Source: Muriicola sp. Z0-33 (GTDB lineage Bacteria > Bacteroidota > Bacteroidia > Flavobacteriales > Flavobacteriaceae). From it: a DNA stretch of 64,000 bases. The notes under the pieces were generated by a model, which made no database searches, had not been told where the DNA came from, and was given only the letters and a program-made list of their open reading frames with translations. Shown here piece by piece: positions 1-64,000 of the stretch; position 1 is the first letter of the stretch; each line of letters opens with the position of its first letter. The translations under genes and the position numbers were made by a program. The stretch lies in NCBI RefSeq assembly GCF_026126425.1, contig NZ_JAFMPW010000001.1, positions 186,001-250,000 on the forward strand, written 5' to 3'.

Positions 1-300
1 CCAGTCTGATCCAGACTTGTTTTGTGACAATACCTGAATGATTTCAGTATCATTTAATTTTACTTTGGTGAATTCACCTGATTTTCTTTTAACGCCGTAG
101 TAATTACCGTCTTCAAATGAAATATAGTGATACTTAATAGTTTGATTGGCTTTTGTTTTGATCTTTACTTTTTTCTGTTCCAGGGAAGCTTGCTTTAATG
201 TCACAGGGCGCTTTAAGTCATAAACCACACAACTTTGAAAGAGAATAACAGTAACTAAGAAGAGTGCAATAGCCTTTAGCCATTTACCAAAGTTTTTCAT
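1..300 (-). CDS. Lipoprotein of unknown function, cut by the window edge
   Basis: The reading frame is open from an ATG at 300 down to base 1, giving the first 100 residues of a protein that continues out of the window. The N-terminus has a basic stretch, a hydrophobic core and a lipobox ending at Cys24 (LFQSC), so the mature protein should be a lipid-anchored envelope lipoprotein. The rest is rich in Lys, Tyr and beta-strand-like sequence (YYGVKRKSGEF). I do not recognise a family. It diverges from the SDR gene at 445; the 144-base gap presumably holds both promoters. Confidence 0.75.
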   Translation of the reverse strand, partial: MKNFGKWLKAIALFLVTVILFQSCVVYDLKRPVTLKQASLEQKKVKIKTKANQTIKYHYISFEDGNYYGVKRKSGEFTKVKLNDTEIIQVLSQNKSGSDW

Positions 301-444
301 AAGAATAAGTTTTGTCTGTTTATTTAAGGAAAAAAGGTAGTAATTAAATAGTAATGGCCGCCATCTTATCTCTAGTTTTTTGCTATCTTTAATAGGTTAT
401 CCCCTCTTTTATTTAATATACTTTTAATCTAAAAATTTAAACTA

Positions 445-1335
445 ATGAAAACAATCCTGATCACTGGCTGTAGCTCTGGTTTTGGCCATGACGCAGCAAA
501 ATACCTGGCGGAAAAGGGGCATCATGTTATTGCCACTATGCGGAATATTGATGGTAAAAATGCCCAGGCCGCGGCCGACTTAAAAAACTATGCCAGCGAA
601 AATGGCTATAAAATAGACGTTCTTGAAATAGATGTAACATCTGATGATAGCGTGGCTAAGGCTGCGGAACAACTTCCAGATATAGATGTACTTATTAACA
701 ATGCCGGCCTCGGTTTTGGTGGGGCCGTAGAAGCCTTTACCTCTCAGCAATGTCTGGATCAACTAGATCTTAATATTGTTGGCACTTTGCGTGTGGCCAA
801 GGCGGTATTACCCGGTATGCGGGCACGCAAATCTGGCCTTATCATTCAGGTGAGTTCCATAGCAGGGCGTCTTGCATTCCCTGGTTTTGGAGTTTATCAC
901 GCCAGCAAATGGGGCCTGGAAGGGCTGAGCGAATCTATGCGATATGAACTTGCACCACATGGAGTTGATGTTGTAATGGTAGAACCAGGACCTTTCTCTA
1001 CCAACTTTTTTGGCAATATGATCCCGGCTAGTAGCGAAGATGTGGCACAGGCCTATCAACATGTTACCGATTTTAATGAGGGTTTTGGAGCACAGGTTAC
1101 GGAACTCTTCGAAAGTGAAGAAGCACCTACAGATCCCATGATTGTAGTTAAAACCTTTGAAGCTTTAATTAACCTTCCTCCCGGACAACGCCCACTGCGT
1201 ACCATAGCGGGGCTCGATTTTGGCGCTCAGGCGGCTAATGATGCAATAGAACCCATAAGAAAGGGAGCTTTGGCAGCGATGGAAATAGCCGATTTAGACG
1301 GCCCGTCACCAGCGATTAAAGTTCAGGAAGGATAG
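445..1335 (+). CDS. SDR family NAD(P)-dependent oxidoreductase
   Basis: A 296-residue classical short-chain dehydrogenase/reductase, slightly longer than the usual 250. Visible hallmarks are the Rossmann glycine motif TGCSSGFG at residues 7-14, NNAG at 85-88, the catalytic Ser in VSS at 137-138 and the YxxxK pair Tyr151/Lys155. All catalytic residues are present, so it should be an active cytoplasmic oxidoreductase. The substrate cannot be told from sequence; the C-terminal 100 residues, which shape the substrate pocket, are not diagnostic. It appears monocistronic: a near-consensus -7 element (TATCTTTA, 384-391) lies upstream and a strong terminator follows at 1400. Confidence 0.93.
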   Translation: MKTILITGCSSGFGHDAAKYLAEKGHHVIATMRNIDGKNAQAAADLKNYASENGYKIDVLEIDVTSDDSVAKAAEQLPDIDVLINNAGLGFGGAVEAFTSQQCLDQLDLNIVGTLRVAKAVLPGMRARKSGLIIQVSSIAGRLAFPGFGVYHASKWGLEGLSESMRYELAPHGVDVVMVEPGPFSTNFFGNMIPASSEDVAQAYQHVTDFNEGFGAQVTELFESEEAPTDPMIVVKTFEALINLPPGQRPLRTIAGLDFGAQAANDAIEPIRKGALAAMEIADLDGPSPAIKVQEG

Positions 1336-1396
1336 CCTGCCTTACTGGTTTTGACCTGCTTTCATATTGGACAAAATAAGTACCTGTAACAACTAT

Positions 1397-1426
1397 AAAA
1401 GCCTTCTAAAATAGAAGGCTTTTTTT
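1397..1426 (+). terminator. Rho-independent terminator after the SDR gene
   Basis: AGCCTTCT (1400-1407) pairs with AGAAGGCT (1413-1420) around a 5-base loop, extended by A/T pairs and followed by a run of seven T. It lies 65 bases after the SDR stop codon. Confidence 0.85.
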
Positions 1427-1457
1427 CAATTATTCGTCTAATGGGACCAATTATCAA

Positions 1458-1586
1458 TTAACTTAATAGTTGCCAAATTCCGATGATAAAACCAAGGGCT
1501 ATTAATAACAGTATAACCTCTAAGCTTACATTCAGCACCCGAAGAATGCTATTCAAAATTCCGTTTCTCTCATATTGCTCGTTCAT
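1458..1586 (-). CDS. Small single-pass membrane protein (42 aa)
   Basis: An ATG at 1586 opens 42 codons ending in TAA. The product has a polar N-terminus (MNEQYERNG) and one hydrophobic segment over roughly residues 20-41 (LEVILLLIALGFIIG), the profile of a tiny integral membrane protein. The upstream stretch is A/T-rich, as usual in this phylum. It is isolated between the SDR terminator and the lipoprotein gene at 1806. No family is recognised, and only the composition and absence of a competing gene support it. Confidence 0.45.
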   Translation of the reverse strand: MNEQYERNGILNSILRVLNVSLEVILLLIALGFIIGIWQLLS

Positions 1587-1805
1587 AGCTTATTTATTTA
1601 ATATTTCTCTACTAATAAGTTACAATTTAAGCGCTTTGAACAGGACGGGTTTGTTGTGAAAACCCCAAAAGTTGTGGTGTAATCGTATTTTTTGTGCATT
1701 TAATCGATAATTAGCTTTTCCAGGGTGTATTAAAAACGAAATCAGCTACTGCAAGGCGAGCACTTTAAATCATTTATTTTGGCATTTTACAGAATAGCTC
1801 CTGGA

Positions 1806-2342
1806 TTACTGGCGAATCATCCGAAGATCTATACTGGTTGGGACGAAGCCCCCGCCAGCGCTTATAGGAAATTCTAATTCCCCGTTTAGATGTAACCGAT
1901 CTTGCGCATCCAGGGATACAGTATAATAAGCGGCATCTTCTATATCAAAACCGTCCTCAATGATAACCAAACTGGCGCCGTCAAAACCCATTTGGCCCTG
2001 AAGCTCTAAGCCAGATAATTGAACAGGATCTATCAGAGAGGTAAATCTGCCATTACTAAGAATGTTTAGTGAAACACTACCTCCTTCTCCAATAATGTCC
2101 ACACTGTTAGAGGGGTTGCCTACTTCTGTAATTACCGCCTGGTCTGCAAGCCATGACCCGGCAATGTCTGACATAGATAGATTGGTCCCTTCCAGACCAA
2201 TTGTTTTTTCTTCTTCGCCATCGCTGCTGCAAGCTATTGATACTATAAAGAGCAAAAACAAGACAGAGCGCATTGCTCTTCTCAAGAACAGATTTTTAAA
2301 ATTATTGACTTTAATAACCATAATATTGTGTTTTAGATGCAA
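1806..2342 (-). CDS. Lipoprotein, lipocalin-like fold possible
   Basis: Codes for up to 178 residues. Methionines at 1, 8 and 24 are all possible starts (2342, 2321 and 2273); the last gives the most compact signal peptide, MRSVLFLLFIVSIACSS, with a lipobox Cys shortly before an acidic stretch (DGEEE). The mature part has a conserved-looking start, IAGSWLADQAVI, then alternating beta-like segments ending in a Leu/Arg-rich strand. That arrangement resembles the lipocalin-like lipoproteins common in Bacteroidota, but this is inference. It lies 98 bases downstream of the hybrid two-component gene on the same strand and may be cotranscribed with it. Confidence 0.8.
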   Translation of the reverse strand: MHLKHNIMVIKVNNFKNLFLRRAMRSVLFLLFIVSIACSSDGEEEKTIGLEGTNLSMSDIAGSWLADQAVITEVGNPSNSVDIIGEGGSVSLNILSNGRFTSLIDPVQLSGLELQGQMGFDGASLVIIEDGFDIEDAAYYTVSLDAQDRLHLNGELEFPISAGGGFVPTSIDLRMIRQ

Positions 2343-2440
2343 TCAAAACTACAATGACCCAGCTAAGTTGCTTGTCTCTCTGGTTACCAATGCTGTTATC
2401 CTGGTTACATTAGCGTCTAAAAACTTATTAAGCAAGGATT

Positions 2441-5400
2441 TTAAGCTTTTTTTGCTGCGAATTGGGAGGGGGTGAGTTTATATATGGCCTTAAAACTCTT
2501 TGAGAAATAGGAGAGATTACTGAACCCGACTTCATAGGCAATTTCCGATACATTACCCCAATTCTGCTCAAGTAGCTCAGCTGCTCTTTGAAGCCTGAAA
2601 TTTCGGATAAGATCTGAAGGAGACATGCCGGTAATCGCTGTAATTTTACGATATAATTGTACCCGACTCATTCCTATTGCGTCGCTTAAAATCTGCACGC
2701 TGAGGTCTGATCTATTGCTATGTTCCAGAACCAATTCTTTTATCCTTTGGAGAAACCGATCGTCCTGAGAAGGTAATTGTTTTGTTTGCTTGTTAGAAAA
2801 AAGCTGTATTTGCAGCTGCTCCTGCAACTTTTTACGCTCGGATAAAATGTTTTTAACCTTTAAGATAAGCTCTGCACTATCAAAAGGTTTGAAGATATAG
2901 TCTGTTGCACCAACTGCCAAGCCAGCTATTTTATCTTCGTCTGTAGCCTTTGCAGTAAGCATAATGAAAGGAATGTGAGAGGTAACTTCCTGCTGACGTA
3001 ACTGCCTACATAGTTCTCCTCCATCCATTCCTGGCATCATATAATCACTAATGATAAGATCCGGGACAGCTCTTGTTGCCAGCGCCAAAGCAGCAACCCC
3101 ATTTACTGCCTGAATTACCTGGCCGTATGGCAGCAGCAAATCTCTAATATATTCCTGTAATTCCACATTATCTTCGACTAAAAGGATACTCTGACTTTCG
3201 GTTGTATTCTCAACAATGTCCTTTTCCTTATTTACCTCAGTATCCGTATTCCCCGATATGCGGTTTTCAACCAATTCAATTGGGAGCTCAACTACAAAAA
3301 CAGCCCCTTTCGGACTATTGTCTTCTACCGAGATTGTGCCTCCTAATAATTCTACCATTTCTTTAGTCAGGGCTAAACCTATCCCTATTCCTTCGACCTC
3401 TGGCATACTTCTATAAAACCGATGAAAGACAAGTTTTTTATCTTCATTACTCAGCCCTATCCCCGTATCACTCACACTAATTTTTAGTACCGCGTTATGC
3501 TTATCTTTAATCAGGGTTACAGCGGTAACTATAACCGTCCCTCCGTTTTCCGTAAACTTTAGCGCATTGGAAAGCAAATTATTTAAAATGGTCTCAACTT
3601 TATTGGTATCTATAAGAGCATGTTGAGTTGCAATAGGAATGGCCTCATGATATAATATATTCTTACTTTGGGCAAGGGACACAAAGGAGGAAGAAATCGC
3701 TCTTAAGAAAGCAAAAATGTCTCGCTCTTCTTTTTTTAACGGGAGCCCTTTTGCCGTAACTTTTGAGTAATCTAGCAATTGATTTATGAGTTGTTGAAGT
3801 CTTTTTGTGTTGTTGGCTATAAGTTGAAGGTATTTTTGCGTTGACGGATCTGTATTTTTCTCCATCAGACTTTTTACAGGGCCGCTGATGAGAGTTAGCG
3901 GCGTTCTAAATTCATGAGAAACATTGGCAAAAAACTGGGACCTGAGTTTGCTCATTTCCCTGACTTTTTCGACTTCAATATGCTCAATATGCAATTGTGT
4001 TTTTAACCGTTCCCTTGCGACAAAGGCGCGGACTAAATAGAACCCCAACCATATCAAGATAAAGGCGTAAATCAGATAGGCCCACCAGGTGCCCCAAATC
4101 GGCGGATTTATGGCAAAAGTAAATGTTGTTGGCAGTGCCGTAGCGGTGCCCTCCCCAAGACTGGCTTTAACTTTAAAAGTATAGGCGCCCGGACTGAGAT
4201 TTGCAAAAGTTGCTGAGCGTTCTTCGGTGGTGATCCATTGCTCATCCAGGCCTTCCAGTGTATAGTAATAGACTACCTTTTGGGGATTGGGATAATGCAA
4301 CCCTGTAAAATTGAAAGCGACCAGGTCTTTATCATAAGAAAGGCGAACAACCTCCTCATCTGCAGCAGGGATAGGATAATCAGCATTCAGCACTTTGAAA
4401 CCTGTAATCTGAGTCTTTAAATAAGCCGAATTAGAAATCGTTTTTTTAGGCCTGAACTGGTAGTACCCTCCATTGCCGCCAACAAATAAAGTTGTTGTCT
4501 CCCGGTCAAAACCCAAATGTTTACCATTATATGTTCTCGCAAAGTCTAAACCGTCGAAGCTGTCCAGAAATTTATGGCGTTTTGATCGGAGGTTAAATTG
4601 AAGAATACCTTTATTGGTCACCGCCCAATAATTCTGATGTTGATCCTGAACTATATTTTTGACGGCCACATAAGGAATATCAAGCAGCTCATGAATATTT
4701 AGCATCTTACCGCGCGATTTTATAAACAGGTTCAATCCCCGATTAGAACCGATCAATACACTGTCATTGTTGGGGGAGTATAAACTCAGTACCTGATTGT
4801 GTAATAAGCTGTCTTTGTGGTTTTCCCTGCTCGACTGTTTCATATAATAACTGTCATCCTTTAGATTTATAATGGCGACACCCTGATCTGTAGCAGTCCA
4901 TAATTCGTTTTTGTTTAGCCTCAGTACATCATTAGCCCTGATTGTACCATATGTTTTAAATGTCCCGCTCTCTGGAAACCATCGGCTTATTCCACTAAAA
5001 GTGCTTACCCAGATTGCCCCATAAGGATCACAGTATATGTCGAGGACAGTATCATGCCTGAGCCCGGTCTTTTTTCCCTGATCAAATCGAAATACTTTGG
5101 TTTGCCCACTTACAAGATCTAATACGGTGGCTCCATCAGAATCAGAACCGAACCATATTCTACCTTGCTTGTCTTTTTCCATACAAAGAATACCAGGAGT
5201 GCTATTGATGTATTTGCCTGCCCTATCGGGCCCTAATTCGTATACGCCTTTTTGAGTCCCCAGATATAATTTATTGTTGATGAATTGCAAACCGAATACC
5301 CGGTCATTCTCTTTTAAAATCGAATTAAATCCAAATTCACTATTTGGAATTAAATAAGCAATTTTACCACCCGACAGGCCCAGCCAAACCATTTGCTCCT

Positions 5401-6403
5401 TGTCTACATATGAGCTTCTGATGTTATTCTCTACTTTATAAGCCAAAACCGGAGGTCTGGTACTATCAGTAACCTCATAGATATAACCTGCATAGGAGGT
5501 GATGAAATAAGACTCCTGTACTCGAAATATGGAATTAAAGGAGTTGGTTAGCAGTGGTGTCTCAGAAGCCATAGAATAATTGACGAAAGCTCCTGTTTCT
5601 AGATTTAATCTGTTGATACCACCATAGGCAGCCAGTAATAGATTATCACCATCAATTGCTACGAGATCTCTAATCACATTATTTCTAAAATCTATATTAG
5701 GATTACCTGAAGCCGAATTTCTGTAATGACGGAATTCATTTTTAGCCATTAAATAATGATCCAGGCCATAGCCATTTAGACCAATGAATAAATTACCCGA
5801 AGCATCTGGTAAAATTTTGCTGACAAAATCTTGCCCAAGACTGTTATTTTCATCGGCCTTGTTGCGTAAATAATTAAAAGCATCTATTGAGGGGTTATAC
5901 TTGCCCAAACCATTGCCATTACTTCCTACCCATATTACCCCATTGGCGTCTTCATAAAAAGTGGAAATATCATAATTGCTGGCAATGCCAGATGTATTTA
6001 TTGGTTCGCGGTAATGTTTAAGCGAATCGGTAGCGATGTCCAATACGCTAATTATGCCAGATTTTGTACCTATCCATAGCCTTCCCGATTTGTCTTGATA
6101 CAAGGCGCGGATATTGTCATCGAGGAGCGTATAGGGGTTGTTGTATTCCGTTTTATAGACTTTGTATTCCACTCCGTCAAATTTGTATAAGCCCTGATTA
6201 GAGCCAAACCACATAAAGCCATCACTATCCTGTAGGATCATTTGAATATCTGTTGAAGGATCTGCGTTTGGCAACTCAAAATAGCGGAGGAGTTGAAGCG
6301 AGGATTGTCCGGTGCAATAGGTTGCAAAAAGCAGTAAAAACCCTGCGACCAATATTGGCCTGAATTCTCGTATTATTTTTATGCTTTTACAATACATATA
6401 CAT
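2441..6403 (-). CDS. Hybrid two-component system sensor/regulator (HTCS) with AraC output
   Basis: A 1320-residue one-protein two-component system. Order: signal peptide/anchor (1-33); about fourteen propeller blades with Reg_prop motifs such as DSDGFMWFGSNQGLYKF; a Y_Y_Y domain (around 690-770, YYYTLEGLDEQW); one membrane helix (around 785); HisKA with His830 in FANVSHEFRTPL; HATPase with N box (NNLLSNALKF) and G boxes (DTGIGL, GIGIGLAL); receiver domain with phospho-acceptor Asp1120 in SDYMMPGMDG; C-terminal AraC helix-turn-helix (SEIAYEVGFSNLSYFSKSFK). All phosphotransfer residues are present. In Bacteroidota these proteins sense periplasmic glycans and switch on polysaccharide loci, but no susC/susD pair is in the window, so the target is unknown. 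Confidence 0.95.
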   Translation of the reverse strand: MYMYCKSIKIIREFRPILVAGFLLLFATYCTGQSSLQLLRYFELPNADPSTDIQMILQDSDGFMWFGSNQGLYKFDGVEYKVYKTEYNNPYTLLDDNIRALYQDKSGRLWIGTKSGIISVLDIATDSLKHYREPINTSGIASNYDISTFYEDANGVIWVGSNGNGLGKYNPSIDAFNYLRNKADENNSLGQDFVSKILPDASGNLFIGLNGYGLDHYLMAKNEFRHYRNSASGNPNIDFRNNVIRDLVAIDGDNLLLAAYGGINRLNLETGAFVNYSMASETPLLTNSFNSIFRVQESYFITSYAGYIYEVTDSTRPPVLAYKVENNIRSSYVDKEQMVWLGLSGGKIAYLIPNSEFGFNSILKENDRVFGLQFINNKLYLGTQKGVYELGPDRAGKYINSTPGILCMEKDKQGRIWFGSDSDGATVLDLVSGQTKVFRFDQGKKTGLRHDTVLDIYCDPYGAIWVSTFSGISRWFPESGTFKTYGTIRANDVLRLNKNELWTATDQGVAIINLKDDSYYMKQSSRENHKDSLLHNQVLSLYSPNNDSVLIGSNRGLNLFIKSRGKMLNIHELLDIPYVAVKNIVQDQHQNYWAVTNKGILQFNLRSKRHKFLDSFDGLDFARTYNGKHLGFDRETTTLFVGGNGGYYQFRPKKTISNSAYLKTQITGFKVLNADYPIPAADEEVVRLSYDKDLVAFNFTGLHYPNPQKVVYYYTLEGLDEQWITTEERSATFANLSPGAYTFKVKASLGEGTATALPTTFTFAINPPIWGTWWAYLIYAFILIWLGFYLVRAFVARERLKTQLHIEHIEVEKVREMSKLRSQFFANVSHEFRTPLTLISGPVKSLMEKNTDPSTQKYLQLIANNTKRLQQLINQLLDYSKVTAKGLPLKKEERDIFAFLRAISSSFVSLAQSKNILYHEAIPIATQHALIDTNKVETILNNLLSNALKFTENGGTVIVTAVTLIKDKHNAVLKISVSDTGIGLSNEDKKLVFHRFYRSMPEVEGIGIGLALTKEMVELLGGTISVEDNSPKGAVFVVELPIELVENRISGNTDTEVNKEKDIVENTTESQSILLVEDNVELQEYIRDLLLPYGQVIQAVNGVAALALATRAVPDLIISDYMMPGMDGGELCRQLRQQEVTSHIPFIMLTAKATDEDKIAGLAVGATDYIFKPFDSAELILKVKNILSERKKLQEQLQIQLFSNKQTKQLPSQDDRFLQRIKELVLEHSNRSDLSVQILSDAIGMSRVQLYRKITAITGMSPSDLIRNFRLQRAAELLEQNWGNVSEIAYEVGFSNLSYFSKSFKAIYKLTPSQFAAKKA

Positions 6404-6704
6404 TTAAAAGTAATAAAGAATCCTTTGAAGCACAGCCATTTGGAAGCTTTTTATTCGAATAAAATCGATAAAATATTCGGGATGTAACCTCCTGAATACT
6501 ATTAGTAACAACAGTGTTATAGCAAGATTTAATAACCATTAAACCAATAAAGGAAGTTATACTTATAATGCTTAACGGGTGATGCTAAAGACCAGATAAG
6601 CCATAAATGATTTCTTTTTATGAAGAACGCAACTATAGTCACCTGAGCGACGATATCTTATCTCATTTTCCTATATTTAGCCTTCAAATAAACCTTCTAA
6701 AGAA
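6404..6704. other. Divergent intergenic region, HTCS / amidohydrolase
   Basis: About 300 bases without a gene between two divergent starts. For the rightward gene a near-consensus -7 element TATATTTA (one mismatch to TAnnTTTG) lies about 30 bases before the ATG at 6705. I see no clear -7 element for the leftward HTCS gene, and no convincing long inverted repeat. Confidence 0.4.
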
Positions 6705-9700
6705 ATGACTCATAAGTTTTTGCTGACTGCCCTGCTGGCAGGGGCCATTACCTTAAGTGCACAGGAGAAAAAGAAAGACACCACCAAATGGGATGTAGCT
6801 AATCCTGGCAGTTCCTTCAAGTATAAAAACCATGAATTCACCACTAATGAAGGCACATGGATGAACCTGGATGTTAGCCCGGATGGTAAAACCCTGGTTT
6901 TTGATCTTATGGGAGACATTTATTCCATGCCCATTACCGGGGGTAAAGCCAAAGTACTCCGCAGCGGTATTCCTTTTGAAATTCAACCGAGGTTTAGCCC
7001 GGATGGTAAGAAAATAGCATTCACCAGTGATGCCGGAGGGGGAGACAATATCTGGGTGATGAATGCAGATGGTTCAGAGGCCAGGGCCGTTACCAAAGAA
7101 AAGTTTCGATTGCTTAATAATCCTTACTGGACATCAGACGGCAACTATCTGGTGGCCAGAAAGCACTTTACCTCTCAACGCTCCTTGGGAGCCGGGGAGA
7201 TTTGGCAATATCATATTTCAGGTGGGTCGGGAGTACAGTTGACCAAGCGTAAAAATGACCAGCAAGATGTGAACGAACCTTGTATCTCATCAGATGGGAA
7301 ATATCTGTACTACAGCGAAGATGTTTACCCCGGTGGTTTTTTCCAGTACAATAAGGATCCCAATAAACAGATATATGCCATAAAGCGCTACGAATTTGAA
7401 ACCAGCGAAACTATAACTATTACCGGAGGCCCGGGTGGGGCTGCAAGGCCACAATTATCCAGGGATGGTACAAAACTGGCTTTTATAAAAAGGGTTCGCA
7501 CCAAAACAGTATTGTATCTCCACGATCTGCAAACAGGGGAAGAATGGCCCCTATTAGATAACCTAAATAAAGACCAGCAAGAAGCATGGGCCATATTTGG
7601 CACCTACCCGAATTTTAGCTGGATGCCCGGAGATAAAGAAATTGTATTCTGGAATAAAGGGCAGCTCCATAAAATAGACATCAGCTCCCTCCAGGTGAGC
7701 AATATTCCTTTTAGTGTGGATGCCAGTATTCCTATTGCGGCAACTGTTCATTTTAATAATCCTGTACCGGATAATGAATTTACCGCAAAGGTGATCAGGC
7801 ATGCCGTGACCTCTCCTGATGGGAAGACCATGGCTTTTAATGCCTTGGGGCACCTTTGGATAAAGCAATTGCCTAATGGGAAGCCTAAAAGACTAACTGA
7901 GGCCACAGATTTTGAATCTGAACCTTCCTTTTCCCCGGACGGGAAAACGCTGGTCTATGTAAGTTGGAACGACGAAAATTCAGGAGCAATACATAAGATT
8001 CCTGTTAAAGGGGGAACGGCTACCCAACTAACCAAAGAAAAAGGAATTTACAGGACACCGGCATTTAGCCCTTCCGGACAACAGATTACCTACAGGAAGG
8101 AATCTGGCAATATAGATCAGGGTTTTAGCTTTGATAAGAAGACCGGAATTTATACCATGTCATCCAATGGGGGTAAGCCAAAACACATTACCAAAGAAGG
8201 GGAATACCCGCAATTCTCGGCTTCGGGGACACGTATTTTTTACCAAACCGGAGGTACTTATTTTGGAGATCTGACCAAGACTTTAAAGTCGGTCAACCTC
8301 AACGGTAAGGATCAGCGGACGCATATAAAATCTAAATATGCCAACCGACTTGTTCCCAGTCCGGACAACAAATGGATTGCATTTACTACGCTTCACAAAG
8401 CCTATATTGCCCCTTTGTTGCTCAATGGAAAGGAAATAGATTTAGACAATAAATCCAAGCTGGTCCCTGTTTCCCAAATTGCAAAAGATGCTGGGATAAA
8501 CCTGCACTGGTCTTCGGACAGTGAAACCATTCACTGGACCCTGGGCGACACCTACTTCTCCAATGCCATAAAAGATCGTTATACCTTCTTACCGGGTTCT
8601 CCGGAAAAAGTAGGCAAAATGGATTCTGTAGGCATTCAGGTGGGAGTAAAGGCAAAAGTGGACAAACCAGAAGGAAAAATTGCTTTTGTAAATGCAAGGA
8701 TCATTACTATGGAAGACGGCACTGTTATAGAAGACGGCACTATAGTAGTTAATGGGAACCGTATAGAAAGCCTTGGCCCATCTGCTGATATCACTGTGGA
8801 GTCAAAAACTAAGGTTTATGATATGGCCGGTAAAACCATTATGCCGGGAATTGTAGATGCCCATGCCCATATAGGGGGTTTTCGCTACGGATTAAGTACT
8901 CAGAAACACTGGCAGCTTTTTGCAAATTTAGCATACGGGGTAACTACGGCCCACGATCCTTCAGCGAATACAGAGTCTGTTTTTGCGATGTCTGAAATGA
9001 TAAAAAGCGGACAAATGACAGGACCCAGATTATATTCAACAGGGATCATTCTTTATGGGGCCGATGGAGATTTTAAAGCAACCATAAATAGTCTGGATGA
9101 TGCTCGTTCTGCCATCAGAAGAACAAAGGCCTTTGGGGCACAATCCGTCAAAAGTTATAATCAGCCACGGAGAGAACAACGCCAGCAGGTAATGCAGGCT
9201 GCCCGGGAATTGGGAATTAATGTCGTTCCCGAAGGAGGTTCTACCTTTTATACCAATATGACCATGATTATGGACGGCCATACTGGTGTTGAACACAATA
9301 TTCCTGTGGCTCCTGTGTATAAAGATGTACTGGAGTTATGGAAGACAAGTAATTCTGGTTATACCCCAACCCTGATTGTAAATTATGGAGGTATTAACGG
9401 GGAGTTCTATTTTTATCAGAATGATAAAGTCTGGGAAAATGAAAAACTGCTCAAGTATACTCCCAGGGCAATCGTTGATGCCAGGTCTCGTTATCGCATG
9501 ATGATTCCGGATGAGGAGTATGAAAATGGACATATGTTGGTTTCCAGGACGGCAAAGGCCCTCACAGACAACGGGGTAAAAGTAAACCTTGGGGCTCATG
9601 GACAACTTCAGGGATTGGGAGCACATTGGGAACTATGGATGCTACAACAGGGGGGCATGACCAACATGGAAGCCCTGGAAGCTGCTACCATCAATGGCGC

Positions 9701-9995
9701 TAACTATATTGGGGCTGGAGAAGAAATAGGTTCCCTAAAGGAAGGGAAGCTGGCCGATCTGATCGTCCTTGATAAAAATCCGCTCCGGGACATAAGAAAT
9801 ACAGATAGTGTCAGCTATACTATGATAAATGGTCGTTTGTACGATACAGAAACAATGAACGAAATTGGTAATACCGAAAGTTCACGAAGCAAATTTTGGT
9901 GGGAAAATAACAAATACAATACAGCGTTTCCCTGGCACGAGGAAGCACAAAGTTTTACCCGGCCTGGTTGTGGATGTCATTTGGGGCATCAGTAA
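6705..9995 (+). CDS. Secreted TolB-like propeller / amidohydrolase fusion
   Basis: A 1096-residue exported protein. A signal peptide (MTHKFLLTALLAGAITLSAQ) is followed by two blocks of PD40/TolB-type propeller repeats (LDVSPDGKTLVF, PRFSPDGKKIAF, PSFSPDGKTLVY) to about residue 640. Then comes a metal-dependent amidohydrolase of the imidazolonepropionase-like group, with the first metal motif His720-x-His722 in GIVDAHAHIGG, a histidine-bearing GHTGVEHN motif and the late LGAHGQLQGLG and GSLKEGKLADLIVLDKNP motifs. The family hydrolyses C-N bonds in cyclic amides or peptides; the substrate is unknown. The tail carries a Cys/His cluster (RPGCGCHLGHQ) that could bind metal. It is monocistronic, with a terminator at 10030. 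Confidence 0.93.
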   Translation: MTHKFLLTALLAGAITLSAQEKKKDTTKWDVANPGSSFKYKNHEFTTNEGTWMNLDVSPDGKTLVFDLMGDIYSMPITGGKAKVLRSGIPFEIQPRFSPDGKKIAFTSDAGGGDNIWVMNADGSEARAVTKEKFRLLNNPYWTSDGNYLVARKHFTSQRSLGAGEIWQYHISGGSGVQLTKRKNDQQDVNEPCISSDGKYLYYSEDVYPGGFFQYNKDPNKQIYAIKRYEFETSETITITGGPGGAARPQLSRDGTKLAFIKRVRTKTVLYLHDLQTGEEWPLLDNLNKDQQEAWAIFGTYPNFSWMPGDKEIVFWNKGQLHKIDISSLQVSNIPFSVDASIPIAATVHFNNPVPDNEFTAKVIRHAVTSPDGKTMAFNALGHLWIKQLPNGKPKRLTEATDFESEPSFSPDGKTLVYVSWNDENSGAIHKIPVKGGTATQLTKEKGIYRTPAFSPSGQQITYRKESGNIDQGFSFDKKTGIYTMSSNGGKPKHITKEGEYPQFSASGTRIFYQTGGTYFGDLTKTLKSVNLNGKDQRTHIKSKYANRLVPSPDNKWIAFTTLHKAYIAPLLLNGKEIDLDNKSKLVPVSQIAKDAGINLHWSSDSETIHWTLGDTYFSNAIKDRYTFLPGSPEKVGKMDSVGIQVGVKAKVDKPEGKIAFVNARIITMEDGTVIEDGTIVVNGNRIESLGPSADITVESKTKVYDMAGKTIMPGIVDAHAHIGGFRYGLSTQKHWQLFANLAYGVTTAHDPSANTESVFAMSEMIKSGQMTGPRLYSTGIILYGADGDFKATINSLDDARSAIRRTKAFGAQSVKSYNQPRREQRQQVMQAARELGINVVPEGGSTFYTNMTMIMDGHTGVEHNIPVAPVYKDVLELWKTSNSGYTPTLIVNYGGINGEFYFYQNDKVWENEKLLKYTPRAIVDARSRYRMMIPDEEYENGHMLVSRTAKALTDNGVKVNLGAHGQLQGLGAHWELWMLQQGGMTNMEALEAATINGANYIGAGEEIGSLKEGKLADLIVLDKNPLRDIRNTDSVSYTMINGRLYDTETMNEIGNTESSRSKFWWENNKYNTAFPWHEEAQSFTRPGCGCHLGHQ

Positions 9996-10029
9996 TTTTT
10001 GCCAATTTAAAATATCGCCACTCAAAAAA

Positions 10030-10050
10030 AATGCCCTTCGGGGCATTTTC
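10030..10050 (+). terminator. UUCG-capped terminator after the amidohydrolase gene
   Basis: AATGCCC (10030-10036) and GGGCATT (10041-10047) form a perfect stem around a TTCG tetraloop, preceded by an A run and followed by T-rich sequence, 35 bases after the stop codon. Confidence 0.9.
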
Positions 10051-10135
10051 TTATTGATCATCCTTTTATGACCGTAGTCATTTCAGGATGCAGAGCTATT
10101 TCTCATCTTTATAGCTCATCTAAAATCTATAAATC

Positions 10136-10591
10136 ATGGCACTAAATTTTAATCAATACGCAACAGAGGGTAATACCTTCTTAAAAGATTATACCAAACA
10201 AATGAACCTGGGTACAGATACCGCCAAAGGGGGCCGTATTTTTACGGCAATTATGTACGCTCTTCGCGACATAATTCCACCGGAAGAATCCCTGCAGCTT
10301 ATCGCACAATTGCCCATGTTTATTAAAGGCATTTATGTACACGGGTGGAAACTCAGAAAGAAAAAGCCCAAGGTGAAACATATGGCAGAGTTTATAGAGC
10401 TGGTACGTCATCATGACGGCCCTGCCGCTGTAAACGATTTTGAATATAGCGATGAGGTTGCCGAAAAATACATCGACAACACTTTTATATATCTTCGAAA
10501 ATATGTATCCCAGGGCGAAATGGAAGACATAAGAGACGGCCTCCCAAAAAGGTTGAAAAACATGATCTTTTCCAAGCTTACTTTTTATTGA
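10136..10591 (+). CDS. DUF2267 family protein
   Basis: A 151-residue, mostly helical soluble protein matching the DUF2267 pattern: an N-terminal helix (FLKDYTKQMNLGTDTAKGGRIFTAIMYALRDIIPPEE), the diagnostic QLPMFIKGIYVHGW stretch, and a C-terminal half with VRQ-like spacing ending in EDIRDGLPKRLKNMI. Family members are small cytoplasmic proteins of unknown biochemical role, often close to stress-response genes. No signal peptide. It is probably its own transcription unit, since the downstream WG-repeat gene has its own promoter at 10643. Confidence 0.88.
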   Translation: MALNFNQYATEGNTFLKDYTKQMNLGTDTAKGGRIFTAIMYALRDIIPPEESLQLIAQLPMFIKGIYVHGWKLRKKKPKVKHMAEFIELVRHHDGPAAVNDFEYSDEVAEKYIDNTFIYLRKYVSQGEMEDIRDGLPKRLKNMIFSKLTFY

Positions 10592-10642
10592 ATTTAAGGC
10601 GATTACCTGACTTATATCATTTCAAGGAAAGGAGCTCAGGAA

Positions 10643-10650
10643 TATCTTTG
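10643..10650 (+). promoter_or_regulatory. Perfect -7 element before the WG-repeat gene
   Basis: TATCTTTG matches the Bacteroidota -7 consensus TAnnTTTG exactly and lies 24 bases before the ATG at 10674. A weak -33 (TTC, 10621-10623) stands at the expected distance. Confidence 0.6.
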
Positions 10651-10673
10651 TTGAAACGTTAAATCTCAAAGTT

Positions 10674-11333
10674 ATGAAACGTATCTATGCTTTATTATTT
10701 GTTGTATTAATTGCTTTACCATTTGCTGGAAAAACACAGGTTATAGAGTCGATCAACAAACCAATTCTTGACGAATTGGATGAGGTCAGGCCTTTTAGTG
10801 AAGGTCTTGCCGCGGTCAGAAAAGGAAACCAATGGGGATTCATAAATACTGAAGGGAAATTGGTTATCGATTTCAGGAGTGATCTGGTCTGGAGTACTGA
10901 GGCCGATACATCTAAGATGGATATACGAGGGATACGCTATCCGGAATTTCTGGATGGTTTGTGCATGAATCAGGCACTTACCGATGAGGGGATACCGCTC
11001 TATGGATTTATAAATTCCAAAGGAGAGCAGCTTATTCAACCAGAATTTGTAAACATAACCCAATTTGAGAACGGCAAAGCCATTGGAATCTTTGCAAAAA
11101 AAACTTTCAGAGGGCAGAATGAAATTAAATTAAATGTCTTTGACTATAGTTTTATTGAGGTCCTTATAAATACCCAGGGAGAAATTCTTTGGCCAATTAT
11201 GGAGAGAGACCACATTTTAATGTCAACAAGACGATTTGAGTTACCACTACTCAGGTCTAAATTGCTTTCAGATGGACTTCTTGCTTCGAAAAACAAAAGC
11301 AATGAATGGGAAATACACAGACTTAGCTTATAA
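10674..11333 (+). CDS. Secreted WG-repeat protein
   Basis: A 219-residue protein with a cleavable signal peptide (MKRIYALLFVVLIALPFAGKTQ) followed by WG repeats: FSEGLAAVRKGNQWGFINTEGKLVID is a textbook unit, and YGFINSKGEQLIQPEF a second. A third, degenerate unit (VLINTQGEILWPI) follows. WG repeats are beta-rich modules of unclear biochemical role, usually in envelope proteins. With only three units it is short for the family. It is 17 bases upstream of the GyrI-like gene on the same strand, so both are probably one transcript from the promoter at 10643. Confidence 0.85.
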   Translation: MKRIYALLFVVLIALPFAGKTQVIESINKPILDELDEVRPFSEGLAAVRKGNQWGFINTEGKLVIDFRSDLVWSTEADTSKMDIRGIRYPEFLDGLCMNQALTDEGIPLYGFINSKGEQLIQPEFVNITQFENGKAIGIFAKKTFRGQNEIKLNVFDYSFIEVLINTQGEILWPIMERDHILMSTRRFELPLLRSKLLSDGLLASKNKSNEWEIHRLSL

Positions 11334-11350
11334 GACACAAATTTCTGGTT

Positions 11351-11911
11351 ATGAGAGCAGCTAAAATCACACTCCTGATCATTGGGTCACTGTTGCTTGT
11401 GCTCTTCTTAATTTATGGTTACTACGGTGGTTTTTATCCTGTTAGAGCTGAAATTCAACAAAAGGGCGGGGAAGTCCTGGTGTATCAAAAGATGACAGGG
11501 GATTATGCACAAAGCCCCGATGTTTCGGACAAGGTGTACAACAAATTATTAAGAGAATATAACATTACAACAACCCGGGGATTTGGAATCTATTACGATC
11601 ATCCCAAAACTACAGATAAGGATAGCCTAAGGGCGGATGTGGGCTGTATTCTGGAGTCTGATTTTGAAAAAGTAGAACACCTCAGGGCAGATTTCGAAGT
11701 AAAAGAATACCCCAATGATAATTATTTGGTGGCAGATTTTCCTTTTAAAGGGATGCCATCGGTAATTTTTGGAATTATGAAAGTATACCCTGCCTTGAAT
11801 ACCTACGTGGAAGAGAATGGTTATGATCCAAATACACCGGTAATGGAAATTTGGGATCTGTCTAATAATAAGATTGAGTATAGAAAAGAACTTGTCAAAA
11901 TTCAGAATTAA
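11351..11911 (+). CDS. Membrane-anchored GyrI-like small-molecule-binding protein
   Basis: 186 residues with one N-terminal membrane helix (about 6-27, ITLLIIGSLLLVLFLIYGYY) and a soluble domain resembling the GyrI-like/SOUL effector-binding fold: the start EVLVYQKMTGDYAQ, the central GFGIYYDHPKTTDKDSLRADVGCIL and the end PVMEIWD. In this fold the GIYYDxP and DVGC segments line a hydrophobic cavity that binds amphipathic molecules. There is no helix-turn-helix, so it is not a transcription factor; an envelope binding or transport role is inferred. It follows the WG-repeat gene by 17 bases. Confidence 0.82.
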   Translation: MRAAKITLLIIGSLLLVLFLIYGYYGGFYPVRAEIQQKGGEVLVYQKMTGDYAQSPDVSDKVYNKLLREYNITTTRGFGIYYDHPKTTDKDSLRADVGCILESDFEKVEHLRADFEVKEYPNDNYLVADFPFKGMPSVIFGIMKVYPALNTYVEENGYDPNTPVMEIWDLSNNKIEYRKELVKIQN

Positions 11912-11959
11912 ATGGCTGTAGGATTTTTACGGTCAGCAGCCAAACACTAACCTAATACC

Positions 11960-11987
11960 AGAAAAGAGGGCATTTGCCCTCTTTTCT
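11960..11987. terminator. Bidirectional terminator between convergent genes
   Basis: A perfect 12-bp stem (11960-11971 with 11976-11987) around a 4-base loop ATTT. Each strand has an A run before and a T run after the stem, so it can stop transcription from both the GyrI-like gene and the NTF2-like gene at 12008. Confidence 0.9.
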
Positions 11988-12007
11988 AATATATACCTTA
12001 TAAGGAA

Positions 12008-12937
12008 TTACTTGGCATCCATTATTTTTGTGCTGATATAGGCATTAGACCTAACAATTTTTCCTTCATCGTTAAAGTCGTGGATATATAGCGCTGGCAT
12101 TACAATTTTTTTACCGTCAGACTTCCTGGTCATTCTAAAATTCCACCAGGATTGTACAGTTTGTCCGTCGCCCAGGTCATACTCCAGGTAATCAGGATAC
12201 CCAACTACGTCTATACTGGTGATATCAAAAGCCTCCATCACTCCTTTATTACGTTCCTTTAATTCATCGAGGGTCATGGTTTCTCCTACAGGAGATTCCA
12301 ATGAATTAAACCTGCATTTCTCATCAAAATAACTATAGGCCATTTCCAGGTCGTTATTTTCAAAGGCACTCATCATTCTCCTTACCTTGTTGATGTAGTC
12401 ATGATGGTCATAAAGTTTTCCATTCTCCCGATCTCCATAACTGCGGCCAATCTCACGCCAAACATTTTGGTTGGTGTAATTTATTAAAGTTTTAATCTTG
12501 TTATCAGCATTAAACTCCATCAACTGATGAAAAGGCATGTCTATTTTTACACCCGTTTCATTATGAACACCTTTATACTGGCTCCAGGTCTGAACCCAAA
12601 TCTGCCCGTCCTTATATTCGAGCGCATCTGGGTAGGCTCCCGGAGATGCACTTATTGAACCGTAAGCGATATTGTTCTTCCACCATTTGACATTATTAAG
12701 ATATTGTTCTTTAGTTCTTCCCGTATTGTTCTTGTTTGTGCTTGTACCGTTATAGGCCTTAAAATCATCAGCCAGATAGCTTGCCACCTTTGTTTCATCC
12801 CCTGCCACAAATGCAGCCATCATGTCATTGGCTATTTCTATGGTTGGGTGATCCTGATAAATGGTGCCGTTTTTTTTCTTTTGAGCCTGGGCTACTGTAA
12901 ATACCAGCAGTAGGGCCAGTAATAGTAATTTCTTCAT
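12008..12937 (-). CDS. Secreted protein with two SnoaL/NTF2-like domains
   Basis: The start at 12937 (MKKLLLLALLLVFTVAQAQ) is preferred because it gives a clean signal peptide; an upstream ATG at 12973 would add twelve unlikely residues. The mature protein of about 290 residues contains two SnoaL-like (NTF2-fold) domains in tandem, roughly 30-160 (IANDMMAAFVAGDETKVASYLADDFKAY) and 175-305 (VRRMMSAFENNDLEMAYSYFDEKCRF). Each has the helix-then-sheet start and a QTWSQYKG/QSWWNFRM strand near its end. The family includes small-molecule isomerases and pure binding proteins; no catalytic residue is decisive here. It is monocistronic. Confidence 0.85.
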   Translation of the reverse strand: MKKLLLLALLLVFTVAQAQKKKNGTIYQDHPTIEIANDMMAAFVAGDETKVASYLADDFKAYNGTSTNKNNTGRTKEQYLNNVKWWKNNIAYGSISASPGAYPDALEYKDGQIWVQTWSQYKGVHNETGVKIDMPFHQLMEFNADNKIKTLINYTNQNVWREIGRSYGDRENGKLYDHHDYINKVRRMMSAFENNDLEMAYSYFDEKCRFNSLESPVGETMTLDELKERNKGVMEAFDITSIDVVGYPDYLEYDLGDGQTVQSWWNFRMTRKSDGKKIVMPALYIHDFNDEGKIVRSNAYISTKIMDAK

Positions 12938-13341
12938 TTTAATAGTGGTTTGTTGATTATTTCTGGCTACCACTCTGGCAGCTGTATATTCAATATACCA
13001 ACAAATTGCTCTATAAATTTGCTTTAAAAGGACGAAACAGGCTTTTTTGCTTCCAAAAGGCCCTAATTAGTTTTCGGGCGCAACTATCAGTGTAATAAAT
13101 ACAACTGCAAGGCTCACTTGTTAAGGCGTCTTTCAGACATGGGCAAGCCAGAGATGCAGCATTCTGTGAAACTGGCGGTTTACAATAGATCTGTCTCTTA
13201 TGTTTTGTACAAAGGAGGTCATTACAAAATCACTATCTTACAGACTGCGTCAGAGTATTAGCTATCTTAATTGCGGGGAAATCAGGATGAGATTTAATGA
13301 TAGCATATTGCTTTTACGATAACTAACTAACCAGAAAATAA
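12938..13341. other. Long intergenic region before the lipoprotein pair
   Basis: About 400 bases with no ORF of note on either strand between the divergent NTF2-like and lipoprotein genes. I find no perfect TAnnTTTG element, no long inverted repeat and no tRNA-like fold. Confidence 0.4.
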
Positions 13342-14223
13342 ATGAAAAGAACCTTTAATAAATCATTGGTTGTTGTGCTGCTTTCCTTCGGCATGTTACT
13401 GCTGAATTCATGTAACAAACAGAAGGCAGCGGCTATAATGGATGCGGCTAAACTATTCGGCCTTGAAGCAGTGGCAGCGCTTGAAAGTATTCACCAATTA
13501 AGTGACAAAAGTAGTACAGCATACTCCATGGAAGATATGCAAAAAGACCTTATTTATGCCCAGTTAGAGGGCATCACAGACTCTACTCAGATAAATCCTC
13601 AATTACTAAATACCCTTACCCAGGTTTCGTTACCCCTGCCAACTAGCAACCCGCTGACAGTGCAAATAGATAAACTGAAAGAGCAATACATTAATTTTAG
13701 TACCACTTTTGATGCACTTTATCAGGGGAATTACTTTGCAGCCAATGCTGTAAAAAAAAGCGAGGCACATGCCATCAGGCTAACGCTTCAACTCATAACA
13801 CTGGCCGAGGCAATAGAGAGAACGCCCTACCAGTTTACAGCAGAGCGATCTGATCTTTTGGCCAGGATTTACAGGGTTAAGACGGATATGAATTCCAGTT
13901 CTACCGAAAAATCGGAATTGCTGGCAGAGATTGCAAGTGAAATAATGGACTTGACGGCTGCAGAAAGAAATGCAAAGAACATTACTTTGATGCAATGCCT
14001 GAAGGCTGCTGAGAGAGGCAAAACAGTAGCAGACCTGGCCAGAAATTACAAGAAAATGTCTCTTGGTCAGATGTTGAATATAGTAGAAGGGCCAATTAGT
14101 TATTCCCTTCAATTTATGGGTGATCAGCAGATAGGGGTAGTTATGACCAAGTATATTGATATGAAGGCAACTATCCAGGAAGATCCTTATTGGGGTGGAT
14201 TAATAGCTGCGGAAAACCAATAA
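13342..14223 (+). CDS. Helical lipoprotein of unknown function
   Basis: 293 residues. The signal peptide ends in a lipobox at Cys24 (LLLNSCNK), so the protein is lipid-anchored. The mature part is almost entirely alpha-helical: EAVAALESIHQLSDKS, QIDKLKEQYINFSTTFDALYQGNYFAANAVKKSEAHAIRL and a Glu/Arg-rich C-terminal half. I recognise no family. It is followed after 25 bases by a 98-aa helical protein, and the two probably form one operon whose end meets the ppdK gene. Confidence 0.8.
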   Translation: MKRTFNKSLVVVLLSFGMLLLNSCNKQKAAAIMDAAKLFGLEAVAALESIHQLSDKSSTAYSMEDMQKDLIYAQLEGITDSTQINPQLLNTLTQVSLPLPTSNPLTVQIDKLKEQYINFSTTFDALYQGNYFAANAVKKSEAHAIRLTLQLITLAEAIERTPYQFTAERSDLLARIYRVKTDMNSSSTEKSELLAEIASEIMDLTAAERNAKNITLMQCLKAAERGKTVADLARNYKKMSLGQMLNIVEGPISYSLQFMGDQQIGVVMTKYIDMKATIQEDPYWGGLIAAENQ

Positions 14224-14248
14224 AGAACCAAATTAATTTATTACCAGT

Positions 14249-14545
14249 ATGGACCATACAGATAAAATGTACGCCTTACTTCAGGACATCCTGACAACTG
14301 TGGCTTATAAAATTAAAATAGCTCCAACAGCAGATCGGGCCGAGTTATTTCCGGAAATGATCAAAGTACAAACTAGTTTAACCGCATATCAGGCCAAAAT
14401 ATTGCAAGACAGAACATTAACAACAGAAAAAGACATGAACGATTTAGCTTCTATTAAATCGGAAATAGACAGTGCCGCAGACAAGCAAAAATTGTTCAAT
14501 GCCCTTGGCAGAACCATATCTTTTGTAGTGACCAGAAGAGCCTGA
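14249..14545 (+). CDS. Small helical protein of unknown function
   Basis: 98 residues without signal peptide or membrane segment (an alternative ATG at codon 7 would shorten it slightly). The sequence predicts three or four amphipathic helices (MYALLQDILTTVAYKI, TSLTAYQAKILQDR, DMNDLASIKSEIDSA). It lies 25 bases after the lipoprotein gene, suggesting joint expression, and ends only 4 bases from the stop codon of the convergent ppdK gene. No family recognised. Confidence 0.7.
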   Translation: MDHTDKMYALLQDILTTVAYKIKIAPTADRAELFPEMIKVQTSLTAYQAKILQDRTLTTEKDMNDLASIKSEIDSAADKQKLFNALGRTISFVVTRRA

Positions 14546-14549
14546 CTAT

Positions 14550-17276
14550 TTAACCTTTTCCTATAGCCGCATGTGCAGCCGCCACCCTGGCTATGGGCAC
14601 CCTAAAGGGCGAACAGCTCACATAATTCATATCATTATTATGACAGAATTCTACTGAACTGGGCTCTCCCCCATGCTCTCCACAGATACCTACCTTTAAT
14701 TTTGGTTTTATTTTCCGGCCTTTTTCGGTGGCCATTTTAATTAATTGACCTACTCCTTCCTGATCTAATTTTTCGAAAGGATCTGCCTTAAGGATTCCTT
14801 TTTCCAGATAGATTGGCAAGAACTTACCGGCATCATCACGAGAATACCCATAGGTTAATTGTGTAAGGTCATTGGTTCCAAAAGAGAAAAAGTCGGCCTT
14901 TTTTGCAATTAGATCTGCCATCAACGCCGCTCGTGGAACCTCTATCATAGTGCCAACCAAATAGGGAATAGTGTCGTCATATTCTTTAAAAACTGTATCG
15001 GCAGTTTTCCGAATAATCTCCTCCTGGGCTATAAATTCATTTAAGGTACTCACCAGAGGAACCATAATTTCCGGTTTGGCCTCTATGCCTTTGGCCTTGA
15101 GATTAAGTGCGGCCTCTAGTATGGCCCTGGTTTGCATTTCGGTAATTTCCGGAAAGGTATTTCCCAATCTACATCCCCTGTGTCCAAGCATTGGGTTAAA
15201 TTCCTGAAGTTCCGCAACTTTATTTTTTACGGCAGATAGTGAGATGTGCATATCTTCGGCCAATTCTTTTTGAGTGGCCAACTGGTGTGGTACAAATTCG
15301 TGCAGGGGTGGGTCTAACAATCGTACGGTAACCGGAAGTCCTTGCATGGCCTCGAAAATTCCTTCAAAATCACTTCGTTGCATTGGTAATAAATCTTCCA
15401 AAGCATGTCTGCGACCTTTCACAGTGTCTGCCAGTATCATTTCGCGCATGGCTTTTATCCGATCTACTTCAAAGAACATATGTTCGGTCCTGGCAAGGCC
15501 AATACCTTTTGCACCAAATTTCCTTGCCGCACGGGCATCTTTAGGGGTATCTGCGTTGGTACGAACTGCCATTGTTGCATATTTATTGGCTATTTTCATT
15601 ATCTCGCCAAACTCTCCGCTTAGCTCCGGCTCTATTGTAGCCACTTTTCCTTCAATTATATTACCAGTGGTACCGTTCAAAGAAATCCAGTCTCCTTCAT
15701 GATATTCCTTGCCGTCGACAGTTAGCAAACGATTTTTGTAATCTATTTTTAATGCGCCGGCACCAGAGATACAACATTTACCCATACCTCTTGCCACAAC
15801 CGCGGCGTGGGAGGTCATCCCGCCCCTGGCAGTCAGAATACCTTTGGCCAGGTTCATTCCTTCCAGGTCTTCCGGCGAGGTTTCAATACGCGTAAGGATG
15901 GTATTTCTGAATTTTCTCGCCTCATCTGCAAAGAAGACGATCTGACCGGTGGCTGCTCCGGGAGAGGCAGGCAGGCCCTGTTCAATAATCGTTGCACGTT
16001 TTAATGCGTTGGGATCAAATACCGGATGCAACAGTTCATCCAATTTATTGGGCTCAATACGCAGTAAAGCCTGCTTTTCATCAAGTAGTCCTTCTTTTAA
16101 AAGATCTATCGCGATTTTGACCATTGCTGATCCGGTGCGCTTTCCATTCCTGGTCTGTAATATCCAAAGTTTTCCACTCTGAATGGTGAACTCCATATCC
16201 TGCATATCTTTATAATGCTGCTCCAATATGTTTTGATATTTAAAGAGTTCTTTATAGATATCTGGCATTAATTCTTCTAAAGAGATATAGTTTTCAGCCC
16301 GGTCAGATTCTTCAATTTTGGCTAGTTGTGCCCAACGCTGAGACCCCATTTTCGTAATCTGTTGTGGGGTTCTTACTCCTGCCACCACATCTTCGCCTTG
16401 TGCATTTAAAAGGTATTCCCCATTAAATCTATTTTCACCATTACCGGCATCCCTTGTAAAACACACTCCTGTACCGCAACCGGCACCCATATTCCCGAAA
16501 ACCATGGCCTGTACATTTACTGCAGTTCCCCAATCGTCCGGGTAGTCGTGCATTTTTCTATAGTAAATGGCCCTTGCCCCATTCCAGCTATTGAATACTG
16601 CGATAATGGCGCCCCAGAGCTGCTCCCAGGGATCTGTTGGAAAGTTCTGACCAGTGCTTTTTTGAATAACGTCTTTAAAGTCGTACACCAGATCCTTAAG
16701 GTCCTGGATTGTAAATTGGGTATCGTGTTGAATCTCCCTTTTTTCTTTAAGGTGTTCTATAATTTCTTCAAAAGGATCAATATCTTCTTTAGACTGCGGC
16801 TTCATTCCCAGGACCACTCCTCCATACATCTGAATAAACCGACGATAAGAATCCCAGGCAAATCTTTCATTGCCTGTCTTTTCTGCAATACCTATTACGG
16901 CCTCGTCGTTAAGTCCAAGATTCAAAACAGTATCCATCATCCCAGGCATGGAAACACGTGCGCCGGAGCGAACAGAAATTAAAAGCGGGTTTTTGGTATC
17001 ACCGTATTGGGCTCCCATTATGCCCTCCATATTTTTTATTGCCTTTTCAACTTCGGGGGTAATTAACCCTATTATCGCCTCCTGCCCGAGTTCATTGAAT
17101 TCTTTACAGACTTCTGTAGTAATTGTAAATCCTGGCGGGACTGGGATTCCTAAGGAACTCATTTCTGCCAAGTTGGCCCCCTTTCCGCCCAAAAGATTCT
17201 TCATTGTGCTGTTGCCATCTGCACTATTGTTACCAAACTCGTAGACTCTTGCGGCGATTTCCTGAATTGTTTCCAT
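14550..17276 (-). CDS. ppdK: Pyruvate, phosphate dikinase
   Basis: A full-length (908 aa) enzyme that interconverts pyruvate + ATP + phosphate with phosphoenolpyruvate + AMP + pyrophosphate in the cytoplasm. Order: N-terminal nucleotide-grasp domain (LGGKGANLAEMSSLGIPVPPGFTI, SVRSGARVSMPGMMDTVLNLG), the swivelling phospho-histidine domain with His490 in GGMTSHAAVVARG, and the C-terminal PEP/pyruvate barrel with catalytic Cys865 in GICGEHGGEP. All key residues are intact. PPi-dependent PPDK usually serves glycolysis or gluconeogenesis flux control. A TGA-N6-TCA palindrome lies 65 bases upstream of the start (17342), hinting at Crp/Fnr-type control. Confidence 0.97.
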   Translation of the reverse strand: METIQEIAARVYEFGNNSADGNSTMKNLLGGKGANLAEMSSLGIPVPPGFTITTEVCKEFNELGQEAIIGLITPEVEKAIKNMEGIMGAQYGDTKNPLLISVRSGARVSMPGMMDTVLNLGLNDEAVIGIAEKTGNERFAWDSYRRFIQMYGGVVLGMKPQSKEDIDPFEEIIEHLKEKREIQHDTQFTIQDLKDLVYDFKDVIQKSTGQNFPTDPWEQLWGAIIAVFNSWNGARAIYYRKMHDYPDDWGTAVNVQAMVFGNMGAGCGTGVCFTRDAGNGENRFNGEYLLNAQGEDVVAGVRTPQQITKMGSQRWAQLAKIEESDRAENYISLEELMPDIYKELFKYQNILEQHYKDMQDMEFTIQSGKLWILQTRNGKRTGSAMVKIAIDLLKEGLLDEKQALLRIEPNKLDELLHPVFDPNALKRATIIEQGLPASPGAATGQIVFFADEARKFRNTILTRIETSPEDLEGMNLAKGILTARGGMTSHAAVVARGMGKCCISGAGALKIDYKNRLLTVDGKEYHEGDWISLNGTTGNIIEGKVATIEPELSGEFGEIMKIANKYATMAVRTNADTPKDARAARKFGAKGIGLARTEHMFFEVDRIKAMREMILADTVKGRRHALEDLLPMQRSDFEGIFEAMQGLPVTVRLLDPPLHEFVPHQLATQKELAEDMHISLSAVKNKVAELQEFNPMLGHRGCRLGNTFPEITEMQTRAILEAALNLKAKGIEAKPEIMVPLVSTLNEFIAQEEIIRKTADTVFKEYDDTIPYLVGTMIEVPRAALMADLIAKKADFFSFGTNDLTQLTYGYSRDDAGKFLPIYLEKGILKADPFEKLDQEGVGQLIKMATEKGRKIKPKLKVGICGEHGGEPSSVEFCHNNDMNYVSCSPFRVPIARVAAAHAAIGKG

Positions 17277-17598
17277 GATGTAGATGTTTAGATCGACTAG
17301 TTACAAGCTTTAAAATTATAAACAACAGGGATGCTATTTTATGACTTATATCACACTATTGGATAATAATTTGAGCAATTTCAAAGGGTGATGATAATGG
17401 AAATAAAATGACGTGGCCCGTCATCACTGTATGCGTCGAAAAACACAATTTGTTTTTATTCCCCGTTGAATGTGGGTTTATATTCCAATTTTAAGCTTTT
17501 GGCAGGAAGCCAATTTACTAAGATGAGGTTTCACTATTTCTATTTTCTCTTTGTTAAACCAATTTCTTGCTTAACTTTATTTACATAATTTGATAGCT
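17277..17598. other. Intergenic region ppdK / small membrane proteins
   Basis: About 320 bases between divergent genes. Apart from the palindrome at 17342 I see no ORF, strong hairpin or perfect -7 element. Confidence 0.35.
17342..17353. promoter_or_regulatory. TGA-N6-TCA palindrome upstream of ppdK
   Basis: TGACTTATATCA is an inverted repeat in the form typical of Crp/Fnr-family operators. Related sites occur upstream of the cytochrome c (60188) and universal stress protein (61174) genes. Confidence 0.5.
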
Positions 17599-17781
17599 AT
17601 GCTCAAAAACTTTGTTAAAGCAATAGGACCTGTAAATGTCCTTATGCTGTTGCTTGTCATTTCCATTATTATTGTTGCGGAAATTACTTTTATCAATGGC
17701 CAAAAACTCGAAGCCATATTTATTGGATTATGGGCTCCCACAATTTTAGGATTTATGAACTATCTAAAAAGACCTAAATAA
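17599..17781 (+). CDS. Small membrane protein (60 aa)
   Basis: The ATG at 17599 (MLKNFVKAIGPVN) is preferred over an in-frame TTG at 17590. The product has one or two hydrophobic segments (VLMLLLVISIIIVAEITFI, then LEAIFIGLWAPTILGFMNYL) and a basic tail (KRPK), typical of a tiny inner-membrane protein. Its stop TAA shares one base with the ATG of the following 34-codon frame (TAATG), an arrangement of translational coupling. No family recognised. Confidence 0.6.
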   Translation: MLKNFVKAIGPVNVLMLLLVISIIIVAEITFINGQKLEAIFIGLWAPTILGFMNYLKRPK

Positions 17782-17885
17782 TGGAGATCATAATAATCTA
17801 TTCTATAATAGTGGCAATAGTCTTCCTTATATGGCTAAGTTATATCATTCGGGTTTATGATCAGAATTACCGAAATAAGGGATAA
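17781..17885 (+). CDS. Tiny membrane protein (34 aa), coupled to the previous frame
   Basis: The frame starts at the ATG overlapping the previous stop by one base and codes for a single hydrophobic helix (MEIIIIYSIIVAIVFLIWLSYII) followed by a short charged tail (RVYDQNYRNKG). The overlap and the clean helix-plus-tail pattern argue that it is translated. It may act as a partner subunit of the 60-aa protein. It ends 28 bases from the convergent DoxX gene. Confidence 0.5.
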   Translation: MEIIIIYSIIVAIVFLIWLSYIIRVYDQNYRNKG

Positions 17886-17913
17886 CGGAAAGTAAGAGTT
17901 AGAATTATTAGCG

Positions 17914-18336
17914 CTATTTCTGCATCTTCAGGTAATAATCTGCCGAATGTTTGCCGGAACCATAGAAAAGAAAAAATATACATGCTGCTAATACTATCAG
18001 GGCCATAATTAAATTATTGCCGTTCATCTCGCCAATGAAATTAATGAGTACCGCGCCAAATAATAAGGGAAGTTGTAATAAGGCGGCCCACCTGGTTAGT
18101 AAACCAACAATGATCAGAAAGCCTCCTACAAAATGAGCGGCAACCACGTAGTGCATGGTCAACCAACTTCCGGGGATCTCCTCGAAAGGTTCCATGACCT
18201 CAGTCATAAGTTCAGGATTCGACATAAAACTAATTCCTTTGGCAATAAGAAATACGCCCAATGCCACCCTTAAAAGGTCCAAAAGGTAATAGGTATGAGC
18301 ATTAGCCCACTTATTCCATGTCTTAATCCTGCCCAT
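17914..18336 (-). CDS. DoxX family membrane protein
   Basis: 140 residues with four hydrophobic segments and the DoxX pattern: LDLLRVALGVFLIAKGISFM at the start, HYVVAAHFVGGFLIIVGLLTRWAALLQLPLLFGAVLIN in the middle. DoxX proteins are small inner-membrane proteins linked to quinone-dependent oxidation or oxidative stress in other bacteria; the function here is only inferred from the family. It is divergent from the cassette at 18472, with an inverted repeat between the two starts (18361-18393). Confidence 0.85.
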   Translation of the reverse strand: MGRIKTWNKWANAHTYYLLDLLRVALGVFLIAKGISFMSNPELMTEVMEPFEEIPGSWLTMHYVVAAHFVGGFLIIVGLLTRWAALLQLPLLFGAVLINFIGEMNGNNLIMALIVLAACIFFLFYGSGKHSADYYLKMQK

Positions 18337-18360
18337 AAATCAGAATTATGAATCTACAAC

Positions 18361-18393
18361 ATCTCCTCATAAGGTACTCATTTATAAGGAGAT
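18361..18393. promoter_or_regulatory. Inverted repeat in the doxX / PBP-cassette divergent region
   Basis: ATCTCCTCATAA (18361-18372) pairs with TTATAAGGAGAT (18382-18393), 11 of 12 positions, around a 9-base spacer. It sits between the two divergent starts and could be an operator for either gene. Confidence 0.4.
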
Positions 18394-18471
18394 AAACAAA
18401 ACTTTTATCTCAAAATGTCCCTAAAAGTTATTAGCAGAGATAAACCTTTAAACCACATAAACACTATTTAA

Positions 18472-18672
18472 ATGAAATTGGGACAAAATCTTTTTAAGAA
18501 AGATCAATCTATTTGGGGAAAACCTATAATTGAATACGATCAGGGCAAAATGAACGAACTGTTTTCAGAGATCGGGCAATCTGAAATTGGGGAGGCCAAA
18601 TCAATTCTTCCGGAAGTACCAGGCCAGAGAGTGTCTCTGGAAACCGAACTGTATTTACTGCTACATTATTAA
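18472..18672 (+). CDS. Small protein of unknown function, first gene of the PBP cassette
   Basis: 66 residues, soluble, without signal peptide or membrane helix. It begins MKLGQNLFKKDQSIWGKPIIEYDQGKM and continues with an acidic middle; no family recognised. It is followed after 18 bases by the coiled-coil membrane protein gene, and its own leader contains the inverted repeat at 18361. Position and spacing suggest that it belongs to the five-gene operon ending at 23467. Confidence 0.65.
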   Translation: MKLGQNLFKKDQSIWGKPIIEYDQGKMNELFSEIGQSEIGEAKSILPEVPGQRVSLETELYLLLHY

Positions 18673-18690
18673 CAGCCTAATCTGATCATC

Positions 18691-19896
18691 ATGGTATTTT
18701 CAAATCAGCAATTAAAGAATATGGCTTATCGGGCCGCAAACCTGGGAATGAAGCCACAGCAAGATTTCATCCTAGATGAAAAGAAGATCATCAACGGATA
18801 TAAAACAAAGAAGTATTTCCTGAATGAAAGAATTGGAGAGCTTGGAGAGTCGCTCTCCGAGCACTTTCATAAAATGGAAATTGTCAAAGGCCAGTTGTCT
18901 AAAGAAGTAGTGGCACTCAATAAGGCTAAAACACAAGCCATAGAGGAGGAGATAATCACCTTAAAGGGCAATATAGCTCATCAGAAAATTCAAATTAAGG
19001 AGCATATTCGGCGCTGTCATTTAAATGGGGATGATCTTAAATGCATGTATAACGTTGATGAGATCACCGCCCTGGAAGACTTTGAACCCATTGTAATAAA
19101 GCCCACTCCAAAACTGAAAACACGTCCGAAGAGGATTCCACTCTGGCTACTTTACCTTGTGGAAGTGATCTTTATATTTGGGGAGGGGATACTATTTTAT
19201 AACATATTAACCGAAACACATGACCTTCCCGAAATTATTCTAAGAAGCGTGTTTTTTATTCCCATTGTCTTTGCAGCCAGCTTCCTTACCTCGAGGAGAA
19301 TTTCTTTACGCTGGGTATGGTTACCAATTTTGCTGATTCTCAGTGTTTATGCCATCTTATCATTTACTGTGATGGAGTGGTATTTTTCATCGCTTGCATT
19401 AGACGAGACCCTGACCTTTACTTCCTTTTTTATTAAAAATGGTTTCCTGATTCTTGGAGCAGTAATGATGGTTACCCTTGCACTATTCCTGACGAACGCT
19501 GTTAAAAGTATTTATAGCAGAAAAGATGCAAAAGTTAAACCGAAAAAGCCAGAATCGTTACCCGTAAAAGGAAAGGATTCTCCACAACAGCTCGATCTTA
19601 ATTTGAAATTTCATGAGCTCAAAGGAGCATACAAACTCCTGAGTAAATTGCAAGATCAGTTGACTGCATCTCATGAAGCAGGGAAAAACGAATTCAGGCG
19701 CATCCTGGGAGATGTGTCCGTGCTCCAAAACAAGACCACAGGTATATCTTCAGAAATTGGGGACTGTGAAAAGGAATTAGGGGCTCTCGAGATTAGTTCA
19801 TTCGAGGAAATTAATAAATATCGGGAGCATTTTGAAAACTATAGTAACGGACAGGGCCCGATTCACTGGAAGAATTTCGATTTTACACAGATATAG
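18691..19896 (+). CDS. Coiled-coil membrane protein of the PBP cassette
   Basis: 401 residues with a symmetrical plan: a charged helical N-terminus likely to form coiled coil (about 55-125, Lys/Glu-rich with heptad-like spacing), four hydrophobic segments in the middle (about 149-171, 185-205, 208-228 and 245-270), and a second helical, charged C-terminus (about 300-385). No signal peptide, so both helical arms are probably cytoplasmic. The two arms could form a scaffold or touch a cytoplasmic partner. No family recognised. It is separated from the vWA-like gene by 6 bases. Confidence 0.75.
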   Translation: MVFSNQQLKNMAYRAANLGMKPQQDFILDEKKIINGYKTKKYFLNERIGELGESLSEHFHKMEIVKGQLSKEVVALNKAKTQAIEEEIITLKGNIAHQKIQIKEHIRRCHLNGDDLKCMYNVDEITALEDFEPIVIKPTPKLKTRPKRIPLWLLYLVEVIFIFGEGILFYNILTETHDLPEIILRSVFFIPIVFAASFLTSRRISLRWVWLPILLILSVYAILSFTVMEWYFSSLALDETLTFTSFFIKNGFLILGAVMMVTLALFLTNAVKSIYSRKDAKVKPKKPESLPVKGKDSPQQLDLNLKFHELKGAYKLLSKLQDQLTASHEAGKNEFRRILGDVSVLQNKTTGISSEIGDCEKELGALEISSFEEINKYREHFENYSNGQGPIHWKNFDFTQI

Positions 19897-19902
19897 ATCA
19901 CT

Positions 19903-20634
19903 ATGAAAAAATTAATCATATTATTCGTTTTAGTCCTCCTGGCATTCGTTGGTGAAAGTTGCGAAACCGAATGCGAAACCGTCACGACCAGAAATATTAC
20001 TGTCCTGGTAGATGCCACAGATTCATTGCTTATCACCAAGGCACAGAACGAATTGCGCCAGGAGAATTTTGAGCAACTTATCAATCAGCAGCTGGGTCTT
20101 AAGGATGGTCCAAAATGCTTTACTGTTAACTACGATTTTGGGATTATCTCTACCCATAGCTTTTATAACCCTGTCTCTACTGCTTTGTCTCATACCAATT
20201 GGGGTGAAGCCAGAAACAAACTAATTCTCAGGTGGCGGGATTTTTACAAAGTACACGAAGATAATTTGCAGCGCCTGGATTCTGTTGGGGTTATGGATAA
20301 AACCTCTCTTTTTCCCACGCTTATGAAGGCTATTAATAAGACAGATGGAACGGTGATAGTCGTCAGCGATCTAATCGAAAACAATCCTGTGGTAAATTTC
20401 TATAAAAGTCCTCCTACCACAGTAGAGGAAATGGATAAGGCATATAGAGATATGGTAGGTTATTATTTACCAGACCAAATTGGCCCAGGTGCTGAAAGAG
20501 AGGTAATTTTTATTGTGATGTCCGAGCCGAAAGATTCGGGTGTTGTGCATAAGGCAAGGGCCTTTTGGAAATATGCGCTGGAACAGAACCTCGGACTTAA
20601 TGTGTCTTTTTCGGACGGCTTATCTACGCTTTAA
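19903..20634 (+). CDS. vWA-like envelope protein of the PBP cassette
   Basis: 243 residues. The N-terminus is a hydrophobic signal peptide ending at Cys20 (FVGESC), an imperfect lipobox, so lipid anchoring is likely but not certain. The mature domain begins ITVLVDATDSL, where Asp37-x-Thr39-x-Ser41 occupies the place of the MIDAS motif (usual form DxSxS) of a von Willebrand factor A fold; a later strand GTVIVVSDLIEN fits the strand that supplies the third metal-ligand Asp. vWA domains bind protein partners through a metal ion. It is 2 bases from the next gene. Confidence 0.75.
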   Translation: MKKLIILFVLVLLAFVGESCETECETVTTRNITVLVDATDSLLITKAQNELRQENFEQLINQQLGLKDGPKCFTVNYDFGIISTHSFYNPVSTALSHTNWGEARNKLILRWRDFYKVHEDNLQRLDSVGVMDKTSLFPTLMKAINKTDGTVIVVSDLIENNPVVNFYKSPPTTVEEMDKAYRDMVGYYLPDQIGPGAEREVIFIVMSEPKDSGVVHKARAFWKYALEQNLGLNVSFSDGLSTL

Positions 20635-20636
20635 TC

Positions 20637-21518
20637 ATGCCCGCTGTTGTAGTTTATCTGGCACTCATTTTCCTGGCTTTACTGGGCTGTATTCTTTTGT
20701 ATATTCCAAGGAAGAATTGGTTTAATTTAAGAGTTGCCAGGGAAGAAGGATGGGGAACCCTGGTGATCTTGCTGATAGGTATGGGGACCAGTATGTTGTG
20801 TTTTCTCTTCAGTAAATTACTTTTCTCTGCCCTTTGTCTTGGGATATCATCAAGTATTATAGAATACAATATCCTGATGAATAATGTGTACTGGTACGGA
20901 TCGGAATTGCTTTCTCCAATAAGAAGCATAAAATATCCCATTTCGTATTTTGGACTTCATACCATAGCGTACTTCTCCGGATTATATGCCTTGCTGTTTT
21001 GCCTAAGCAAACTCAATATCAGGTCTAGGTACAATCTATCGCATGATAAATTGAAACTACAGTTTATGTGCCTTGGATTGTTTATGTTTTTTGAAACATT
21101 ACTCTATGTATCGTACCCATTTCAAACTTTTGCCAGTGGTTGGCGTATTTTCCACAACTTCTTTGCTGTATTCCTTGCTCGTATTCATTTTACAGCATGT
21201 CTTTTTATAGCTGCCTGGTTGCAGTTTCACCACCCCTGGGTGAAGATCGCACTAAAATCCAAGGTGCTTTCCGTCAGATACTATTGGCTTTCCGGGGTAT
21301 TCTTGACCCCCAGGAATACTGTCGTGTTTTTTGTTGCCCTGGGAGCCATGTTTTTATTACCGGCCTACATCAGAATGTATTCACAAACTGAGTTCGGACT
21401 AATTATCTCACTATTGTTTAACGGAGGCCTTCTTTTAGTATTCTGGCGTTGGGTGAGCCCCGCAATTTATCATTTAATTCGTTTTATATCGGATTTCGAA
21501 AAACGCAAAGCCTTATGA
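20637..21518 (+). CDS. Polytopic membrane protein of the PBP cassette
   Basis: 293 residues with about seven hydrophobic segments from residue 5 onward (VVVYLALIFLALLGCILLYI first, LIISLLFNGGLLLVFWRWV last) and short basic loops (KSKVLSVRYYW, FEKRKAL). No transporter or enzyme motif is recognisable. Its TGA stop overlaps the next start codon (ATGA at 21515-21518), so translation of the penicillin-binding protein is coupled to it. It could be a membrane platform for the PBP and the vWA-like protein. Confidence 0.75.
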   Translation: MPAVVVYLALIFLALLGCILLYIPRKNWFNLRVAREEGWGTLVILLIGMGTSMLCFLFSKLLFSALCLGISSSIIEYNILMNNVYWYGSELLSPIRSIKYPISYFGLHTIAYFSGLYALLFCLSKLNIRSRYNLSHDKLKLQFMCLGLFMFFETLLYVSYPFQTFASGWRIFHNFFAVFLARIHFTACLFIAAWLQFHHPWVKIALKSKVLSVRYYWLSGVFLTPRNTVVFFVALGAMFLLPAYIRMYSQTEFGLIISLLFNGGLLLVFWRWVSPAIYHLIRFISDFEKRKAL

Positions 21519-23467
21519 TCCAAAAGATCGAAAAATTGTTGAATATTACCTTAAGCGATTGGGTTAAAGCCATAATTATTATCGCAGGGGTATTTCTATC
21601 ATTGATCCTGTTCCACATCTTATGGCCTTCTAAAATGAGGTTAGAGCCCAATGTTCATTTTATATCCTCTGTAAGAGACGAAAATCACCATCTACTGGCC
21701 GTATTTGGAAAAAATACGGTGCTTAATAATCGTTTAACAGCCGAGGAAATCCATGAAATGGATGCCAGGGGAATCCTTAACAAGTACCCTATTGTCCCGG
21801 TTTTATCCTATGAGGAATTGCCAGAGAATTACATTTACTTTTTAACCAGGGTGGAAAACAAAAACTTCTTTGGTTCAGGAAAGGATAACGTTTATGGGAT
21901 GTCTGTTTCAGGAGTGGCCAGATTGTTTAAGGGCAAGGCAGATGGGGGTTCAAATATTCCTCAGCAGTTACTGAAGAATGCTATTCACAAAAAGGAAGGT
22001 CTGGGAACAATCTATTTATCCCGGAAGTATGGAGAACAATTGGCAGCTTTTCAAATGGTTAAGTCGGCCAGCCCACAGGAAATACTAATGGCCTATACCA
22101 ATTATTCTGGCAATTTCTGGTACGAGAAAGATTTCTCCGGACTCATACTGGCTTCTTATGCCATTTTTAACAGGCCCCCGCATGAATTGAATGATCTGGA
22201 GATGTTGCTAACTGTAAGAACTTTAAAGAATGCCCGGGATCTCAGAATGCTCTGTGATGATAAGTTTGAAAATGCAGCGGTAATAAAGCAACAGGTCATA
22301 TCTTACTTTGCGCTTATTGCCGAAGATTCTCAGGAAGACAAAACACGTTTAAAGGCAATGCGAGGAATGGAGTTGAGGTTTGCTGAAAGAAACGGACTAA
22401 GAAAGACCACTGCATTGACCAATTTTTTTAGTAAAAACAGGGGGAAAACCAAAAGACGGTTTGCTTTGCAATATATTTCTTCAATTAAGAGGGATAATCA
22501 ATTAAAATTAGATGAGGCTGTTGGCCTTTTTTCAAAACGATTTCGATCTCAATTAGAGAAGCAAGGATATGATCTGGAGGTTTCACTCATTGCTTTGGAT
22601 ATTAAGAGTGGGCGTATTGAAGCCGCGCTGGGCAATAGGAAAAACAGTGGGGCTATGGCCAACTTTACGGACTATGGAGACGGATTTCAATGTGGATCCG
22701 TTTTAAAACCCCTGGTATTTTTAGAACTGTTCGAGAATTATGATTTTAATAGTAACAGTAAATTATTCAATGGAAATTTAGAGGAGTACAAGTACAACCC
22801 AAGTAACTTTAATAACAATCTTTTAAACCAGGATGTGTCTGTGCGAGACGTATTAAAGTACAGCCTCAACAAGGCCGCGGTTAATTATCGGGTAAAGGCC
22901 AATCCGCTTGAAGTGGCCAGGAGAGTAGAAAGAAAACTTTCTAAAATGGAAATACCTTCAAACCCCTCTTACAGCCTTGGAGAATCTTATATACTTGGCA
23001 CCAAAACCATGACCCCATGGGAAGTAGCCCAGGCCTATCAGATGCTTTTTAATGATGGTAAAGCTGTTGAATTAAGTCCGTGGAAATACATAATAGATCC
23101 CCATTTACAGGATACCATAGTTGATGGGAATAGTGTAAAAACAAAATCTATTTACACTTCAGAATCAGCCAGCAATTTAAAATCTGTCTTGAGTGCGGCT
23201 TTCGAACGTGGAGGAACTTGCCACAGATTACTTAAAATCTTACCAAAAGACAGAAACTATTATGGTAAGACAGGAACTACAGGAAAAGCGAAAGATGGCT
23301 GGACTGTCATAAGTGACGGACAAAAGTTGGTTATAGCCTGGGCCGGTTACGTAAAAAACGACGAAGGTATTCTGAAAAGGAAAGATGCCCCTGCCGTTCC
23401 CTCCAAATCCGGAGCTGGATCTGCAGGGATACTGGCTGCAATGACATATTCCAAATTGTATAATTAG
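21515..23467 (+). CDS. Bifunctional penicillin-binding protein, transglycosylase + transpeptidase
   Basis: 650 residues, starting at the ATG that overlaps the previous stop; an earlier in-frame start at 21449 would lie inside that gene. One membrane anchor (about 18-36) precedes a GT51 transglycosylase domain with Glu114 (VENKNFF, for the usual EDxxFY), a GGSNIPQQLLKN motif and the second acidic site Glu189 in SPQEILMAY. The transpeptidase domain has Ser395-x-x-Lys398 (GSVLK), Ser450-Leu-Asn452 and Lys585-Thr-Gly587. All catalytic motifs are present but the sequences are divergent from housekeeping PBP1 (usual forms PGSTFKP, SSN), so this is probably a specialised peptidoglycan synthase with its own partner genes. 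Confidence 0.88.
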   Translation: MIQKIEKLLNITLSDWVKAIIIIAGVFLSLILFHILWPSKMRLEPNVHFISSVRDENHHLLAVFGKNTVLNNRLTAEEIHEMDARGILNKYPIVPVLSYEELPENYIYFLTRVENKNFFGSGKDNVYGMSVSGVARLFKGKADGGSNIPQQLLKNAIHKKEGLGTIYLSRKYGEQLAAFQMVKSASPQEILMAYTNYSGNFWYEKDFSGLILASYAIFNRPPHELNDLEMLLTVRTLKNARDLRMLCDDKFENAAVIKQQVISYFALIAEDSQEDKTRLKAMRGMELRFAERNGLRKTTALTNFFSKNRGKTKRRFALQYISSIKRDNQLKLDEAVGLFSKRFRSQLEKQGYDLEVSLIALDIKSGRIEAALGNRKNSGAMANFTDYGDGFQCGSVLKPLVFLELFENYDFNSNSKLFNGNLEEYKYNPSNFNNNLLNQDVSVRDVLKYSLNKAAVNYRVKANPLEVARRVERKLSKMEIPSNPSYSLGESYILGTKTMTPWEVAQAYQMLFNDGKAVELSPWKYIIDPHLQDTIVDGNSVKTKSIYTSESASNLKSVLSAAFERGGTCHRLLKILPKDRNYYGKTGTTGKAKDGWTVISDGQKLVIAWAGYVKNDEGILKRKDAPAVPSKSGAGSAGILAAMTYSKLYN

Positions 23468-23758
23468 TTTATTTTCGCTAGCTTTAAATTATTGATCAAT
23501 AAACATTTAACAAGAAGAATTTATTCGAAATAAAGATTACTTGCTACCTGATATCAGTGCTTAAACACGAATTAAGCAACCGCAAAGACCATTTATTTTT
23601 ACATAATGGAACCTTACTCATGCGTTCCGCGGTTTGCGCCATTGAATCGCTCTGCTCGTCTTTATATTCTTTAATCTCGTCAAGTCATTTGTTCTGCAAG
23701 TTATTTGAGTTTCCAGGAAGGTGGATCCAAACTTTGATCAGGAGTACATGCAAAAAAG

Positions 23759-24178
23759 ATGAATAAGTTGCATAAAAAAAAGGATGCTGGAAAAATCAGC
23801 AATACTGAAACGGGTGCTATTCCCCAGGGCATAGATTTGCCTTCAACTTCTGAACTCTACTACAACAAACTAGGGGCAAATTTGTTGTTGCTTTATCAAT
23901 TCTATCTCCGCCAAGAAACTTTACTTGAACCCGAAATTAAAATGGCCCTTTGGAGGATGATTCAGCTTAATGAAGATTTTCGAGGGAAGATTCGGCTATT
24001 GCATCTGGAATATTTAGAGAAAGACACAGTAAATCTGGATGCCGGTTGGGAGGATGTCAAGGCATTTTTATTCCCCATGAAAGAAGAGCCAGAAGCAATA
24101 ACGCATCATATTGAAAGAGATCATCGGATAGTGGAGTATAAAGAGGTAGTATCCGAACTTCTGAGTTTAAACATTTAA
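23759..24178 (+). CDS. Hypothetical protein (139 aa)
   Basis: Soluble, without signal peptide. The N-terminus is Lys-rich and probably disordered; the middle (LYYNKLGANLLLLYQFYLRQETLLEPEIKMALWRMIQLNEDFRGKI in pieces) is helical and Leu-rich. No family recognised. A gap of 290 bases separates it from the PBP gene, so it may have its own promoter. Its stop overlaps the stop of the convergent gene on the other strand by two bases. Confidence 0.65.
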   Translation: MNKLHKKKDAGKISNTETGAIPQGIDLPSTSELYYNKLGANLLLLYQFYLRQETLLEPEIKMALWRMIQLNEDFRGKIRLLHLEYLEKDTVNLDAGWEDVKAFLFPMKEEPEAITHHIERDHRIVEYKEVVSELLSLNI

Positions 24179-24894
24179 ATGGCCAGCTTTGTTCTTAAGC
24201 CAAGCAGGTGCTTTTCTATAATTTTAGGGTCTACCGTTTTGTTTATTGGCAATTTATAACAATCGATAATCGCCGGCAGCAGGCTTCTGGCAATTTTCTG
24301 AGCAATTTTTTTACCCTGACGGCAAATCCATTTCCTCTGAGCTTCAAATTCTGATTTTTCAACACCTTTTATGATTTCGGGCAATTTATGTCCGTCTATA
24401 TAACGCTTTCTTAAATACTCTTTCCTGGCAGGGTCAAAGTTGGATAATTCTATCCAGTCTTTTACACTTCTGCTCATCTCTGCCAACACAGTATTTTTAT
24501 GTTCGCCCCAAAGGGTTTCAAATACTCCGGGCTCTGATGCTTTTTGCTCCCAGCTGACGTCTTCTTTAAAAGGTAATTTACAGCTTAAGGTGTTGGTATA
24601 ATCTATGCAAAGGTTCTTAATGACTGGGAAATAGTAAGAGGTAATTAGTGCGGTGCATTTTTCTGGCACCAACTTTCCAGATTGAAATCGTTTTTGCTCC
24701 TTGAGATAGAGGTCGGAAAAAACACTTTTGGCATGGCCGTCCAAATCCTGATTAAGTCCGAGGGTAAGCAGCCAATATTTAATTAGTGGTTCAACAGAGG
24801 AATAATACTCGCGATACTTTTCAGTATTGCCAGGATCTTTCAAAAAAGCGTAGACTTTATTCCACGAGGTATTGTAAGATGGTTTGAGCCCCAT
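24175..24894 (-). CDS. Divergent sigma-factor-like protein
   Basis: 239 residues, soluble. I do not see a textbook match, but two parts recall ECF sigma factors: near residues 50-100 a region-2-like order (HAKSVFSDLYLKEQKRF, later VIKNLCIDYTN), and near 155-200 a region-4-like helix-turn-helix (KEYLRKRYIDGHKLPEIIKGV followed by a basic recognition-type helix). The spacing fits a 200-residue sigma factor with an extra C-terminal tail. Function as a sigma factor is inference; an alternative is an unrelated helical DNA-binding protein. It stands alone, convergent with the 139-aa gene. Confidence 0.6.
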   Translation of the reverse strand: MGLKPSYNTSWNKVYAFLKDPGNTEKYREYYSSVEPLIKYWLLTLGLNQDLDGHAKSVFSDLYLKEQKRFQSGKLVPEKCTALITSYYFPVIKNLCIDYTNTLSCKLPFKEDVSWEQKASEPGVFETLWGEHKNTVLAEMSRSVKDWIELSNFDPARKEYLRKRYIDGHKLPEIIKGVEKSEFEAQRKWICRQGKKIAQKIARSLLPAIIDCYKLPINKTVDPKIIEKHLLGLRTKLAI

Positions 24895-25184
24895 TGATCA
24901 AAATTTGGTCTAATCGGTTGTTGAAAAAACGTGTTCTCAAGCAGTTTTTAAAGTAATTGTTCTAAATACGAAGTTTTTAGAGAGGCTCTTATTTATAACG
25001 GAATCTTTAGCTACTTATTTTAAGTAGCAACCATAAATGAACCGAATTTCAAAGAAATCCAATGAAGGGAATAGAATTCTGTTCCCAAATTGCATTTATG
25101 AACAAGACCTGCACCCAATAGTTGATATTTACTACCTTAGGAGACTATTGGGATTTGCGTTGAAATTATCAACATCTATTTTTT
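24895..25184. other. Intergenic region before the GH144-type gene
   Basis: No convincing gene. A perfect 7-bp hairpin GCTACTT/AAGTAGC with a 5-base loop lies at 25010-25028, without a T run, so it is not a clear terminator. Confidence 0.35.
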
Positions 25185-26552
25185 ATGATTCACTTATCTA
25201 TCAGGCTCTTAAAAAAAACGGCACTTATAGCAACGTTCATTTTTGTTGGATGTAGCGGCCAGGATAATGATGGCAAGGATAAGAACAATACCCAACAGAG
25301 CAGCAGTATTACAGATGAGGAGCTTTTGGATCTTGTGCAAAGGGAAACCTTCAGGTATTTCTGGGAGTATGCAGAACAGACCTCTGGTTGTGCCAGGGAG
25401 AGATATCATCCTGCAACACCTTCATATGATGAAAATGTAGTCACCATAGGCGGTACAGGTTTTGGTATAATGGCCATAATAGTAGCTATGGAAAGAGGCT
25501 TTATCAGCAGGGGGGAGGGCTTGGACAGACTTTCGAAAATCCTGACGTTTCTGGAGTCGGCAGATCGTTTTCACGGTGCCTGGCCCCACTGGTTAGACGG
25601 CACCAATGGGCAGGTAATTCCTTTTAGTCCTAAGGATGATGGGGGAGACCTGGTAGAAACAGCTTTTTTAGCACAAGGGCTTATATGTGTAAAAGAGTAT
25701 CTCAAAGACGGGTTACCATCAGAGCAGGCTATTGGGGAAAAGGCTGATTTGCTTTGGAAGGAAGTAGAATGGGATTGGTATACACAAGGAAACAATGCGC
25801 TCTATTGGCATTGGAGTCCATTATATGGTTTTGATATTAACTTTGAACTAAAAGGATATAACGAAGTACTTATTACATATGTCCTGGCGGCCTCTTCCCC
25901 AAATTTTTCGATTACAAAAGAGGCGTATACCGATGGATGGGCATCCGGAGGAGATATTAAATCCGGGAACACCAAATATGACATTCCCCTTGTAGTATCA
26001 CACAATGGCGCCCAGGAATATGGAGGTCCTTTGTTCTGGGCACATTATTCCTATCTTGGCCTGAATCCGATTGGGCTGGCAGATGAGTTTGTAGATTACG
26101 GGGAAGTAAACATCAATCATGTCGGGATAAATTATGACTATTGCGTTGAAAATCCTGGAAATTTCAAGGATTATGGCGAGGATTGCTGGGGACTTACGGC
26201 CAGCTATACAAGAAATACAGATGGAAGCCTGGGGTATGCAGCACATCATCCGGCGAACGACTCAGGAGTAATAACGCCAACTGCGGCAATAAGTTCTATT
26301 CCTTATGCCCCAACCGCTTCATTAAAAGCCATGCACTATTTTTACAAAAACAAGGATAAATTACTTGGGCCTGCTGGGTTTTACGACGCCTTTAGTCCGG
26401 AAAACGATTTCTGGGTTGCAGAGGCATATTTGGCCATTGATCAGGGCCCGGAAATTATTATGATAGAAAACCATAGAAGTGGTTTACTCTGGAACTTATT
26501 TATGGGCAATGAAGATGTGCAGAACGGGCTCGGAAAGTTGGGATTTGACTAA
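25185..26552 (+). CDS. Glucoamylase-like (PF10091) lipoprotein, GH144-type beta-1,2-glucanase
   Basis: 455 residues. A signal peptide with lipobox Cys23 (FVGCSG) anchors it in the outer envelope. The catalytic part is the (alpha/alpha)6 glycoamylase-like fold: LLDLVQRETFRYFWEYAEQTSG, the GGTGFGIMAI motif, FHGAWPHWLDG, DGGDLVETAFLAQGL, LYWHWSP, FWAHYSYLGLNP and the C-terminal AYLAIDQGPEIIMIENHRSGLLW, all typical of GH144. Characterised members are endo-beta-1,2-glucanases, so cleavage of beta-1,2-glucan is the best guess. It precedes an EEP-family gene by 34 bases, probably in one operon. Confidence 0.85.
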   Translation: MIHLSIRLLKKTALIATFIFVGCSGQDNDGKDKNNTQQSSSITDEELLDLVQRETFRYFWEYAEQTSGCARERYHPATPSYDENVVTIGGTGFGIMAIIVAMERGFISRGEGLDRLSKILTFLESADRFHGAWPHWLDGTNGQVIPFSPKDDGGDLVETAFLAQGLICVKEYLKDGLPSEQAIGEKADLLWKEVEWDWYTQGNNALYWHWSPLYGFDINFELKGYNEVLITYVLAASSPNFSITKEAYTDGWASGGDIKSGNTKYDIPLVVSHNGAQEYGGPLFWAHYSYLGLNPIGLADEFVDYGEVNINHVGINYDYCVENPGNFKDYGEDCWGLTASYTRNTDGSLGYAAHHPANDSGVITPTAAISSIPYAPTASLKAMHYFYKNKDKLLGPAGFYDAFSPENDFWVAEAYLAIDQGPEIIMIENHRSGLLWNLFMGNEDVQNGLGKLGFD

Positions 26553-26586
26553 ATACAATAATCAATAATTTAAGTTTGCTAAACAA

Positions 26587-27447
26587 ATGAAGAAAGCAAC
26601 ACGGCTAAACAAATTAATCATCATCCTTGCTTTTATGTTTGGAGGGTTATTAACCCCTGTTATTGCTCAAACCCTGAATGTACTAACCTATAATATTAGA
26701 TACGATACCCCCAGGGATAGTCTCAATTCCTGGGATAACAGGAAAGATTTTCTGATATCCCAACTCAATTTCTATGAGCCCGATGTCTTTGGAACTCAGG
26801 AAGGAATGTTACATCAATTAAAAGATATAGACAATGGCCTTGATACATATACCTTTTTTGGAAAGGGCAGGGATGATGGCAAAGAAGCCGGGGAGTATTC
26901 CGCTATATTTTATAATACTAATAGAATAGAGTTGCTGGATTCCAACACATTCTGGCTTTCGGAAACTCCGGAGATCCCTTCAAAAGGATGGGATGCCGCT
27001 ATCAAGAGAGTTTGCACTTATGGTAAATTCAAATCTAAAATGGATAAGGTAGAATTTTGGGTTTTCAATACCCATTTTGATCATATTGGGCAGCAGGCCA
27101 GAAAAGAAAGTATTTTACTGATTTTAAAAAAGATAGCAGAGATTAATTCTGATGCATTGCCGGTGATCCTGATGGGAGATCTTAATCTTGAACCACAGCA
27201 TGAAAGTATAATGTATCTGGCAAACAGAATGGAGGATAGCTATACGGCGGCCGGAAAAAATAGTTTTGGTCCGGCCGGGACTTTTAATGGTTTTAAGTTT
27301 AATGAACCTGTTATTAATAGGATAGACTACATTTTTACTTCAAAGGGGGATTTCAGTGTTTTGAAAAATGCAATATTAAGTGATTCCAAAGATTGCAGAT
27401 ACCCTTCAGATCACCTTCCGGTGTATGCCAGACTTAGGATCAATTAG
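26587..27447 (+). CDS. Secreted endonuclease/exonuclease/phosphatase family protein
   Basis: 286 residues with a signal peptide ending in PVIAQ near residue 28. The EEP fold is complete: NVLTYNIRYD (Asn), TQEG (metal Glu), VFNTHFDH (His), LMGDLNLEP (Asp-x-Asn) and the C-terminal SDHLPV. Such exported enzymes cleave phosphodiesters or sugar phosphates; the narrow specificity cannot be read here. It follows the GH144-type gene directly, which points to a role in using a phosphorylated or phosphate-linked glycan, but that is inference. Confidence 0.88.
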   Translation: MKKATRLNKLIIILAFMFGGLLTPVIAQTLNVLTYNIRYDTPRDSLNSWDNRKDFLISQLNFYEPDVFGTQEGMLHQLKDIDNGLDTYTFFGKGRDDGKEAGEYSAIFYNTNRIELLDSNTFWLSETPEIPSKGWDAAIKRVCTYGKFKSKMDKVEFWVFNTHFDHIGQQARKESILLILKKIAEINSDALPVILMGDLNLEPQHESIMYLANRMEDSYTAAGKNSFGPAGTFNGFKFNEPVINRIDYIFTSKGDFSVLKNAILSDSKDCRYPSDHLPVYARLRIN

Positions 27448-27460
27448 GAATATAAACAGG

Positions 27461-28204
27461 TTATCTAAGTAGTATTAAAACTGCTCCGGCGGCGGTAAGA
27501 ATCAGGATTAACTTTCTGTAAAACGCCTCCCTGATGATTTTAACCAATTTGATGCCTACAACAATTCCTATGAGAACCCCTGGAAGTAGTTTTAAATTTA
27601 TTAAAAGCGTTTCCGGGGTAATGGTTCCCCAAACCCAAATATGAAAAGGCAGTTTAAAGACATTGATAATAAGGAATAACCACGCAGCTGTTCCTATAAA
27701 CTCGTTCTTCGGAATGCGCATGGCCAAAAAATAAATGTTGCTAAAGGCCCCTGCAAGATTTCCAATCATGGTAGTGATGCCTGCGATAGTTCCAATAAAT
27801 CCGGCGAAAAGCCAGTGTGTAGGCACTACCTTAGATTTCCTTCTATCCCACCAATACATCATAATAACGCTGCCCAGGATAATGATGGCCATGGTTATTT
27901 TAAATGTGGTATCCGGCAGGTCGTTGCCAATCAGAACACCAATTAAGATCCCGAGTAACATCCACGGTAAAAATCGAAAGATGTAAGACCATCTCGTATG
28001 ACGATTGTAGTAAACTACCGCAAAAATATCTCCCGCAACTAACAGAGGAACTACAAGGCCCGTAGATTCTTTAGCACCAAAAGCCAGCGCCATAAGGGTT
28101 ACATTGATGATTGCAATGCCTTTAATACCTGCTTTAGATACTCCAATGACAAAGGCAGCCGTTAAGGCTATTAGCCAGGCCATCAAGGTGATTTCAGATG
28201 TCAT
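27461..28204 (-). CDS. TauE/SafE family membrane exporter
   Basis: 247 residues with seven or eight hydrophobic segments and the TauE/SafE pattern: an N-terminal repeat AFVIGVSKAGIKGIAIINVTLMA, then LLVAGDIFAVVYYNRH, and a C-terminal repeat GIVVGIKLVKII. Members export sulfite, sulfoacetate or related anions. It converges on the EEP gene with a 13-base gap and diverges from the symporter gene at 28289. Confidence 0.87.
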   Translation of the reverse strand: MTSEITLMAWLIALTAAFVIGVSKAGIKGIAIINVTLMALAFGAKESTGLVVPLLVAGDIFAVVYYNRHTRWSYIFRFLPWMLLGILIGVLIGNDLPDTTFKITMAIIILGSVIMMYWWDRRKSKVVPTHWLFAGFIGTIAGITTMIGNLAGAFSNIYFLAMRIPKNEFIGTAAWLFLIINVFKLPFHIWVWGTITPETLLINLKLLPGVLIGIVVGIKLVKIIREAFYRKLILILTAAGAVLILLR

Positions 28205-28288
28205 AAATAGTTCCGGATCTTAGGTTTAACACACAAAAGGCAAATGTATCCTAAAAAATAATATCTTTAGTCGCTACAAAACCAAACT

Positions 28289-30100
28289 ATGGAACTCAGT
28301 GTTATTGATTACAGCTTTATCGTTGTATTTTTCTCAATTGTTTTAGGGATAGGAGTATATGTCTCCAAAAAGTCGGGTAAAAACTCTTCGGAATTTTTCC
28401 TTTCAGGAAGAACTATGCCCTGGTGGTTGTTAGGGCTTTCGATGGTGGCAACCACTTTTTCAACAGACACTCCAAACCTGGTAACCGACCTTGTAAGAAC
28501 ATCCGGAGTATCGGGCAATTGGGGATGGTGGTGTTTTTTGCTAACCGGAATGTTGACCGTTTTTGTTTACGCCAAACTTTGGCGTAAGTCGAACCTAAAT
28601 ACCGACCTGGAGTTCTACGAGTTACGATATGGGGGCAAGCCGGCAAGTTTTCTTAGAAAGTTTCGGGCGGTATACCTCGGCGTTCTCTTTAATGTAATCA
28701 CCATGTCTGCCGTTACCCTGGCGGCAATAAAAATAGGGAGTATAATGTTGGGCTTGGAGCCTTGGGAGACTGTTGTAAGTGCGGGACTAATTACAGTAGT
28801 CTTCAGTGCCTTAGGCGGATTCAAAGGAGTAGTTTATACGGATTTCCTACTCTTCTTTGTCGCAATGGCCGGGGCTATTGGGGCAGCGTATTATTTGGTA
28901 AATATCCCCGAAGTTGGTGGAATACAGGCAATAATAGATAGCGAAAACGTAAAGGATAAGCTAAATATCCTTCCGGATTTTAGTGATACCAAAGCTGTGA
29001 TTACAATTATGGTGATTCCGTTGGCGGTGCAATGGTGGAGCTCATGGTATCCGGGTGGGGAACCTGGAGGAGGCGGGTATATAGCACAGCGAATGCTGGC
29101 CGCAAAAAATGAGAACCACGCCATTGGGGCAACGTTTTTTTTCAATATAATGCATTATGCACTCAGACCATGGCCATGGATTCTTGTTGCCCTGGCTTCG
29201 CTAGTGGTGTTTCCCGACATCGCCAGTATTGCAGAAGCATTTCCAAATGTGCCAGCAGATAAATTAGGCCATGATCTTGCCTATTCGGCAATGCTTACGA
29301 AGTTACCGAGTGGATTACTTGGGGTAGTTCTGGCCTCTTTAATTGCAGCTTATATGAGTACCATTTCTACACAATTGAATTGGGGATCCTCTTATATCGT
29401 GTTCGACTTCTACAAACAACAAATAAATCCTGATGCTACGGAAAAGCAAATGGTAGCAGTAGGAAGATTATCAACTGTCGTTTTAATGGTTTTAAGCGCA
29501 TTTTTGGCCTTGGCTATGCAGAGCGCTATGGGGGTATTTAATCTATTGTTGTCCTTTGGAGCCGGTACAGGCCTAATATTCATACTTAGATGGTTTTGGT
29601 GGAGGATTAATTCGTGGAGCGAAATTTCGGCCATGTTTTCGTCAGGAATTTTGGCCATCCTAATGGAAACGACATCATTGAAAGGTTTCCTCTTTAGCCC
29701 GGAGACAGGTATATTCCCGGAATGGGGAGAACTTCCTTTTATTATGATAGTAACCTCTGTCGTATGGCTTACAGCGACCTTTGTGACCCAACCGGAATCC
29801 AAGGAGGTATTACGCAGCTTTTACCAAAAAATTCAACCAGGGGGCCCCGGATGGTCTAAGGTCGTAAATGAGGCAAAGGATGACGATGTTGAGATAGTAA
29901 ACACAAATGAAAAATGGAGTGTGCCCTCAGGTATTACTGCTATGCTATTAGGGGTTGCTCTTATCTACTCACTCTTGTTTGCTACCGGGTATTGGATATA
30001 CGGGCGCACCACATCGGCCCTGATCATTTCAGGAATTGCCCTTGTTTCGGGGCTGCTATTGATTAGGACGTGGAATAAAATGAAAGACAACCTTTTGTAA
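28289..30100 (+). CDS. Sodium:solute symporter family protein
   Basis: 603 residues with about thirteen to fourteen membrane segments. The sodium-solute symporter (SSS) pattern is visible in the first part (DYSFIVVFFSIVLGIGVYVSKKS, FFLSGRTMPWWLLGLSMVATTFS) and in the central STQLNWGSSYIVFDFYK. The substrate cannot be fixed; sugar or sialate-like compounds are common in this branch. A near-consensus -7 element (TATCTTTA at 28262) precedes it. It is 11 bases from the NagX-like gene, so the two are cotranscribed. Confidence 0.92.
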   Translation: MELSVIDYSFIVVFFSIVLGIGVYVSKKSGKNSSEFFLSGRTMPWWLLGLSMVATTFSTDTPNLVTDLVRTSGVSGNWGWWCFLLTGMLTVFVYAKLWRKSNLNTDLEFYELRYGGKPASFLRKFRAVYLGVLFNVITMSAVTLAAIKIGSIMLGLEPWETVVSAGLITVVFSALGGFKGVVYTDFLLFFVAMAGAIGAAYYLVNIPEVGGIQAIIDSENVKDKLNILPDFSDTKAVITIMVIPLAVQWWSSWYPGGEPGGGGYIAQRMLAAKNENHAIGATFFFNIMHYALRPWPWILVALASLVVFPDIASIAEAFPNVPADKLGHDLAYSAMLTKLPSGLLGVVLASLIAAYMSTISTQLNWGSSYIVFDFYKQQINPDATEKQMVAVGRLSTVVLMVLSAFLALAMQSAMGVFNLLLSFGAGTGLIFILRWFWWRINSWSEISAMFSSGILAILMETTSLKGFLFSPETGIFPEWGELPFIMIVTSVVWLTATFVTQPESKEVLRSFYQKIQPGGPGWSKVVNEAKDDDVEIVNTNEKWSVPSGITAMLLGVALIYSLLFATGYWIYGRTTSALIISGIALVSGLLLIRTWNKMKDNLL

Positions 30101-30111
30101 AAATCCTTTAA

Positions 30112-31200
30112 ATGAAAAATAGAATTCTATCGGTAGATATCTTCAGGGGGCTCACAATTGTACTTATGATACTGGTGAACACCCCCGGGACCTGGACCAG
30201 TGTTTATGCTCCATTTTTGCATGCTAAATGGCACGGATACACCCCTACAGACCTTGTATTTCCATTTTTTCTATTTATTGTAGGGACTTCTATTGTCTTT
30301 GCATATAAGAATAAACCCACCAACGCGGCAACTTATAAAAAGATCAGCATACGAACTTTAAAATTAATTGGCCTGGGGGTCTTTTTAGGGGCATTCACTA
30401 TTACATTCCCTTTTATAAAAGAGTTTGCAGAAATCCGTTTTCCTGGTGTACTGCAACGTATTGGAGTAGTCTTCTTTTTTGCCGCAATTCTTTTTATCAA
30501 TTTCAATTGGAAAACTCTTGTTGGAGTTAGCGCCGTTCTGTTAGTTGGCTATTGGTTACTTATGGTATACGTGCCTGTAGAAGGGGTGGCGTCTACCCTG
30601 GAAAGAGCACCAAATAATCTGGCGAATTATCTGGATGTACAGGTATTTGGAACACATAACTACAAGCCAGATTACGATCCGGAAGGACTACTAAGTACAA
30701 TTCCGGCAATTGTCTCGTCCTTATTAGGAATTTTTACTGGCTTGATACTGGTTTCTAAACAGGCCAAGAAAGCCACAATTATGGTTGGTCTTGGAGGTGC
30801 AATGCTTATTGTAGGGTCTTTGTGGGACTTAATATTCCCAATAAACAAAGCCCTTTGGACAAGTAGTTTTGTATTGGTGACAGCAGGTTGGGGTAATCTT
30901 TTCCTTGCGCTTATCTACTACCTAACCGATGTTAGGGGGATGCAATTTGGAAGCATTTTCCGCTATGCGGGAGCCAATGCCATTACTGTATATTTTCTTT
31001 CGAGTTTTGTTACAAAAATCTTCTATTCCATAAAGGTAACAGAGGAGATCTCCTTGCACAATTGGCTATACGAGAATATCTATGTGCACGATTTTATGTC
31101 TGGCCAGCTTTCATCATTGCTTTATGGCCTTACTGTTGTTTCGTTTTATTGCTTTCTGGCTTATGTGATGTACAAAAAGAAGATATTTATAAAAGTATAA
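30112..31200 (+). CDS. NagX/HGSNAT-like multispan membrane protein
   Basis: 362 residues with about ten membrane segments. The start RILSVDIFRGLTIVLMILVNTPG and the following WHGYTPTDLVFPFFLFIVG, with the His and Asp of this motif, match the group that includes heparan-alpha-glucosaminide N-acetyltransferase and bacterial NagX (COG4299). The family transfers or recognises acetyl groups on amino sugars at the membrane. Coupling with the symporter gene (11-base gap) suggests uptake or modification of an amino sugar. It converges on ribE with 20 bases between stops. Confidence 0.87.
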   Translation: MKNRILSVDIFRGLTIVLMILVNTPGTWTSVYAPFLHAKWHGYTPTDLVFPFFLFIVGTSIVFAYKNKPTNAATYKKISIRTLKLIGLGVFLGAFTITFPFIKEFAEIRFPGVLQRIGVVFFFAAILFINFNWKTLVGVSAVLLVGYWLLMVYVPVEGVASTLERAPNNLANYLDVQVFGTHNYKPDYDPEGLLSTIPAIVSSLLGIFTGLILVSKQAKKATIMVGLGGAMLIVGSLWDLIFPINKALWTSSFVLVTAGWGNLFLALIYYLTDVRGMQFGSIFRYAGANAITVYFLSSFVTKIFYSIKVTEEISLHNWLYENIYVHDFMSGQLSSLLYGLTVVSFYCFLAYVMYKKKIFIKV

Positions 31201-31220
31201 AAGGAATAAAGACAGCAAGC

Positions 31221-31814
31221 TTAGGAAGAGCTCTTGCCTAACAGTCTTGCAACATACTTACCTATAACATCGAATTCCAGGTTTACTTCGGTTCCTAACT
31301 TGTAGCACTTAAATCCTGTGTGTTCGTAAGTATATGGAATGATTGCTACGGAAAAGTGGCTATTTGCAGAATCCACAACAGTTAGGCTGACACCGTCTAC
31401 TGTAATAGATCCTTTTTGAATGGTGATGTTGTTCTGAAGCGCGTCATACTGGAATGTAAAAATCCAACTACCGTCCTTTTCCTCGATGCCTGTACAGGTT
31501 CCCTTCTGATCTACATGCCCCTGAACAATATGCCCGTCTAGCCTGGCGCCTAATTGCATTCCACGTTCAAGGTTCACTTTATCCCCTGGGATTAAGTGTC
31601 CGAGAGTAGTTTTCCGGAGTGTTTCATCAATGGCAGTTACAGTATATTCCTCAGAGTCAGTGGCTACAACAGTTAAGCATACGCCGTTGTGAGAAACACT
31701 TTGATCTACTTTCAGTTCTGCTGCCATCGGAGTTGCAATGGTAAGGTGAAGATTTTCACCTTCCTTTTTAAGTTCTTTTAACTCTCCCAAAACTTCGATT
31801 ATTCCGGTAAACAT
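31221..31814 (-). CDS. ribE: Riboflavin synthase, alpha subunit
   Basis: 197 residues, the usual length. The enzyme converts two molecules of 6,7-dimethyl-8-ribityllumazine into riboflavin plus a pyrimidine. The two lumazine-binding repeats are seen: MFTGIIEVLGELKEL with VSHNGVCLTV in the first half, and LDGHIVQGHVDQKGTC with ITVDGVSLTVVD in the second. All conserved motifs are present. It diverges from pdxA across a 58-base gap with overlapping promoters. Confidence 0.96.
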   Translation of the reverse strand: MFTGIIEVLGELKELKKEGENLHLTIATPMAAELKVDQSVSHNGVCLTVVATDSEEYTVTAIDETLRKTTLGHLIPGDKVNLERGMQLGARLDGHIVQGHVDQKGTCTGIEEKDGSWIFTFQYDALQNNITIQKGSITVDGVSLTVVDSANSHFSVAIIPYTYEHTGFKCYKLGTEVNLEFDVIGKYVARLLGKSSS

Positions 31815-31831
31815 GTGTCGTTTAAATTAAG

Positions 31832-31839
31832 TAGTTTTG
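31832..31839 (+). promoter_or_regulatory. -7 element of the pdxA promoter
   Basis: TAGTTTTG matches TAnnTTTG exactly, 33 bases before the ATG of pdxA; no clear -33. Confidence 0.45.
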
Positions 31840-31856
31840 TCGTTCAGTTTAGGATA

Positions 31857-31864
31857 CAAAGGTA
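31857..31864 (-). promoter_or_regulatory. -7 element of the ribE promoter
   Basis: On the minus strand TACCTTTG matches TAnnTTTG exactly, 43 bases before the ribE start. It lies just beyond the pdxA -7 element, so the two promoters interleave. Confidence 0.45.
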
Positions 31865-31872
31865 AAGATATA

Positions 31873-32919
31873 ATGCAGGAAAAGAGTAAAATTAAGGTGG
31901 GGATTTCCATTGGTGATATCAATGGAATTGGCTGTGAAGTGGTTCTTAAAACCTTTGAAGATTCAAGAATGTTAGATTTTTGTACCCCGGTTATTTTTGC
32001 TTCAAATAAAACCATCTCACAACAAAAAAGCGATTTAAAAATAAACATCGCGTTTCATGGGGTTCAGGAAGCTTCTAAAGCTATAGACGGAAAGGTAAAC
32101 GTGGTAAATGTCTGGAAAGAGATCCCACAGATAGAATTTGGTAAGGCAACGAACAAGGCAGGTGAATTTGCCATTAGGTCATTAAAAGCTGCAGTTAAGG
32201 CACTTAAGTATAACGATATTGATCTGCTTGTTACTGCGCCAATTAACAAGAAAAATATCCAGTCTGAACACTTTAGTTTTCCAGGGCATACAGATTTTCT
32301 AGCAGAGGAATTGGAAGGTGAAAGCCTGATGTTTATGGTTTCTGATGAGCTGAAAGTAGGATTATTGACAGATCATGTTGCTGTTAAAGACATTGCCAAT
32401 TCCATTACTCCGGAGCTCATTGCGGCAAAAGTCGGGATTATTGAGAATTCCCTAAAAATGGATTTTGGGATTCGAAAACCAAAAATCGCCCTTTTGGGCA
32501 TAAATCCGCATAGTGGCGATGACGGTGTAATCGGAAAGGAAGATGAAGAGGTGCTAAAGCCCGCTATTAAGGAATTGACAGATGCCGGACATTTGGTTTA
32601 TGGCCCGTACGCCGCAGATAGTTTTTTTGGATCAGATAGTTACAAGAATTTTGATGCCATCCTTGCAGCCTATCACGATCAGGGTTTAATTCCATTCAAA
32701 ACACTGGCTTTTGGCAAAGGGGTGAATTTTACGGCGGGGCTGTCCAAAGTAAGAACTTCTCCAGACCACGGTACTGCCTATGAAATTGCCGGGCAGGGCA
32801 AAGCAGACCACAGTTCTTTTAAAGAAGCCGTTTTTACCGGACTTAGTATTTATAAAAACAGGAAAGAGTATCGTGGTCTGACAGAAAACCCCTTACAAAA
32901 ACAAAGAATGAAAAGATAA
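31873..32919 (+). CDS. pdxA: 4-hydroxythreonine-4-phosphate dehydrogenase
   Basis: 348 residues from the ATG at 31873 (MQEKSKIKVGISIGDINGIG); an earlier in-frame TTG at 31837 would lie in the promoter. The enzyme oxidises 4-phosphohydroxy-L-threonine in the DXP-dependent pathway to pyridoxal phosphate. Family motifs: the start GISIGDINGIGCEV, LVTAPINKK, FPGHTDFLAE, ALLGINPHSGDDGVIG, AAYHDQGLIPFK and FTAGLSKVRTSPDHGTAY. The metal-binding histidines in the last three blocks are all present. It stands alone on its strand before the yceD operon promoter. Confidence 0.96.
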   Translation: MQEKSKIKVGISIGDINGIGCEVVLKTFEDSRMLDFCTPVIFASNKTISQQKSDLKINIAFHGVQEASKAIDGKVNVVNVWKEIPQIEFGKATNKAGEFAIRSLKAAVKALKYNDIDLLVTAPINKKNIQSEHFSFPGHTDFLAEELEGESLMFMVSDELKVGLLTDHVAVKDIANSITPELIAAKVGIIENSLKMDFGIRKPKIALLGINPHSGDDGVIGKEDEEVLKPAIKELTDAGHLVYGPYAADSFFGSDSYKNFDAILAAYHDQGLIPFKTLAFGKGVNFTAGLSKVRTSPDHGTAYEIAGQGKADHSSFKEAVFTGLSIYKNRKEYRGLTENPLQKQRMKR

Positions 32920-32983
32920 TTTTAGCTGTCGCGCAAGCACGATTTTCTTTAAGATTGCAGAAGTAAATATATTTTGTTAATGG

Positions 32984-33013
32984 TTGGGGTTTTAGAAAAA
33001 AAAGGTATCTTTG
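32984..33013 (+). promoter_or_regulatory. Canonical promoter of the yceD-rpmF operon
   Basis: TTG at 32984-32986 and TATCTTTG at 33006-33013, separated by exactly 19 bases, match the Bacteroidota consensus TTG-N19-TAnnTTTG at all defined positions. The start codon follows 23 bases later. Confidence 0.8.
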
Positions 33014-33036
33014 CACGCCTTAAACTAGCGTTATAG

Positions 33037-33570
33037 ATGATGGAGCATAAGGAATATAGCATTCCTTTTTCAGGATTGAAAGAAGGAAAACACCAGTTTA
33101 AGTATAGTATTGAAAATAAGTTCTTTGTTACTTTTGGATATGACGAATTTAATGCCACCGATATTAATTTGGAACTGGTATTGAATAAACAAGTTACCAT
33201 GTTGGAGTTAGATTTGCGTGGTGAGGGAACTGTCAATGTAGATTGTGATTTAACCGGCGAATCTTATGATCAGTCAATAAGTTCGCATCTTGAGCTTGTG
33301 GTTAAGTTTGGAGAAGAATTTAACAATGAGGACGATGAAATTCTGATCATTCCACATGGAGAACATCAGATTAATGTAGCTCAGTATATTTATGAAATGC
33401 TGGTTCTTGCTGTGCCCTCAAAAAGGATTCACCCCGGAGTTCTTGACGGTACGCTGAAATCGGACATCCTTAAAAAACTGGAAGAGCTACAACCAAAAGA
33501 GACAATAAAAAATAAAGATAAAACGGATCCCAGATGGGATGCACTTAAAAATTTACTAACGGATAAATAG
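33037..33570 (+). CDS. YceD family protein (DUF177)
   Basis: 177 residues. DUF177/YceD proteins are needed for normal 23S rRNA accumulation and are typically encoded directly before rpmF, as here (8-base gap). Visible features are the beta-rich start [40 protein letters not shown] with the conserved Cys/Asp pair, and the C-terminal block [16 protein letters not shown] followed by [10 protein letters not shown]. The first of two adjacent ATG codons is taken as start. Confidence 0.92.
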
Positions 33571-33578
33571 ATTATATA

Positions 33579-33776
33579 ATGGCACATCCTAAAAGGAAAA
33601 TATCCAGAACCAGAAGAGACAAAAGAAGAACGCACTATAAAGCAGTTGCGCCTACTCTGGCGAAAGATCCTACCACTGGTGAAATGCACTTATATCACAG
33701 AGCGCATTGGCATGAAGGTAAATTGTATTATCGCGGTCAGGTTCTGATTGATAAAACAGAAGAAGCTTCTGCTTAA
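33579..33776 (+). CDS. rpmF: Ribosomal protein L32
   Basis: 65 residues; the start [20 protein letters not shown] is the L32 signature. The central region ([20 protein letters not shown]) lacks the four zinc-ligand cysteines, so this is the zinc-independent form usual in Bacteroidota. It follows yceD by 8 bases and is closed by a strong terminator at 33798. Confidence 0.98.
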
Positions 33777-33797
33777 AAAAGACACTGTACAACTTCT

Positions 33798-33828
33798 ACT
33801 CCCACTTCAAAAGAGTGGGAGTTTTTTT
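33798..33828 (+). terminator. Terminator after rpmF
   Basis: ACTCCCACT (33798-33806) pairs perfectly with AGTGGGAGT (33814-33822) around a 7-base loop, followed by seven T. Confidence 0.9.
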
Positions 33829-33960
33829 GGGAATATATTTTCCTAATTCATCTTTTTTGAATTTCACAATTTGAGCACAAAAATGCAGGCTTCGGAAATT
33901 TATAAGGCGCCATTATGGCCCTTAAATCCTATGGGGCAGCTGACTTTAGTTAAAAATTCA

Positions 33961-34037
33961 AAAAATCCTCAAATAATCTATTTTAGCACAAAAAGTCGCA
34001 AAAAATCCTTATTTTTCCACGATTTTGGAGGATTTTT
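33961..34037. repeat. Inverted repeat in the fabH leader
   Basis: AAAAATCCTC (33961-33970) and GAGGATTTTT (34028-34037) are perfect complements 57 bases apart, and a third copy of AAAAATCCT occurs at about 34010. The repeat ends 30 bases before the fabH start and may be regulatory. Confidence 0.35.
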
Positions 34038-34067
34038 CAGCTTTCTTGATAATAAACCAAATTAGGT

Positions 34068-35063
34068 ATGAGTAAAATATCGGCAGCCATTACGGCTGTA
34101 GGGGCTTATGTTCCGGACTTCAGGCTTACCAATAAAGTTTTGGAAACCATGGTAGATACCAATGACGAGTGGATCACTACCAGGACTGGAATAAAGGAAA
34201 GAAGAATCCTTAAAGATAAAGATAAGGGGACCTCTTATCTTGCTATAAAAGCAGCCGAAGACCTTTTAAAGAAAAGCAAAGTAGATCCGGCGGAAATTGA
34301 TCTTGTAATTGTTGGAACCGCAACCCCGGATTTACCGGTAGCATCTACAGCGGTATATGTTGCATCTGAAATTGGGGCAACCAATGCCTTTGCATATGAT
34401 CTGCAGGCGGCCTGTTCAAATTTCTTATATGGAATGTCTACAGCAGCCAGTTACATAGAATCCGGACGTTATAAAAAGGTATTGCTGATAGGCGCAGATA
34501 AAATGTCATCAATCCTGGATTATACAGATAGGACCACTTGCATTATATTTGGAGATGGAGCGGGGGCAGTTCTTTTTGAACCAAATGAGGAAGGATTGGG
34601 ACTTCAGGATGAATTTTTAAGGTCGGATGGTAAAGGAAGGCCATTTTTGAGAATAGAGGCAGGTGGATCATTATTACCAGCCTCGGAGGAAACCGTCAAA
34701 AACAAACAGCATTATGTGTATCAGGATGGTAAGTCGGTCTTCAAATTTGCAGTATCCAACATGGCTGATGTAGCCGCCAAAATCATGGAACGCAACAAGC
34801 TGTCTCATGATGATGTTCATTGGTTGGTCCCACACCAGGCAAATAAGCGTATTATTGATGCTACAGCCAATAGAATGGGACTCGATAATGATAAGGTGAT
34901 GATGAATATACAGCGCTATGGAAATACAACTTCGGCAACATTACCTCTTTTGTTGTGGGATTATGAAAAACAACTCAAAAAAGGGGATAATTTGGTCTTT
35001 GCAGCCTTTGGTGGAGGATTTACCTGGGGGGCAATTTATTTAAAATGGGCCTATAATAGCTAA
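34068..35063 (+). CDS. fabH: 3-oxoacyl-ACP synthase III
   Basis: 331 residues. The enzyme condenses acetyl-CoA (or a branched starter) with malonyl-ACP to start fatty-acid synthesis. The catalytic triad is complete: Cys116 in LQAACSNF, His256 in VPHQANKR and Asn286 in YGNTTSATLP. The start AAITAVGAYVPDFRLTN and the GGGFTWGA end are typical. It leads a probable fabH-accB-accC operon, behind the rpmF terminator, so it needs its own promoter, for which I see no perfect element. Confidence 0.97.
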   Translation: MSKISAAITAVGAYVPDFRLTNKVLETMVDTNDEWITTRTGIKERRILKDKDKGTSYLAIKAAEDLLKKSKVDPAEIDLVIVGTATPDLPVASTAVYVASEIGATNAFAYDLQAACSNFLYGMSTAASYIESGRYKKVLLIGADKMSSILDYTDRTTCIIFGDGAGAVLFEPNEEGLGLQDEFLRSDGKGRPFLRIEAGGSLLPASEETVKNKQHYVYQDGKSVFKFAVSNMADVAAKIMERNKLSHDDVHWLVPHQANKRIIDATANRMGLDNDKVMMNIQRYGNTTSATLPLLLWDYEKQLKKGDNLVFAAFGGGFTWGAIYLKWAYNS

Positions 35064-35092
35064 TCAAACAGCAACTAATAAACCAAAATACC

Positions 35093-35578
35093 ATGGATAT
35101 TAAAGAGATTCAGAGCTTAATAAAGTTTGTGGCAAAATCTGGAGCCAGCGAGGTTAAACTGGAGACAGATGATATTAAGATTACCATTAGAACCGGGGCG
35201 TTAAGCTCGGGGCAAGAACCCACTTATGTGCAGCAAATCCCTATGGGAACTGCACCCGCAGTGGCAGCTGTACCTATGGAATCTAGCCCTGCACCTGCAG
35301 CACCTGCAGCAGAAGCCAAAGAGGAAGATGATTCTAAATACATTACGATTAAATCGCCAATAATTGGAACTTTTTATAGAAAACCTTCTCCGGATAAAGG
35401 ACCTTTTGTTGAGGTTGGAGACAATATATCCAAGGGAGATGTTTTGTGTGTTATAGAAGCAATGAAACTTTTTAATGATATTGAATCTGAAGTTTCCGGA
35501 AAGATAATTAAGGTATTGGCAGAGGATTCTTCTCCGGTAGAGTTTGATCAGCCTTTGTTCTTAATAGATCCATCCTAA
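35093..35578 (+). CDS. accB: Acetyl-CoA carboxylase biotin carboxyl carrier protein
   Basis: 161 residues. It carries the biotin that shuttles CO2 between biotin carboxylase and carboxyltransferase. Order: helical N-terminus (MDIKEIQSLIKFVAKSGASEVKLE), an Ala/Pro-rich linker (about 60-80), and the biotinyl domain with Lys125 in VIEAMKLFND, followed by EFDQPLFLI. It lies 29 bases after fabH and 95 before accC. Confidence 0.97.
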   Translation: MDIKEIQSLIKFVAKSGASEVKLETDDIKITIRTGALSSGQEPTYVQQIPMGTAPAVAAVPMESSPAPAAPAAEAKEEDDSKYITIKSPIIGTFYRKPSPDKGPFVEVGDNISKGDVLCVIEAMKLFNDIESEVSGKIIKVLAEDSSPVEFDQPLFLIDPS

Positions 35579-35673
35579 CCTTAGTCCATAGTGGCTCAGA
35601 TTGTTTTCTGGCCTGTTACAATAAGTTCAAATTGGAATTTGACACCTCAAAGGAGTCTTAATTTTTGACAATT

Positions 35674-37026
35674 ATGTTTAAAAAAATACTTATAGCCAAT
35701 AGGGGAGAGATTGCACTTCGAATAATCAGAACCTGCAAAGAAATGGGCATTAAAACGGTGGCAGTCTATTCTAAGGCAGACGAAGAGAGTCTTCATGTCA
35801 GATTTGCTGATGAAGCAGTTTGTATTGGCCCGGCCCCAAGTAGTGAATCTTATTTAAAAATTCCCAATATAATAGCGGCAGCGGAGATCACAAATGCAGA
35901 TGCCATTCATCCAGGATACGGATTCTTATCTGAGAATTCTAAATTTTCCAAAATATGTGCCGAGCACGAGATTAAGTTTATCGGAGCTTCAGGTGATCAT
36001 ATAGATAAAATGGGAGATAAGGCCACGGCTAAAGCCACAATGAAGGAGGCTGGGGTACCAACAATACCCGGATCTGAGGGATTGCTTAAAGATGTAGCAG
36101 ACGCAAAAAAGATCGCCAAAAAAATGGGGTATCCCGTAATGATCAAGGCTACTGCCGGAGGCGGAGGAAAAGGTATGAGAGCGGTAATGAGTGAAGATGA
36201 AATGGAAGACCATTTTAACAGTGCCGTACAGGAAGCCACTGCTGCCTTTGGCAATGGAGGAATGTATATGGAGAAACTTATTGAGGAGCCCAGGCATATA
36301 GAAATCCAGATTGTTGGGGATCAATATGGAAAGGCATGTCACCTTTCAGAAAGAGATTGCTCTATTCAAAGAAGGCATCAAAAACTTACTGAAGAGACCC
36401 CCTCTCCTTTCATGACAGACAAATTAAGAGAAAATATGGGGTTGGCTGCAGTGAAAGCTGCCGAATATATAAAGTATGAAGGTGCCGGAACGGTAGAATT
36501 TCTTGTAGACAAGCATAGGAATTTCTATTTCATGGAAATGAATACAAGAATACAAGTAGAGCACCCTATCACTGAACAGGTCATTGATTATGATTTAATC
36601 AGAGAGCAAATTCTGGTAGCGGGAGGAGTGCCTATTTCCGGTAAAAATTATACTCCTAAACTTCACTCTATCGAATGCAGGATCAATGCCGAAGACCCCT
36701 ACCATGATTTTAGACCTTCACCTGGGAAAATCACCACATTGCATACTCCGGGAGGACATGGGATAAGGTTAGATACCCACGTATATAGCGGATATATTAT
36801 ACCGCCGAATTACGATTCTATGATTGCCAAGCTAATTACCTCAGCTCAAACAAGGGAGGAAGCCATAAACAAAATGAAGCGGGCATTGGACGAATTTGTA
36901 ATTGAGGGGGTTAAAACCACCATTCCGTTTCACAGGCAATTAATGGATCATCCTGACTATCTGGCTGGAAACTATACTACGGCGTTTATGGACGATTTTG
37001 TCATGGATCCGCCAGCAGAGGATTAG
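35674..37026 (+). CDS. accC: Acetyl-CoA carboxylase, biotin carboxylase subunit
   Basis: 450 residues from the ATG at 35674 ([17 protein letters not shown]); an in-frame TTG nine bases earlier is less likely. The enzyme carboxylates biotin on AccB with ATP and bicarbonate. Conserved blocks: [25 protein letters not shown] (ATP-grasp glycine loop), [26 protein letters not shown], and [11 protein letters not shown]. Length and motifs are complete. It ends the fabH-accB-accC unit. Confidence 0.97.
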
Positions 37027-37101
37027 CACAGCTTTTTTTATTATTTGCCCGGGAATAGCGGAAACTTAATATCTTGCAGATCTAGATGCAGATATTTTTA
37101 A

Positions 37102-38220
37102 ATGACCTTAAGTTATTGGGAACATAAAACCTGGTTATCCAACATTGATTACACCATAGTTGGTAGCGGGATTGTTGGTCTTAATTGCGCACTGCGCTTA
37201 AGCCAGAGATTTCCCAGTGCCAGAATCCTCGTTTTAGAAAAGGGAGTTTTACCACAGGGCGCCAGCACAAAAAATGCTGGTTTTGCTTGTTTTGGCAGTA
37301 TTTCAGAAATATTATCAGATTTAGACAATCACACCGAAGAGGAAGTTGTAGAGTTAGTAAAATTACGCTGGGAAGGAATTCAAATGCTGCGTGACGCTCT
37401 TGGAGATGCCGATATAGGATATGAAAACCATGGAGGTCACGAGATTTTCCTGAAAGACGAAACAGAAAGATATAATCACTGTCTGGATAATATTGGGTAT
37501 ATCAATGAGCTTCTCACTCCTGTTTTTAAGCAAAACGCATTTAAGAAGACAAGCAATGTGTTTGGTTTCGGCAATACCAAAAAACTCTATATTTCGAACA
37601 TTTTTGAAGCCCAGATAGATACCGGGGCCATGATGGCCAAGTTGCTTGCTAAAGCAAGAAAACAAGGGGTGAGGATACTCAATGCGACAAAAGTGGAGGA
37701 GATAAGCGAAACTGCAAATGGGGTACATATCAAAACAGATAATTTTGAATTCTCTACAGCCAAACTCTTTATTGCAACAAATGGCTTTGCATCTGCTCTT
37801 ATTGGAGAACAAGTTAATCCTGCCCGGGCCCAGGTTATGGTAACAAAACCCATAGAACACCTTAAAATAACTGGGACATTTCATATGGATGAAGGCTACT
37901 ATTACTTCAGAAACGTAGCCAATCGCATTTTGCTTGGAGGGGGTCGTAATTTGGACTTTAATACAGAGAAGACAACAGAATTTGGACTTACAGAACGCGT
38001 TCAAAATAAACTGGAGCAATTATTGGAAGAGGTAATCTTGCCCGATATCCCTTTTGAAATTGAAAGAAGGTGGAGCGGTATAATGGGCATTGGGAATCAA
38101 AAAAAACCGGTATTAAAACAGTACTCAGATCATGTTTTTTGTGGTGTTCGCCTTGGAGGGATGGGGATAGCAATTGGGAGTTATGTAGGGATACAATTGG
38201 CAGACCTTTTAGCTGATTAG
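37102..38220 (+). CDS. FAD-dependent oxidoreductase (DAO family)
   Basis: 372 residues. The N-terminal dinucleotide-binding motif YTIVGSGIVGLNCALRLSQ (residues about 17-35) with the following LVLEKG, the loop ASTKNAGFACFG, and the C-terminal glycine-rich end GVRLGGMGIAIGSYVGIQLADLL are those of the D-amino-acid oxidase/glycine oxidase class. It is a cytoplasmic flavoenzyme; the amine substrate is not evident. It sits 75 bases after accC and may be read through from it. Confidence 0.9.
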   Translation: MTLSYWEHKTWLSNIDYTIVGSGIVGLNCALRLSQRFPSARILVLEKGVLPQGASTKNAGFACFGSISEILSDLDNHTEEEVVELVKLRWEGIQMLRDALGDADIGYENHGGHEIFLKDETERYNHCLDNIGYINELLTPVFKQNAFKKTSNVFGFGNTKKLYISNIFEAQIDTGAMMAKLLAKARKQGVRILNATKVEEISETANGVHIKTDNFEFSTAKLFIATNGFASALIGEQVNPARAQVMVTKPIEHLKITGTFHMDEGYYYFRNVANRILLGGGRNLDFNTEKTTEFGLTERVQNKLEQLLEEVILPDIPFEIERRWSGIMGIGNQKKPVLKQYSDHVFCGVRLGGMGIAIGSYVGIQLADLLAD

Positions 38221-38372
38221 CGCGATAATCGATTAAAATGCGCTTACAGCTATTTTCTTTTTTCATATTAAAATTAATGTCGTTTCTTGTAAAATCGGGA
38301 GCTAACTAAATTGCTTGTGTCAATAAGAAACTTCTTAGACCAAGAGTTATTTGCCAAACTAGAAGCTATGCT

Positions 38373-38999
38373 ATGAGAATAAGAAATTATTATCATTGTT
38401 TTAAGGGAATAATATTCTTGTCAGCTGTTATTTTAGCCAGCTGTGCTGGCTCTAATAGCAAGTTTAAACAGGAGTACGCCAGGGTATGGAAAGAAACTAT
38501 TAAATCTGATGCCTGGAAGGCTTCGTTAGTTGACCGTTCCGATACGGATTTACAGGAGGATCAGAATTTTTATACCAGCAACGAAGAGGTAGTACTCGAT
38601 GCAGAGACTATAACAGGGGGTAAAGCCGGTATCAATGAAAAATACAAAAATCTCGTGGCCGATGCTTACTTTAAAATAATAGCAGAAGCAGAAAAGTCTG
38701 ATAGAAGATTAAAGAATGAATATGAAAGGCTTACGCAGCAAGGGAATCAGGGAACATCCAGTAAATTAAATAAAAATGAACTGGTACTGGCGGCCAAAAA
38801 ATACGAAGCACATAATGCCATGCTGAACGGACTTAAGTCTTGGAATATTATGAGTGAGTATGGCTCAGATGATCTGGAATTTTTTCAGGCCGAGCATAGA
38901 AAAAAAGTGGTTGCAATGATCAGTGCTTCCCAGTCTGAGGAGGCCATCATAAATTATTTGGTGTATAAACTGGCCGACTTATATCATTTTGAGCAGTAG
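38373..38999 (+). CDS. Helical lipoprotein of unknown function
   Basis: 208 residues with a signal peptide and lipobox Cys24 (VILASCAGS). The mature protein is mainly helical and charged (NEKYKNLVADAYFKIIAEAEKSD, KNEYERLTQQG). No family recognised. It is followed after 33 bases by the GreA-like gene on the same strand. Confidence 0.78.
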   Translation: MRIRNYYHCFKGIIFLSAVILASCAGSNSKFKQEYARVWKETIKSDAWKASLVDRSDTDLQEDQNFYTSNEEVVLDAETITGGKAGINEKYKNLVADAYFKIIAEAEKSDRRLKNEYERLTQQGNQGTSSKLNKNELVLAAKKYEAHNAMLNGLKSWNIMSEYGSDDLEFFQAEHRKKVVAMISASQSEEAIINYLVYKLADLYHFEQ

Positions 39000-39032
39000 C
39001 CTTCATCCTTTCTTGATTATAATTTCACTACT

Positions 39033-39494
39033 ATGTCTGCTTTGGTAAATATTAAAGAGGAGCTTTATCAATTTTGCTCAGATTATATAGATAAAAGGTT
39101 AGTACGAATTCAAAAAGAAATTAGAGGGATTCAGGATTCCATGAAATCCGAAACCAAAAGCAGTGCAGGCGACAAGCACGAAACAGGTCGGGCTATGCTT
39201 CAACTAGAGCGTGAAAAGCTAGGGCAACAACTTTTGGAAGCCGAAAAAACCAGGCAAATATTAAACCAGGTAGATGTTAACCAGAACTCGGCAATAATTG
39301 GTCTTGGCAGTTTGGTGCATACTTCAACAAATAGTTATTTTATAGCTATTTCATCCGGGCAATACAAGATGGGTAATAACACCATTTATTGTATTTCTGC
39401 AGGGACACCTATAGGTAGAGAATTAATAGGTAAAAGCAGTGGTAACCGACTTATATTTAAAAACAATACCACAATTATCGAAGAGGTGCTATAG
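39033..39494 (+). CDS. GreA/GreB-like transcription factor
   Basis: 153 residues. The N-terminal two-thirds (LYQFCSDYIDKRLVRIQKEI to EKTRQILNQVD) is a coiled-coil hairpin; the C-terminal third matches the FKBP-like part of GreA/GreB: VHTSTNSYFIAISSGQ, then ISAGTPIGRELIGKSSGNRLIF, in place of the usual ISPxSPLGxALLGKxxGD. The acidic residues at the coil tip that promote RNA cleavage are not obvious, so it may bind RNA polymerase without stimulating cleavage. Assignment by pattern only. Confidence 0.72.
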   Translation: MSALVNIKEELYQFCSDYIDKRLVRIQKEIRGIQDSMKSETKSSAGDKHETGRAMLQLEREKLGQQLLEAEKTRQILNQVDVNQNSAIIGLGSLVHTSTNSYFIAISSGQYKMGNNTIYCISAGTPIGRELIGKSSGNRLIFKNNTTIIEEVL

Positions 39495-39566
39495 TCACTT
39501 TTATTTTCGATCATATAATCAAATATTTTCTATAAATTGAGAGCTGCTATAATAAAGTATGGCCCT

Positions 39567-40403
39567 ATGAAAGCGTATAAGGTTAAAAGTGGTGTATTAA
39601 TTGAAGCAGACGGAAAATGCCATCTGTTACAAGGTACAGATTGGGATAAGTTTATTAATGATGATGAGGTATATAATAATACCAGGAAGAAATTAAATCC
39701 TGGTAACCAAATAGATAATGCCTCTTTATATTTAAAGAAGGAATTAGAAGCGCCGGTAAAGAACCAGGAAATCTGGGCAAGCGGAGTCACCTATTACAAT
39801 AGTAAATTAGGGAGGGAAGAAGAATCAAAAGAAGCCGGAGGCAGTAATTTTTATGCCAGGGTTTATGAAGCAGACCGGCCCGAACTTTTTTTCAAGGCAA
39901 TGGGTTATAGGGCAGTTCCTTCAGGCGGCATGGTTAGAAAAAGGGCAGATTCTACCTGGGATGTGCCGGAACCAGAACTTACCTTATGTATAACCTCTAA
40001 TGCTAAGATCATTGGTTATACCATAGGGAACGATATGAGTTCCAGGAGTATCGAAGGCGAAAACCCCTTATACCTTCCGCAGGCAAAGTCTTATGATGGG
40101 GCTACGGCAATTGGCCCTTGTGTATTGTTAACAGGGCAACCTTTACCCGCCGACACAAAAATAAGTATTAGCGTATCCAGAGATAAGGAAACGGTCTTTG
40201 ACGGAACAATTGGGATAGATCAGATAAAGCGAAACTTAGAGGATCTTGTGGAATATCTTTACAGGGAATGTTCTTTTCCCAATGGAAGTTTGCTAATGAC
40301 GGGTACAGGAATTGTACCCAGCTCCGATTTCAATTTGCAATCCGGAGATGATATAGTTATTAGAATTGATGGAATTGGAGAGCTGAAGAATTCTGTCGCT
40401 TAA
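39567..40403 (+). CDS. Fumarylacetoacetate hydrolase family protein
   Basis: 278 residues from the ATG at 39567 (MKAYKVKSGVLIEADG), a better start than the upstream TTG. The catalytic domain is the FAH fold: WASGVTYYNSK, VPEPELTLCI with the metal-binding Glu residues, GYTIGNDMSSRSIEGEN, AKSYDGATAIGP, and GSLLMTGTGIVP. Members hydrolyse C-C bonds or decarboxylate/isomerise oxo acids; related proteins act on sugar-derived 2-keto acids. The stop is 5 bases from the convergent arfB stop. Confidence 0.88.
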   Translation: MKAYKVKSGVLIEADGKCHLLQGTDWDKFINDDEVYNNTRKKLNPGNQIDNASLYLKKELEAPVKNQEIWASGVTYYNSKLGREEESKEAGGSNFYARVYEADRPELFFKAMGYRAVPSGGMVRKRADSTWDVPEPELTLCITSNAKIIGYTIGNDMSSRSIEGENPLYLPQAKSYDGATAIGPCVLLTGQPLPADTKISISVSRDKETVFDGTIGIDQIKRNLEDLVEYLYRECSFPNGSLLMTGTGIVPSSDFNLQSGDDIVIRIDGIGELKNSVA

Positions 40404-40408
40404 GACAA

Positions 40409-40867
40409 TTATTGATCGGTACCTGGGCGTTGCCTGCTTATCTTTTTTAAGGCAGCCTTTTTTTTACTTTGAAGTCTTTTTTCTATGGCCGCTTTGGAAG
40501 GTTTGGTTTTCTTTCGTTTTTTGGGCACCTGCAATGCCTCTGTTAAAAGATTAAAAAAACGCTTTATTACAAGTTCTTTGTTTTTATGCTGACTCCTGCT
40601 CTCTTCACATTGCAACTGCAATGAATTTTCTTTTGTAAGCCTGTTAGCTAGTTTTTGAACGATCCTGCCCTTTTCTTTTTCTGTCAGCCCTTTTGAGGCA
40701 TCCAGATTAAATTGGAGCACTACCTTGGAAGATACTTTATTTACATGCTGCCCCCCAGCTCCGCTACTGCGTACGGCCTGGAAGTTTAATTCCTGAAGAA
40801 TACGTTCTTTGTCCAAATCAAATATATCAGTTGCCCAGGCGTTTATTGAGTGTCTCCAGGGAAACAT
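40409..40867 (-). CDS. arfB: Alternative ribosome-rescue factor ArfB (YaeJ)
   Basis: It releases peptides from stalled ribosomes by hydrolysing peptidyl-tRNA in the A site. The catalytic GGQ is in VRSSGAGGQHVNKVSSKVV, followed by the RF-like ESRSQHKNKE, and a Lys-rich C-terminal tail that enters the mRNA channel. The ATG at 40867 overlaps the upstream ABC gene by 41 bases. A TTG at 40816 (LDKERILQELNFQA) would give the usual family length and no overlap and may be the true start; I cannot decide. Confidence 0.92.
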   Translation of the reverse strand: MFPWRHSINAWATDIFDLDKERILQELNFQAVRSSGAGGQHVNKVSSKVVLQFNLDASKGLTEKEKGRIVQKLANRLTKENSLQLQCEESRSQHKNKELVIKRFFNLLTEALQVPKKRKKTKPSKAAIEKRLQSKKKAALKKISRQRPGTDQ

Positions 40868-41801
40868 TCAGGAAAACCGTAGTATTGGGCTCCAGGGCAC
40901 TGTCCGAGTTAAAAAAGACTTTTTCTCCTTCAGCAATCCCTTCTACAAGAAAATAGTTCCCCATAAGATATGCCTTTTTCACCACAGTTTTAAGGCCCGA
41001 GTTCTTGGAAACCTTAAATTCATGAGCATATACTATAATTCTTTGTGTGGTATCTGTATAGGACTTGACAATATTCACAGGAATTAAATTAGCCTCTCCA
41101 AAAAGAGACGCTATATAGAGGTCTTTTGGCTGTTCATATAGTTTCAGCGTTTTCTCATTTGCAAGAACGTGTTTATCTTTTAGCACAATAATTCTATCTG
41201 CAAAAGGTAGCACATCGTTATGGTCATGTGTGGCAGTCAGGCAACTAATTTCTTTTTCTTTTAAATATGAAAATACGTTACGTCTTAAACTGTTTTTGCT
41301 GAAATTGTCTATATGGCTAAAGGGCTCATCCAAAAGGATTATTTCCGGTTCCTGAGCAAGTACCCTGGCAAGGGCTACCCTTTGTTGTTGTCCCCCACTA
41401 AGTTTACTCACTTTTGTATCTGCAAATTCTGTAAGTTCTATCATCTCGAGCAGTTCCCCGGTTCGCTTTTTGAGTTCTTTGGGCCTGAAAGCAGATAAAT
41501 ACTGACTTATATTTTCTTTTACAGAGGTAAACGGCATCAGGTCAAAATCTTGAGAAAGGTATTTCATATAGGCCTCTCCCGGGACAAGATTAAAGAGAGG
41601 GCCCATGATTTGATTTGCCCCCCAATACACTTCACCTTCGACCACATGAAGAAGTCCGTAAATTACTTTCAAAAGCGTGCTTTTTCCACAACCACTTTCG
41701 CCAATAACGGACACATGTTCGCCCTTTTTAATTTTAAAACTGATGTCCTGGAGCACCAGCTCTTTCTCATAGGCGAATGAAACATTTGCTACCTTAAGCA
41801 T
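40827..41801 (-). CDS. ABC transporter ATP-binding protein
   Basis: 324 residues. Walker A GESGCGKST (34-42), Q-loop in YLSQDFDL, signature LSGGQQQR, Walker B IILLDEP and the H-loop ATHDH are complete, so it should hydrolyse ATP. The C-terminal 90 residues form a TOBE-like extension (ANLIPVNIVKSY, AHEFKVSKNSGLKTV), as in importers of the MalK/PotA type. No permease or binding protein gene is nearby, so its partners are elsewhere. It overlaps arfB if the long start of that gene is used. Confidence 0.92.
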   Translation of the reverse strand: MLKVANVSFAYEKELVLQDISFKIKKGEHVSVIGESGCGKSTLLKVIYGLLHVVEGEVYWGANQIMGPLFNLVPGEAYMKYLSQDFDLMPFTSVKENISQYLSAFRPKELKKRTGELLEMIELTEFADTKVSKLSGGQQQRVALARVLAQEPEIILLDEPFSHIDNFSKNSLRRNVFSYLKEKEISCLTATHDHNDVLPFADRIIVLKDKHVLANEKTLKLYEQPKDLYIASLFGEANLIPVNIVKSYTDTTQRIIVYAHEFKVSKNSGLKTVVKKAYLMGNYFLVEGIAEGEKVFFNSDSALEPNTTVFLNVSLETLNKRLGN

Positions 41802-41984
41802 TCAACTATTTTTAAATTGAAAAACCATCTCTGTATTAGAAACGGTTTAGGGCTTAATTTATTGATTTACCCATAAACTCAATGGGTATTCTATGATTAC
41901 GGCCTTATGCCCGAAAGTAGTTAGTTCCAAAAATACGATCAGAGCAGGCAAGTATTAAGACTATATCGTGGCTGGCACTATAAA

Positions 41985-42974
41985 TTACACCAGGCTATTT
42001 TCTGTCAGGTACTCAGCGATCTGAACCGCATTGGTAGCTGCTCCTTTTCGTAAATTATCTGCTACTATCCACATATTGAGACTATGTCTTTGCGTCTCAT
42101 CTCTTCGTAATCTACCAACAAAGACCTCATCTTTGTCATGGGCATATACTGGCATTGGATAGGTATTGGTGTCCGGATTATCCTGTACAATTACCCCTGG
42201 GGTAGTGCTCAGTAGGGTTCTAAGTTCGTTTAAATCAAAATCTTCATGGAATTCAACATTTACCGATTCTGAATGTCCGCCTGCCGTTGGAATTCTTACC
42301 GCAGTGGCAGTAATAGAGAAGGTTCTGTCATCAAGAATTTTCTGAGGTTCCCTTGCCAACTTCATCTCCTCCTTGGTATAGCCATTTTCCATAAAAACGT
42401 CGCAGTGAGGTAATGCATTTCGACTAATAGGATAAGGATAAGCCATTTCGCCTGAAAGCCCGGCAATCTCATTTTCGAGCTGCTGTACCGCTTTAACACC
42501 GGTACCGGAAACAGACTGATAAGTAGAAACTACCACCCTTTTCATCCTGTACTTCTTGTGCAAGGGCGCCAATACCATTACCAGTTGAATTGTAGAGCAA
42601 TTGGGATTGGCTATTATTTTATCTTCTGCAGTCAGTTCAGCTGCATTGATTTCCGGAACGATTAATTTTTTGGATGGATCCATACGCCAGGCGGAAGAGT
42701 TATCTATTACCGTAGTACCCGCCTCAGCAAATTTAGGTGCCCATTCCAGGGAGGTATCTCCTCCGGCTGAAAAAATGGCTATATCTGGTTGGGCTTCAAC
42801 GGCTTGATCAAGTCCAATTATAGTATATTCAGAACCTGCATAGTTCATCTTCTTCCCTACAGACCTTTCAGAGGCTACCAATAAGAGTTCTGTTATCGGA
42901 AATTTGCGCTCCTCCAGTACTTTCAACATTACCGCTCCTACCATACCAGTGGCGCCAACTACTGCTACTTTCAT
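41985..42974 (-). CDS. asd: Aspartate-semialdehyde dehydrogenase
   Basis: 329 residues. It makes aspartate semialdehyde for lysine/diaminopimelate, threonine and methionine synthesis. Hallmarks: VGATGMVGAVMLKVLEER at the start, catalytic Cys126 in IANPNCSTIQ, YQSVSGTG, and VRIPTAGGHSESVNVEF with the acid/base His. It stands alone; a 15-base palindrome (43050) lies 76 bases upstream. Confidence 0.97.
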   Translation of the reverse strand: MKVAVVGATGMVGAVMLKVLEERKFPITELLLVASERSVGKKMNYAGSEYTIIGLDQAVEAQPDIAIFSAGGDTSLEWAPKFAEAGTTVIDNSSAWRMDPSKKLIVPEINAAELTAEDKIIANPNCSTIQLVMVLAPLHKKYRMKRVVVSTYQSVSGTGVKAVQQLENEIAGLSGEMAYPYPISRNALPHCDVFMENGYTKEEMKLAREPQKILDDRTFSITATAVRIPTAGGHSESVNVEFHEDFDLNELRTLLSTTPGVIVQDNPDTNTYPMPVYAHDKDEVFVGRLRRDETQRHSLNMWIVADNLRKGAATNAVQIAEYLTENSLV

Positions 42975-43049
42975 TATTTCTTATTTAGGGGTGTAAAAGT
43001 ACCTCAAGACAGATTACCGCACAAGTAAAATCCCAGTTATTATAAAAAT

Positions 43050-43064
43050 ATAACATTATGTTAT
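43050..43064. promoter_or_regulatory. Palindrome upstream of asd
   Basis: ATAACATTATGTTAT is a perfect 15-base palindrome around T43057, between the mscL terminator and the asd start. A/T-rich, so chance is possible. Confidence 0.25.
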
Positions 43065-43086
43065 GAATATCACAATATTAAAAAAT

Positions 43087-43120
43087 AACCGCAACCATGG
43101 TTTGAAGCCCGGCTGCGGTT
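43087..43120 (-). terminator. Terminator after mscL
   Basis: On the minus strand AACCGCA pairs with TGCGGTT (arms at 43114-43120 and 43087-43093), followed by ATTTTTT. Confidence 0.75.
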
Positions 43121-43184
43121 TAAATTAATTAAGTGTAGCGGTTCGTCCTTTTAAACTATTATTGGTTTTTTAAGGACAAGAATT

Positions 43185-43589
43185 CTAATTCTTTTTCAGA
43201 AGGTCCCTGATCTCTGCAAGGAGATCTTCTTGTGAAGGACCAGCAGGAGCCGCTTCTGGTGGTGGCGCTTTCGTTTTGTTATACGCCTTTACAATCATGA
43301 ACATTACAAAACCTACTATAATTAGGTTTACAATGGTATTGATCCAGGCACCCCATCTTATTGCATTTTCAGCAACAAAACCTTCTTCACCTGCTACTCC
43401 TGACGCTTCAGTAAGCACAAATTTAAGGTTAGCAAAGTCCATTCCGCCTGCAAAATGGCCTACAATGGGCATAATAATGTCCGCAACAAATCCATTGACC
43501 ACCAGGCCAACAGCACCTGCCAAAATTACGGCAACAGCAAAGTCAATGACATTGCCAGTCATAATGAAATTTTTAAATTCTTTAAGCAT
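43185..43589 (-). CDS. mscL: Large-conductance mechanosensitive channel
   Basis: 134 residues from the ATG at 43589 (MLKEFKNFIMTGNVIDFAVAVILAGA). An upstream ATG at 43643 adds an atypical 18 residues. MscL opens at high membrane tension to release solutes. The N-terminal amphipathic helix, TM1 (VIDFAVAVILAGAVGLVVNGFVADIIMPIVG), TM2 (WGAWINTIVNLIIVGFVMFMIVKAYNK) and the C-terminal helix (EDLLAEIRDLLKK) are all visible. Confidence 0.97.
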   Translation of the reverse strand: MLKEFKNFIMTGNVIDFAVAVILAGAVGLVVNGFVADIIMPIVGHFAGGMDFANLKFVLTEASGVAGEEGFVAENAIRWGAWINTIVNLIIVGFVMFMIVKAYNKTKAPPPEAAPAGPSQEDLLAEIRDLLKKN

Positions 43590-43668
43590 ACTAATAGTGT
43601 TTAGTTGGTTAATACCTTTACAAGATACTAAAATAAAGTGCATATCACGGCCTCAGGAAAATTCCTGT

Positions 43669-44775
43669 TTACTCCAGAATAATTCTGGGTACCCGCGCGG
43701 AGATGGCTGTTAGAAGTTCATAGGAGATAGTTGAAGCTGAGGCGGCCAAAGTTTCTGCAGATTGTTCTTGTCCGAAAATAATTACTTCATCACCTTCCCT
43801 GCAATCTATACCGGTAATGTCTATCATAATCATATCCATACAGACATTTCCTATAATTGGGGCTTTTTTGTTGCCAATACAAACATATACTTTCCCGTTG
43901 CCATAATGTCTTCCTATACCATCTGCATGGCCAATTGGCAATGTAGCCGTTTTTCTGAAATGATCCGCTTTATACGCCCTGTTATAGCCTACGCTTTCGT
44001 TAGGTTCAATTTTATGTATTTGCGAAATGATGGTTTTTAGGGTGCCTACAGGTTTAAGCTCTTTATCTACAGTTGGGTCATTTCCGTAGCCATAAAGTCC
44101 AATACCACAGCGAACAAGATCAAATTGTGCTTCTGGATAGTTAATTAATCCGGAGGTATTCAAAATATGCCGGAAAGGAGAATATCCCAACATGTTATCT
44201 ACTTCTTCCCCAATTTTCTTAAATGTTTTAATCTGGGTAGTCGTAAATTCTAATTCTGCTTTGTCCTCTGAAGCTGCCAAATGAGAGAATATTGATACTA
44301 TTTTTAGTTCATTACTGTTTTTCAGGACCCCTTTAATAAATGCTACATCGTTTTCCCAGAATCCCAACCTGTTAAGCCCGGTATTAAATTTCAGATGCAC
44401 CGGATAATTTTCTTGTTGCAATGCGTTTGCAGCCCTGTGAAATTCTCGCAAAATTTTAGGGGAATACAAACTGGGTTCAAGACAACGCGCTATGAGTAAT
44501 TCAAAATTTACCGGTTGAGGATGTAAAACCAGGATAGGTATGGTAATACCGGCATCTCTTAGTGCTACGCCTTCTTTAACATAGGCAACAGCAAAATAAT
44601 CTACACCCAACTGCTCTAACTTTAGCGCTACATTTACTGTATCACTTCCATAGGCAAAGGCTTTAACCACGGCCATAAATTTGGTTTCCGGCTTTATTTT
44701 TGAACGCAGATAGTTGTAGTTGTGCTCCAGTGCCCGAAGATCAATTTCGAGCACGGTTTCTGAAGTTTTAGGCAT
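43669..44775 (-). CDS. alr: Alanine racemase
   Basis: 368 residues. It interconverts L- and D-alanine for peptidoglycan. The PLP lysine is Lys38 in AVVKAFAYG; the opposite base Tyr is in [10 protein letters not shown], followed by [17 protein letters not shown] and [11 protein letters not shown]. The start overlaps the end of tdk by 8 bases, so the two genes are translationally coupled. Confidence 0.96.
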
Positions 44776-45412
44776 TAGTGTCCTTTTTTGTGTGCATAAC
44801 TTCTTCTACTTCCACCTCCATCTTACTCACTTTCTCTTTCAGCATGGCTTTATAGAAAGCAGCCCTGCTCAAGGGTTCGTACTCTTCTGTTTCCCCTAGA
44901 AACACCAATTTATCACTATTGGATTTTCTAAAGCTATAATTCGCCAAGTTTCCTGTTCTTGTGCAAATTGCATGCACTTTGGTTACATATTCGGCCGTTG
45001 CCATAAGCGCAGGCATTGGGCCAAACGGGTTGCCTTTAAAATCCATGTCCAAACCAGCCACTACCACTCTGACGCCCCTGTTGGCTAAATCATTACATAC
45101 GGTAATTATTTCATCATCAAAAAATTGCGCTTCATCAATACCAACCACATCACAATCATCTGCCAAAAGTCTGATATTTGCAGCAGCAGGCACCGGTGTA
45201 GATCTTATTTCGTTTTCATCATGTGAAACCACCATTTCTTCATGATAGCGTGTATCTACAATTGGTTTAAAGATCTCCACTTTTTGCCTGGCAAATTTAG
45301 CGCGCTTTAACCTGCGTATCAATTCTTCAGTTTTACCAGAAAACATAGACCCACAGATTACCTCTATCCATCCGAATTGTTCCTTATGATTAACAGTATT
45401 TTCGAGAAACAT
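44768..45412 (-). CDS. tdk: Thymidine kinase (type II)
   Basis: 214 residues. Phosphorylates thymidine in the salvage pathway. P-loop [10 protein letters not shown] at 21-30, [12 protein letters not shown] with the catalytic Glu, and the lasso-like [21 protein letters not shown] are seen. In the second zinc-site position the usual cysteines are partly replaced (CTRTGN for CxxC), which is common in this phylum. First gene of a tdk-alr operon. Confidence 0.95.
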
Positions 45413-45518
45413 TTTGTAATTTTAGACGAAATTAATGGGTTTTCGCGTTCTTAATAATACCCAGGTATAAAAGTATTAAAAAAGAGGGACCTTTAGGGGA
45501 GAGGAAAAACAAAAAGCG

Positions 45519-46211
45519 ATGAAAAGAAAATTGAAAGAGGAATTGGTAAAGATGTCTACCGATATCATTACATCCCGAGGATTAGAGGATATTCCCGAGT
45601 TATATGAGGCTGCTAAGAACCTTTATGAAAAATTAGCGGTACTGAAATTCATTGACGAAAAATTAAATGATATTGAAATTGATGTTTCAAAAAACGTCAT
45701 TGCCGCCAAGTTCGAAAAGATGGCTAATTCGGTGATGAATGAAAATAAATCGGTACCTGAAAGCAACCCGCATGACGAAGATATTATGATTCCAGGGATG
45801 GATACTATAAAGGAAATGGTCTCCGAGATGCCTACGGAAGCGGAGGTAGATCAGGTATTTGCTGAATTTGTTGCAAAGCCAGATTTGATGAAGAACGATA
45901 AAGACATGGTGAGTCCGGAGATGAAAAAAAACGGCCATAAAGAAGCATCTTCATCTAAATCCTTAAATGACCGGCTGGTTAACAAAGAACTTACCGTTGG
46001 TCTTAATGACCGGCTGGCATTCGTAAAGCACCTTTTTAATGACAGTACAGAAGATTTTAATCGGGTAATTTCACAATTAAATACTATTGACAGCGAGGAA
46101 CGTTCTATATCGTTTGTCGAAAATATGGTTAAGCCAGATTATGATCAATGGACTGGGAAAGAGGAGTATGAAATTCGCTTTATTAACTTGATTACCCGAA
46201 GATTTTCTTAG
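45519..46211 (+). CDS. Bacteroidota conserved hypothetical protein
   Basis: 230 residues, soluble, acidic. N-terminal and C-terminal helical parts flank a probably disordered, Met/Pro/Glu-rich middle (about 85-150). The C-terminal block SLNDRL...VGLNDRLAFVKHLFNDSTEDFNRVISQLNTIDS is a pattern I associate with flavobacterial proteins of unknown role; LNDRL occurs twice, 13 codons apart, from a 13-base DNA repeat (45966 and 46005). Divergent from tdk. Confidence 0.82.
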   Translation: MKRKLKEELVKMSTDIITSRGLEDIPELYEAAKNLYEKLAVLKFIDEKLNDIEIDVSKNVIAAKFEKMANSVMNENKSVPESNPHDEDIMIPGMDTIKEMVSEMPTEAEVDQVFAEFVAKPDLMKNDKDMVSPEMKKNGHKEASSSKSLNDRLVNKELTVGLNDRLAFVKHLFNDSTEDFNRVISQLNTIDSEERSISFVENMVKPDYDQWTGKEEYEIRFINLITRRFS

Positions 46212-46272
46212 TCTATTTGTCGTTATTTATTTAGTACCTTTAATTCTTTGGAATTCGGAGATAGGCTAACAA

Positions 46273-46539
46273 ATGAATGTTTACAAGCTCTTATATTGGA
46301 TAGCAATTGCTACTTTAACTGCGATCATGCTCCTTTCGGTGTACAACTATTTTTTTAATCACGTGACTGTTATCGGGCATTTTCAACATTTCGGATACCC
46401 AGAGGATTTGATATATCCATTGGCAATTGCAAAACTTTTTGGATTAAGTGCCATATGGGGAAATTTTTCTACCTTCCTTAAAGAATGGGCTTATGCTGGA
46501 TTCTTATTTTACCTGGGAAAAACTAAGGCCTTAACCTAA
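46273..46539 (+). CDS. DoxX-like small membrane protein, short
   Basis: 88 residues with two to three hydrophobic segments (LYWIAIATLTAIMLLSVYNYFF, LIYPLAIAKLFGLSAIW) and the HFQHFGYPEDLIYPLAIAKLFG stretch that recalls the DoxX-like/DUF4870-type proteins. It is shorter than most (usual 110-130); the C-terminus (EWAYAGFLFYLGK) is retained, so it may be a shortened form. It precedes rsmI by 5 bases. Confidence 0.72.
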   Translation: MNVYKLLYWIAIATLTAIMLLSVYNYFFNHVTVIGHFQHFGYPEDLIYPLAIAKLFGLSAIWGNFSTFLKEWAYAGFLFYLGKTKALT

Positions 46540-46544
46540 ATCAT

Positions 46545-47216
46545 ATGGGCAAATTATTCATTGTGCCGACACCAATAGGAAATTTAGAGGATATTACTTT
46601 CAGGGCAATCAGCACTCTTAAAAAGGTAGATCTGATCTTGGCCGAAGACACTCGTACCAGTGGAAAACTTCTAAAACATTATGAAATTGCCACTCCTATG
46701 CAAAGTCATCATATGCATAATGAGCATAAGACTATAGATGCCATAGTTAATAGATTAAAGCATGGAGAAACTATTGCATTGATTTCAGATGCCGGGACAC
46801 CCGCTATTTCGGACCCTGGTTTTTTGCTCACCAGATCGTGTATTGCTAATAATATTGATGTGGAGTGTTTACCCGGAGCTACCGCCTTTGTCCCGGCTCT
46901 CGTTAACAGCGGTTTGCCGAATGACAGATTTATCTTTGAAGGCTTTCTACCGTTAAAAAAAGGACGGCAAACCAGATTAAAACAACTTGCAGATGAAACC
47001 AGGACCATGGTTTTTTATGAATCTCCACATAAGCTGTTAAAGACCTTGTCTAATTTCATCGAATATTTTGGAGCGGATCGACCCATTTCTGTTTCAAGGG
47101 AGTTAACCAAAATGTATGAAGAAACGGTAAGAGGAACAGCTCAGGAAGTCTTGGAACGCTTTAAAACCAAGCCTCCAAAGGGTGAATTCGTGATTGTGGT
47201 AGGAGGAAAGAAGTAA
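46545..47216 (+). CDS. rsmI: 16S rRNA 2'-O-ribose C1402 methyltransferase
   Basis: 223 residues. Transfers a methyl group to the 2'-hydroxyl of C1402 in 16S rRNA, using the tetrapyrrole-methylase fold: LFIVPTPIGNLEDITFRA, LAEDTRTSGKLLKHYEI, ALISDAGTPAISDPG, CLPGATAFVPALVNSGL. It lacks the extra C-terminal domain of long forms. Its stop shares one base with the start of the next gene (TAATG). Confidence 0.95.
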   Translation: MGKLFIVPTPIGNLEDITFRAISTLKKVDLILAEDTRTSGKLLKHYEIATPMQSHHMHNEHKTIDAIVNRLKHGETIALISDAGTPAISDPGFLLTRSCIANNIDVECLPGATAFVPALVNSGLPNDRFIFEGFLPLKKGRQTRLKQLADETRTMVFYESPHKLLKTLSNFIEYFGADRPISVSRELTKMYEETVRGTAQEVLERFKTKPPKGEFVIVVGGKK

Positions 47217-47791
47217 TGAAAAAATTGCTTAAGGAAATTGAGAAATGTGAGGTGTGCAGCGCCCATTTACCCCTGGGGCCAAGACCTGTTGTGACCGCAC
47301 ATCCGGATGCCAGAATTGTAATTATCGGACAAGCGCCTGGCACGAAAGTTCATAATACAGGAGTGCCGTGGGATGATCCCAGTGGAAGGCAATTGCGCAA
47401 ATGGCTGGGGATAACTGATGAAACGTTTTACGACCCCAGTAAGATAGCATTGATGCCTATGGGGTTTTGTTATCCGGGGAAAGGAAAGTCCGGAGATTTG
47501 CCACCCCGCCGTGAATGCGCCCCTTTATGGCACAATGCCCTATTAGAAAAAATGCCTCAACTACGGTTAACCCTGGTTATTGGGATGTACGCACAGAAAT
47601 ATTATTTAAAAGGTCAGATTAAAAAGAACCTGACAGCAACAGTCCGTGCCTACCAGGAGTATTCTCCGGAATATTTCCCATTGCCACACCCCTCACCCAG
47701 GAATAGATTCTGGCTTTCAAAGCACCCCTGGTTCGAAAAAGAAGTGGTTCCAAAAGTTCAACAAAAGATTGCTGAACTCCTGGGAACCTGA
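47216..47791 (+). CDS. Uracil-DNA glycosylase family protein
   Basis: 191 residues, coupled to rsmI by a one-base overlap. Hallmarks: the N-terminal CEVCSAHLPLGPRPV, the active-site block VIIGQAPGTKVHNTGVPWDDPSGRQLRKWL (in pieces), ALMPMGFCYPG, and the C-terminal LPHPSPRNRFW that contacts the DNA minor groove. Members excise uracil or related bases. Subfamily (UdgX-like or others) cannot be fixed. It converges on the adenine deaminase gene. Confidence 0.87.
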   Translation: MKKLLKEIEKCEVCSAHLPLGPRPVVTAHPDARIVIIGQAPGTKVHNTGVPWDDPSGRQLRKWLGITDETFYDPSKIALMPMGFCYPGKGKSGDLPPRRECAPLWHNALLEKMPQLRLTLVIGMYAQKYYLKGQIKKNLTATVRAYQEYSPEYFPLPHPSPRNRFWLSKHPWFEKEVVPKVQQKIAELLGT

Positions 47792-47792
47792 A

Positions 47793-49415
47793 TTACCCTT
47801 GAAGATTTACAAAGTCAAATGTTTTCCCACTAAACAGGCCTTTATCGGATAGTTTTAGGTCCGGTATTACCAGAAGTCCCATAAAAGCAAGTGTCATAAA
47901 GGGAGCGGTCAGGGGACTTCCAAAAAATTTTGCCGTCGCATCCATTTCTTCGTAGGCCAGGGCGGTCTTCTCGCCATCCATTGCACTCATAATTCCGGCC
48001 ACGGGTAAGGCGAGGCATTTTTCTGTTGTTTTATCCACGGCACAGATTCCACCCTTGTTTTTAATAATAAGATTTACCGCACGACATATTTCTTCATCTG
48101 TGGTACCAATAGCAATTATATTATGCGAATCATGCGCTACAGAACTGGCAATGGCGCCTTTCTTCATGCCAAAATTTTTGATGAAACCAATAGCAGGGGA
48201 GCTTTCTTTATACCTGTTTACCACTGCAATCTTTAGAATGTCATTTTCTATGTTAGACACTAACTTTCCGTCTTTCACACAAGCGTAATCTAATTGTTCC
48301 CCGGTTATCAGCTCCCCGTCCATTGCAGTTATGGCCCGCACTTCTGGTGATGCCGCACTTTGATGGAAATCGGCAATCGTTTTCGGGGAGATATTAAAGT
48401 TATTGGGAGTTTCAAAAGGTACGGAATCAACTAAAGAGGTGTTATTTTCTGCTACCAGCTTACCGTTTATATAGGTTTGTACAACATTAAAATCCTTTAA
48501 GTCCTCGACGAGAATAAAATCTGCTGCATCTCCTTGTTTTAAAAGCCCAACATCCATTTTATAATGAACTACGGGATTAATGCAAGCTGCCTGAAGCACT
48601 TCAAAAATATTAATACCCTTGGCCACTGCTCTGGCGCATAGTTGATTAATATGACCCAACATCAAATCGTCCGGATGTTTATCATCTGAACAGAACATCA
48701 TGTTTGGAGCGTTTTCGGGTAAAAGAGCTATAAGGGCTTCAAAATTTTTGGCAGCACTACCTTCCCTGATAATTACTTTCATTCCCAGCGCCAGTTTTTC
48801 TTTGGCCTCTTCATAACTAACACACTCATGATCTGTGGAAATACCCGCTTCAATATATTTTCTTGCCTCCGCGCCTCTAAGTCCGGGAGAATGACCATCT
48901 ACGGGTTTACCGATTTTTTTGGCGGCACTGATTTTTTTGAGCACCTCAGGATCTTCATTAAGCACCCCGGGATAGTTCATCATTTCCGCCAGGAAATAGA
49001 TATCCTCAGAAGCCAGTAGTTTGCTTATCTCCTCTGAGTTTATCCTTGCCCCGGAAGTCTCAAAATTCGTAGCCGGTACACAGGAAGGGGCGCCAAAATG
49101 AAATTTAAGGGGAACTTTTTTCCCATTTTCTATCATGAATCTTACCCCCTCTACCCCCAGGACATTTGCTATTTCGTGCGGATCTGATACTGTTGCTATA
49201 GTGCCATGACAAACAGCCAAACGAGCAAATTCTGATGGCACCAGCATTGCACTTTCAATGTGAATATGGGCATCAATAAATCCGGGCAGAATATAATTTG
49301 TTGAGTTGTTCGCTTTTTTGGTCAGGGACAAAATTTTACCCTCGGAGATAGTAATTTCACCAGGATAAATATTCCTGGCCGGGATGTCTACAATTTGCCC
49401 CTCAATTTTTTTCAT
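47793..49415 (-). CDS. ade: Adenine deaminase
   Basis: 540 residues. Converts adenine to hypoxanthine and ammonia. The N-terminal metal motif is [68 protein letters not shown] and the C-terminal [18 protein letters not shown] follow in the usual order. The start codon lies immediately after the stop of the AhpD-like gene. Confidence 0.95.
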
Positions 49416-50006
49416 CTACCGATGTTTTCCGGTTTCCCATCCATGTTTTCCAAGATATTGTTCTCCGCTCTCCACAGCACCATCTTCAATGCTTGTGCCC
49501 ATAGAATCGTTCCATCTGTTTAAATAGCCAAATAATGATATTACCCCAAGCATTTCTACAACTTCTCCTTCATTCCAATGCTCGTATAATCTGGATTTGA
49601 TCTCCTCATTTACTGAGTTAGGAACCTGAGAAGCAAGCAGTGAAAAGTCTAGAGCAGCCCGTTCGGCTTCCGAAAATGCAGGGTGGGTTCGGTATTCCCA
49701 GATATTATCCAATTGTTCCTGTTCAGCACCATAGCGTTCTGCAGCTCTGATAGCATGTGCCTGGCAATATCGGCATCCGGTTGCATTACTACTCACCCAG
49801 GCGATCATTCGCTTAAGAGCAGAGGTTACGCGCCCCTCATTGGCCATCACGGCCTTATTCAGGTTAATAAAAGCTTTCGAAATGGCAGGCCTGTGTTGCA
49901 TGGTTAAAACAGAATTGGGACAGAAGCCAAGGGTTTCATTGAAAAACTCCGCGAGTTTTTTAGTTTCTGAATCGTGGTTGGGGTCAAGGGGTTCAACTAA
50001 GGGCAT
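49416..50006 (-). CDS. AhpD-like carboxymuconolactone decarboxylase family protein
   Basis: 196 residues. The CxxC of alkylhydroperoxidase-type proteins is present in GCRYCQAHAIRAAERYG, with the proximal His two residues on; the preceding MIAWVSSNAT and the EAERAALDFSLLAS block are typical. Members reduce peroxides or act as decarboxylases. It is immediately upstream of ade with no gap, an unusual pair. Confidence 0.87.
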   Translation of the reverse strand: MPLVEPLDPNHDSETKKLAEFFNETLGFCPNSVLTMQHRPAISKAFINLNKAVMANEGRVTSALKRMIAWVSSNATGCRYCQAHAIRAAERYGAEQEQLDNIWEYRTHPAFSEAERAALDFSLLASQVPNSVNEEIKSRLYEHWNEGEVVEMLGVISLFGYLNRWNDSMGTSIEDGAVESGEQYLGKHGWETGKHR

Positions 50007-50154
50007 ATTGCTTTAATTTAATTGTATTTTTAAGAAGTAGAAATTGAAAATTCACAGATTTCAAATTAATCAAAATAAATAGCTGAATTGATCCTGCGGT
50101 TTGGCCGGATCTCATTAAATTCACCAAATTATTTTTTACAAGAAACGAAAAATT

Positions 50155-50583
50155 ATGGGCACAACAAATCATATCAGCACCAAATGGCTAGGGAATATGG
50201 CCTTCGAAAGCAACAACCCTTCCGGACTTAGTTTAACTATAGATGCTGGTCCTGAGGATGGTGGAGAAGGCAAGGGATTACGGCCCAAAGCCTTAATGTT
50301 ATCCAGCTTGGCGGGCTGTTCAGGCTTAGATGTTGCCGCCCTAATCCGTAAAATGAAACTTGAGGTAGAAGAATTTACCATTGAGACCATAGGTCATCTT
50401 ACCGATGAGCACCCAAAATATTACAAAGGGGTGACTATCGAGTATCATTTTCACGGGAAGCAACTTAAAGAAGAGAGGTTACAGCGAGCAGTAGATCTGT
50501 CTATTGAAAAATACTGCGGGGTAACGGAAATGTTCAGAGGTTTTGCTGAGTTAGAAATTAAGACCTTCTTTCATAAGCGGTAA
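50155..50583 (+). CDS. OsmC family protein
   Basis: 142 residues. The OsmC fold reduces organic peroxides with two cysteines: one in LSSLAGCSGLDVAAL, the second in EKYCGVTEM. LRPKALML before the first and KGVTIEYHFHGK in the middle are usual. It diverges from the AhpD-like gene across 148 bases, so both peroxide-related genes may share control. Confidence 0.9.
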   Translation: MGTTNHISTKWLGNMAFESNNPSGLSLTIDAGPEDGGEGKGLRPKALMLSSLAGCSGLDVAALIRKMKLEVEEFTIETIGHLTDEHPKYYKGVTIEYHFHGKQLKEERLQRAVDLSIEKYCGVTEMFRGFAELEIKTFFHKR

Positions 50584-50662
50584 CCTGTCAAAAGGTCTGG
50601 CAGGCGCACTGCGATGAAATTGCAGGGAAAAACCATTTATTTAAACTTTCTAGTAGTTATCA

Positions 50663-52351
50663 ATGCATTGGACACTTAAACCTAAACCAGATAAGAGCCA
50701 GGTTACGGCATTAGCCAGTACCCTGAAGGTAGATTATCTGGTTGCCCAATTGCTACTTCAAAGGGGGATTGATGATTACAATAAGGCCAGGGAGTTTTTT
50801 AGACCACAACTTTCAGACCTTCATGATCCTTTTCTGATGAAAGACATGGAAGTTGCTGTATCAAGGATAGAGACGGCCATTGCCAATAGCGAAAATATTT
50901 TGGTATACGGGGATTATGACGTGGACGGCACTACGGCCGTGGCCCTGCTTTCTTCATATTTATTGGAAAGTTATCCAAACATCGCTACCTACATCCCGGA
51001 CAGGTATACCGAGGGGTACGGGGTATCACGGCAGGGAATAGATTTTGCTGAGGACAATGGATTCTCCCTTATTATAGCGTTAGATTGTGGTGTAAAGGCC
51101 TTGGATAAAGTAACTTATGCCAAGGAGAAAGGGATAGACTTTATAATTTGTGACCATCACCGCCCAGGCGATAAATTACCAGAAGCAGTTGCCATTCTGG
51201 ACCCCAAAAGAGAGGACTGTACTTATCCTTATGATGAGCTCTGTGGTTGCGGAGTTGGATTTAAGCTAATACAGGCTCTGGCTAGCAAAAAAGGTAAAGG
51301 AATACAAGAGCTTCTTCCTTATATGGATTTGGTGGCCACAGCTATCGGGGCAGACATTGTTCCAATTACAGGAGAGAACAGAGTGTTGGCCTATTATGGG
51401 TTGAAAAGATTCAATACACAACCCAGGATTGGTTTTAAGGCAATTATTAATCAAATCAAGAAGAGCGCACTTAGTATAACCGATGTTGTTTTTATCATTG
51501 CCCCCCGGATCAATGCAGCAGGAAGAATGAAACACGGTCAGCACGCGGTAAATCTGCTTACAGCTACGGACTTAAATCAGGCAGAGCTTATAGCTGCAGA
51601 TATTGAGCAATACAATACAGATCGTAAAGGGCTCGATAAAGTAATTACTCATGAAGCCCTGGAACAGATACAAAAAAACAGGGAAGAAAATAATTTCACA
51701 TCTGTGGTTTATAAAGATAGCTGGCACAAAGGAGTAATCGGAATAGTAGCTTCCAGATTAACAGAGACCTATTACAGACCTACCCTGGTATTTACCAAAA
51801 GTGGCGATAAGCTGGCGGCCTCAGCACGCTCCGTAAAAGGCTTTGATGTATATAATGCACTCCAGGGCTGTTCCGAACATATTGAACAGTTTGGGGGGCA
51901 TAAATATGCCGCCGGGCTCACATTATTGGAAGAAAAATACAATGCTTTTAAAAGCAATTTTGAAAAAGTAGTCGCCGAAACCATAGATCCGGCACTAATG
52001 ACACCAGAACTACTTATAGATGCTCGTATTAATTTGGAGGATATTAGCCCGAAATTGTACAGGATTATTGGTCAATTTGCCCCATTTGGCCCCGGTAATA
52101 TGGCGCCGGTTTTCATGGCAGAGGACCTTAGAGATTCTGGATACGCAAGAGGAGTGGGAGAAGAAAACAAGCATCTGAAATCAGCTGTTTTTCAAAATGG
52201 GGGAAGACCAATCAATACCATAGGATTTAATTTAGGGAACAAATTAGCCACTGTAAGGAGTGGAAAACCCTTTGCTGCCGTCTTTACTATTGAAGAAAAC
52301 GAGTGGCAAGGAACAAAAAGCCTGCAGCTTAAGTTGAAAGATTTGAGATAG
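50663..52351 (+). CDS. recJ: Single-stranded-DNA-specific exonuclease RecJ
   Basis: 562 residues. RecJ degrades single-stranded DNA 5'-3' in recombination and repair. The DHH motifs are all there: DYDVDGT (84-90), DCGV (141-144), DHH (164-166), CGCGVGFKL, and the DHHA1 part PRINAAGRM with SARSVKGFDV and HIEQFGGHKYAAGLTL. The C-terminal OB-like domain follows. Confidence 0.97.
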   Translation: MHWTLKPKPDKSQVTALASTLKVDYLVAQLLLQRGIDDYNKAREFFRPQLSDLHDPFLMKDMEVAVSRIETAIANSENILVYGDYDVDGTTAVALLSSYLLESYPNIATYIPDRYTEGYGVSRQGIDFAEDNGFSLIIALDCGVKALDKVTYAKEKGIDFIICDHHRPGDKLPEAVAILDPKREDCTYPYDELCGCGVGFKLIQALASKKGKGIQELLPYMDLVATAIGADIVPITGENRVLAYYGLKRFNTQPRIGFKAIINQIKKSALSITDVVFIIAPRINAAGRMKHGQHAVNLLTATDLNQAELIAADIEQYNTDRKGLDKVITHEALEQIQKNREENNFTSVVYKDSWHKGVIGIVASRLTETYYRPTLVFTKSGDKLAASARSVKGFDVYNALQGCSEHIEQFGGHKYAAGLTLLEEKYNAFKSNFEKVVAETIDPALMTPELLIDARINLEDISPKLYRIIGQFAPFGPGNMAPVFMAEDLRDSGYARGVGEENKHLKSAVFQNGGRPINTIGFNLGNKLATVRSGKPFAAVFTIEENEWQGTKSLQLKLKDLR

Positions 52352-52415
52352 TATAGCGGAGAACAAATTATACCAATTTTATTATTTAGAATGATTATAA
52401 ATAATAAATTTACTG

Positions 52416-52423
52416 TATATTTG
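52416..52423 (+). promoter_or_regulatory. -7 element before the DUF6686-type gene
   Basis: TATATTTG matches TAnnTTTG exactly, 20 bases before the ATG at 52443; no clear -33. Confidence 0.45.
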
Positions 52424-52442
52424 ATTATCTCTATGTTAGTAT

Positions 52443-52787
52443 ATGCAAGATATTCATCCTATTTATTACAATAAGTTTGGTATTACATTCCAATGGAAAA
52501 CCAGTACCGGGAGAGATGTGTCTAAAATTCAGATGGTTTTCAGGGATACAGGATTCCTGCTTACAGAAGACGAATTGAAAAAGTTTTCACAATGCATCAA
52601 AAACAGTTTGGATAACTCTTATTCATGCCTGGATTGTACTGATAGTGATACTTGCAGGGGGCTGCTTTTAGACACACCTGCAGATCAGGTATCTTTAGTG
52701 ATGAGTAAGAAAGAATTGCTTGAAATAAAAGATTTGGTGGCAGGGACATTGTTTGAATTGAGTTTATCCAGGATACTAGATCTTTAA
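52443..52787 (+). CDS. DUF6686-type protein with a Cys cluster
   Basis: 114 residues, soluble. A cysteine cluster (FSQCIKNSL, then SCLDCTDSDTCRG) in the middle could bind a metal ion. The rest is YNKFGITFQWKTSTGR at the start and a Leu-rich end. I associate the pattern with DUF6686 of flavobacteria. Converges on lpxH with an 8-base gap. Confidence 0.75.
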   Translation: MQDIHPIYYNKFGITFQWKTSTGRDVSKIQMVFRDTGFLLTEDELKKFSQCIKNSLDNSYSCLDCTDSDTCRGLLLDTPADQVSLVMSKKELLEIKDLVAGTLFELSLSRILDL

Positions 52788-52795
52788 AAACAGAC

Positions 52796-53557
52796 TCAAT
52801 ACTTCTCTAAACTGAGCGCACTGCCATCGAAGACAGCATATGTGTAGTATGAAATCCAATCTCCTAAATTGACATATTTCGAATGCTGTTCCAGGGCAAT
52901 TTCCAGAGGGAGGTGTCTGTGTCCAAAGACAAAATAATCATAATGCTTGGTATCTAATTTACGCCTTGCATATTGTACTAACCATTCCTTGTCTTCTCCA
53001 AGAAACTTTATGTCTTCATCACCGGAAATAAGCTTATTTTTTACAGAAAAATACTGGGCTAATTTTACACCCCAATCCGGGTGCAGCCATCTGTAAAACC
53101 ATTTAGCAACAGGATTAGTAAATACCTTTTTCATGCGTTTATAGCCCTTATCTCCGGGCCCCAGCCCATCACCATGCCCAATAAAGAACGAAGCATCATT
53201 GAGTTTAAATTGTTGAGGCTTGTGAAATACAGGGATGTTAAGTTCTTCCTCGAAGTAGCCGTTCATCCATAAATCATGGTTGCCAACAAAATAATACACC
53301 GGGATGCCAGAATCTGTAATTTCTGCCAGTTTACCTAAAGTTCTGGTAAAACCCTTTGGGACTACCGTTTTGTATTCCATCCAGAAATCAAAAAGATCTC
53401 CGACCAAGAAAATAGCAGCGGCATCCTGCTTTATATGGTCTAACCAACTTACGAATTTCATTTCACGGGGCCTGCTTTGCTCCTGATTAGGAGCACCCAA
53501 ATGATTGTCGCTGGCGAAATAGACCTTTTTACCCGCCGGAATAGTAATACTTTTCAT
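52796..53557 (-). CDS. lpxH: UDP-2,3-diacylglucosamine diphosphatase
   Basis: 253 residues. Metallophosphoesterase that makes lipid X in lipid A synthesis. Motifs: FASDNHLGAP (the usual SDLH is SDNH), LVGDLFDFWMEY, FVGNHDLWM, GHGDGLGPGD, and FGHRHLPLEIAL. The Asn in SDNH is common in this phylum. It ends a series of six minus-strand genes starting at 58099. Confidence 0.9.
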   Translation of the reverse strand: MKSITIPAGKKVYFASDNHLGAPNQEQSRPREMKFVSWLDHIKQDAAAIFLVGDLFDFWMEYKTVVPKGFTRTLGKLAEITDSGIPVYYFVGNHDLWMNGYFEEELNIPVFHKPQQFKLNDASFFIGHGDGLGPGDKGYKRMKKVFTNPVAKWFYRWLHPDWGVKLAQYFSVKNKLISGDEDIKFLGEDKEWLVQYARRKLDTKHYDYFVFGHRHLPLEIALEQHSKYVNLGDWISYYTYAVFDGSALSLEKY

Positions 53558-53603
53558 TTAAATGTAAAGATAAGCAAAGTGCCTTTATAGCTCCCGGGCA
53601 ATT

Positions 53604-54053
53604 TTAGTTGTCAGCAGCATGCCATTCTGCATAAGCGGTTTCTGTTTCTCTTAACTTTAGTGAATGAAGCTGGATATTCTGGGGTAACCGGGCACTGATC
53701 TTAGCCGCAAAATCTATGACCATATTTTCGCTTGTTGGCTGATAATTGGCAAGAATAACTTTATGACCCCTGTCTTGCAGTTCCTTTGCCAATTCTATAT
53801 GTGGAGTATTTTTGTTGAATACGGTGGCGTGGTCAAAAGGGTCTACCACTTCCTCTTTGACAATCTTTTTCAGATCTCCGAAATCTATGACCATTCCTAG
53901 TTTGACATCGTCACTATCTTTAATGGGAACCCCAATTACGGTAACTGAAAGTTTGTAACTGTGGCCATGTACATTTCTGCATTTTCCATCATATCCATAT
54001 AAGGCATGCCCTGTTTCGAAGGTAAATTGTTTCGTGATTCTTATGATGTCCAT
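53604..54053 (-). CDS. queD: 6-carboxytetrahydropterin synthase
   Basis: 149 residues. Converts dihydroneopterin triphosphate to 6-carboxytetrahydropterin in queuosine synthesis. FETGHALYGYDGKCRNVHGHSYKL holds the zinc histidines and catalytic Cys; DFGDLKKIV and the DHATVFN and PTSENMVIDFA blocks are present. 46 bases before lpxH on the same strand. Confidence 0.94.
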   Translation of the reverse strand: MDIIRITKQFTFETGHALYGYDGKCRNVHGHSYKLSVTVIGVPIKDSDDVKLGMVIDFGDLKKIVKEEVVDPFDHATVFNKNTPHIELAKELQDRGHKVILANYQPTSENMVIDFAAKISARLPQNIQLHSLKLRETETAYAEWHAADN

Positions 54054-54123
54054 ATATCAATTTAGAGTTAGATGTAGGGTTTCTTCAAATGCAATTTCTA
54101 ATTAATCATGAGGTTAAAATTAA

Positions 54124-55338
54124 CTACTCCTGGAGCCTTAACAAAGGTTGTGTCCATGCCATTTCATGGGCTATATTTTCAATAGGATTATCATGGAGCT
54201 TTGATGAGGTAATTTTGCACCTTACAAATTCTATGTCGTTTGTCAATTCAAAGTTGGCATTTATACCTGACACAGATTTTAATACACTGGTCTTTGAGTT
54301 GCCCTTTTTCAACCCAATAAAGTCTATTGAGTAGCTAATGCCGGGTTCACCGGCCACCTGTATAGAAAGGATATTATTCTCAAATTTTAATGTATTTAGG
54401 GTAATGCCTGTACTTGCATAGAATTTCCCTTCTTCCATCGCGTTGATTAAAGAAGCTGCCGAGAGGGTATCTGCCTGTACCATAACCCAACCCCTTCCCG
54501 CATTGCTCCATTTCTTGCCTTTCTTGTGATAATGGTGAGAATCGTCCGTTGCCAAACCATACATTATGGGTTTCTTTTTTTCAATATAGGAAATGTTAAT
54601 CAGGTCCCACATTTCCTCTGTTGAAATGTGCGTAGAATCCCCCATATTGTGTACCATGGGATGCCCATTATATACTTCAAAAAAACGCTCCCCTTCAAGG
54701 GAATACATATCTTCCAGGCTTATGCTATAAAAGAAGTTAGGATGATTTATATGTGGAAGTATCGGGACACCAGTCCTTTTGCTCTGGTCAATCACCTGGT
54801 CCAAATTGTTTTGCAGGACCTCGGATACACTATTTCCTCCCTGGGGATCAATTCTCTCCTGAATATTGGTAGCATTCATATGTAAGTGCTTGTCCTCATA
54901 TTTGTCTGTAATCTCTTCAGCCTGAATGACCAAAAATTTATCTTTCTCTTCGGTCAAATCCCGATATTCCTGGTATGTTTTTAGTTTCACATAAGTTTGT
55001 CCGGATTCAATTTTATAGTTCACCCAATCCAAACCATAGGTAGCTAAATATGCGTTAAAGGCATTTTGGTAAACAGAATCAGCAGGTATTGCTTTCCACT
55101 TCTCACCTTCAGCCAGGGTATTGTGGTCTGATAAGGAGACAAATTGATATCCTCGAGTTTTGTACCAGTCAAGGATTACCTCTGGGAATTCATCACCATC
55201 GCTCCAATATGAATGGGTATGCAGATTTCCCTTATACCATTGTTTTTTCGGAATTATATCTGGAACGGTATTATTATTCCTGCAACTACTTGCTCCGGCA
55301 AGGATCAAAAGAGCGATAAGAATTTTTATTTTGTCCAC
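54124..55338 (-). CDS. PHP-domain lipoprotein phosphoesterase
   Basis: 404 residues. Signal peptide and lipobox Cys (LAGASSCRNN). The PHP metallo-phosphoesterase motifs are WYKGNLHTHSYWSDGDEFPE, FVSLSDHNTLAEGE, VIQAEEITDKYED, PHINHPNFFYS and YGLATDDSHHYHK. Exported, lipid-anchored phosphoesterase of unknown substrate. Its start is 7 bases after the 37-aa frame at 55346. Confidence 0.88.
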   Translation of the reverse strand: MDKIKILIALLILAGASSCRNNNTVPDIIPKKQWYKGNLHTHSYWSDGDEFPEVILDWYKTRGYQFVSLSDHNTLAEGEKWKAIPADSVYQNAFNAYLATYGLDWVNYKIESGQTYVKLKTYQEYRDLTEEKDKFLVIQAEEITDKYEDKHLHMNATNIQERIDPQGGNSVSEVLQNNLDQVIDQSKRTGVPILPHINHPNFFYSISLEDMYSLEGERFFEVYNGHPMVHNMGDSTHISTEEMWDLINISYIEKKKPIMYGLATDDSHHYHKKGKKWSNAGRGWVMVQADTLSAASLINAMEEGKFYASTGITLNTLKFENNILSIQVAGEPGISYSIDFIGLKKGNSKTSVLKSVSGINANFELTNDIEFVRCKITSSKLHDNPIENIAHEMAWTQPLLRLQE

Positions 55339-55345
55339 CAGGCTT

Positions 55346-55459
55346 TTATCTTTTAAATTTTCTTTTTGAGCGTATCCGGTTAACTACATATACTACTACC
55401 ACAAAAAGTGCTAGTAGCGGAAATACCATATCCCCATTTAGATAGTCTATAATATTCAT
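55346..55459 (-). CDS. Tiny membrane protein (37 aa) in an operon
   Basis: Not in long-ORF size range, but the frame from the ATG at 55459 codes for a single hydrophobic helix (MVFPLLALFVVVVYVVNRI) between MNIIDYLNGD and a basic tail (RSKRKFKR). It fits exactly between the enoyl-CoA hydratase stop (5 bases before) and the PHP gene start (7 bases after), leaving no unused DNA, which is strong support for translation. Function unknown. Confidence 0.6.
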   Translation of the reverse strand: MNIIDYLNGDMVFPLLALFVVVVYVVNRIRSKRKFKR

Positions 55460-55464
55460 TCCAA

Positions 55465-56232
55465 TTACTTTTTAAATTTTTCCAGGGCCTTTTTGGTCTT
55501 GGGAGACAGTGCTAGCATGCCAGACATTTCGGCTCGCTTCGTAAGCAGACTATCCCAATGTTCTGTGCCTTCCCACAATACTTTTTTTGTTTTCACCAGG
55601 GCTTCCGGATTGTAAGAGGCCAATTTTTCCGTGAAATAGAACAATTCTTTATCCATGGTCTTGATATCGTCATAAACCTGGGAAAAAAGCCCCTTTTCTT
55701 TAGCCCAATATGCATTTTTCCAACTTGTTGGCGCAAAGGCCAATTCGGAAAGGGCCGCTTTACCCATTTTGCGTTCTACTGCTGGCGCAATTACCAGGGG
55801 AGCTATTCCTACAGCAATTTCCGAAAGTTTAATAGCAGCAGCTTCCGTTGCAAAAACATAATCGCAAGCGGCAATTAATCCAACTCCCCCACCTACAGAT
55901 TTCCCTTGAACTCTTGCAATTACTGGCTGGCGGCATTTGCGAATAGCATTGATCAGATTCGCGAAGCCACTAAAGAACTTTTTCCCTTGTTCAGGAGTAG
56001 CAATTGCAACTAATTCTTCAAAAGAAGCTCCGGCGCAGAATGCCCTGTCTCCCTCAGACTTTAGAACTATCAGATGTACTTTTTCATTATCCGAAAGCAT
56101 TGTTATTTCCTTTGTCAGCCTTTCTAACAATTCCGATACAAAAGAATTACTTGCCGGATGACCAAATTCCACAGTTGCAATACCCCCGTCTATTTTTGTA
56201 TAAAGACTTCCATTTTGCCTGTCGGTGACCAT
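55465..56232 (-). CDS. Enoyl-CoA hydratase/isomerase family protein
   Basis: 255 residues of the crotonase fold. The oxyanion-hole elements are GDRAFCAGASFEEL and ARVQGKSVGGGVGLIAACDYVFA; the catalytic Glu position in the latter is followed by LSEIAVGIAP. It hydrates or isomerises a CoA thioester; which one is unknown. Same strand as MATE (21-base gap). Confidence 0.92.
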   Translation of the reverse strand: MVTDRQNGSLYTKIDGGIATVEFGHPASNSFVSELLERLTKEITMLSDNEKVHLIVLKSEGDRAFCAGASFEELVAIATPEQGKKFFSGFANLINAIRKCRQPVIARVQGKSVGGGVGLIAACDYVFATEAAAIKLSEIAVGIAPLVIAPAVERKMGKAALSELAFAPTSWKNAYWAKEKGLFSQVYDDIKTMDKELFYFTEKLASYNPEALVKTKKVLWEGTEHWDSLLTKRAEMSGMLALSPKTKKALEKFKK

Positions 56233-56253
56233 ACTACGCTATTTTTATCAAAA

Positions 56254-57588
56254 TTAAACCTTTTGCAAGAGGGGACGAAACTTTCGCCTAAACTTCCAAA
56301 CCAGTGCCCCGCCACGGATAGACATCCATATAACAAATGCAACCCAGATGCCATAGAGTCCCCAATTGAGGTATTTCCCAAGAAATAGTACGGGCACAAA
56401 TCCTAAAAAGGTGGCTGTTAGCAATACGTTGCGCAAATACTTCATTTCCCCCAATCCCTTAAAAAGGCCGTCAAAAACAAATGCCATAGTATTCATGGGG
56501 AGTCCAAGGATTACAATAAAAAATATAGAATAGAAGGTTTCCAAAACTATAGCTTCATTAGAAAATATACGTCCTATCGGCCGGTAAAAGACAAATCCCA
56601 TGACGGCCAGAAAGAGACTGACCATTGCACCGTAGAGCATTATTTTTTTTGCAAGTTTCCATAAGCCGTTATAGTCCTTTGCACCCAGGAGTTTTCCTCC
56701 CATTATATTCCCGGCCGCTCCGTAACCATCTATAAAAAATGCGGCAAATAACCAGAGATTAATTGCGATGGTGTGTGCACCAATGAATTTATCGCCCAGG
56801 GCAGTGGCTTCTCTTACCGCAAGGATAAGAGCAACATTTAAAGCCAATGCACGGACAAAAAGATTCAGGCTCATAACCACTAATCTGCCAAATTCCGGGT
56901 GTAAAGGGAGCTTAAGTTTAAGGCTGATATCTGTTTTTGCCAACAATAGGATGAAGGCCATAATAGCCATCACTCCTTGTGATATTAAACTGGCCCATGC
57001 AGCTCCCTCCAGATGCATTGGTTGAAGCAGACCTTCTATACCATACACCAGAATGAAGTCTAGCAAAACATTCAATAGAGCGCCTACTATGGCAATTAAC
57101 ATGGGCCAATAAGTATTTTGTAGGCCTCTGAAAATCCCCATTACTGCAAACACAAAAAGCGTAAGCGGAAATCCCCAAACCCGTATGGCGTAATAGGAAA
57201 TACAATATTCCAGAATAGTCCCCGTAGCATTTAACAGCACAAAAATTTCTTCAACCACAAAGACAGTAGAGAGGAGAATAATGATGCTTAAACCCACATT
57301 GAAATAAATAGCCTGTGCAGGTAATGCTTTAACCTGATCTAATTTTCCTGCCCCCAAATATTGGGATATAATTGCTGATATTGCGCTTCTGGTCTGCCCC
57401 AGAATCCAGATCAGCATGGAAAGGAAGGAACCAACGATCCCTACCGCTGCTAGCGATTCTAATCCATTTTCGGGGATATTCCCTACAATAGCCGTATCTG
57501 TGATAGACAAAATGGGCTCCGCAATTCCGGCAATTGTTGCCGGGATGGCTAACTTGTTAATACTTTTAAGGGTTATGATGGTTTTCAA
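56254..57588 (-). CDS. MATE family efflux transporter
   Basis: 444 residues with twelve hydrophobic segments in two related halves. The start LAIPATIAGIAEPILSITDTAIVGNI and the middle GFPLTLFVFAVMGIFRGLQNT match the DinF-like branch of MATE Na+/H+ drug antiporters. The gene follows the GNAT gene by 10 bases. Confidence 0.93.
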   Translation of the reverse strand: MKTIITLKSINKLAIPATIAGIAEPILSITDTAIVGNIPENGLESLAAVGIVGSFLSMLIWILGQTRSAISAIISQYLGAGKLDQVKALPAQAIYFNVGLSIIILLSTVFVVEEIFVLLNATGTILEYCISYYAIRVWGFPLTLFVFAVMGIFRGLQNTYWPMLIAIVGALLNVLLDFILVYGIEGLLQPMHLEGAAWASLISQGVMAIMAFILLLAKTDISLKLKLPLHPEFGRLVVMSLNLFVRALALNVALILAVREATALGDKFIGAHTIAINLWLFAAFFIDGYGAAGNIMGGKLLGAKDYNGLWKLAKKIMLYGAMVSLFLAVMGFVFYRPIGRIFSNEAIVLETFYSIFFIVILGLPMNTMAFVFDGLFKGLGEMKYLRNVLLTATFLGFVPVLFLGKYLNWGLYGIWVAFVIWMSIRGGALVWKFRRKFRPLLQKV

Positions 57589-57598
57589 ATGGATAAAC

Positions 57599-58099
57599 TT
57601 AAAATACTAGTTCGTAGCAATGAAAAGGGTATTTACTCTGTTTAGGAAAATAGATGTCGCTCAACTTTTGATACCCACGCTGTTCATAAAATTTTTGATT
57701 TCTTTTGTTTCTACTGAAAGTATCCAGTCTAACCGATGCAAAGCCAGAGACTTTGGCATAATCTTCCGCATAATTCATAAGTTGTTGAGCGTATCCCATA
57801 CCCTGAAATTCCGGGTCGACTCCTAATCTATGTATATACATAGCATTATCTGTGGAAGTTAACCATGCTACTGGCATATACTCTTCATCTTTGATGGTGG
57901 TTATTGTGATCATACCTTTAATTTTTCCATTGATTTCCAGGACATACAATTCTTTCCGTTGTATATCATTTTTAAAAGCCGCCTGTGAAGGATAGTCGCT
58001 ATTCCATTGATAGATCCCCTTATTTATCATATCTTTTGCACAGGCCATTGCAATACTAAGAATCTCAGGTATTTCGAGTATCTTTGCTCGACGGATCAT
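57599..58099 (-). CDS. GNAT family N-acetyltransferase
   Basis: 166 residues. The acetyl-CoA site is IHRLGVDPEFQGMGYAQQLMNYAED (motif A), with ASVRLDTFSRNKRNQKFYEQRGY (motif B) after it. Target unknown. First gene of the minus-strand series GNAT-MATE-enoyl-CoA hydratase-37 aa-PHP-queD-lpxH. Confidence 0.92.
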   Translation of the reverse strand: MIRRAKILEIPEILSIAMACAKDMINKGIYQWNSDYPSQAAFKNDIQRKELYVLEINGKIKGMITITTIKDEEYMPVAWLTSTDNAMYIHRLGVDPEFQGMGYAQQLMNYAEDYAKVSGFASVRLDTFSRNKRNQKFYEQRGYQKLSDIYFPKQSKYPFHCYELVF

Positions 58100-58102
58100 T
58101 TG

Positions 58103-58110
58103 TATATTTG
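58103..58110 (+). promoter_or_regulatory. -7 element of the universal stress protein gene
   Basis: TATATTTG matches TAnnTTTG exactly, 41 bases before the ATG at 58151. Confidence 0.5.
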
Positions 58111-58150
58111 GTTTTGGCCTGTAAATTTATATCATTAAATCGTAAACCCT

Positions 58151-58948
58151 ATGAAGAATATTCTAGTGCCCATAGGAACTTCTCCTAACTCTCATGAAAC
58201 ACTGCAATACGCGGTTGATTTTGCCTTGGAATTTTCTGCCAATATATTTGTAATGGAAGTTTTCAGTGTTGCTGTTGGCCGAGGAAGTTTGGCCAATATT
58301 GGGGAAAAAGTAGCCAAAAATGTCAAAGAACATCTTAAAGAGGTAATTGAAAAGGTTAATGCCAAAGGAGTGGATATAAAAATTGCCACATATAGGGGAG
58401 AACTTTCAGACGGTCTCAAGCAGATTGATAAAGAACTGGGAATAGACCTGATGATAATGGCGCCTAGAAGTAATGATATTAAGGAAGAACTTTATCTGGG
58501 GCCTGCAACTGGGGCTATAGTTAAGAAAACAAATATTCCGGCACTAATTGTCCCTAAGGGATCTACATTTACTCCCTTTAAGAATATCCTTACCGCTTTC
58601 GGTTCTGGGGTTTTGAAAAAAAGCAGGGCACTGGAACCACTTATAATCATCAAGAGTTTGTTCCAATCCAAGGTAAATCTGTTATTGGTCAAGAACCCGG
58701 GATATACTGACGATGATTTGAAGATTAATACCGAGCTAATGGATATTAGCTCACAGGTATCTATTACGGAGCATGCCAATACCTATTTGGGTGTACTGGA
58801 GCATTTTCAATCCTATCAGCCTGATTTGCTTTGTGTGTTTAGACGCAAACGAGGGTTTTTTAAAACTCTTTGGGAGAAAAACACCATTCCCAAATCTGAA
58901 TTTTCTGCCCGTATTCCTGTACTTGTATTGCGGGTGAAGAAAGACTAG
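58151..58948 (+). CDS. Universal stress protein, double domain
   Basis: 265 residues. First USP domain: MKNILVPIGTSPNSHETLQYAVDFALEF, then DLMIMAPRSN and GPATGAIVKKTNIPALIVP with the ATP-binding G-x2-G-x9-G-like pattern. The second half is a degenerate USP domain (FKNILTAFGSGVLKKSRALEPL to ARIPVLVLRV). Such proteins are induced by starvation or low oxygen. Its partner gene is at 60275. Confidence 0.9.
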   Translation: MKNILVPIGTSPNSHETLQYAVDFALEFSANIFVMEVFSVAVGRGSLANIGEKVAKNVKEHLKEVIEKVNAKGVDIKIATYRGELSDGLKQIDKELGIDLMIMAPRSNDIKEELYLGPATGAIVKKTNIPALIVPKGSTFTPFKNILTAFGSGVLKKSRALEPLIIIKSLFQSKVNLLLVKNPGYTDDDLKINTELMDISSQVSITEHANTYLGVLEHFQSYQPDLLCVFRRKRGFFKTLWEKNTIPKSEFSARIPVLVLRVKKD

Positions 58949-59020
58949 ATCAGGAATCTAAGCTGGATAATAACCACTGTGGTAGTAATTACCGTTATGG
59001 ACTAATTAACTATTATTTTG

Positions 59021-59431
59021 TTATTCCAAAACCTCACTAATTTGAACTACTGGTTGAATGTTAGTATAATTAGGGATATCGTTTAGTATTTTTTCAGCAT
59101 TGGGCCCGAATGAATTCTGATAGGCCGAAAGTTTGTCAAAATATAAATATCCAATAGCCAGGTATGGAATAGGTTCATCAGGTGTCCTGCCTGCTACTCC
59201 TTCATCTATCGCTAAAAGTTTTAAAGAGTCGCCCAGCAAATTGGCAACCATTGGCATGTGCTTATTAGAATAGTAATCCATGTCAAATGTTTTCCCATCA
59301 GCGTTCGGGTATAATATCGTTACTTTAATCATGCCTTTTTTAATTTGCGAACTAGCTTTTGATGCAACTGGCTGGCAACTAGCTAGTATTACAACCGCGC
59401 CAAGGACTAAGAGGATAATTTTGGATTTCAT
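59021..59431 (-). CDS. EthD family lipoprotein
   Basis: 136 residues from the ATG at 59431 (MKSKIILLVLGAVVILASC). Lipobox Cys follows. The EthD-type ferredoxin-like fold is recognised by MIKVTILYPNADGKTFDMDYYSNKHMPMVANLLG and the YLAIGYLYFDKLSAYQNSFG end. Usually cytoplasmic, so the lipoprotein signal is unusual. A palindrome at 59471 precedes it. Confidence 0.85.
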   Translation of the reverse strand: MKSKIILLVLGAVVILASCQPVASKASSQIKKGMIKVTILYPNADGKTFDMDYYSNKHMPMVANLLGDSLKLLAIDEGVAGRTPDEPIPYLAIGYLYFDKLSAYQNSFGPNAEKILNDIPNYTNIQPVVQISEVLE

Positions 59432-59470
59432 TTTGTTAAGATTTATTGCTTTGTTCAAAGTTAAAATTTA

Positions 59471-59483
59471 TTATGAGTCATAA
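59471..59483. promoter_or_regulatory. Palindrome upstream of the EthD gene
   Basis: TTATGAGTCATAA is a perfect 13-base palindrome 40 bases before the start codon. Confidence 0.3.
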
Positions 59484-59503
59484 AAACAGGAAATGAGACG
59501 TAA

Positions 59504-59530
59504 AAAAGCCATCTTTTAAGGATGGCTTTT
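59504..59530 (-). terminator. Terminator after the cytochrome c gene
   Basis: A perfect 10-bp stem (AAAAGCCATC, 59504-59513, with GATGGCTTTT, 59521-59530) around a 7-base loop; on the minus strand it ends in six T. Confidence 0.85.
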
Positions 59531-59625
59531 CAAGAGTTTTGTAAATAGATGTATTCGCCGATTAATTCAACATTGACCTCCTTCTGAACTATTTCCGCTC
59601 TAAACTTTATGTGCTCCTCAGCTTC

Positions 59626-60102
59626 TCAATAATACGGATAGTAATGCGTTGATGGCGGGCTTACTTCATATTCCGATTGAAGAAATGTAACCAGATCAAC
59701 GAGTTCCTGAACCGTCATAACTTCATTGTAGTTCTTCATCTTTGAAAGGCCTTCTTCGGTAATTTCAGGAGAATTTTTTCGTTTGTAGCGAAATGCAATT
59801 TTGTGAGAAGGATTTATAATTGAAGTGACCAGGCCTCCATAGGATTTCTCGATAGTTACGTCACCACCGAGCTGAATTTGAAGACTATCAACTCCTCCCT
59901 TCCACTCAATCTCAGAAATACTATGACATTCATTACAGGCCAACCTTTTATATGTGGCTTTTCCTTCTTCAATATCCCCTGCAGGTAAGGCAAATCCACG
60001 TGACTGCTGGTTGCAACTGCTTATAAATAAGCCCCCACATAATAAGAATAACATCAGAAAATAATTGGACAGCTTGCACAAAATATTGTTTTTACCATAC
60101 AT
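59626..60102 (-). CDS. Cytochrome c lipoprotein
   Basis: 158 residues from the ATG at 60102 (MYGKNNILCKLSNYF). Lipobox Cys30 (FISSC) anchors it; Cys56-x-x-Cys59-His60 (CNECH) binds haem c; the distal methionine is probably in MKNYNEVM. The C-terminal helix ELVDLVTFLQSEY fits class I cytochrome c. Electron-transfer partner unknown. A TGA-N6-TCA site is upstream. Confidence 0.92.
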   Translation of the reverse strand: MYGKNNILCKLSNYFLMLFLLCGGLFISSCNQQSRGFALPAGDIEEGKATYKRLACNECHSISEIEWKGGVDSLQIQLGGDVTIEKSYGGLVTSIINPSHKIAFRYKRKNSPEITEEGLSKMKNYNEVMTVQELVDLVTFLQSEYEVSPPSTHYYPYY

Positions 60103-60187
60103 AATTTGTTGTTTTAAATTAAGGATTTGATTTATCACCATATTAGCAGATGAAAACAAATGTAGTGACTAAGAAAAACAGAGAAAA

Positions 60188-60199
60188 TGACCTTCATCA
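60188..60199. promoter_or_regulatory. TGA-N6-TCA palindrome upstream of cytochrome c
   Basis: TGACCTTCATCA, 86 bases before the preferred start; the other two sites are at 17342 and 61174. Confidence 0.4.
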
Positions 60200-60274
60200 G
60201 TTAACAGATATCATCTGAAATCTTTATAGATACTACTTCAACAACACATTTATAACAATACCGATCCCTATGTT

Positions 60275-61114
60275 TTATTCATGCAATACTAAAAATGGGA
60301 GATCTAAATGGTAGCTGAAATGTTGTACTGTGGGCCTAATCAATATTTTTTGCAGGAAACTCCTGTTTTTTGCCAACATGACAATCATATCAATATCCCT
60401 GCTTTCTGCAAAACATTGCACCGCCTCATCTACCCCAGATTTGGATAGCGTATAGAAGTTATGCTCAAGGTCCTTAAAGTAATCAGTCAAAAACTCTTTG
60501 TTCAATGTTTGCTGGTCATTAAGATCTTTTTCTTTTTCCAAAACATTTAAAATTATTAGAGGTGTCCTGGTCAGGTTCACCACTTCTTTAAGAGTGTCTA
60601 ACATCTTATGATTGTAAGCCACCTTAAAATCTGTAGCGAAAGCTATTTCCCGTAGTTTTTTGTAGCAGGCATTTTCAGGAACTGCCAACAACGGACAATC
60701 TACTTTTGAGATGATAGCTGCCGTATTGCTGCCGACAATGATCTTTTTTAGCCCTGTAGCGCCTTTTGTTCCCATTACAATCAGCTCTATTTTATGCTTT
60801 ATAACCATTCTTTGTACCGTGTCAATAAAAGAGCCATATACAGCAACTGTGTTGAATTTGTGATTATTATCTGGCAAGTGCTTATGAATCCTTTTTAGTA
60901 AATGCTGTAAGTCGGCCTCACTTTGCCTTAAAATATTTTTTCTTAGTTTTTCCTGATTGAACTGGACATTGCTTTGTGCCCCGCTAAATGAAGGGATTAT
61001 ATTCACCGTGAGGATATAAAAGGAACATGCTGTTTTATTAAACATTGACAATGCATACCGTATAGCGTTCCATGAATTCTCGGAGAAATCAGTGGGCAGT
61101 AGAATATGTTTCAT
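60275..61114 (-). CDS. Universal stress protein, double domain
   Basis: 279 residues. First USP domain MKHILLPTDFSENSWNAIRYALSMF with LIVMGTKGATGLKKIIVGSNTAAIISKVDCPLLAVP (the ATP-binding glycine pattern complete); second domain EIAFATDFKVAYNHKMLDTLKEV to DLPFLVLHE, lacking a full glycine pattern. A TGA-N6-TCA site lies 60 bases before its start. Confidence 0.92.
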   Translation of the reverse strand: MKHILLPTDFSENSWNAIRYALSMFNKTACSFYILTVNIIPSFSGAQSNVQFNQEKLRKNILRQSEADLQHLLKRIHKHLPDNNHKFNTVAVYGSFIDTVQRMVIKHKIELIVMGTKGATGLKKIIVGSNTAAIISKVDCPLLAVPENACYKKLREIAFATDFKVAYNHKMLDTLKEVVNLTRTPLIILNVLEKEKDLNDQQTLNKEFLTDYFKDLEHNFYTLSKSGVDEAVQCFAESRDIDMIVMLAKNRSFLQKILIRPTVQHFSYHLDLPFLVLHE

Positions 61115-61173
61115 ATCTGATTGTATTTAATCTTAAACGTTTTAAAATTAAATAGCAAAAATGAAAAGACATA

Positions 61174-61185
61174 TGATTTAGGTCA
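61174..61185. promoter_or_regulatory. TGA-N6-TCA palindrome upstream of the universal stress protein
   Basis: TGATTTAGGTCA, with flanking A/G as at 17341; 60 bases before the ATG at 61114. Confidence 0.5.
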
Positions 61186-61228
61186 GTGCAGCATTTTACC
61201 TACAAACCCTGGCGCCAAGGAAAACAAA

Positions 61229-61255
61229 AAACCGCTCAAACAAGTTTGGCGGTTT
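61229..61255 (-). terminator. Strong terminator, minus strand, outer att module
   Basis: AAACCGC (61229-61235) pairs with GCGGTTT (61249-61255), continued by an inner CAAA/TTTG stem around CAAG; on the minus strand six T follow. Probably the original tRNA operon terminator. Confidence 0.75.
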
Positions 61256-61281
61256 CCTGCAATTCTTCATCGCTAAAGTTT

Positions 61282-61307
61282 CTGCGCTTATTTGTGGAGA
61301 ATACCGG
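61282..61307 (-). repeat. Outer copy of the 26-bp att-like direct repeat
   Basis: Identical over 26 bases to 61447-61472. It holds the last 13 bases of the tRNA-Ala gene and the 13 after it, without the rest of the tRNA. Confidence 0.7.
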
Positions 61308-61390
61308 GGTAGCTTTGCTGCTCCGGATCATCTCCCATGTTGAAAATGCAGTAAGCTGTGGCCTTTGGCCCCAGAAGCTCAAAAACAACA

Positions 61391-61419
61391 CAGCCCATTC
61401 AAATAAACTTGATGGGCTG
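61391..61419 (-). terminator. Terminator-like hairpin, minus strand, inner att module
   Basis: CAGCCCAT (61391-61398) pairs with ATGGGCTG (61412-61419) around 13 bases; on the minus strand GTTGTTTTT follows. Confidence 0.55.
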
Positions 61420-61446
61420 CTACCTGTTTTTAATCTTACCGCATTC

Positions 61447-61501
<55 letters not shown>

Positions 61502-61618
61502 TCTTCAAATCTAGAGTAATCCAAAAATTGAAATTTCATCTTATTTTTTGATTTTCAACATGTTAACTCGATTTTAATCGAATTTGCATTCATATGATAT
61601 CAGCTGAAACCATACAAA

Positions 61619-61637
61619 AGTGTGCACAAACTGTGCA
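61619..61637. promoter_or_regulatory. TGTGCA repeats before the integrase gene
   Basis: Two direct TGTGCA copies 11 bases apart in AGTGTGCACAAACTGTGCA; the first is part of the palindrome TGTGCACA. They lie about 40-55 bases before the start and may be protein-binding sites. Confidence 0.35.
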
Positions 61638-61674
61638 TTTTTATTCCTACCTTGAAGTAATTTAAGCAGTGAAA

Positions 61675-62931
61675 ATGGCTAAAGTTAGGCTCATATTGGA
61701 CACTCGAAAATCATCAAAAAATGCAATTTCTAAATTGTATCCAATTGCATTAAGAGTGTTTCATATTAAGCCAAGAATCATTCGATTGCCGTATGAAACT
61801 TCAAAAAATGGCTGGGATGTAAATTCCTTTTGTCTAAAACGCTCAGTATTGGTAAATAAGAATATCGATTGTTCCCAAGTAAACCAAATTCTTTATGACA
61901 AACTGCATGTTGCGCGAAGCTTGATAAATGAACTTGGAGATGCTATTCAATATATGGATATAGATACTTTGGTAGCAGAAATCAAACATAAATGGGAGGA
62001 ACAGATAAGTCCATCGCTTAAAGGTAAACTTTCAAACGGATTAACTTTAAAGGTTTGGGGGCAAGTCATCGTAGATAGAAAACTGAAAACAAACAAACCA
62101 AGCTCAGCTGAATGGTATCTCAATGGAATAAAAGCTTTTATAAAATTCAATAATAATCAAGATTTAAGACTAGACCAATTGAATGTAAGTATGCTCAAAG
62201 ATTTTCAAATTGAAAAAGAATCAAAAGGTCTAAAACCAAATAGCATAAGTTCAGTCCTAAGAGCTATCAGGGCAATATACAATGCAGCTATTAACGAAGA
62301 TAGAATTGACGTTATTAAGAACCCTTTCCACCGCTATAAGATTCCGTCTTCAAATCAAACTAAAAAGAGGGCAATTTCGAAAGACGATTTTTTAAAAATA
62401 CGCAAATTGAAATATAAAAAAGATTCTGCGTTATGGCACGCAAGAAACTATGTTATGATTATGTTTAATTGCAGGGGAATGAACTTGATAGACCTGGTAA
62501 AATTAAAAAAATCAAATGTGAGACAGGATAGAATTTTTTATGGAAGAAGTAAAACAGGTGACCCATTATCAGTAAAACTCACTTCAGAGCTAAAAGAAAT
62601 TCTAACTCATTATCTAACACACAAATCAGATGATGACTTTCTATTTCCAGCAAATTACGATGGTAGTACAGCAAAGTATGAGAAGTATAAAACTATTAGA
62701 CGAAGAGTAAACGAAAGGCTTAAAATTATTGCTTTCGATGCAGAAATTAATCAACATTTCACAACATATACTATTCGTCATTCTTGGGCAACAATAGCAA
62801 AATTTATGGGGATATCAACTGCTATTATTAGCGAAGGTCTCGGACATAGTTCCCTAAAAACAACCGAAATTTATTTAAAACGTTTTGACAACATCACCTT
62901 AGATGAAGCTAACGAGCGGATTGTTGCTTAA
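61675..62931 (+). CDS. int: Tyrosine-type site-specific integrase
   Basis: 418 residues from the ATG at 61675 (MAKVRLILDTRKSSKN); a GTG two codons earlier is less likely. Order: N-terminal arm-binding domain (about 1-90), SAM-like core-binding domain (about 100-210), catalytic domain with Arg267 (NCRGMNLIDL), Lys293 (RSKTGDP), Arg368-His369 (TIRHSWAT), His391 (GLGHSSLKTTE) and the nucleophile Tyr400 (IYLKRF). The position before Arg368 that is often His carries Thr-Ile, as in many Bacteroidetes integrases. Complete and probably active; it should have targeted the tRNA-Ala gene beside it. Confidence 0.96.
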   Translation: MAKVRLILDTRKSSKNAISKLYPIALRVFHIKPRIIRLPYETSKNGWDVNSFCLKRSVLVNKNIDCSQVNQILYDKLHVARSLINELGDAIQYMDIDTLVAEIKHKWEEQISPSLKGKLSNGLTLKVWGQVIVDRKLKTNKPSSAEWYLNGIKAFIKFNNNQDLRLDQLNVSMLKDFQIEKESKGLKPNSISSVLRAIRAIYNAAINEDRIDVIKNPFHRYKIPSSNQTKKRAISKDDFLKIRKLKYKKDSALWHARNYVMIMFNCRGMNLIDLVKLKKSNVRQDRIFYGRSKTGDPLSVKLTSELKEILTHYLTHKSDDDFLFPANYDGSTAKYEKYKTIRRRVNERLKIIAFDAEINQHFTTYTIRHSWATIAKFMGISTAIISEGLGHSSLKTTEIYLKRFDNITLDEANERIVA

Positions 62932-63953
62932 CAAAATCCCCCAAATCTTACCCCTAACTTTTGCGCATGGATCCTGATGGGTTTTTGTAGCGTCCCGATA
63001 GGTAAGCGTAAAGCAAAAATCCATTAGGGCGCAACCTACTTTTTTCTAGTGGATTACATTTTGAAAGTATTCCAAGTTTAGTAGCGAAGTGGATAAAGTT
63101 TGAATAGCAAGAGGGCAACGCGCTAAAGCGACGTTGCTAGTTTAAGCGATTGATGTATCTCCCTGACAATAAGCCGTTTAGCCTCTTTTTTAACGGATTA
63201 TGTAAAAAAGGTGTCTAAAAAGTTTACTGTAAAAACGCTTGAAACCCCAGTAAACATTGAAAAAATTTGCTGTAAAATTTCGAAAATCATCCCTAGAACT
63301 AGCTATACCTCGCAAGCAGATTAGTTTGGTAAGGATTTGGGCCTTGCAGCACGAAACTTTGTTTCGCTCGCTCTGTTCCTAGTAGGATAAATCTTTTTTC
63401 TTTTGCGACCATCGGGAGAAAAAGCAAGGTTGTCATGACAATGACACATCTTGAATTGCCTTTTTTATGAAAAAATTCACCATAAAATGGGTGCTGCTAA
63501 GGTTTTTTATGAAAAAGCAAGGAGGAAATAAAAACGATAAAATGTTAATACATTGTTTTTCAATGTATTGTGAGAAATAACCTTGCTTCAGCGTGTTACC
63601 CTCTTGCTTCTTCCGAACTTTTCCAAAGCCAAGCTATGGTTAATGATATATGGAAAATACAAAAAGCTTTGGCTGAATTCTTCTAGAACCTATCTAGACA
63701 ACTTTCCCTTATAAATACAGTCCCGTAAAAGCCTAATTAACGAAACTACTAAATGAGACCAGGAATGGGACTTAAACCTTTGGAAGATATTCAATTCAGA
63801 ATGTTGTCCTGTAAATCGGCCTTGAATAGAAACGCCTAAAAAACACGCTAATAATCCAAATTCCAACTTTTGTTTGTTACCTATATTATATATCTTAAAA
63901 TATTGAATATCAGTATTTAACATATAATTGGGTTATGTTACACAAATTACGGG
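62932..63953. other. Hairpin-rich non-coding region of the element
   Basis: About 1 kb without convincing genes. Contents: a long imperfect inverted repeat 62975-62987/63014-63026; a 10-bp hairpin with one bulged base at 63115-63137; the repeat GAAAAAGCAAGG at 63417 and 63510; a 12-bp palindrome TTGTCATGACAA at 63429; a 9-bp hairpin AATACATTG/CAATGTATT with loop TTTTT at 63546-63568; an inverted copy CCTTGCTT at 63580 that can pair with AAGCAAGG at 63514. A regulatory, transfer-origin or RNA-coding role is possible. Confidence 0.5.
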
Positions 63954-63961
63954 TATCTTTG
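63928..63961 (+). promoter_or_regulatory. Promoter at the right edge
   Basis: TATCTTTG (63954-63961) matches TAnnTTTG exactly; a TTG lies at 63928-63930, 23 bases upstream, somewhat farther than the usual 19. It reads out of the window to the right. Confidence 0.5.
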
Positions 63962-64000
63962 TGAAGTTAAAATTCAGAAAGCCCTAATCAGTTCAGTCTT

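What the first reader, a model, noticed from the sequence alone, without database searches (positions are those of the whole stretch)
18472..23467. Five-gene operon built around a divergent bifunctional PBP, with vWA-like and coiled-coil membrane partners
Seen: five genes with gaps of 18, 6, 2 and -4 bases; the last codes for a GT51/transpeptidase with all catalytic motifs but atypical sequences (VENKNFF, GSVLK, SLN). Known: housekeeping PBP1 genes are not encoded in such operons. Inferred: a dedicated peptidoglycan-synthesis machine in which the vWA-like lipoprotein (DATDS) binds a partner, the polytopic protein is a platform and the coiled-coil protein signals from the cytoplasm. I know no described system of this composition.
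Basis: partly seen in the sequence, partly recalled or inferred. Interest (0 to 1): 0.8.

Follow-up and report, generated by a model that had tools for sequence, protein, structure and literature searches.

The report
Dedicated cell-wall synthase gene cluster
A small group of related bacteria carries a rare, tightly linked set of seven genes that looks like an extra cell-wall building machine with its own membrane partners, a likely regulator and its own control switches; it has not been tested in the laboratory.

Summary
The five genes are real, at the stated coordinates and gaps. The unit is larger: in 14 of 14 unique loci of related Bacteroidota, A-B-C-D-E is followed by a small gene F and a convergent gene G; no other flanking ORF family (90 aa or more) is shared by more than 3 loci. 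C has a vWA fold. E is a class A PBP in a separate clade, about 22% identical to the genome's two conventional class A PBPs. G is weakly sigma-factor-like. Different promoter-like elements precede A and G, each found once in the 4.15-Mb genome. In 199 family genomes, C and the E-type PBP occur in the same 5. One of these has a diverged version with a multi-TM domain fused to the PBP. C behind a B-like gene also occurs without the PBP, among Rhs-like genes and beside mobilisation genes. Best reading: a sigma-controlled accessory peptidoglycan synthase, C as periplasmic adaptor, B and D as membrane platform. Activity and association are untested. New variant of a known kind.

The parts
18416..18446 (+). 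promoter-like element TGTCCCnAAA-N13-GATAwACC, 25 bp before gene A
   Evidence: A shorter form of the pattern occurs once in the whole own genome, reversed control 0; full pattern 0 in 100 shuffles of the window; upstream of A in 14 of 14 unique loci: 11 exact, L016, L017 and L023 with 1-2 mismatches (chance matches at up to 3 mismatches 0.09-0.14 per locus)
18472..18672 (+). gene A, 66 aa small protein without TM segment, ends (V/I)S(L/V/M)ET.LYL.L
   Evidence: present in 14 of 14 loci; no match in Pfam, NCBIfam, PADLOC or PHROGs at E <= 1
18691..19896 (+). gene B, 401 aa: 4-TM membrane protein with long charged N- and C-terminal parts, likely coiled coils (by eye; no coiled-coil predictor was run)
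   Evidence: Kyte-Doolittle segments at 151-169, 182-200, 209-227, 253-271; alignment; only weak family matches, best a PHROG of unknown function at 0.0056
19903..20634 (+). gene C, 243 aa lipoprotein with vWA fold and MIDAS-like D37/T39/S41...T134...D156
   Evidence: AF2 pLDDT 74.5, pTM 0.74; listed structural matches are mostly proteins known for vWA domains, Z 9.9-10.9; alignments; weak sequence matches only (PHROG 0.0065, NCBIfam 0.092)
20637..21518 (+). gene D, 293 aa polytopic membrane protein
   Evidence: 6 Kyte-Doolittle TM segments; 72-82% identity to the other 13; no family match at E <= 1; model too poor to search, pLDDT 54.7
21515..23467 (+). gene E, 650 aa divergent class A PBP (TM anchor 19-37, GT51, transpeptidase)
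   Evidence: Pfam; NCBIfam; motif alignment; tree
23759..24178 (+). gene F, 139 aa protein without TM segment, the most variable of those aligned
   Evidence: next to E in 14 of 14 loci; 30-47% identity; no family match at E <= 1
24175..24894 (-). gene G, 239 aa sigma-70/ECF-like protein, tail-to-tail with F (ORFs overlap by 4 bases)
   Evidence: 14 of 14 loci; 10 of 14 members hit TIGR02937 at E <= 0.1, best 1.1e-4; 3 hit Sig70_bacteroi1, best 6.7e-5; window copy 0.037; no Pfam sigma match
24994..25021 (-). promoter-like element AAAATAAGT-N12-CGTTATA upstream of G
   Evidence: The shorter pattern occurs once in the whole own genome, here; its reversed control also had 1 hit; longer pattern with up to 2 mismatches: 1 match, 7 of 100 shuffles had one; exact shorter form in 12 of 14 unique loci

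Best explanation
A dedicated, conditionally expressed accessory peptidoglycan synthase. E polymerises and crosslinks peptidoglycan, probably under conditions or at sites that the two housekeeping class A PBPs do not serve. C, a periplasm-facing vWA lipoprotein, acts through its metal-site face as adaptor or activator of E. B (4 TM with likely cytoplasmic coiled coils) and D (polytopic, directly before E in the operon) form the inner-membrane platform that carries or places E. G is a sigma factor that switches on the A-E operon (with A and F as small modulators) from a promoter used only here, so the machine is made on demand, for example under envelope stress. Shown: gene content, order, conservation, fold of C, motif retention, genome-unique promoter-like elements, co-occurrence of C and E. 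Inferred: coiled coils, complex formation, activation by C, sigma control of this operon, stress role.
For: A-B-C-D-E-F plus convergent G in 14 of 14 unique loci, while other flanking families (ORFs of 90 aa or more in the stretches held) are shared by at most 3. C and the E-type PBP (E <= 1e-35) occur in the same 5 of 199 family genomes; in the family and phylum samples no E-type PBP was seen without C. In the diverged G050 version the order B-like, C, PBP persists, and the PBP carries an N-terminal multi-TM domain in the place of D. E groups with the G050 PBP (BLAST 7.6e-44; 5e-22 or weaker to the other reference PBPs) and apart from six PBP1A/1B/1C-type and own-genome PBPs (100/100). The PBP1b positions E233, Q271, K274, E290, K355 and the transpeptidase SxxK, SxN, KTG motifs are kept in the 9 window-type proteins compared. 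The genome has two conventional class A PBPs, so E is accessory. Genome-unique elements before A and G, the latter with a CGT box as in flavobacterial ECF promoters (PMC9723704, passages).
Against: No direct evidence of interaction or activity. The GT51 domain has lost several usual residues: D234 is N/S, H240 is S/F/I, T267 is N, and the R372 region is gapped, so polymerase activity may be altered. C also occurs without this PBP in two distant genomes, so it cannot be PBP-specific everywhere. The fused N-terminal region of G050 has no detectable sequence similarity to D. B of the window has no firm similarity to the distant B-like proteins. G scores below NCBI's cut-off for sigma-70/ECF. The elements before A and G differ, so which one G reads, if either, is unknown. 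The A element is absent from the G050 locus, as are A, F and G by tblastn. B-C and D-E gaps reach 220 and 177 bases in some loci, so one transcript is not certain there. The 14 loci are from related bacteria, and 12 of them were fetched by D.
Confidence: 0.5

Rival explanations
1. The core is a transplantable B-C envelope module (vWA lipoprotein plus 4-TM protein) of mobile or conflict-related elements. Here it has taken over a PBP, as part of a defence or competition system that detects damage to the envelope and rebuilds the wall.
For: C behind a B-like gene recurs without D or E: between Rhs/YD-repeat-like genes in G516 and beside a T4SS coupling protein, a NikA-like protein (below cut-off) and a relaxase in G873, another family of the class. 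C homology is firm to fair (hhalign P 3e-14 G050, 2e-11 G516, 6e-5 G873). Distribution is rare: C in 5 of 199 family, 2 of 296 order, 3 of 395 phylum (one of them spurious) and 2 of 395 class genomes. Flanks vary.
Against: No PADLOC match for the seven proteins. No relative found in viral contigs (B, C, D, E), in phages (window C, G873 B) or in plasmids (B and C of the distant genomes only). No toxin, nuclease or integrase family match among the seven proteins.
Confidence: 0.25
2. E is mainly a crosslinking or repair enzyme: the transpeptidase is the working part, and the GT51 domain is degenerate or has another substrate preference. (This does not exclude the best explanation.)
For: Transpeptidase motifs fully kept, whereas D234, H240, T267 and the R372 region of the GT51 site are changed in the 9 window-type proteins compared.
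Against: The positions E233, E290, Q271, K274 and K355 are kept in these proteins, and the GT region stays highly conserved among the 14 window-type proteins, which is not how a dead domain usually looks.
Confidence: 0.3
3. An ordinary accessory class A PBP in a clade-specific operon whose other genes serve unrelated envelope tasks; they are co-transcribed but make no joint complex.
For: The 14 window-type loci come from related bacteria; pbpC-yfhM shows an accessory PBP in an operon with a partner of another kind.
Against: The unit alone is kept while flanks turn over; the diverged B-like, C, PBP order in G050; matching occurrence of C and E in 199 genomes.
Confidence: 0.15

Closest known systems
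PBP1A-LpoA / PBP1B-LpoB (and PBP1B-LpoP) of gamma-proteobacteria
   Same: A class A PBP paired, here by inference only, with a dedicated lipoprotein (PMC4632607, passages; LpoP from a listing)
   Different: The lipoprotein has a vWA fold and is encoded in the same cluster; E lies far below the NCBIfam cut-offs of PBP1A (141.6 vs 508.75 bits) and PBP1B (116.1 vs 717.75); two multi-TM proteins, two small proteins and a sigma-like gene are added
pbpC-yfhM (PBP1C with bacterial alpha-2-macroglobulin)
   Same: An accessory class A PBP in an operon with an inner-membrane-anchored periplasmic partner, proposed for defence and repair (PMC4498604, passages)
   Different: Partner is a macroglobulin, not a vWA lipoprotein; the two PbpC proteins compared fall outside the E clade; no membrane platform genes annotated beside them
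mag operon of Pseudomonas aeruginosa (Type II macroglobulin complex)
   Same: A six-gene envelope complex in which one TM protein (MagB) anchors a periplasmic partner (PMC5764988, passages)
   Different: The passages seen name no PBP, vWA lipoprotein or sigma factor among its products
ECF sigma factors of Bacteroidota
   Same: G has weak sigma-70/ECF-like matches, and the element before it has a CGT box as in flavobacterial ECF promoters
   Different: G's window copy is below the curated cut-off and is set convergent to an operon led by a different, genome-unique element

Membership tests
Class A penicillin-binding protein (GT51 + transpeptidase) | GT51 and transpeptidase domains over curated cut-off in one chain | tested here: met
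   62.9 vs 27 and 57.6 vs 22.1 bits
Class A penicillin-binding protein (GT51 + transpeptidase) | Transpeptidase motifs SxxK, SxN, KTG | tested here: met
   Invariant in all 15 members aligned; aligned to E. coli PBP1b for 9 window-type members and the G050 member
Class A penicillin-binding protein (GT51 + transpeptidase) | GT51 catalytic Glu at the E. coli PBP1b E233 position | tested here: met
   E in all 9 window-type members compared; in the G050 member another residue is aligned there and an EDR motif lies five columns before it
Class A penicillin-binding protein (GT51 + transpeptidase) | Glycan polymerase and transpeptidase activity | not testable with these tools
   Needs lipid II assays; D234, H240, T267 and the R372 region are changed
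PBP1A / PBP1B / PBP1C NCBIfam families | NCBIfam score over the curated cut-off | tested here: not met
   141.6 vs 508.75; 116.1 vs 717.75; 124.4 vs 494.2
Lpo-activated PBP systems | Activator belongs to the LpoA/LpoB/LpoP families | tested here: inconclusive
   C has no Pfam match and two weak NCBIfam matches below cut-off, neither an Lpo; its fold is vWA; no direct comparison with Lpo structures was made
Lpo-activated PBP systems | Lipoprotein directly stimulates the PBP | not testable with these tools
   Biochemical assay needed
pbpC-A2M operon | Alpha-2-macroglobulin gene beside a PBP1C | tested here: not met
   No macroglobulin match among the seven proteins; E is below the PBP1C cut-off and outside the branch of the two PbpC proteins
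vWA domain proteins (C) | vWA fold | tested here: met
   Foldseek best E 4.3e-4, 8 matches at E <= 0.001, modest TM-scores; VIA-align Z 9.9-10.9 over 143-174 residues, rmsd 2.6-4.6 in the 50 rows shown; that most listed proteins carry vWA domains is partly recalled
vWA domain proteins (C) | MIDAS metal site DxSxS...T...D | tested here: inconclusive
   D37, S/T39, S/T134 and D156 kept in the four subfamilies; the third position is S, T, E or N; motif recalled; metal binding not tested
ECF sigma factors (G) | NCBIfam sigma70-ECF score over cut-off | tested here: inconclusive
   Window copy 13.7 vs 42.9 bits; 10 of 14 members match at E <= 0.1, best 1.1e-4; no Pfam sigma match in 14 members
Known anti-phage defence systems | PADLOC model match | tested here: not met
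   0 matches at E <= 1 for the seven proteins

The most novel reading that the evidence does not exclude
The vWA lipoprotein and its 4-TM partner form a transplantable trans-envelope sensing and placing module. It is wired here to a private peptidoglycan synthase under a private sigma factor, and elsewhere to DNA-transfer and Rhs-type machinery, so one device decides where and when the wall is opened or rebuilt around an envelope machine or a breach.
Probability: 0.2. Interest if true: 0.78.

Novelty: new variant of a known kind. Interest (0 to 1): 0.55.

Why it matters
Lipoprotein activators of class A PBPs (Lpo) are described from gamma-proteobacteria; the word Bacteroidetes does not occur in the 2015 review of such regulators (PMC4632607, word search and passages). 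A seven-gene unit with its own vWA lipoprotein, membrane platform and sigma-like gene would be an independently evolved way to control a class A PBP. Several carriers are named strains (Maribacter, Poritiphilus, Pelagihabitans), so the control could be tested directly.

Tried and rejected
Rejected: 'E is the only class A PBP' (three GT51 genes). Rejected: 'known defence system' (0 PADLOC matches). No relatives in viral contigs (D, C, B, E), phages (window C, G873 B) or plasmids (G516 B, G050 C, G873 C and B); A, F and G were not searched there. For E, 68 plasmid records match at under 60% identity, and the 10 listed are PBP1C genes. Rejected: the C-like hit in G467, whose frame has stops; the ORFs of 150 aa or more around it show no such genes. 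Not supported: that the fused multi-TM region of the G050 PBP is a D homologue by sequence; it stands in D's place only. Weak: B of the window against the three distant B-like proteins (hhalign P 0.15 G050, 0.0044 G516, 0.062 G873), although G050 and G516 B match each other (1.5e-7) and G050 and G873 B weakly (4.8e-4). PDB sequence searches with C and G gave one doubtful match each. The D model was poor, so no fold search was made with it. No Rfam match in 17000-26000 and no tRNA in the window. The tree has long branches and the program warns that such joins may be false, so only the separation of the E clade is used, with the BLAST values beside it.

An earlier count gave 12 exact promoter matches; the correct count is 11 of 14 exact plus 3 with 1-2 mismatches. 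The motif comparison used 9 of the 14 window-type E proteins, the tree used 13 of 14. The phylum, class, order and family samples overlap in part.
Full report
What is there. The window contains five closely packed + strand genes exactly as described: A 66 aa, B 401 aa, C 243 aa, D 293 aa, E 650 aa; gaps 18, 6, 2, -4. E is a bifunctional class A PBP by Pfam, well below the NCBIfam cut-offs of PBP1A, PBP1B and PBP1C. A, C, D and F have no Pfam match at E <= 1, and B only two weak matches below cut-off. The NCBIfam and PHROG matches of B and C are weak or of unknown function, and PADLOC gives none.

The real unit is seven genes. A scan of genome contigs with D returned 12 loci, whose titles name Flavobacteriaceae bacteria, Maribacter, Poritiphilus, Pelagihabitans and one Bacteroidia bacterium. 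With the window and G102 (L010) this makes 14 unique loci. All 14 carry A, B, C, D, E, F and G in the same order. A comparison of the flanking ORFs of 90 aa or more in the stretches held found F and G in 14 of 14 and every other flanking family in at most 3 of 14. In two loci (L016, L017) other genes lie between F and G, and in some loci the B-C gap reaches 220 and the D-E gap 177 bases. G is convergent; in the window its ORF overlaps that of F by four bases. G is sigma-70/ECF-like: 10 of 14 members match TIGR02937 at E <= 0.1 (best 1.1e-4) and 3 match Sig70_bacteroi1 (best 6.7e-5). All of this is weak in the window copy itself (0.037), and Pfam gives no sigma match.

Control elements. Alignment of the stretches before A showed a conserved bipartite element TGTCCCnAAA-N13-GATAwACC. 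A shorter form occurs once in the 4.15-Mb own genome, at this site, with 0 hits for the reversed control. It is exact in 11 of 14 unique loci and present upstream of A with 1-2 mismatches in the other three, where 0.09-0.14 matches per locus are expected by chance at the looser setting used. It is absent from the G050 locus. A different element, AAAATAAGT-N12-CGTT, precedes G. It too occurs once in the genome, its reversed control also giving one hit, and is exact in 12 of 14 unique loci. A CGT box in the -10 region is what a flavobacterial transcriptome study links to ECF sigma factors, and the housekeeping consensus there is TAnnTTTG (PMC9723704, passages). Which element G reads, if either, is not shown.

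The PBP. The genome has three GT51 genes; the other two score 180.6 and 177.9 bits against 64.2 for E and are 22% identical to E. Against E. coli PBP1b the transpeptidase motifs are intact. In the 9 window-type proteins compared, the GT51 positions E233, Q271, K274, E290 and K355 are kept, but D234 is N or S, H240 is S, F or I, T267 is N, and the stretch holding R372 is gapped. The roles of E233, K355 and R372 are from PMC8119973 (passages); that the other positions matter is recalled. E may therefore be an altered polymerase rather than a dead one. In a tree of 20 PBPs the E proteins (13 of 14 used) with the G050 PBP are split from the six others at 100/100, with long-branch warnings; BLAST agrees (7.6e-44 between E and the G050 PBP; 5e-22 or weaker from E to the other reference PBPs).

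The lipoprotein. An AlphaFold2 model of C (pLDDT 74.5, pTM 0.74) is matched mostly by proteins known for vWA domains (Foldseek best E 4.3e-4, modest TM-scores; VIA-align Z 9.9-10.9 in the 50 rows shown). D37, S/T39, S/T134 and D156 are kept across four subfamilies, as in a MIDAS site (motif recalled). B has four TM segments by a Kyte-Doolittle scan, as do the three distant B-like proteins. The flanking parts look like coiled coils by eye, and the G050 B-like protein weakly matches many coiled-coil Pfam families, but no coiled-coil predictor was run. D has six TM segments by the same scan, shows the highest identities of the proteins aligned, and its model was too poor to compare.

Distribution. 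C was found in 5 of 199 family genomes, 2 of 296 order genomes, 3 of 395 phylum genomes including one spurious hit, 2 of 395 class genomes and 1 of 98 genomes of the class of G516; the own genome is counted in all but the last. G516 looks like a Chlorobia genome, which is my inference. In the own genus only this genome is held. The E-type PBP at E <= 1e-35 was found in the same 5 of 199 family genomes and in 1 of 395 phylum genomes, the own. The fifth family genome, G050, has a diverged version: a B-like protein (392 aa), C (253 aa) and a 982-aa protein whose N-terminal part is multi-TM and whose C-terminal part is the PBP. C of G050 is homologous (P 3e-14); the multi-TM part is not detectably similar to D (P 0.18). 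tblastn of A, F and G finds nothing in the 19-kb stretch of G050. C behind a B-like gene is also found without D or E in G516, after a protein with zinc-ribbon matches just below cut-off and between genes that look like Rhs/YD-repeat genes, and in G873, next to a T4SS coupling protein, a NikA-like protein (below cut-off) and a relaxase. C homology there is firm to fair (2e-11, 6e-5); B homology from the window is not.

How it most likely works. The two conventional PBPs should make E dispensable for ordinary growth. The linkage, the genome-unique elements and the sigma-like gene suggest on-demand expression. The simplest mechanism is an inner-membrane complex in which D and B hold or place E and the vWA face of C contacts E or another periplasmic partner, licensing synthesis where a signal is met. 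This works like Lpo-activated PBPs and like the pbpC-A2M pair proposed for defence and repair (PMC4632607, passages; PMC4498604, passages), but it is not shown to belong to either: C is a vWA protein, and E is in another clade. Complex formation, activation and signal are inference.

Against this reading. C with B-like partners exists without the PBP, the GT site is altered, D's counterpart in G050 is not recognisable by sequence, G is a weak sigma match, gene spacing is loose in some loci, and all 14 window-type loci are from related bacteria, 12 of them fetched by D.

Novelty. Searches of open-licence papers with terms on class A PBP, vWA, lipoprotein, operon, ECF sigma and Maribacter showed no description of such a unit in the listings; three of the lists were capped (12 of 40, 10 of 12, 8 of 14). 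Subscription papers were not searched. I rate it a new variant of a known kind.

Noticed in passing
L028 (G516) 9001-11928: A zinc-ribbon-like / B-like / C trio lies on the minus strand directly after a short Rhs-like core fragment and between two long YD-repeat-like genes (named by eye), as a displaced Rhs-associated cassette would.
   Followed up: partly
L032 (G873) 6967-12173: A B-like and C pair with a preceding 144-aa gene, in line with a T4SS coupling protein, a NikA-like protein and a relaxase: perhaps a mobilisable element with an undescribed membrane pair.
   Followed up: partly
L012 (G050) 1512-7264: Upstream of the diverged B-like, C, PBP set, on the same strand, large proteins without clear family matches and one with a weak receiver-domain match (PF00072, E 0.003).
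   Followed up: partly
window 23759-24894: F and the sigma-like G are tail-to-tail with ORFs overlapping by 4 bases; F is the most variable of the six aligned proteins (30-47% identity), as regulators or anti-sigma partners can be.
   Followed up: partly
window 24994-25021 and 18416-18446: Two different promoter-like elements, each found once in the genome, serve the two halves of the unit.
   Followed up: yes
L040 1-3375: Rhizobium plasmid pbpC overlaps the end of an alpha-2-macroglobulin family gene, much as pbpC lies beside yfhM in E. coli.
   Followed up: no
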